Of a DNA stretch of 21,368 bases, positions 1 to 21,368 are shown in pieces. Source of the stretch: a virus. The stretch spans positions 1 to 21,368 of the IMG/VR virus record IMGVR_UViG_3300033155_001206, one strand, 5' to 3'. Numbering within the stretch: position 1 is the first letter of the stretch; every line of letters starts with the position of its first letter. A program made the position numbers and the translations under genes. The notes under the pieces were generated by a model. The model saw only the letters and a list, made by a program, of their open reading frames with translations. It was not told where the DNA came from and searched no databases.

Positions 1-2
1 CT

Positions 3-47
3 AACGTTGAATCTATGGGTAGTTATTGCCCGACTAAATACGAATAA
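3..47 (+). CDS. C-terminal end of an upstream gene (partial)
   Basis: The first reading frame open from the window edge ends in TAA at 45-47 and gives a short C-terminal peptide (ending GSYCPTKYE). The next gene's ATG lies 2 bases further on, the same tight spacing seen between genes throughout the window, which is the main reason to think this is real coding sequence. Too little is visible to say what the protein is. Confidence 0.45.
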   Translation, partial: NVESMGSYCPTKYE

Positions 48-49
48 AG

Positions 50-301
50 ATGGATATTAGAAAAAAAGAATTATACGAAGTGTTTGCTGATTCACTTGAA
101 AAATCAAGAACTAAAGAAGGTGGTTTGTTATTTGATAAACTGTTTGAAGATATGTGGGAACATATAGAACCGAAACTAGGGCAATCATTACCTATAGATA
201 GTGTTAGCGGTATTTTTACTGCTGATGATATGGAAGAGGCTTATAATGATGGAGCTGGAATAAATACACCTAGAGGATTTAACATTAACAATTACCGCTA
301 A
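50..301 (+). CDS. Small acidic hypothetical protein (83 aa)
   Basis: Not recognised. It is an acidic, mostly helical, soluble protein of 83 residues without a signal peptide or membrane segment. The middle part (FTADDMEEAYNDGAG, about residues 56-70) resembles a short motif that recurs in small accessory proteins of Bacteroidota phages, but that is an impression and not a family assignment. The start ATG at 50 follows an A-rich stretch (aaatacgaataaag), the usual translation leader in this phylum, and lies 2 bases after the stop of the preceding frame. It is near the end of an operon that is closed by the terminator at 387-410, so it probably belongs to the early or middle (replication-associated) gene set and not to the structural genes. 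Confidence 0.6.
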   Translation: MDIRKKELYEVFADSLEKSRTKEGGLLFDKLFEDMWEHIEPKLGQSLPIDSVSGIFTADDMEEAYNDGAGINTPRGFNINNYR

Positions 302-334
302 CGTAGGAATAAACGCCACTAAACAAAAATAACC

Positions 335-388
335 ATGACACCAAAAGAGAAACCAACCAATCAAAACTCCTCAAAGCAACTTAAATAG
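335..388 (+). CDS. Possible 17-codon ORF before the terminator
   Basis: An ATG at 335 preceded by an A-rich leader (aaacaaaaataacc) opens a 17-codon frame, MTPKEKPTNQNSSKQLK, with TAG at 386-388. The stop codon overlaps the first base pairs of the terminator stem. The leader looks better than those of several accepted genes here, but the peptide is low-complexity and hydrophilic, and such ORFs arise easily by chance, so translation is only a possibility. Confidence 0.25.
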   Translation: MTPKEKPTNQNSSKQLK

Positions 389-410
389 ACCTTTAACCGG
401 GTCTTTTTTA
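387..410 (+). terminator. Rho-independent terminator of the upstream operon
   Basis: A stem AGACC (387-391) pairs with GGTCT (400-404) across an 8-base loop and is followed by a run of six T ending at 409 (TTTTTTA). It lies after the last small ORF of the upstream operon and directly before the promoter at 448-478, which fits separation of the two transcription units. Confidence 0.7.
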
Positions 411-425
411 TTGCCTAAAACTTAA

Positions 426-441
426 TTTAGATAAATCTAAA
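426..441. promoter_or_regulatory. Operator-like palindrome 1 (distal site of promoter 1)
   Basis: TTTAGATAAATCTAAA is a perfect dyad with 7-base arms (TTTAGAT/ATCTAAA) around AA. It starts exactly 22 bp upstream of a second, related 16-mer at 448-463, two helical turns, so both sites face the same side of the DNA. The same pair recurs at 5892-5929. Regulator binding is inferred from symmetry, spacing and the promoter context. Confidence 0.6.
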
Positions 442-447
442 AATAAA

Positions 448-463
448 TTTGGATTAGTCTAAA
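448..463. promoter_or_regulatory. Operator-like palindrome 2, overlapping the -33 box of promoter 1
   Basis: TTTGGATTAGTCTAAA is an imperfect dyad of the same TTTAGA/TCTAAA type, matching site 1 at 12 of 16 positions and the site at 5892-5907 at 13 of 16. Its first four bases are the TTTG of the -33 element, so a protein bound here would directly contact or block RNA polymerase. The position suggests repression, though recruitment by a bound regulator cannot be excluded. Confidence 0.6.
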
Positions 464-478
464 AATGTATTACCTTTG
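448..478 (+). promoter_or_regulatory. Bacteroidota-type promoter 1 (packaging operon)
   Basis: TTTG at 448-451, a 19-bp spacer, and TACCTTTG at 471-478 exactly match the TTTG-N19-TAnnTTTG consensus of the Bacteroidota primary sigma factor. Transcription should begin near 485, giving an untranslated leader of about 70 nt before the ninG-like gene. It sits just after a terminator and upstream of about 5.3 kb of same-strand genes, so it likely drives ninG through the scaffold gene. Confidence 0.8.
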
Positions 479-483
479 TTGTA

Positions 484-538
484 GGGGTTGTGTTTTATTA
501 TGAATCATAGCCCCCTTTTCTTGCTTTGTGGGGTTGTG
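484..538 (+). repeat. Two copies of GGGGTTGTG in the leader of promoter 1
   Basis: GGGGTTGTG occurs at 484-492, at the expected transcription start, and again at 530-538, just before the ninG-like ATG. A C-rich stretch (CCCCC, 511-515) lies between them and could pair with either copy, so the leader RNA could adopt two alternative hairpins. The repeats are seen; the pairing and any role are inference. Confidence 0.35.
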
Positions 539-556
539 GTTCTGATACGGAACTAA
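500..556 (+). CDS. 18-codon hydrophobic leader ORF, coupled to ninG
   Basis: ATG at 500, about 15 nt after the predicted transcription start, opens the frame MNHSPLFLLCGVVVLIRN, ending with TAA at 554-556. The stop overlaps the ninG-like ATG at 556 by one base (TAATG), the same junction used between many real genes in this window. The peptide is strongly hydrophobic in its middle. It could be a translated leader peptide that couples ribosomes into ninG, or a chance frame in the 5' untranslated region. No family is recognised. Confidence 0.35.
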   Translation: MNHSPLFLLCGVVVLIRN

Positions 557-981
557 TGGAAGCAAAGACCTTAAGAAAATATGACAGCAAGTCAGTGAGT
601 GATCTAATAAAGATCGCAACTAGACACTTCAATAAGTTTATCCGGAACAGAGACAGCAATGAGGGTTGTTTCAAATGCATTAGCTGCAGCAAGGTGAAAC
701 CTAATGAAAAACTCCAGGCTGGACACTTCAGAAGTGCAGGTCATTATCCCTCGGTAAGATTCAACGAAAAAAACGTTCACGGCCAGTGTAAGAGGTGTAA
801 CCTGTTTCTGAGCGGCAATCTAGCTGATTATGCCAAGAACCTAACAGCAAAAATAGGGACAGAAGGAATGCAGGAGATCGAAGATTTAGTAGGAAGGTCA
901 AAGCAACTAGGTTTCAAATGGGATAGAATATCTCTTATCGAAACAATCGAAAAATACAAGAAACTAAATAAGGAACTATGA
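556..981 (+). CDS. ninG: NinG-like recombination protein (HNH-type zinc fold)
   Basis: NinG (Rap) of lambda is a nuclease acting on branched recombination intermediates such as Holliday junctions and D-loops. This 141-residue protein shows the family signature: a helical N-terminus rich in Lys and Arg, a CxxC pair (CFKC, with CISC following) at about residues 36-42, the AGHFRSAGHYPSVRF block with its two histidines, and a second CxxC (CKRC) followed by N, as in an HNH-like treble-clef fold. Lambda NinG is longer (about 204 residues), so this is a compact form. I chose ATG at 556 over TTG at 526 because it makes a TAATG junction with the leader ORF and the conserved part starts soon after. It is the first full-size gene behind promoter 1, so it is transcribed with the packaging genes; processing branched concatemers before packaging is a plausible role. 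Confidence 0.85.
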   Translation: MEAKTLRKYDSKSVSDLIKIATRHFNKFIRNRDSNEGCFKCISCSKVKPNEKLQAGHFRSAGHYPSVRFNEKNVHGQCKRCNLFLSGNLADYAKNLTAKIGTEGMQEIEDLVGRSKQLGFKWDRISLIETIEKYKKLNKEL

Positions 982-1100
982 TCGAATACATCTTAGAATA
1001 CAACATGCAAAATCCATTATGCTCAATGCTTTGGGTAATGTCAATTGTTGGTACAGCAGTATTAATAACACGATCGCTATTTAAGCCTAGAAGTGAGTAA
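978..1100 (+). CDS. Small single-span membrane protein (40 aa)
   Basis: ATG at 978 overlaps the ninG stop (ATGA), and the 40-codon frame ends with TAA at 1098-1100, inside the start of the next gene. The product has a short acidic N-terminus (MIEYILEYNMQ), a hydrophobic stretch of about 20 residues (CSMLWVMSIVGTAVLI, residues 15-30) and a basic end (TRSLFKPRSE). That charge pattern predicts an inner-membrane protein with the C-terminus in the cytoplasm. A small holin or pinholin-like protein or a superinfection-exclusion peptide are possible, but nothing in the sequence decides. It lies between two genes with overlaps on both sides and fills what would otherwise be an odd 110-base gap, which supports it as real. 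Confidence 0.6.
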   Translation: MIEYILEYNMQNPLCSMLWVMSIVGTAVLITRSLFKPRSE

Positions 1101-1365
1101 GAAACGCAAAATAAAAGACGGCTTCTGGTTCAAGGTGGTTAACATCGTTCCTAGAATAGATTCACCCGATCTAGAGCTACCTATTTATTGCGTTGAGGAA
1201 TCAAAAGAAATGGCCTTATACAAATTCAATCTCGCTATAGGTCAGAAGAAGAAATGCGACTACATCGGTGAAGTGAAAAGCGGAATAATCCAATCAACCG
1301 GAGAAAGGTTAGTCATTGGCACTGATAACAAACCAGTTAAAGACTTAGAAGAAAGGAATAATTGA
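1093..1365 (+). CDS. Hypothetical protein (90 aa), GTG start
   Basis: Not recognised. The frame starts with GTG at 1093, overlapping the preceding small membrane protein gene by 8 bases, and its stop overlaps the terminase small subunit ATG (TGATG). The product is soluble and basic, opening with MSKKRKIKDG and containing a Lys-rich turn (GQKKKCDYIG). Predicted strands are suggested by FWFKVVNIV and LPIYCVEE, followed by a helix. There is no visible catalytic motif. Its position directly before the terminase genes suggests a packaging accessory or transcription-related role, but this is context only. The GTG start is the only non-ATG start I accept in the window; the overlap pattern and lack of an early in-frame ATG favour it. 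Confidence 0.65.
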   Translation: MSKKRKIKDGFWFKVVNIVPRIDSPDLELPIYCVEESKEMALYKFNLAIGQKKKCDYIGEVKSGIIQSTGERLVIGTDNKPVKDLEERNN

Positions 1366-1817
1366 TGTCTTATTCAAAAGAGGAAATAGAGTTTTTGTTT
1401 AGTTCCATCTGTAAAAAGATGGGTGAGGAGGGAAGGTCTTTGAGGTCTGTTTTGAGTGAGGAAGGTATGCCGGATAGATCTACATTTTATGAATGGATAA
1501 GAAATGATGATTTAAAATCCGACCATTACGCGCGCGTGAAAGAAGATAGAGCCGACTATATTTTCGAGGATATACTCAATATAGCTGACGAAACCCATAA
1601 CGACAGGAGGGTGAAATCAGATGGAGCAGAGGTTGTTGATCACGAGGCTATCCAAAGGTCTAAATTAAGAGTTGACGCTAGGAAATGGATGTTGAGTAAG
1701 ATGCTGCCTAAAAAGTATGGCGACAAAATCGATGTTACATCTGATGGAGATAAAATCGGAGGGGATAAGTCTATAAACATTAGCCTTGATGGAAAGGACA
1801 TAAACCTTGGTAGCTAA
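1365..1817 (+). CDS. terS: Terminase small subunit
   Basis: The small terminase recognises the packaging site on the concatemeric genome and stimulates the large subunit. This 150-residue protein has the typical plan: an N-terminal helix-turn-helix region (about residues 10-45, including the turn GMPDRSTFYEWIRND), the conserved step where an aromatic-W residue pair ends the recognition helix, followed by YARVKEDRADY and long helices that would oligomerise (about 55-115), and a hydrophilic tail ending GKDINLGS that may contact TerL. The start is ATG at 1365, overlapping the preceding stop by one base; a TTG one codon earlier is also in frame but less likely. It overlaps the large subunit gene by one base (TAATG). 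The neighbour is an unmistakable large terminase, which strongly supports the call. Confidence 0.88.
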   Translation: MSYSKEEIEFLFSSICKKMGEEGRSLRSVLSEEGMPDRSTFYEWIRNDDLKSDHYARVKEDRADYIFEDILNIADETHNDRRVKSDGAEVVDHEAIQRSKLRVDARKWMLSKMLPKKYGDKIDVTSDGDKIGGDKSINISLDGKDINLGS

Positions 1818-3127
1818 TGAACTTCGATCCTAATCCTTTGTTTTACCAAATGTGTAACATATTCCAAGAGAATTACACTCCAGACAATAAGGTAGTTATA
1901 TGTAATGAAGGAGGAACAAGAAGCTCAAAGACTTGGGATTTATTCCATTGGATTGTTGCTTTCTGTGACCACAACAGGAATCAAGAAAATGAGATTTACA
2001 TACTCAGAGATACCTTAACTAATTGCAAGGATAAAACGTTTAGAGATTTTAAGAAGTGCATGAAGCTTATTGGTTACTCATTTAAATATTTCTCAGAGCA
2101 TCAAAAGCCTTATGTAAACATATTAGGTAACCACGTTTTTTTTAGAGGTTTAGATGACGAGAAGAACGCCGAAGGATACCCAAGTGACATTTTGTTTATC
2201 AATGAAGCCTTAGAAACTCAAAAGAGTAAAGTTGACGGATTAAAAATGAGATGCAGAAAGGCTATGATTCTAGATTGGAACCCAAAGTTTACTGATCATT
2301 GGTGCTTTGATTTAGAGGGTCAACCAAACACGTTTTTCACTAGAACCAATTACAAGAACAATAAGCACCTTCAAGGGTCAATTGTCCGAGAGATAGAGAG
2401 TTACGAGCCTTGGCTTCCTGGTAGTTATGAAATAATTGATGGAACTGAACTTCACTATAACGGTCAATTAATCGATGCTAAAAATCAACCTCCTCCACAC
2501 CCAGCAAACATTAATAACAATACGGCTGATGAGTTTCGATGGAAGGTGTACGGCCTTGGTCTAAGAGGAGCAATGAAGGGTGTAATTTTCAACAATGTCC
2601 GATACATCGATGAGTTCCCAAACATAGCTCATACCTACGGGCTAGATTTCGGGTTTACCAATGACCCTACTGCATTAGTGAGGTATTCTGAAGATTCAAC
2701 AGACATTTACTTAGAGCTCCTTTGCTACCAACCAATCGAAACACCTCAAGAGATTGATTCCTACATGCAGGAGATTGATATTGAAAGAAACGTACCTATT
2801 ACTGCGGATAGTTCAGATAAATACACAAGCGAGCACAGAGGGAGTGTTGAAATGGTAGAGAGTCTTTATGAATTAGGCTGGACTATCGATAAAGTAAGCA
2901 AAAGAAAGAACGTAATGTTCTGGCTTCTTTCAATGAAGAATAAGAGGATAAATATTGTAAAAAATCAATTCTACCCTCAAGCAAAAAAAGAACAACAAAA
3001 CTACATTTTCAAGGAAATTAACGGAATAGCTATCAATCAACCTGTCGATAAGTTCAATCACTTTTGGGATGCTGCTCGATACGCTCACATGGCATATAAT
3101 CAAGAAACACAAGAAATATACGCATGA
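1817..3127 (+). CDS. terL: Terminase large subunit (ATPase-nuclease)
   Basis: This is the packaging motor: it cuts concatemeric DNA and pumps it into the prohead through the portal. In 436 residues it shows an N-terminal ATPase with Walker A GGTRSSKT (32-39) and Walker B LFINEA (126-131, catalytic Glu130), and a C-terminal RNase H-like nuclease with its acidic residues at D277 (YGLDFGFTNDPTALV), D331 (ITADSSDKY) and D418 (HFWDAARYA). This order and length match terminases of the PBSX/Terminase_3 type. All key residues appear intact. The gene overlaps the small subunit upstream and the portal downstream (ATGA), the usual terS-terL-portal order. From motifs alone I cannot tell cos from pac packaging. 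Confidence 0.96.
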   Translation: MNFDPNPLFYQMCNIFQENYTPDNKVVICNEGGTRSSKTWDLFHWIVAFCDHNRNQENEIYILRDTLTNCKDKTFRDFKKCMKLIGYSFKYFSEHQKPYVNILGNHVFFRGLDDEKNAEGYPSDILFINEALETQKSKVDGLKMRCRKAMILDWNPKFTDHWCFDLEGQPNTFFTRTNYKNNKHLQGSIVREIESYEPWLPGSYEIIDGTELHYNGQLIDAKNQPPPHPANINNNTADEFRWKVYGLGLRGAMKGVIFNNVRYIDEFPNIAHTYGLDFGFTNDPTALVRYSEDSTDIYLELLCYQPIETPQEIDSYMQEIDIERNVPITADSSDKYTSEHRGSVEMVESLYELGWTIDKVSKRKNVMFWLLSMKNKRINIVKNQFYPQAKKEQQNYIFKEINGIAINQPVDKFNHFWDAARYAHMAYNQETQEIYA

Positions 3128-4764
3128 CACTAACAGACGACGAAGCAATTGACTATATAAAATCCAATCAGTCAATCAAACCAAAATGGAACGAAGCTAG
3201 ATCTCAATCGAAAGAGCTTTTTGCTTTGATTGAAGGTTTAGATTACTCTGAGGAGCTAATTAAAAGAATAGAATTTGTCGAGACTGAGGGGAGAGCTAAG
3301 TCGAGGAAGAAGTATAGCCGCCCTATTATTGATTTATTTGAAAGACTTTCGAAGCCTATAACCAATGTATTTACAGCGACAGGAGGGGAACTAAGATACA
3401 ATATCGACAACGACGAAACGAGGAAAAAATTCATATCCGAAATCACTAATGTCAGAGACAATAAGTCGCTTCGAAAATATCTTCAAAACACTTGGACTAG
3501 GATGTATGCGAGCGATCCAAACGGGGTTATATTCTTAGAATACAACACTAATGAAGAAAAAGGACCAGTTAAAGTTTGGCCTACTTACAAGAGTGCTTTA
3601 TCGATTAGAAGTTACGTACCTAACGGGCAATTATTGGAAGTGTTACTATTTGAACCCAAAAAGATTGACGATAAAAATTACTGGCGTATTGTTGATGATA
3701 ATCAAGATAGAACTTTTAGGCAGGAAGGCGATGAGTTTATTCTAGAAGAAGATAGGTCTTTTATACATCCATTCGGAAAGGTTCCTGGCGTGATTGCGTC
3801 TGACCTTAATAACCTAGGGTGCCCAATTAAATTATCAGGATTCAACAAGATAATACCGTTATCTAAGGAGCTTGCTGCTGATAGCTCAGTGAAGACGATA
3901 TACAAAAGGATCCAAGGAAACCCTATCCATTGGAGATATGCGATAAGATGTAAGGACTGTTCGGGTCTTGGTAAGGATGGTAATAAAATTTGTAGTAGTT
4001 GCTCTGGAAAAGGAGTGATGAATAATGGGGATGTTACAGACATGATTCAGCTCCCTATACCAAGGCCTGACCACAAGGTTCTAGCTCCAGATGTTGCTGG
4101 GTACGTTTCCCCAGACCTTGAGTTTTTAGAGTTTGCAACAAAGGAGATAAAAGAGCTTGAAATTACTGCTCACGAAACTCACTGGGGAACACTATTCGGA
4201 GCCAGAGAGGAAATTGTAAAAAGCAAAACAGCAACGGAAATCAGGTTTAGTCAGCAACCAATGGAGCAAAAGCTAAATGAATATGCTGATGTCGCTGAAT
4301 GGATAGAAAAGCAATTATCTGAATGGGTGTTGAATTTCTATGATAGCTCAAAAAGCAGGGAGGAGTCCAAGATCATGATACACTACGGAAGAAGATATAT
4401 CATGGAATCACCAGATGCTATTTTAATCAGGTACGATGAAGCAAGAAAAGAACAACAAAACAACGTTGTGCTTGATAGGCTATTTAGAGAGTACTTAACA
4501 GCTAAATATAGAAACAATCCGACAGACCTAAAGATTAACATCAAGAAGTCAGATGTCGAGCCTTACATCCACATGTCTACGGATGATATCATTACTGTAT
4601 TCGGAGTGGAGGAAGCTCAACGTAAATCACTTTTTGAGAAATGGTGGAAAACGCTAGACGAAAAACAAAAAGAAGACAAAGATTCGAGTGTTCTTGAATC
4701 AGAATTCAACACCTGGTTCGATCAAAACAAAATAGCAAATCAAAATCAAAATCAAAATGAATAA
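3124..4764 (+). CDS. Portal protein with DnaJ-like zinc motif
   Basis: The portal forms the dodecameric ring at one capsid vertex through which DNA enters and leaves and to which the tail attaches. Support is position directly after terL, length (546 aa, within the usual 400-600), and the helical segment after ETHWGTLFGAREE with KTATEIRFSQQPMEQKL (about residues 345-385), typical of portal stem and wing regions. Unusually, residues 276-297 hold two CxxCxGxG units (CKDCSGLG, then CSSCSGKG; Cys276, 279, 290, 293), the pattern of the DnaJ zinc-binding region, presumably one four-cysteine zinc site in a loop. The C-terminus ends in a short NQ repeat (NQNQNQNE) coded by a hexanucleotide repeat. 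The gene overlaps terL by 4 bases and the next gene by 8. The portal call rests on context and shape, not on a matched domain. Confidence 0.85.
   Translation: MTLTDDEAIDYIKSNQSIKPKWNEARSQSKELFALIEGLDYSEELIKRIEFVETEGRAKSRKKYSRPIIDLFERLSKPITNVFTATGGELRYNIDNDETRKKFISEITNVRDNKSLRKYLQNTWTRMYASDPNGVIFLEYNTNEEKGPVKVWPTYKSALSIRSYVPNGQLLEVLLFEPKKIDDKNYWRIVDDNQDRTFRQEGDEFILEEDRSFIHPFGKVPGVIASDLNNLGCPIKLSGFNKIIPLSKELAADSSVKTIYKRIQGNPIHWRYAIRCKDCSGLGKDGNKICSSCSGKGVMNNGDVTDMIQLPIPRPDHKVLAPDVAGYVSPDLEFLEFATKEIKELEITAHETHWGTLFGAREEIVKSKTATEIRFSQQPMEQKLNEYADVAEWIEKQLSEWVLNFYDSSKSREESKIMIHYGRRYIMESPDAILIRYDEARKEQQNNVVLDRLFREYLTAKYRNNPTDLKINIKKSDVEPYIHMSTDDIITVFGVEEAQRKSLFEKWWKTLDEKQKEDKDSSVLESEFNTWFDQNKIANQNQNQNE
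4736..4758 (+). repeat. CAAAAT hexanucleotide repeat at the portal 3' end
   Basis: Three CAAAAT units (4741-4758) follow a degenerate CAAAT at 4736. They encode the portal's C-terminal QN repeat, and the last unit supplies the A and T of the downstream gene's ATG at 4757. Copy-number change would add or remove two residues without shifting frame. Confidence 0.7.
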
Positions 4765-5089
4765 AAATGAAATCGTAGTATGTTCTAAGCATTCAATGCT
4801 AAGAAAAGGAACAAAATTCAGTGAGTCGCACACCGAAGAGTTAAGGACAGGGCTAACAATACCCAGATATATGGTGGATGATTTCAATAGTCAAAGTCAA
4901 AATTCCGGCATTATATATAAGATCGATGAAGAGGCAACGGAAAAATGGGCAGAAGAAAACAACAAGCTAATTGAAGAGCGAAAAGAGAACGAAAATGCGT
5001 CAAAGCTTGTATCTGATGCATTGGGAGACTTAGCGAAAAAAGCTGTTGCTCCAAAGAAAAAAACACCGCAAAAAAGTTCATCAAAATAA
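4757..5089 (+). CDS. Hypothetical protein between portal and scaffold (110 aa)
   Basis: Not recognised. The N-terminal half (residues 1-55) looks like a small folded domain with a Cys-His pair (CSKHSMLRKG); the second half is a charged helix (about 57-95, EEATEKWAEENNKLIEERK) and ends in a Lys-rich tail (KKAVAPKKKTPQKSSSK). It overlaps the portal gene by 8 bases and lies 6 bases before the scaffold-like gene, so it is translated with them. Its place between portal and scaffold, together with the helical and basic tail, would suit a minor head protein or a DNA-contacting head-assembly factor, but this is inference only. Confidence 0.75.
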   Translation: MNKNEIVVCSKHSMLRKGTKFSESHTEELRTGLTIPRYMVDDFNSQSQNSGIIYKIDEEATEKWAEENNKLIEERKENENASKLVSDALGDLAKKAVAPKKKTPQKSSSK

Positions 5090-5095
5090 ACACAA

Positions 5096-5887
5096 ATGGC
5101 AATTGAAAATTTATCAGCGATAGAGAAATCGTTAGGACTAGAGGAGGGAACTCTCCAAAGCGCAATTGACAACGAAGAATCCGTGTCAGTTGAAATTCCG
5201 GAACTGGAAATATTTACCAAAGACGACTTTAACAAAAGGATTGAAAATGTAAAGTCAGAAGCCGGCAAAGCTGCGGTTGAGATTGCAGTAAAAAAATCTA
5301 GAAACGACTTGGGGTTAGATTTCGAAGGTAAAACGATGTCGAATCTACTGGAAGCGCATTCAAAGAAAGTATTGGGCGAAGCTAAAATTGAACCAAATAA
5401 GAAGATTGAAGAGCTTACCAAGGATAATGAACTGCTTAAAACCAATCTTTCCACAATCCAGCAAGAGTTGCAAACCACCAAAGATCAGTGGAGTCAGGAG
5501 AAAAGTTCTGCTAAAAGAGACGCCTTAATTTTATCATCAATTCCAGAGAATACCATAATCCCAAAACAAGATATTCTATCGATATTCAAATCTACGCACG
5601 AAGTAGAGTTTACGGAAGGTGGTGGTCACCAGGTGAAAAAGAATGGGCAAGTGCAAAAAAACAGCACGAATCTTGACCCTCTTTCAGTAAGTGATTACAT
5701 GTCTAACTTTTCCACACCGTATCTAAAAGCAGCCTCTGGAGGTGCAGGAGCAGGAGATGAAACAGGTAATCCAAAGAAAGGATCATTTGAAGCATTTGAA
5801 AAAGAGGCAGAAGATGCTGGGTGGTCAATCGAAGAAAGAAACAACATTATGAGTGATCGGATAAAAGCCGGCACATTAGAAGTATAA
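5096..5887 (+). CDS. Scaffold-like head assembly protein
   Basis: Scaffolding proteins line the prohead during assembly and are then expelled or cleaved. This 263-residue protein has the expected features: it is highly charged, with an acidic helical N-terminus, a long predicted coiled coil at about residues 95-145 (KIEELTKDNELLK, LSTIQQELQTT), a compact segment (IPKQDILSIFK), a Gly-Ala linker (AASGGAGAGDE, about 212-222) and a charged helical C-terminus that could bind the shell. It lies immediately before the major capsid gene, the standard place. There is no Ser or His protease motif I can identify, so a protease-scaffold fusion is unlikely. It is the last gene before the second promoter and the hairpin at 5889-5932. 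Assignment is from composition and order. Confidence 0.72.
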   Translation: MAIENLSAIEKSLGLEEGTLQSAIDNEESVSVEIPELEIFTKDDFNKRIENVKSEAGKAAVEIAVKKSRNDLGLDFEGKTMSNLLEAHSKKVLGEAKIEPNKKIEELTKDNELLKTNLSTIQQELQTTKDQWSQEKSSAKRDALILSSIPENTIIPKQDILSIFKSTHEVEFTEGGGHQVKKNGQVQKNSTNLDPLSVSDYMSNFSTPYLKAASGGAGAGDETGNPKKGSFEAFEKEAEDAGWSIEERNNIMSDRIKAGTLEV

Positions 5888-5891
5888 TAAT

Positions 5892-5907
5892 TTTAGGGTA
5901 GTCTAAA
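5892..5907. promoter_or_regulatory. Operator-like palindrome 3 (distal site of promoter 2)
   Basis: TTTAGGGTAGTCTAAA matches the site at 448-463 in 13 of 16 positions and the textbook DtxR core TTAGGTTAGCCTAA in 12 of 14. It lies 22 bp (start to start) upstream of site 4, exactly as sites 1 and 2 are spaced at promoter 1. Binding by a shared regulator is inferred. Confidence 0.6.
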
Positions 5908-5913
5908 TAATAT

Positions 5914-5929
5914 TTTAGATTGCCCTAAA
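5914..5929. promoter_or_regulatory. Operator-like palindrome 4, overlapping the -33 box of promoter 2
   Basis: TTTAGATTGCCCTAAA is the proximal member of the second pair. Its first bases fall where the -33 element should be and its start is 23 bp upstream of the -7 box, identical to the arrangement of site 2 at promoter 1. Sites 3 and 4 are also near-perfect reverse complements of each other. Confidence 0.6.
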
Positions 5930-5944
5930 ATTTTACTATATTTG
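5914..5944 (+). promoter_or_regulatory. Bacteroidota-type promoter 2 (capsid and tail operon)
   Basis: TATATTTG at 5937-5944 fits the TAnnTTTG -7 box, and TTTA at 5914-5917, 19 bp upstream, is a near match to the TTTG -33 box. Transcription should start near 5951, about 95 nt before the capsid ATG. This is the only promoter-like site I find before the long run of head and tail genes, and a dedicated promoter for the capsid gene suits the large amount of that protein needed. Confidence 0.72.
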
Positions 5945-5950
5945 AATTAA

Positions 5951-6045
5951 TCCTTACAAGCTGGGATATATCTGCGGTCGTGGATAGGGGCGAATAGGCG
6001 GTAGTCTATAAGGAGTTTTGATTTTTTCACTAAACATTTTTTATC
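5951..6045 (+). promoter_or_regulatory. Long G-rich 5' leader of the capsid mRNA
   Basis: The predicted 95-nt leader is unlike its surroundings: between 5960 and 6005 it is rich in G tracts (GGG at 5963, GG at 5976 and 5982, GGGG at 5987, GG at 5997 and 6000) with very little C, then becomes T-rich before the ATG. CCTTA at 5952-5956 can pair with TAAGG at 6009-6013, which would close the G-rich section into a domain. It may stabilise the abundant capsid message or form a two-layer G-quadruplex. An AAGGAG at 6010-6015 is too far (30 nt) from the ATG to be a normal ribosome site. Function is not known. Confidence 0.4.
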
Positions 6046-7071
6046 ATGCCGAATAGAACGGATGCTAATTTAGTGAAGGCTCAAGCTAAACTTCTTGCTA
6101 AGTTTCAGTCTTCCGAATTACGCTTTAGATTTCCAGCTACGTACTTAGCTTTCAAAACAAGTACACCAATCATGTTCCCAAACTACGTCGAATTAAGAGG
6201 TAGAGAAGATAGGGTTATTGAAACAAACTACAAAGCAAGAACCTCAAGAGCATTGGGTTTAGGTGGTCGTACTCACAACCATACAGGACCTAAAGGGGAT
6301 ACTGCCTTAATGACCCCTGCCTGGAGTACTTACGACGATAAATTCAATATCTCGTTGAAGCAAGCTGATAATAGCTTGTACAATCTTCAAGAACAACTTC
6401 AAAGTGAATTAGAAAATATCGTAGCTAATTTTGCTGAAGGATACGAAACGCTAGCTACCAACTACGTGTTTGCCAATCGTTCAGGAGTAAATATTGACAC
6501 ATCTGGAGAGGGAATTTTCAATGGAGCAAACCAATCTTTTGAGATTACAGAGGCTACTGAAGGTGATCGATCTATCCAGATTACTAAATCAGTAATGCAT
6601 TCCAATAAGTACACTGGAGGTTATGTTGTGTTTTGCGACACTAAGTCCTTCAATAAGTTTGAAGCGGATGCAGCTCAAGGTGCTGGAAACTCAACTAACC
6701 TATCTTTCCAATTCAACAATGTCACCTATGTTCATTCTGTTGAATTAGGGGCTTTAGCTGCTGGCTTAGGTTATACAAAAGGTTTTTGGGTGGCAGTTGA
6801 GCCTGGAACTTTCGGCGTTCTTCCATGGGTTCCTAAGCAGAACCGAATGGGGGTAAACACTAAAGTAAACCAATACAGTTTGATTAGCAATCCTGTTGAC
6901 GGAGAGTCTTACGCTGTTCATACCTATGAGGATCGAGCAGATGACACTGCTAACAACGGATATACTCAGGATGTTGTTACTCAATATGAAATCTCTCAAG
7001 ACATTTCATTTGTACACGCACCACTTACTACTGCAAACGAAACAACATTCCAGGCATTCAGCCTAGTTTAA
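6046..7071 (+). CDS. Major capsid protein
   Basis: This 341-residue protein is the best candidate for the main shell subunit: it directly follows the scaffold-like gene, has its own promoter and leader, and has the size and mixed alpha-beta composition of HK97-fold capsid proteins. A long helix-like region (about residues 108-145, SLKQADNSLYNLQEQLQ through ANFAEGYETLATNYV) would be the spine helix, followed by beta-rich peripheral and axial domains. The N-terminal arm is basic and has no obvious cleavage site. Codon use looks more regular than in neighbouring genes, as expected for a highly expressed gene. The HK97 fold itself is inferred, since no diagnostic motif exists. The stop overlaps the next ATG by one base. 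Confidence 0.82.
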   Translation: MPNRTDANLVKAQAKLLAKFQSSELRFRFPATYLAFKTSTPIMFPNYVELRGREDRVIETNYKARTSRALGLGGRTHNHTGPKGDTALMTPAWSTYDDKFNISLKQADNSLYNLQEQLQSELENIVANFAEGYETLATNYVFANRSGVNIDTSGEGIFNGANQSFEITEATEGDRSIQITKSVMHSNKYTGGYVVFCDTKSFNKFEADAAQGAGNSTNLSFQFNNVTYVHSVELGALAAGLGYTKGFWVAVEPGTFGVLPWVPKQNRMGVNTKVNQYSLISNPVDGESYAVHTYEDRADDTANNGYTQDVVTQYEISQDISFVHAPLTTANETTFQAFSLV

Positions 7072-8141
7072 TGTTCGTTAAACAGAAAATAGAAACAGGT
7101 TTATTTGGGTCGGTAGGTTTTAGACAGCCTATCGACCCGAGTTACCCTATTTTGGATTCAGGTAACATCGAGTCTAGATCTGGGTATTATGTGAACGATA
7201 ATCCTTTTGCGTCTGTCGAGAATTTAAAGGATACTCAAGACTACAAGGACGCCGATGACTCTCAGTTTAACACCTACTTATCGAACATTCAAACATCAAG
7301 TATCGCGAATGTATGTAATCAGGTTTTCAATGATTACGACTTTATCGATTCTCAGGTTCTATACAAAAACGCAATGAATAAGGTTAATGTAGAGACCTTA
7401 CCAGACGGGTTTGTTGGCTACAAAATAAGAATCACAGACGAGAAAAGCGTTGCGTTTAAGATTAGCAAGGTATTTCTTGATTTTCAAGGAACCGGAGATG
7501 TTGAACTACTGTTGTTTAACTCCAATAAACTAACCCCATTATTTAGTGAAACAATTACAATATCCTCAGATCATCAAGTAGAGGAGCTGAATTGGGTCAT
7601 TGATGACTCAAACGACACCTATAAAGGCGAGTATTACCTTGGGTATAACACTCAAGGATTAACTGTTTCGCCATTCAAAAGAGACTACAACAATTCCGAT
7701 ATCATGAGTTCGGTAACTCATTTAGGGATTGAAAAAATATCCGTACCCAATCACAATACAAACACATTGTTTGATCTAACCAAGCAATCAGGACTAAGTC
7801 AAACAACCGGAATAAACCCCTACATACAAGTCTATGATGATTTCACTGATGTAATCATTCAGAATCAAAACTTATTCAGTAGAGCAATTTACCTGGATAT
7901 GTGTGTATCTGCAATTACCCGGTGTATTAACTCAAAGCGATCTAATTACAATGAAAGAAACGCAGATCGTGACTTGAAGCGAATGATTGCCGAGGTTGAA
8001 GGGCTGAACACCGAAGGAGGGTTTAAGATAAAAGGACTTAAGCCACAGTTAAAGTATGAAATTTCACAGATAAGGGAAGAATTAAAAAAACTCAAGGAGG
8101 GTTTTTTCATTGATGGACTAGAGGTAATTACATTGGATTGA
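7071..8141 (+). CDS. Putative head-associated structural protein (356 aa)
   Basis: Not recognised as a named family. It is coupled to the capsid gene (TAATG) and to the following gene (TGATG). The N-terminal 110 residues are polar and mostly helical or coil; residues about 115-200 look like a beta-sandwich (repeating pattern VAFKISKVFLDFQG, DVELLLFNSN, EYYLGYNTQG) of the kind found in carbohydrate-binding or jelly-roll modules; the C-terminus is a charged helix (YEISQIREELKKLKEG). The position next to the capsid gene suggests a head-completion, decoration or connector protein. A beta-sandwich inserted in a connector would be displayed outside the virion, so a decoration role is at least as likely. 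Confidence 0.65.
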   Translation: MFVKQKIETGLFGSVGFRQPIDPSYPILDSGNIESRSGYYVNDNPFASVENLKDTQDYKDADDSQFNTYLSNIQTSSIANVCNQVFNDYDFIDSQVLYKNAMNKVNVETLPDGFVGYKIRITDEKSVAFKISKVFLDFQGTGDVELLLFNSNKLTPLFSETITISSDHQVEELNWVIDDSNDTYKGEYYLGYNTQGLTVSPFKRDYNNSDIMSSVTHLGIEKISVPNHNTNTLFDLTKQSGLSQTTGINPYIQVYDDFTDVIIQNQNLFSRAIYLDMCVSAITRCINSKRSNYNERNADRDLKRMIAEVEGLNTEGGFKIKGLKPQLKYEISQIREELKKLKEGFFIDGLEVITLD

Positions 8142-8656
8142 TGGCATTGATTTTAAAAGATAACCCCGTTGGAGTCGATGCTAAAATCGATGTAATTCAA
8201 AGAGTTCTATTTGACAACCTGCAATGGACCAATTATGAAAGCTACCACAGAGCATACATAAACCCTAAAGATGGGAAAAAGATACCTGAAGTATATGTCG
8301 GTAACGGTGAGTATCAAGAGGTGTTTTACAATGATGAATTTACAGCATCATCTCACTTCATAGTTCAAAACGACAGACGCTTTGGAGAGCTTTATCAAGC
8401 CGAAGTATCGTTGATATTTCACGCGAATCTCGAAGAATTGTATCCGTCAATTTTACATAGAGCTGATGAGGAGATGCATAGACAGATATCCTTAATCCTT
8501 GAAGATAATCAATCCATTGCTGAATTAAATAGACTGGTTACTGGAGTTGATTCAGTTTACAGGGGTCTAGACGTGTCTCGAGTTACATTCACAGACATGA
8601 GTGAAAAACACGTGGTAAGATTCGACTTAACTATTAACTATCAATACATCTGCTAA
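8141..8656 (+). CDS. Putative neck or tail-completion protein (171 aa)
   Basis: Not recognised with certainty. ATG at 8141 overlaps the previous stop by one base and is preferred to the TTG one codon earlier. The protein opens with a helix (AKIDVIQRVLFDNL), has an aromatic stretch (WTNYESYHRAYINP), a beta-rich centre (AEVSLIFHANLEEL), a helix (ADEEMHRQISLILEDN) and a final strand pair (HVVRFDLTINYQYIC). Small alpha-beta proteins of 130-180 residues between capsid and tail tube genes are typically head-closure or tail-terminator proteins, and the fold order seen here would fit a tail terminator. This is inferred from size, order and predicted secondary structure only. Confidence 0.6.
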   Translation: MALILKDNPVGVDAKIDVIQRVLFDNLQWTNYESYHRAYINPKDGKKIPEVYVGNGEYQEVFYNDEFTASSHFIVQNDRRFGELYQAEVSLIFHANLEELYPSILHRADEEMHRQISLILEDNQSIAELNRLVTGVDSVYRGLDVSRVTFTDMSEKHVVRFDLTINYQYIC

Positions 8657-9633
8657 TGACGAACACGATAGTAATAACAAAAAAACAAAACGACACAATT
8701 CTAGTAACTAGAGGTTCTTCATTTAGAAAGCAGCTAAGTCCTAGTTTGACAGTTTATGAAACTCCAAAAGGTGTTGATATAAGAGATTGCGACAGAAGCG
8801 CTGAAAGCTTTGATTTCGATCAGGTTTTAGAGGTTGTAAGGAAGGACGGGACAGTAGTTCCGATTAACGACAAAGCAACCCTTTTCGACGAATTATCCAC
8901 TTACTTTTTTTTTAAACCAGCTGCATTTGGCGAGCCGCTGGTTCCTAGCACTAACGTTGTAAACGATTTTGCGAGTCTTCCACCATTCGGTGATCATTTA
9001 GGGGAATACTGGCAGGTTGATAATGCTACAGGCTGGAGGTTATTACTTACATATAAAGCTTCTGGAGTTTACAAAGCAGAAGTATCTGGGTGGCGTAAAA
9101 TAAACGACGCTCAAGCCTTGTTTGCTGACAATCAATTCCTAGTTCAAAATTCAATCGATCCTACTAAAGGTCTCCGGTTTAGTGTTTCTTCCATTGGAAC
9201 AGGAGCCCAACAAACAGCTTCTTGGAGGAATCAAAGCGGAATTGTGGCGTTTCTATCTGATCTTATTTACGGGTCTAACAAGAATTACCAAGAGAATTTA
9301 ACCGAAAACTCCACTAATGGAGGGGTTCCTCTACTTCAAGTCTCTGCATCAAATATCGGGCTACCTAACGGGAGGTATGAATTTAAGTCATACTGTGAAC
9401 TAAACAACTCAACAATCAATGGAACCGCAGTAGCAAGATCTACTGTAAAAGGTACAATAGTATCCGAGTCACCAATAGAACCCAAAGACAACGATAACTA
9501 CTACCCCATAATGACATTTGGAGAGGTTGATGTACTTGACGGGAACATGAACGTCGATTTAGAATTCTTCAATCTAGGATCTGGAACGGCTAGTTGCAGA
9601 AATGCTAAAGTGAAATACAAGAGAATCGCTTAA
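8656..9633 (+). CDS. Fiber-like virion protein (325 aa)
   Basis: Residues about 160-205 carry the recurrent phage-fiber segment, here NSIDPTKGLRFSVSSIGTG followed by a spaced WRNQSGIVAFLSD, close to the widely seen pattern N-x2-DxTKxLxF...TG...GT that precedes fiber shafts and heads. Before it, residues about 100-150 (PPFGDHLGEYWQVDNATGWRL, given here in shortened form as GEYWQVDNATGW) look like a small beta domain common in virion surface proteins. The C-terminal 110 residues are beta-rich (GRYEFKSYCELN, MNVDLEFFNLGSG) and could be a trimeric head. The gene is coupled at both ends (TAATG). It lies among connector genes, well away from the tail-tip genes, so it may form a neck or head fiber that binds cells or surfaces. 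Function at this site is inferred. Confidence 0.65.
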   Translation: MTNTIVITKKQNDTILVTRGSSFRKQLSPSLTVYETPKGVDIRDCDRSAESFDFDQVLEVVRKDGTVVPINDKATLFDELSTYFFFKPAAFGEPLVPSTNVVNDFASLPPFGDHLGEYWQVDNATGWRLLLTYKASGVYKAEVSGWRKINDAQALFADNQFLVQNSIDPTKGLRFSVSSIGTGAQQTASWRNQSGIVAFLSDLIYGSNKNYQENLTENSTNGGVPLLQVSASNIGLPNGRYEFKSYCELNNSTINGTAVARSTVKGTIVSESPIEPKDNDNYYPIMTFGEVDVLDGNMNVDLEFFNLGSGTASCRNAKVKYKRIA

Positions 9634-10535
9634 TGGAATTGACTTACAACATATCGCAGACGGTTAATTCTAAGGTGAATATTGATAGACTTCAGTACGA
9701 TGTTGAGGATATAAGCTCAGACGTAACTCATATAAGTTCAGTTAATGGTGTTATCACTATTTATTCGTCTACCGAACTAAGTCAAGAACAAGTTTCATCT
9801 ATTGGTCAAGCTGTATCTAGTCACGAAGGAAGCCCAATTCCGAAGCATCGGATCGAACAAGATACAGAAGAAAATAAGGGATTCTTAAGTATTAATTACA
9901 AAACCGAATTAAAAGACGGTATATCCTATCACCCGGTTTACACAATTAATGATGATGGGCTCTTGGAGAAGACAGAATATTTCAGAGGATTTGTTGATGA
10001 GAACAATAAAGGAGAATTAGTTCTGCAGGTAGAAGAGGTATACGATGTCAATGAAGATGTTTCGATTCCAAAATCAGCCAGAGAAGTAAATTCAAGGGAG
10101 AAAACTTGGAAGCATTACCGGACGGATGGAGTTTTAGACGAAAAGAAAAAGAAGAGGAGGCCAAAAAAATACGACACCAGGGAAAAACGACACAAAGAAG
10201 GGGTTAGAAGACGAGCAAACCTCGAAGAGCAATTGATTGACCGGGTGTCACTAGCTGGGTCTTTATCTGGGGCTTTTGTTGGGTCAAATAGTGATGAGAT
10301 TAAATCAGACGCATACAATAAGCTAACAACCCTGCAGGAAACACATAGCTCATCTTTTTCAGCTTGGAGAAACAGTGGAAGAGGGTCTATTTATAATGAT
10401 CTATCAAACGAATCTATTTCGTGGGTCAATATTGTTGTTCCTGACACCCCATCAACCCAGGTAAAGTGTCCCTGGATTATTGGAATGACATTAAAGGGGT
10501 ATATGGTGGAAAAGCTAAAAGGAGAAATTAAATAA
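9633..10535 (+). CDS. Putative virion protein with basic region (300 aa)
   Basis: Not recognised as a whole. Residues about 37-68 (GVITIYSSTELSQEQVSSIG, then a helix into SSHEGSP) resemble a short strand-helix module present in many phage minor structural proteins, where an ITI/VTV strand is followed by LS..E...L...V..H. Residues about 169-195 are extremely basic (EKKKKRRPKKYD, KRHKEGVRRR), suggesting contact with DNA or with an acidic partner. The rest is beta-rich with a helical stretch near 215-245. It is coupled to the preceding fiber-like gene, so the two may form one appendage, this one as the anchor. It is followed by the 36-base A-rich gap before the tail tube gene. Confidence 0.6.
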   Translation: MELTYNISQTVNSKVNIDRLQYDVEDISSDVTHISSVNGVITIYSSTELSQEQVSSIGQAVSSHEGSPIPKHRIEQDTEENKGFLSINYKTELKDGISYHPVYTINDDGLLEKTEYFRGFVDENNKGELVLQVEEVYDVNEDVSIPKSAREVNSREKTWKHYRTDGVLDEKKKKRRPKKYDTREKRHKEGVRRRANLEEQLIDRVSLAGSLSGAFVGSNSDEIKSDAYNKLTTLQETHSSSFSAWRNSGRGSIYNDLSNESISWVNIVVPDTPSTQVKCPWIIGMTLKGYMVEKLKGEIK

Positions 10536-10571
10536 CAAACAATTTTCAATAACAAATAAAAACAGATAAAA
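10536..10571 (+). promoter_or_regulatory. A-rich translation leader of the tail tube gene
   Basis: The only real gap between genes in the tail module. It is almost pure A with scattered T and C (aacaaataaaaacagataaaa before the ATG, in part), the kind of unstructured leader that gives strong translation in Bacteroidota. I see no TAnnTTTG box in it, so it is probably a translation enhancer and not a promoter, consistent with a need for many tail tube copies. Confidence 0.5.
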
Positions 10572-11537
10572 ATGGCAACAGCTTGCACATGTAATGTAGG
10601 ATTAGGGAACACAGGTTCTCCAAACTGCATACCGTTAATGGACGCTGCATTGTTCTTCATTGCAGTGCCTTATTTTAGAGCCGACGGGTCGGTGAATGGG
10701 ATCGACTTATCAACTCTGCCGGGAGGGAAATTAAACCAAACCTTTTTGGACGAACAAATTCGAAACGCTGATGATCAGGAAAGATGGAGAATTCTTCCTA
10801 GAATGAAAAACGTAACCGACGAAAGAGGAGACGATATTACAGAGGATTTCGATGATCAAACATCGGTATTTATCCAGCAAGGAATTCGATCAGTAAGCGC
10901 CTTAATGCTTAAGCAAGGACCAACGTTACTTGGTATTCTTGAAGGCTTTAGATGTGCTTCTGTTGGATTGTTCGTGGTTGATAAAAGCTTCAATTTAATT
11001 GGAAATTGCTCACAAGACGGATTCTTGAATCCTATCAGAGTTTCAGACGAGACATGGTCTCCAATGTTGATTAAAACAACCGACACTACCAAACAGAAGA
11101 TTCAATTGAATTTCCAATGGGACATTTCAGAACAAGACAAAGACTTGGCTCAAATTGGGGCGTCCGACATCACAGCAAACTTATCGAATGCTAGAGCAAT
11201 GATTGACGGTGTAGTTTCATTAGCAGTTAATTCTGCAACACAAGATTCAATCACGCTGACATTGAATACCCTTTATGGAGATAAATTAAATCCAATTCCA
11301 GCTGCGGGAATGACTAATGTTAGTGATTGGAGCCTGTTTAATAGAACTACTTTATCTCCAATGGCTGTAACGTCTGTTAGCGTTGCAGGTGACAACTCTT
11401 ACACTTTGAATTTCATTGCTGAAAATATCGGGGATGTAGTTGAGATTGAAAGCGGGCAAGTACCTGGGACAATTGTTTCGTCGATCTACAATAAGATATA
11501 CGATATAACTAAGTATTCACACACACTTACAGCGTAA
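10572..11537 (+). CDS. Putative major tail tube protein
   Basis: A 321-residue beta-rich protein preceded by the strongest-looking translation leader in the tail module and located before the tape measure, the usual site of the tail tube gene. The N-terminal part has clustered cysteines (ATACTCN, GSPNC) and an odd hydrophobic stretch (MDAALFFIAVPYF, about residues 24-36). The centre contains tube-like alternating strands (KQKIQLNFQWDI, SDITANLSNARAMIDG), and the C-terminal 100 residues (SATQDSITLTLNTLYG onward) look like an Ig-like or added beta domain that would stick out from the tube. It is longer than simple tube proteins (150-250), in line with an extra domain. The stop overlaps the next ATG. 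The assignment is from order, leader and predicted fold. Confidence 0.68.
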   Translation: MATACTCNVGLGNTGSPNCIPLMDAALFFIAVPYFRADGSVNGIDLSTLPGGKLNQTFLDEQIRNADDQERWRILPRMKNVTDERGDDITEDFDDQTSVFIQQGIRSVSALMLKQGPTLLGILEGFRCASVGLFVVDKSFNLIGNCSQDGFLNPIRVSDETWSPMLIKTTDTTKQKIQLNFQWDISEQDKDLAQIGASDITANLSNARAMIDGVVSLAVNSATQDSITLTLNTLYGDKLNPIPAAGMTNVSDWSLFNRTTLSPMAVTSVSVAGDNSYTLNFIAENIGDVVEIESGQVPGTIVSSIYNKIYDITKYSHTLTA

Positions 11538-11749
11538 TGAGTAAGATACAAACAGAAAAGACAGTGGGTAATTTATCTATTCGAACTGAAGCCCTCGCTA
11601 AGATGACTGAAGCAACTTTTAGGGAGAAATTTTCAGGAAAAGTAGAGAACATTAATGCTGTCTGGGAGGAGTTAAAACCCTACGCTAAAAAAACAACAAA
11701 AAAAGGGACAAACGAGTCTCGCGCTAAGAAAGGTGACACCCCCTCTTAA
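11537..11749 (+). CDS. Small protein after the tail tube gene (70 aa), chaperone position
   Basis: Not recognised. The gene is coupled to the tail tube gene (TAATG). The product has a short folded-looking part (residues 1-47) and a basic Lys-Thr-rich tail (YAKKTTKKGTNESRAKKG). It occupies the place of the first tail assembly chaperone of siphoviruses, which coats the tape measure before tube assembly, but it is shorter than most. The tail is coded by two A runs separated by ACAAC, which could cause slippage, but neither shifted frame reaches the next gene. The stop codon lies inside the loop of the hairpin at 11739-11758. Alternatively it could be a tail tube accessory protein. Confidence 0.65.
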   Translation: MSKIQTEKTVGNLSIRTEALAKMTEATFREKFSGKVENINAVWEELKPYAKKTTKKGTNESRAKKGDTPS

Positions 11750-11758
11750 TTGAGGGGG
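11739..11758 (+). terminator. GC-rich hairpin across the stop codon of the 70-aa gene
   Basis: CCCCCTC (11739-11745) pairs perfectly with GAGGGGG (11752-11758) around the loop TTAATT, which contains the TAA stop of the preceding gene. Only a short T stretch follows (CTTTG), so it is not a strong intrinsic terminator. It is the most stable small hairpin visible in an otherwise AT-rich operon and could reduce read-through or protect the 3' end of the abundant tail tube message. Confidence 0.5.
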
Positions 11759-11772
11759 CTTTGCCCGTTGTT

Positions 11773-12261
11773 ATGAAGTTCTTTCAGCGGTTAAGAGATT
11801 TAGCAGACCGGATAATTGAGCTAGATGTTGATCTATTAGTAGCGAATATTATGCGAAAGCCAGAAGTTCAGGAGTTTATACTGGATATGGTTAAAAACGA
11901 TCAACTGTTCAATGAAGGAGAGAGCTATTTAAGCGTAAAGCTCGATACTATTGGAGGAGAATATTCCGATGCGACTATTGATGGAATATTCGGAGTCTTT
12001 GAAGGTAAGAAACAGAGGGGGCTTCCATTTGACAGGGTTACTCTATTCAATGAAGGAGACTTTTACGATAGCTTCGAAATTGATATTGGGTTAAAAACTT
12101 GGCAGTTTGATGCTGATTACGATAAAGACGGGACCGACCTCCGAAAGCGATGGGGGGATGAGATTGTAGGATTGAATCAAGAAAATTTACAGAGACTAAT
12201 CAATGAACTTAGGGAGAAAATCATCGAAGGACTACGAAGAGAATTCGGAATTGCAGCCTAA
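11773..12261 (+). CDS. Hypothetical tail-module protein (162 aa)
   Basis: Not assigned to a known family. The start is ATG at 11773 (MKFFQRLRD), preferred to an in-frame TTG at 11761 that lies too close to the hairpin. The protein is alpha-beta: an N-terminal helix (LADRIIELDVDLLVANIM), a middle section with NEGESYLSVKLDTIGG and VTLFNEGDFYDSFEIDIG, and a helical C-terminus (LQRLINELREKIIEGLRR). The repeated NEG...Y/F pattern suggests two similar beta turns. It lies between the tail tube and the tape measure, so a tail completion or chaperone role is likely from order. It is not fused to the preceding gene by any obvious slippery site. Its 3' end overlaps the next gene by 59 bases. Confidence 0.7.
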   Translation: MKFFQRLRDLADRIIELDVDLLVANIMRKPEVQEFILDMVKNDQLFNEGESYLSVKLDTIGGEYSDATIDGIFGVFEGKKQRGLPFDRVTLFNEGDFYDSFEIDIGLKTWQFDADYDKDGTDLRKRWGDEIVGLNQENLQRLINELREKIIEGLRREFGIAA

Positions 12262-12727
12262 ATGTTTCGAATCAATCGATGATTTGCCAATTCTAAATTG
12301 GTTTGAAATTATCAATAAAGATGATTATTCCTGGTTATTTATTGATCGTCCAATAAATCCCTGCTCTCCACTGAATTCTAAGGTATTATTCAGGTCTTTA
12401 TACAATCAGTATCTAGAAAGGTTTGTTATTGGAAAAAGCAATGATATCAAGGAGAAGGAAATTGAAATTGCTCTTTTAAAATCTGAGTTATTACTCACAA
12501 AGAACTCCTATCTAAAAACACTCATTCAAATAGAACAACTTGAATTGGATTCCCTGCAAAATTCACTCGCCGACACGAAATCCACTTTAGATGAGGATAT
12601 TTTAGCTATCGAGCTTGGGCTAAATAGACCGGTCCTTGACCCCAGAACCCTGCCTACATCAAAATTCTACATCTATGTTGAAGGGCTGAAAAAGAAAGTT
12701 GAACAAGTAAAAAAGGGAGCTGCTTAA
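12203..12727 (+). CDS. Putative tape-measure chaperone (174 aa), long overlap
   Basis: Not recognised by domain. The first ATG in frame is at 12203, making an unusually long 59-base overlap with the previous gene; no later in-frame ATG occurs before the well-formed segment ESIDDLPILNWFEIINKDDY (from about residue 24), so either this start or a rare non-ATG start is used. The region after that is a long charged coiled coil (about residues 70-125, KEKEIEIALLKSELLLTKN). The stop directly abuts the tape measure ATG. Small helical proteins in this place in siphoviruses are tail assembly chaperones that bind the tape measure, and this is the best guess here. Confidence 0.68.
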   Translation: MNLGRKSSKDYEENSELQPKCFESIDDLPILNWFEIINKDDYSWLFIDRPINPCSPLNSKVLFRSLYNQYLERFVIGKSNDIKEKEIEIALLKSELLLTKNSYLKTLIQIEQLELDSLQNSLADTKSTLDEDILAIELGLNRPVLDPRTLPTSKFYIYVEGLKKKVEQVKKGAA

Positions 12728-15700
12728 ATGGGTCAAGTAATACAAACATCCGACGCAGTTGCAAAGGATTTCCTACAGCAACCCACTGAGCAGGCGATCA
12801 AGTTAAAAAAGGCTATTGACGGTCTTGAAGATTCACTTGAGGACACTCTTAAATTAACCAGTCAATTTTTAAGTGAAATTCAAAAGCAAGGCGGACCAAA
12901 AACCGTTAAGCAGTTTGAGCAAGTTGAAATGGCTGTTAAAGCGATTAATGACGCTGAACAGCAATCTATTAAAATTGCAAATCTTAGAGAGAAAATCAAT
13001 AAGAAGCTCGATGATCAGCTTAAGGATAGAATTGATGGAACCGAAGAATTGACAGATCTTCAAAAGAAGCAAATCCGACTAGAAAAAACACTTACCAATT
13101 CAATTGACGATCAAGCTGTTGCAGTTGAAGAATTAAATGTTTTAGCATCAGAGCAGCGTAAGATAAACAAACAACTTGCCAAGGAAAAACTAGGACTTGT
13201 TACTGTTTACGAGAGGGAGAGTAAGCGATTAAATGAACTAAGAAAACAATACAAGTCTTTAGCTCTTGAGGGGAGGGAAAATACTCAGGTAGCGAAGGAT
13301 TTGAAGGTTGAAATTGATCAGCTTGATGAATCCTTGAAAGCAGTTGATGCATCCGTAGGTCAAAATCAGCGTAATGTTGGGAATTACACAGAAGGAGTAA
13401 AGGAGGCCATTGAATCAACGGGTGCTTTTGATGAAGTTCTTGGAAGCCTATCTAAGATTCAAAACATTGTAGCTAAATTCACCAACATAGCTGGGGAAGA
13501 GACTGATGATTTCGCCGATAAAACAGAGGGAGCTACAAGAAGTCAATCTGGACTTGTTAGGGGGTTAGGGTTTACTAGAAAGGGACTAAAAAGACTGAAA
13601 GTAGCTATTGCAGCAAGCGGAATTGGCGCTCTTCTATTAGCTGTAGCATCCCTTGGAAGTTTCTTTTCTAAAAGCGCATCTGGATCTAGGAAATTCTCCA
13701 AAGTACTTGGGGGATTGGGTGCAGTGGTTAGTGTATTATCTGGTAGATTGGTTTTATTAGGCGGTGCTGTTGTGGATGTGTTTCAAGCTTTCGGGTTTCA
13801 ACTCAAAGCGGTTAGCAGGCTATTAAAAGGTGATTTTAGCGGCGCAGCAGATGCCGCTACAAAAGCCTTAAATCAACAAGCGTCTGCGTCTAGCAGAATG
13901 GAGAGAGCTCTTGGAGGTATAGCTAAAGCAGCTTCAGAAGCTTACGATAGAGGGTCTCAGCTTGCTGATTTAGAATTTATAAATAAAGAGAACACTAGAA
14001 ACATTAAACTGCAAGTCGCTGAGTTAAATAAGCTTGCTGAGATTCAGCAATCAATTGCAGACGATGCAACTAGATCCTTTAATCAAAGAGAGTCCGCAGG
14101 GAAGAAAGCAGCTAAAGCATCTGAGGACGCTGCAAAAAAACAATTAGAACTAGCTCTAGCGGAAGAAGAGATTGCGAAGAGAAGGTTTGAAATTGCTACC
14201 GTTGAAGGGCAGATAGATGAAGAGGCTGCCGACGCTCTAAATGAATCAGTGATTCAGAGAATCGAAGCTGAAAAAGAACTAAGTCTAGCAGTCGAGGAGA
14301 ACGTTAGATTCAGAAGAGAGTTAAAACAGGATGAGCTAGAAAAGAATCTTGACATTTTAATAGACGGGTTTGATAATCAAAAAACTATTAATGAAAGACT
14401 GATAGCTGATGATAGAACAACATTGTTGCAAAAAATTGATCTTTTCAGGAAGACAGAAGATGAAGCTCAAAAATCATTTAATACTCAGGTAGAAACAATA
14501 CAGCAGTTTACTAGAAAAAGAATTGATGCAAATGAATTGTTAGCTACTTCCGATGCTGTGTTGTTAAATCAGAGGATAAGAAGCCTTGGGTTGTCTGAGA
14601 TTATTGAAGGTAGACTTCTTGAGGTTATTCGGGAAAGAAGAACGGCACTACAAGATATCTCCGACCTAGAAAGAGATCTGCAAGCTATTAGAGAAGAATC
14701 CGCAAAAGAAGCACGCGCGACCCAGGAGACAATAAATGAAACCGAACAAGAGCAATTTAAAAGACAAATTGAGCTTGCGGAAGATGTTTCTTCAAAGGAA
14801 ATTGAAATTCTAAAAGATAAAGCAAAGCAATCCGGAGATGTGTCTCAGCAGGAGTTAGCTCAACTACAAGCTGATTTAGATGCGGAATTTGAGCTTAGGA
14901 AAAACGCTTTAATTGCACAAGCAGAGTTCGAGCTTTCCAATGAAGAGCTGACCGCAGAGGAAAAAGAGCTGATCAATGAAAAACTACAGAATGATATTGC
15001 AAGACTCGACCAGCAAAGAGTTGATCAAGAAGCTCAAACATTAGATGAGATTGAGAAGCTTAACGAAGCTTCAAGACAAAGAATACAAAAAGCCAACAGG
15101 GAAGCTATAGTTGCATTTGCTGAGGAGCAGTCTCAGGCATTGATTGAAGAATCACAAAAAACCATTGAAGCAATTGAGAACGAAATAAACACGTCGGTAC
15201 AAGAAGCTGATGCTCTTGCTAATGCTGCAGCTCAAGGTCAAGTGGATGCTCAAAAGTCAATTGCTGAAGAGAAAAAGAGACAGAATGACCTAGAAGCTCA
15301 AAGGCTTAACGAACAACAAAAGCAACAAAGAATAGAAGCAACGCTTGCTGCATTGAAGCTAATTGCCGCTAGAGCGGAACAAGGAGATGCTGACCTAGCC
15401 TTACCTCAAGCCTTAACTGATATATCAACCACTTTAGGATTCATTAGGGGTCTTGATTTCTTCTATGAAGGAACTGAAAACACCGGGACCGTATCCAATC
15501 CATTGGACTCCAAGGGTGGTAGATTAGCAGTGTTACATGATAACGAACGAGTAATGACTCAAAACCAAAATCAAAAGGTTGGAACGCTTACTAATAACGA
15601 GCTTGCAGATATTGCATTTGATTACAATAATGGAAACTTAGTCCCATTCGATTACGGATTATTGCAGCTAAATGGATTAACACAGTCGGACTTAAATATC

Positions 15701-15919
15701 ATTCAAACCCCTACCAGCTTAAATACTTCAACGCTAGAAAGAAAACTTGATAAAGTAAATTCTTCAATAAATGATTTACCAAGAAGAATGCCTCATTCTA
15801 CAACAGAATGGGATGATGTATACGAGTCCCTAGTTACTCGAATGGCAACAAAGGATGGTATAATTGAGAATCAAATACACGGAAAGCCAAGAGCAGAAAG
15901 GAGTGGTAGATGGGATTAA
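12728..15919 (+). CDS. Tail tape measure protein
   Basis: The tape measure sets tail length and passes into the host envelope during DNA ejection. At 1063 residues it is the largest protein here and shows the expected composition: long coiled coils rich in Glu, Lys, Gln and Ala (about residues 25-210 and 430-890), separated by a hydrophobic region at about 290-350 (IAASGIGALLLAVASLGSFF and GGLGAVVSVLSGRLVLLGG) that may span or disturb the inner membrane. A glycine-rich folded end (about 900-1063) includes KGGRLAVLHDNERVM, a type of segment common at the C-terminus of Bacteroidota tape measures. No peptidoglycan hydrolase motif is evident. By the usual 1.5 angstrom per residue the tail would be near 160 nm. 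The start abuts the previous stop and the end overlaps the next gene by 10 bases. Confidence 0.92.
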   Translation: MGQVIQTSDAVAKDFLQQPTEQAIKLKKAIDGLEDSLEDTLKLTSQFLSEIQKQGGPKTVKQFEQVEMAVKAINDAEQQSIKIANLREKINKKLDDQLKDRIDGTEELTDLQKKQIRLEKTLTNSIDDQAVAVEELNVLASEQRKINKQLAKEKLGLVTVYERESKRLNELRKQYKSLALEGRENTQVAKDLKVEIDQLDESLKAVDASVGQNQRNVGNYTEGVKEAIESTGAFDEVLGSLSKIQNIVAKFTNIAGEETDDFADKTEGATRSQSGLVRGLGFTRKGLKRLKVAIAASGIGALLLAVASLGSFFSKSASGSRKFSKVLGGLGAVVSVLSGRLVLLGGAVVDVFQAFGFQLKAVSRLLKGDFSGAADAATKALNQQASASSRMERALGGIAKAASEAYDRGSQLADLEFINKENTRNIKLQVAELNKLAEIQQSIADDATRSFNQRESAGKKAAKASEDAAKKQLELALAEEEIAKRRFEIATVEGQIDEEAADALNESVIQRIEAEKELSLAVEENVRFRRELKQDELEKNLDILIDGFDNQKTINERLIADDRTTLLQKIDLFRKTEDEAQKSFNTQVETIQQFTRKRIDANELLATSDAVLLNQRIRSLGLSEIIEGRLLEVIRERRTALQDISDLERDLQAIREESAKEARATQETINETEQEQFKRQIELAEDVSSKEIEILKDKAKQSGDVSQQELAQLQADLDAEFELRKNALIAQAEFELSNEELTAEEKELINEKLQNDIARLDQQRVDQEAQTLDEIEKLNEASRQRIQKANREAIVAFAEEQSQALIEESQKTIEAIENEINTSVQEADALANAAAQGQVDAQKSIAEEKKRQNDLEAQRLNEQQKQQRIEATLAALKLIAARAEQGDADLALPQALTDISTTLGFIRGLDFFYEGTENTGTVSNPLDSKGGRLAVLHDNERVMTQNQNQKVGTLTNNELADIAFDYNNGNLVPFDYGLLQLNGLTQSDLNIIQTPTSLNTSTLERKLDKVNSSINDLPRRMPHSTTEWDDVYESLVTRMATKDGIIENQIHGKPRAERSGRWD

Positions 15920-17709
15920 TAAATGTAAATCTTGATGGACTTCAGACCAGGCCTAGAAATACAGAGGAGATAGAGGTTAATTTCTCGTATACAAACGAGT
16001 CGAAACAATTCAATGTATCAAGGTCTCAACCGTCTATTACAGTTAATGCTTTAGAGTTCGTAAACATTGCAGGAAACAAAGCTGCAAGTAAGATTTTTGG
16101 CTACAAAAAAGCAGGGTTGAATGGCGGCTTAGGATTGACTCAAGGAATGCCTTTAGATTTTTCAGTTTCAGACGATGGTTCAGAAATCGAAATTTTCAAA
16201 GGGTTTGTAGACTTCTATTCAGGATACAACAAGAAGTCTGATTCAGAGGTAGCTGTGAATATAAAAGCCTTAGACGATCTAACTTCCATTGATGCAAGAG
16301 CGGCTGGAATTACCATGGGTCTTTTAGAAGCCGAAGGGGTTTTGTCTCTATCTGACTTTGTAGATGTGCCTTATTTAATTGAAAAGCCCTTCAACCTGCT
16401 TGAGTTGGCATTACTTAGTCTTACTATTTACAACCTAGTTAAACAACAGATTGATTTAGTAAGGGAGTCAATCGACATCATTACCGCATTCACGGAAACG
16501 ATCAGTATTCAGGTTGTAGGAGCTGGAGCAACTACTTCACCTGTTGCCGCTGCATTAGGATTAGCTTTAAGATTGGCCGCGTTAACCGCTGCAAGTGTTG
16601 CGCTGTCGATTCAATTAGTTAAGTTAACAAAAGACTTGATTGACAGAATCCTACCACCAACCAGATATCATAAAGGAATCTATCTCAAAACCCTTTTAGA
16701 GAAATCTTTTGGATACATGGGGTATCAATTCGAAAGCTCGATTTCCGAGTTGAATAACTTGGTTTATGTACCTACAAAGGAAAAGGAAGGCCCACTCAAA
16801 AAAGGCCAGCCAGGAAACGGGGCGCCAAGAGCTGGTGATGCCGGATATCGTGTCGATGGATTAATAAACGAGACGTTGAACATGTTTTATGCCGACTTGT
16901 TTGTTCATGATGGAGTTGTTCAAATGGAGTCATTTTCAAACACTGGGTTTTGGGATAAAACCAGTAATTATGTTTTAAGCACTCCTTTAATAGAAGACAC
17001 TCCTTTTTATCAGAACGGTAGTGAGTCAGTAAACATTAATGAACTCAATCAATTCAGGTTAATCGAATTTAAAGTTGATGATCGGGATATTTGGACACGC
17101 AGAAACTTCACGGGAACCATTTCAGAAGTACATACTACCCAAATTACAACAACAGAGAATAGAGCAGTAGGAGTCAAAGGAGTTGAGGAAGTGAAGATGC
17201 CATTCGCATTGGGGAATAGAAAGGATTCATTGACAGATCTTGAAGAGGCGATAAAAAGTCTTTTGAAATTAGTTGATAGTTTACTGAATGCTTTAGGTGG
17301 ATCAAGCCAATTATCGGAAGTAATTGAAAACCGAAAAGGTAAACTGAAAATCGAGAATCATGAAATAGCAACTCCAAAACTGATTTATGTTAATCCAAAT
17401 CTAAGCCTTCCTTCTAATCACAGGGATTTATGGAGTGCATTGGTTCTTGAAATGAAATACCATGGTCAAAAGTCATTTGTAAGAAACAATTTCGGAGGTC
17501 AGTACACACTATATGAAAATGTAAAAATACCGCTAAGCTTTAGAGAAGCTGTGGAAGCTTTTAAGTCCAGGTTCTTTTCGTTAGATGACGGAAGAAGAGC
17601 TTTGTTTGATGGAAATCCTGTTTGGCTTCCAGAACTAGGATACGGAATTATCAGCATTAGAGTTCAAGAGCCATGGACTAACAACCTTAAAGAAACATTT
17701 GTAGCATGA
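15910..17709 (+). CDS. Putative tail hub or distal tail protein with hydrophobic segments
   Basis: Placed directly after the tape measure, where siphoviruses code the distal tail or hub protein that closes the tube and seats the tip. In 599 residues the N-terminal 130 are beta-rich (ITVNALEFVNIAG, EIFKGFVDFYSGYN), in keeping with a distal tail or hub domain. Residues about 160-180 (FNLLELALLSLTIYNLV) and 208-241 (SPVAAALGLALRLAALTAAS then VALSIQLVKL) are strongly hydrophobic and separated by an amphipathic helix, which is unusual for a hub. The C-terminal 280 residues are again mixed beta, ending LGYGIISIRVQEPW. The gene overlaps its neighbours by 10 and 4 bases. The hub role is inferred from order. 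Confidence 0.7.
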   Translation: MGLINVNLDGLQTRPRNTEEIEVNFSYTNESKQFNVSRSQPSITVNALEFVNIAGNKAASKIFGYKKAGLNGGLGLTQGMPLDFSVSDDGSEIEIFKGFVDFYSGYNKKSDSEVAVNIKALDDLTSIDARAAGITMGLLEAEGVLSLSDFVDVPYLIEKPFNLLELALLSLTIYNLVKQQIDLVRESIDIITAFTETISIQVVGAGATTSPVAAALGLALRLAALTAASVALSIQLVKLTKDLIDRILPPTRYHKGIYLKTLLEKSFGYMGYQFESSISELNNLVYVPTKEKEGPLKKGQPGNGAPRAGDAGYRVDGLINETLNMFYADLFVHDGVVQMESFSNTGFWDKTSNYVLSTPLIEDTPFYQNGSESVNINELNQFRLIEFKVDDRDIWTRRNFTGTISEVHTTQITTTENRAVGVKGVEEVKMPFALGNRKDSLTDLEEAIKSLLKLVDSLLNALGGSSQLSEVIENRKGKLKIENHEIATPKLIYVNPNLSLPSNHRDLWSALVLEMKYHGQKSFVRNNFGGQYTLYENVKIPLSFREAVEAFKSRFFSLDDGRRALFDGNPVWLPELGYGIISIRVQEPWTNNLKETFVA

Positions 17710-18029
17710 TAGATTTTAATCAAATACTAAAAGAAGCTCAAAATGGGAAAGACCCAATGCAATTTGTAAAAGGGTTTACAGACAAAATCCTAAAGGAATC
17801 AGAAAAGCACCTGGAGTCTTTACCGGAAGAACAGCGAAAGCAATCAATCAAAATACTATCGCAAACAAAAGGAGTGCTAGACTCATTAGCCTCACCAAAA
17901 CAAAAGAAAGTTAGTCCATCAAACTTAAATGACTTTCTTGATCAAAAAGCAAAAGAAACGAGTAAAGCTCAGGAGAAAATATCACAATTAGGAAAGGACC
18001 TAGCAAACATATTCCCGAATGGCATTTAG
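17706..18029 (+). CDS. Small helical tail protein (107 aa)
   Basis: Not recognised. The product is hydrophilic, Lys- and Glu-rich and probably helical throughout, with helices near residues 5-60 (FVKGFTDKILKESEKHLES) and 75-100 (NDFLDQKAKETSKAQEKI). It has no membrane segment or cysteine. It overlaps the hub gene by 4 bases (ATGA) and the following large gene by 11. A small helical protein between hub and tip genes could be an assembly chaperone for one of them, but that is a guess from position. Confidence 0.75.
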   Translation: MIDFNQILKEAQNGKDPMQFVKGFTDKILKESEKHLESLPEEQRKQSIKILSQTKGVLDSLASPKQKKVSPSNLNDFLDQKAKETSKAQEKISQLGKDLANIFPNGI

Positions 18030-20568
18030 AACAACAGAGAGCAAATTTTATTACCAAGGATCAAATGGTGAAAACCTCGATTTAAACCCATTACAATTCA
18101 CGCAGAATTTAGCTGGTGGTGTTTTAGAAAGAGTTAAGTCGGTAAAGAAAGTAGCTGTCTCTGTACTTACGGATGCCTCTGTAGGTGTACCGTTCTTCGT
18201 AGATGGAAACGTTTTATACAGAACTTCAGGAAGTTTTGTTGATGCTGGTTTCTGGGTAGGTGATACGATAAGTGTATTTAATGAGTCAATTGGTGGAGGA
18301 TGGATATTTGAAGATAGGGAGATCACCAGTATTTCAAACGACGGTCTTCAGGTTTATTTTGATGGCCTTCCTGTTGCTGCGGTTGGTTTCGGTTCTGGTA
18401 GTTGTTACAATAAAACACCGTTAAGAGCTTTTCAATTAGGCTTCGGGATTATTCAAAACGATGAATCGTTCAATGTAATTTCAAAGATCGATGGTAGTTC
18501 TCAGCAGTTTTATTCACCGACTGAGGTTGGAGCTGGTCCTGTTGGCGCCAGAGACACATCCTTTCAAGACTGTATCCCATTAGGTACAACTAGATCATGG
18601 CTCACCAAAGATCAGGTTAGGGTTCGATTCGTTCAAGATCTCCCATTCACTGAACTTGAAGGATATCCGCAAGAATTTGAGATTGAGCACACTTTTGAAA
18701 TAGTGCCATTTGTTTTGGACGGTGAGCTTGGGAATCTTCAGAATGATATACTGCCAGAGTTGTTCCAAAACAACAACTCATTGAAGTACGCGTTTGAAGC
18801 TGAGTTTAAAACAAGTAATTCGAATCCTAACACAGCAAAAACCGGCAGGTTTGAACAGTCATTAGGAGCTGTAAGCTGGTTTAACAGAAACTTCAACAAT
18901 CTAAACAATCAGTACAGCGTAGACTCAGTCGATCATACTGATGACTTAACCGCTCAAGTTGTAGATTCAATCCAAGTTGGAGCAATCACCAATAACACCC
19001 TTGTATTAAATTCAGCAGACGGGACATTTGTAAACGGTCAAAGAGTCATTTTAGATGTTTTCTACCTGGCTTCTGAGTCTGAATACCTACCTAACCCAGA
19101 CGATCCAGCTTCGAGTGTAGTTTCAACTCATGACGTTCACGAGAATTTTATATGGGAAAAGGTGGTTCTTCAGATTGGTTTAGGTAGTAGTTCATCAGGA
19201 TTTATTATTGATGCTTCAGCTACTTTGCTTGGCCCAAGTCAGATTCAAATCGATTTTCAAACTCAGTATAGCGCAAGTGAACAACTCAGATTAGATCAAA
19301 CCAAATACTATGGTATTGCTGTTAATTTATCAGATCAATCAGTAGGACCTGAATTTACAGATAAGGTTCCTTTACTTTGCGAAGTAAAAGAGTATACTAA
19401 ATCGGTAGATGTTCCAGATCTATTCACTGTCAATGGAAATATTAGAGTTTTTCCGCATAATCAAAACATTGGTGTTGATTCAGGGTATACTGACTTCAAG
19501 GGCTGGGTTGAAGATGGGGTTGTACTACAGATTCCATTTGGGTTAAACTTAGATCAAATTGCTAGAGTTCAAAGTTTAGAGGTCGGAGTCATTGCTTATA
19601 ACCCAATAGATGGAGATTTATTTGTGATTGATAAGTTCAATATTAGCCTGTCTAGTCAAGTGCTGGCACCAAACGGAACTCAGTACTTTACATTGGACGG
19701 AACAAGGAACTACAAACTTGAAGATGGGAGTCAATTTAACACACTTCAGCTGGGGCATCAGGGAACAACATTTATAAAGCCCTCCACAGTTGAACCAGGA
19801 GTGGATATTACTTACAACGGGTACTTACTTACCTGCGGTTACAAAATCCCATGGCAAGAGTGGGATTCAATTCAGGCGAATACTTCCTTTTTTAATCCTT
19901 CTCAAGAGAATAATGGACTAAATAAGAATACTTCAAATTATGCAGGCTCTACTTTACCGGACACCACACCAAATCCGTACATCGTTGCTATGTCGGTTAT
20001 GGCAAGTGTTCTAGTTGCTAATGAAGATTCGAATGACTTCGGGACTGTTACACAGTATACCTCAATTACTTCAGCTTGTACAGTTAACGATTATAGCGAA
20101 GGAAGTTCCTTTCCAGGGTGGGCTGTTTCTATAGGTACGTCTACGGTCGGTGGCGCTGATCTCGAAGGTAATATTGCTGATAGTGAAAACACGTTAATCA
20201 CTACTACTTATACACCTTCAGGAGGAGATACCTCAATAATAACAGATCCTTATGGAATAGATCGATTTGACAATGCAAACGGAGGGCCGATTTCAATAAG
20301 AGAGTTATCATCAATTCGAGGGTCAGAGTCGGATAATCCATTAGTTCCTGTTGCAGGAGAAACATTCTTAAAATTAACAGACAATGGGACGGAAATTGTT
20401 ACAGAGTCAATGATTGATTTTAACAGGATAGACCCGACCATAGGAAAAAGAATAACCTCAAGACTGGGTTGTTTGTCTTCATCTGGCGGAATTCCACCCG
20501 GAGCAAAAATTACTGAGTCAGGAATTGTGAAGGTAACTGAGTCTGGGGATATTAAAGTAATTGAATAA
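18019..20568 (+). CDS. Large tail-tip or receptor-binding candidate (849 aa)
   Basis: An 849-residue, beta-rich, Ser-, Asn- and Gly-rich protein typical of phage tip or fiber proteins. The N-terminal 100 residues (MAFRTTESKFYYQGSNGE) probably bind the hub. The centre is a series of beta domains with no enzymatic motif that I can identify. The extreme C-terminus carries degenerate 8-residue repeats (ITESGIVK, VTESGDIK, VIE), a short repeating strand as seen at the ends of fibers and adhesins in this phylum. The gene overlaps the preceding one by 11 bases and the next by 1 (TAATG). By its place after the hub it most likely forms part of the tail tip or contacts the receptor; the receptor cannot be inferred. 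Confidence 0.7.
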   Translation: MAFRTTESKFYYQGSNGENLDLNPLQFTQNLAGGVLERVKSVKKVAVSVLTDASVGVPFFVDGNVLYRTSGSFVDAGFWVGDTISVFNESIGGGWIFEDREITSISNDGLQVYFDGLPVAAVGFGSGSCYNKTPLRAFQLGFGIIQNDESFNVISKIDGSSQQFYSPTEVGAGPVGARDTSFQDCIPLGTTRSWLTKDQVRVRFVQDLPFTELEGYPQEFEIEHTFEIVPFVLDGELGNLQNDILPELFQNNNSLKYAFEAEFKTSNSNPNTAKTGRFEQSLGAVSWFNRNFNNLNNQYSVDSVDHTDDLTAQVVDSIQVGAITNNTLVLNSADGTFVNGQRVILDVFYLASESEYLPNPDDPASSVVSTHDVHENFIWEKVVLQIGLGSSSSGFIIDASATLLGPSQIQIDFQTQYSASEQLRLDQTKYYGIAVNLSDQSVGPEFTDKVPLLCEVKEYTKSVDVPDLFTVNGNIRVFPHNQNIGVDSGYTDFKGWVEDGVVLQIPFGLNLDQIARVQSLEVGVIAYNPIDGDLFVIDKFNISLSSQVLAPNGTQYFTLDGTRNYKLEDGSQFNTLQLGHQGTTFIKPSTVEPGVDITYNGYLLTCGYKIPWQEWDSIQANTSFFNPSQENNGLNKNTSNYAGSTLPDTTPNPYIVAMSVMASVLVANEDSNDFGTVTQYTSITSACTVNDYSEGSSFPGWAVSIGTSTVGGADLEGNIADSENTLITTTYTPSGGDTSIITDPYGIDRFDNANGGPISIRELSSIRGSESDNPLVPVAGETFLKLTDNGTEIVTESMIDFNRIDPTIGKRITSRLGCLSSSGGIPPGAKITESGIVKVTESGDIKVIE

Positions 20569-21368
20569 TGATATTAGAGCGACTAACAAACCCTAATCCA
20601 ATGCCGCTTTGCGTGGCTCAAGATAAAATTGATGTAAAGGTATTAAGACTTCCTAGTGATGTGGTAAAATTAGATTTCCCATCATGCAGGTGTCCTATTA
20701 GTATTCCGGTTTTTGCGGATTCAACAGATTCATCATCTCATTTGAATGACATACTTCCGAGTTTATATAGAAAGGTAGTGAGTGCCGATACTTTTGTTTT
20801 CAGTCTGGAAAAAGATGGAGTAGAAGTGTTTGATGATAATCAGATTAGAAACGGCGATGCTGGAGAGTTTTATGACATCGGAACGTGGAGTACATTTTCG
20901 GAGCAAGAGAATTACATAGGTATTATTATCCATTGGCGAACAGTTCTATCCGCTCACGGGCCAGGGGAATATGTACTGAAAGCAGATAAAACTATACTTG
21001 GTATCGCAAGTCAAGAAGTGTCTGCAACGTATAAGCTTATGAATTTCGGGCCAGCCGCATTAGGAACTGTAAGAATTGATGGTATTCAGTCAGGGAGAAT
21101 TGATAGCGCTGATTTCGACTACACCGACTTGGTTACAAATGGTCGCTCAGGATGGCCGCAACAAATTCGAATCAAGGGAGAGTTCATTCCTGAAGACGAT
21201 TCGCATGAGAAAGACTTTATTCTAGACGGACAGAGAAAGAAACAGCAAATACAAAGAAGCGTTGTTAAGAATTACACACTTAACACTAAGCTAATACCTT
21301 CTGAAATCAGTGAGTTAATTAGGTATAATTACCTTTTAGCAAATCAACTTACTATAACAGATTATAAC
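20568..21368 (+). CDS. Tail-tip or baseplate-like protein, cut by the window edge
   Basis: ATG at 20568 overlaps the previous stop (TAATG) and the frame stays open for 267 codons to the end of the window, so the C-terminus is missing. The product starts MILERLTNPNPMPLCV and is beta-rich, with a cysteine pair (CRC, about residues 40-42) and a segment rich in strands (IGIIIHWRTVLSAHGPGEY, about 117-135). The stretch KNYTLNTKLIPSEISELIRY near the end of the visible part has the look of a structural domain shared among tail proteins of Bacteroidota siphoviruses. It is probably another component of the tail tip. No enzymatic motif is visible so far. Confidence 0.72.
   Translation, partial: MILERLTNPNPMPLCVAQDKIDVKVLRLPSDVVKLDFPSCRCPISIPVFADSTDSSSHLNDILPSLYRKVVSADTFVFSLEKDGVEVFDDNQIRNGDAGEFYDIGTWSTFSEQENYIGIIIHWRTVLSAHGPGEYVLKADKTILGIASQEVSATYKLMNFGPAALGTVRIDGIQSGRIDSADFDYTDLVTNGRSGWPQQIRIKGEFIPEDDSHEKDFILDGQRKKQQIQRSVVKNYTLNTKLIPSEISELIRYNYLLANQLTITDYN

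Follow-up and report, generated by a model that had tools for sequence, protein, structure and literature searches.

Predicted tandem DtxR/MntR operators at the late promoters of a Bacteroidota phage

Results

IMGVR_UViG_3300033155_001206 is a viral fragment of 21,368 bases, which was analyzed over its whole length and is referred to here as the window. It encodes TerS, TerL, a portal protein, a capsid-type protein, and a tape measure protein, all on the + strand. Intergenic DNA makes up 2.3% of the window, and both palindrome pairs described below fall inside that share, one in each of the two main intergenic gaps (301–526 and 5887–6046). We refer to the corresponding promoters as P1 and P2 (Table 1). 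The P2 region begins right 3′ of a stop codon, ahead of the capsid-tail genes, and its operon runs to the end of the fragment. An Rfam search of the window returned no match, and no sigma-70-type promoter was found in P1. The same sites are present in two near-identical contigs, 3300033388_001420 and 3300033144_003827.

Table 1. Operons, terminator, and predicted promoter elements of the window
Feature	Position	Strand	Remarks
Intrinsic terminator stem-loop	387..404	+	T tail reaches about 412; closes the preceding operon shortly 5′ of P1
Weak third MntR-type site TTTTTTATTGCCTAAA	404..419	.	6.6 bits, rank 14 of 21,353 positions; one good half-site
P1 distal MntR-type box TTTAGATAAATCTAAA	426..441	.	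20.9 bits; 45 bp 5′ of −7 box; letter-identical sites in host genomes
P1 proximal MntR-type box TTTGGATTAGTCTAAA	448..463	.	17.8 bits; 23 bp 5′ of −7 box; overlaps −33 TTG
P1 −7 box TACCTTTG	471..478	+	Bacteroidota TAnnTTTG type
P1 operon	526..5887	+	NinG-like nuclease 526–981, ORF 1093–1365, TerS 1362–1817, TerL 1817–3127; 3′ part: portal 3124–4764, ORF 4757–5089, ORF 5096–5887
P2 distal MntR-type box TTTAGGGTAGTCTAAA	5892..5907	.	21.0 bits; 45 bp 5′ of −7 box
P2 proximal MntR-type box TTTAGATTGCCCTAAA	5914..5929	.	16.7 bits; 23 bp 5′ of −7 box; over −33 region
P2 −7 box TATATTTG	5937..5944	+	TAnnTTTG type
P2 operon	6046..21368	+	Capsid-type virion protein 6046–7071, more head/tail genes, tape measure 12728–15919

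Both promoters consist of a distal palindrome, a proximal palindrome, and a −7 box, with start-to-start steps of 22 and 23 bp that are identical at P1 and P2; all six elements given in a preliminary description of this DNA were confirmed. The palindromes share the motif TTTAGR-N4-YCTAAA, and in each promoter two helical turns separate the distal from the proximal box, which places both on one DNA face. Between P1 and P2, identity amounts to 12 of 16 positions for both palindromes and 6 of 8 for the −7 box, and, at chance-like levels, to 2 of 6 and 4 of 7 in the spacers and 8–10 of 30 in the flanks. Spacing kept amid diverged letters is conserved geometry and not recent duplication, which supports the earlier proposal of selection for binding geometry. 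P1 has the elements of a Bacteroidota housekeeping promoter, with TTG at 449–451 followed after 19 bp by TACCTTTG at 471. P2 has the −7 box, but TTA in place of TTG at −33. At P1, the weak site at 404 lies one more 22-bp step upstream of the 426 site; P2 has no counterpart of this third site.

The Bacteroidota SOS motif reads CTAA-N5-TTAG or GGA-N5-TCC (PMC8565304). An SOS (LexA-like) identity of the boxes was rejected, as the sites read TTTAG-N6-CTAAA and CTAA-N5-TTAG is absent from the boxes and the intervening gaps.

Within 21.4 kb, these four sites are the only places at most one mismatch from TTTAGANNNNTCTAAA. Scored with a matrix from host mntR promoters, they occupy ranks 1–4 at 16.7–21.0 bits, with the next best place at 11.0, in a comparison that is partly circular because the matrix sites were chosen with a phage-derived pattern. 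Simulated windows gave a mean best score of 10.8 bits and 0.007 matches at 16.7 bits or above, and none of 150 simulated windows contained a 22/23-spaced pair, even at 12 bits. Equally good sites at random places, which according to the preliminary description would count against a common regulator, are thus not seen in the window.

The four sites look like operators of a host metalloregulator of the DtxR/MntR family, an identity that the preliminary description had not considered. An IMG/VR scan for tandem copies with gaps of 0–24 bp peaked at 21–22 bp start to start. When the 22-bp tandem was sought among 84,980 prokaryote species, with no −7 box required, 13 loci were found. Their Pfam-confirmed neighbors include a DtxR/MntR regulator together with an NRAMP transporter (L127) and a DtxR/MntR regulator alone (L120); further neighbors are ZnuA-type metal-binding/uptake proteins (L121, L126) and a TonB-dependent receptor (L122). 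The complete architecture of two boxes and a −7 box occurred in no bacterial genome among the 84,980, because the second boxes of hosts are weak, and its only occurrences were in near-identical contigs of this phage. The Bacteroidia genome that contains L122 carries the pattern 16 times versus once for the reversed control; one of its sites, directly 5′ of an NRAMP gene, is accompanied by a weaker site 22 bp off and by a TATATTTG box. A Cytophagales genome (G028) showed no excess of boxes (10 versus 10 for the control), and L130 was therefore left out.

A DtxR-family metal-binding domain is encoded in 69 of 80 Bacteroidia genomes, and the exact motif occurs 18 times in 30 DtxR/MntR loci, compared to 0 for control patterns. 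A motif-free search for perfect 5+5 dyads, which is free of the circularity of the matrix, placed TTTAG-N6-CTAAA at the top, in 15 of 26 mntR upstream regions from Bacteroidia versus at most 4 in shuffles. Spacing tests score geometry, a property absent from the matrix. In a first set of 19 mntR promoters, the best second site lay at ±22 in 15 (mean of shuffles, 0.80). In a hold-out of 40 later-fetched mntR loci, half of the genes had no strong box; the 20 with a strong box included 11 with a partner at ±22, where shuffles had a mean of 0.75 and a maximum of 4, and another 4 with a partner at ±23. NRAMP loci, which partly belong to the same operons as the mntR set, had a box in 23 of 30 cases, 17 of these with a partner at ±22. 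When up to two mismatches were allowed, 77 of 395 Bacteroidia genomes had the tandem, and about 20 of the pairs adjoin an NRAMP or mntR gene when coordinates are compared by eye.

Distances from the host box to TAnnTTTG form clusters at 21–26 and 41–47, where the phage distances are 23 and 45. In hosts, the strong box can be the proximal or the distal one, its partner usually being weaker, whereas the phage has strong boxes in both places. Gene-family enrichment, a host-like score, and the 22-bp tandem with a fixed −7 distance all agree with membership among DtxR/MntR operators, and the identity of the phage sites as MntR-type operators is well supported by these sequence comparisons. The preliminary description had proposed that one regulator acts on both the packaging and the capsid-tail operons, and this gains support from the host mntR promoters, which share the 22-bp step and the −7 distances.

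Three other phage groups have related boxes at their late promoters, ahead of terminase, portal, and tail/head operons. An IMG/VR scan for a strong box 21–25 bp before TAnnTTTG gave 88 matches versus 36 for a reversed control; most of the 88 lie within genes or are duplicates, and the intergenic cases alone were used. In L308, L313, and L358, TTTAGATTAGTCTAAA is intergenic, 24–25 bp before a −7 box, and directly 5′ of a TerS-like ORF, for which PHROG gave no match, followed by TerL and portal. In L327, TTTAGACGAGTCTAAA stands exactly 23 bp before a −7 box, ahead of TerS and TerL. The TerL of L313 has no similarity to that of the window, and the TerL of L327 is distant (23%). Within the L313 TerL family, only the three closest members of 80 have the box.

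A scan for the distal place identified the G441–G448 group, which has 1–3 boxes per contig, mostly 42–46 bp before a −7 box. These boxes lie upstream of the portal gene (L613) and of a tail operon (tape measure, head maturation protease, virion protein), and also 5′ of other late-region genes without a PHROG match. Alignment of the tail-type promoters of this group shows that the distal box, a TTTGG...CTAAA proximal box, and TATATTTG are kept and that the upstream region has diverged. With 68% identity between the portal proteins of two members, this conservation spans real distance. Promoters of the group also have a TTGCCTAAAA half-site one step 5′ of the box, similar to the weak 404 site of P1.

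In the portal promoter of the same group (L613, 12896–12950; L616, 12519–12575), the MntR-type box is separated from the −7 box by a terminator hairpin, ATAGCCC...GGGGCTAT, which places the start of the promoter inside the terminator tail. The stretch from the terminator to the first box, TTTTTTATTGCCTAAAA...AATTTAG, is nearly alike in the window (386–441) and in L616 (about 1215–1265), and this likeness to an otherwise unrelated G441 contig hints at exchange of terminator–promoter modules between phages.

Conservation in relatives, the lack of which the preliminary description would count against its proposal, holds in part: it fails in the closest TerL relatives, and related boxes do recur at the late promoters of the three other groups. 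The TerL relatives of the window (L007–L043) and the published phages LS06-2018-MD05, Nekkels_1, and P12002L gave nothing beyond weak or within-gene matches. A search of 395 Bacteroidia genomes for prophages with the window's TerL, made without a positive control, found none. The patchy distribution, with TerL relatives lacking boxes and three members of the L313 family having them, suggests rapid gain and loss or travel with a promoter module. By TerL, the closest annotated phage is OP947161.1 (L223), "Rhodobacteraceae phage LS06-2018-MD05", at 56.5%; its host label may be wrong, as several other annotated relatives infect Bacteroidota.

Tandem MntR-like boxes in a geometry unlike that of P1 and P2 were seen in L053, L060, L071, L088, and L106 and were not counted as support. 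L071 has five boxes at 10335–10438 in exact 22-bp steps (10335, 10357, 10379, 10401, 10423) and three further boxes at 10537–10606, and this ladder is not at a late-gene TAnnTTTG promoter. L106 has three strong boxes at 1392–1472 (17.6–23.1 bits, spaced 33 and 32 bp) 5′ of a small packaging-like ORF and TerL, with the nearest −7 box in the opposite direction. Arrays of TTTAGAANNTTCTAAA-like palindromes with 18- and 21-bp steps, possibly coding, occur in L049 (11839–11932) and L050 (9737–9830), both from one metagenome.

The distribution of boxes also bears on the protein that would bind them. An autoregulated phage repressor is expected to carry boxes at its own gene, and host MntR is not. Three contigs of near-complete size (G443, G444, and G447; 44–47 kb) have zero-mismatch boxes exclusively at structural-region promoters and none at a regulator gene, so that an autoregulated gene of the regulator is not apparent there. 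Among the phages with boxes, none has one at a recognized repressor gene in the stretches read. The DtxR C-terminal domain (PF02742) was found in 0 of 37 viral records and the N-terminal domain (PF01325) in 0 of 14 others; 50,697 phage records gave 9 DtxR-family matches, all in unannotated records and possibly host DNA. We infer that the binding protein would be the host's own MntR. Alternatively, a phage-encoded regulator, such as an XRE-type or unrecognized winged-helix protein encoded beyond the fragment, might have evolved recognition of the same palindrome and could operate a phage-internal late switch. Much of the genome, probably a large part, lies outside the fragment (including the early region that a comparison with CI/XRE operators would involve), temperate phages usually have operators of their own, and L327 carries an XRE-type repressor gene away from its boxes. 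However, such a protein would need a target that agrees with the host mntR box in sequence, in the 22-bp step, and in the distance to the −7 box, and neither the 51 viral records searched for DtxR-family domains nor the box placement in G443, G444, and G447 speaks for such a regulator. We therefore judge a phage-encoded regulator unlikely.

Discussion

Overall, P1 and P2 are probably late promoters of a Bacteroidota phage under predicted tandem DtxR/MntR operators, at which a host metalloregulator would act as a repressor while metal is plentiful. The metal-loaded regulator would bind on one DNA face as two dimers or as two pairs of dimers, and the proximal one would cover the −33 element and spacer and thereby block RNA polymerase. 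The packaging and structural operons would stay off for as long as enough metal-bound regulator is present; release could follow from metal shortage, from loss or inactivation of the regulator, or from replicated phage boxes exceeding the regulator supply. Repression is expected because the geometry parallels that of host mntR/mntH promoters, and the overlap of the proximal site with −33 (the TTG of P1) points to repression and not to a dedicated late activator. We infer repression and its relief from this comparison, as well as the cooperativity and the single late switch. Binding by related proteins has been described: Porphyromonas gingivalis MntR binds its own transporter promoter with an affinity that Mn raises (PMC4805248), and SloR, of the DtxR family, binds cooperatively to adjacent palindromes and blocks the −35 element (PMC12096823).

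A further-reaching form of the repression reading, tentative and on balance somewhat unlikely, is that several unrelated Bacteroidota phages ceded late control to the host Mn sensor, the boxes being a replication-coupled timer without a phage late regulator. Strong tandem boxes would come to outnumber MntR, so that packaging, head, and tail genes would turn on together, with host manganese uptake derepressed alongside them. If this is true, lysis would be timed by the cell's metal status.

MntR could instead activate P1 and P2, in which case late genes would be favored under plentiful metal. Bacillus subtilis MntR activates at the mneP promoter, which provides a precedent, and the lack of TTG at −33 of P2 could mean a need for help. 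Cooperative binding of B. subtilis MntR at mneP is among the work cited in PMC12096823. Activation is nevertheless doubtful for P1 and P2, since their geometry is that of the host mntR/mntH promoters, where MntR repression is expected, and since −33 and the spacer lie under the proximal site in both. It is very improbable that replicated phage DNA serves as a decoy that titrates host MntR and derepresses Mn uptake with little effect on phage promoters: two strong sites are commoner in phage than in host pairs, and the viral contig L071 has its five-box 22-bp ladder, but each pair sits exactly on a promoter at a fixed −7 distance, which a decoy would not need.

Bacteroidota phages are abundant in gut and water, and the regulation of their late genes is largely unknown. 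On the repressor reading, late genes have a concrete control element that recurs in several phage groups. Virion production would then be gated by a metalloregulator of the host, and the timing of multiplication of such phages could depend on metal supply. For the Bacteroidota MntR regulon, the analysis also gives an operator code made up of a 16-bp box, a 22-bp tandem step, and distances of about 23 and 45 bp to −7; we found no earlier account of this code in the literature searched.

The Bacteroidota mntR/mntH (NRAMP) promoters have the same 16-bp palindrome in a 22-bp tandem about 23 and 45 bp from TAnnTTTG. In contrast to these promoters, the phage boxes lie at packaging and structural operons and are both strong, where host pairs usually include one weak box. 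Phage promoters can also be under the host SOS repressor LexA, as in GIL01. Such phages similarly leave gene timing to a host stress sensor, but the signal there is DNA damage, not metal, and the SOS motif differs from the phage boxes. The SloR-SRE system of Streptococcus mutans mntH/sloABC resembles the arrangement predicted for P1 and P2 in its DtxR-family protein, several adjacent palindromes, and cooperative block of −35, and differs in its palindrome and in its place on a bacterial chromosome without phage genes (PMC12096823). In corynephage beta, the prophage-borne tox gene is repressed by host DtxR, and other genes of the phage show high-iron induction, not DtxR repression (PMC13001254). 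As is predicted for P1 and P2, a phage-carried gene is thereby under a host DtxR-family metalloregulator, but tox is a cargo gene, whereas late operons in another phylum are concerned here. In an incomplete search of the literature, we found no phage with MntR-type operators at its packaging and structural operons. Control of a phage gene by a host DtxR-family repressor is thus known from tox, and its predicted extension to late operons is what is new here.
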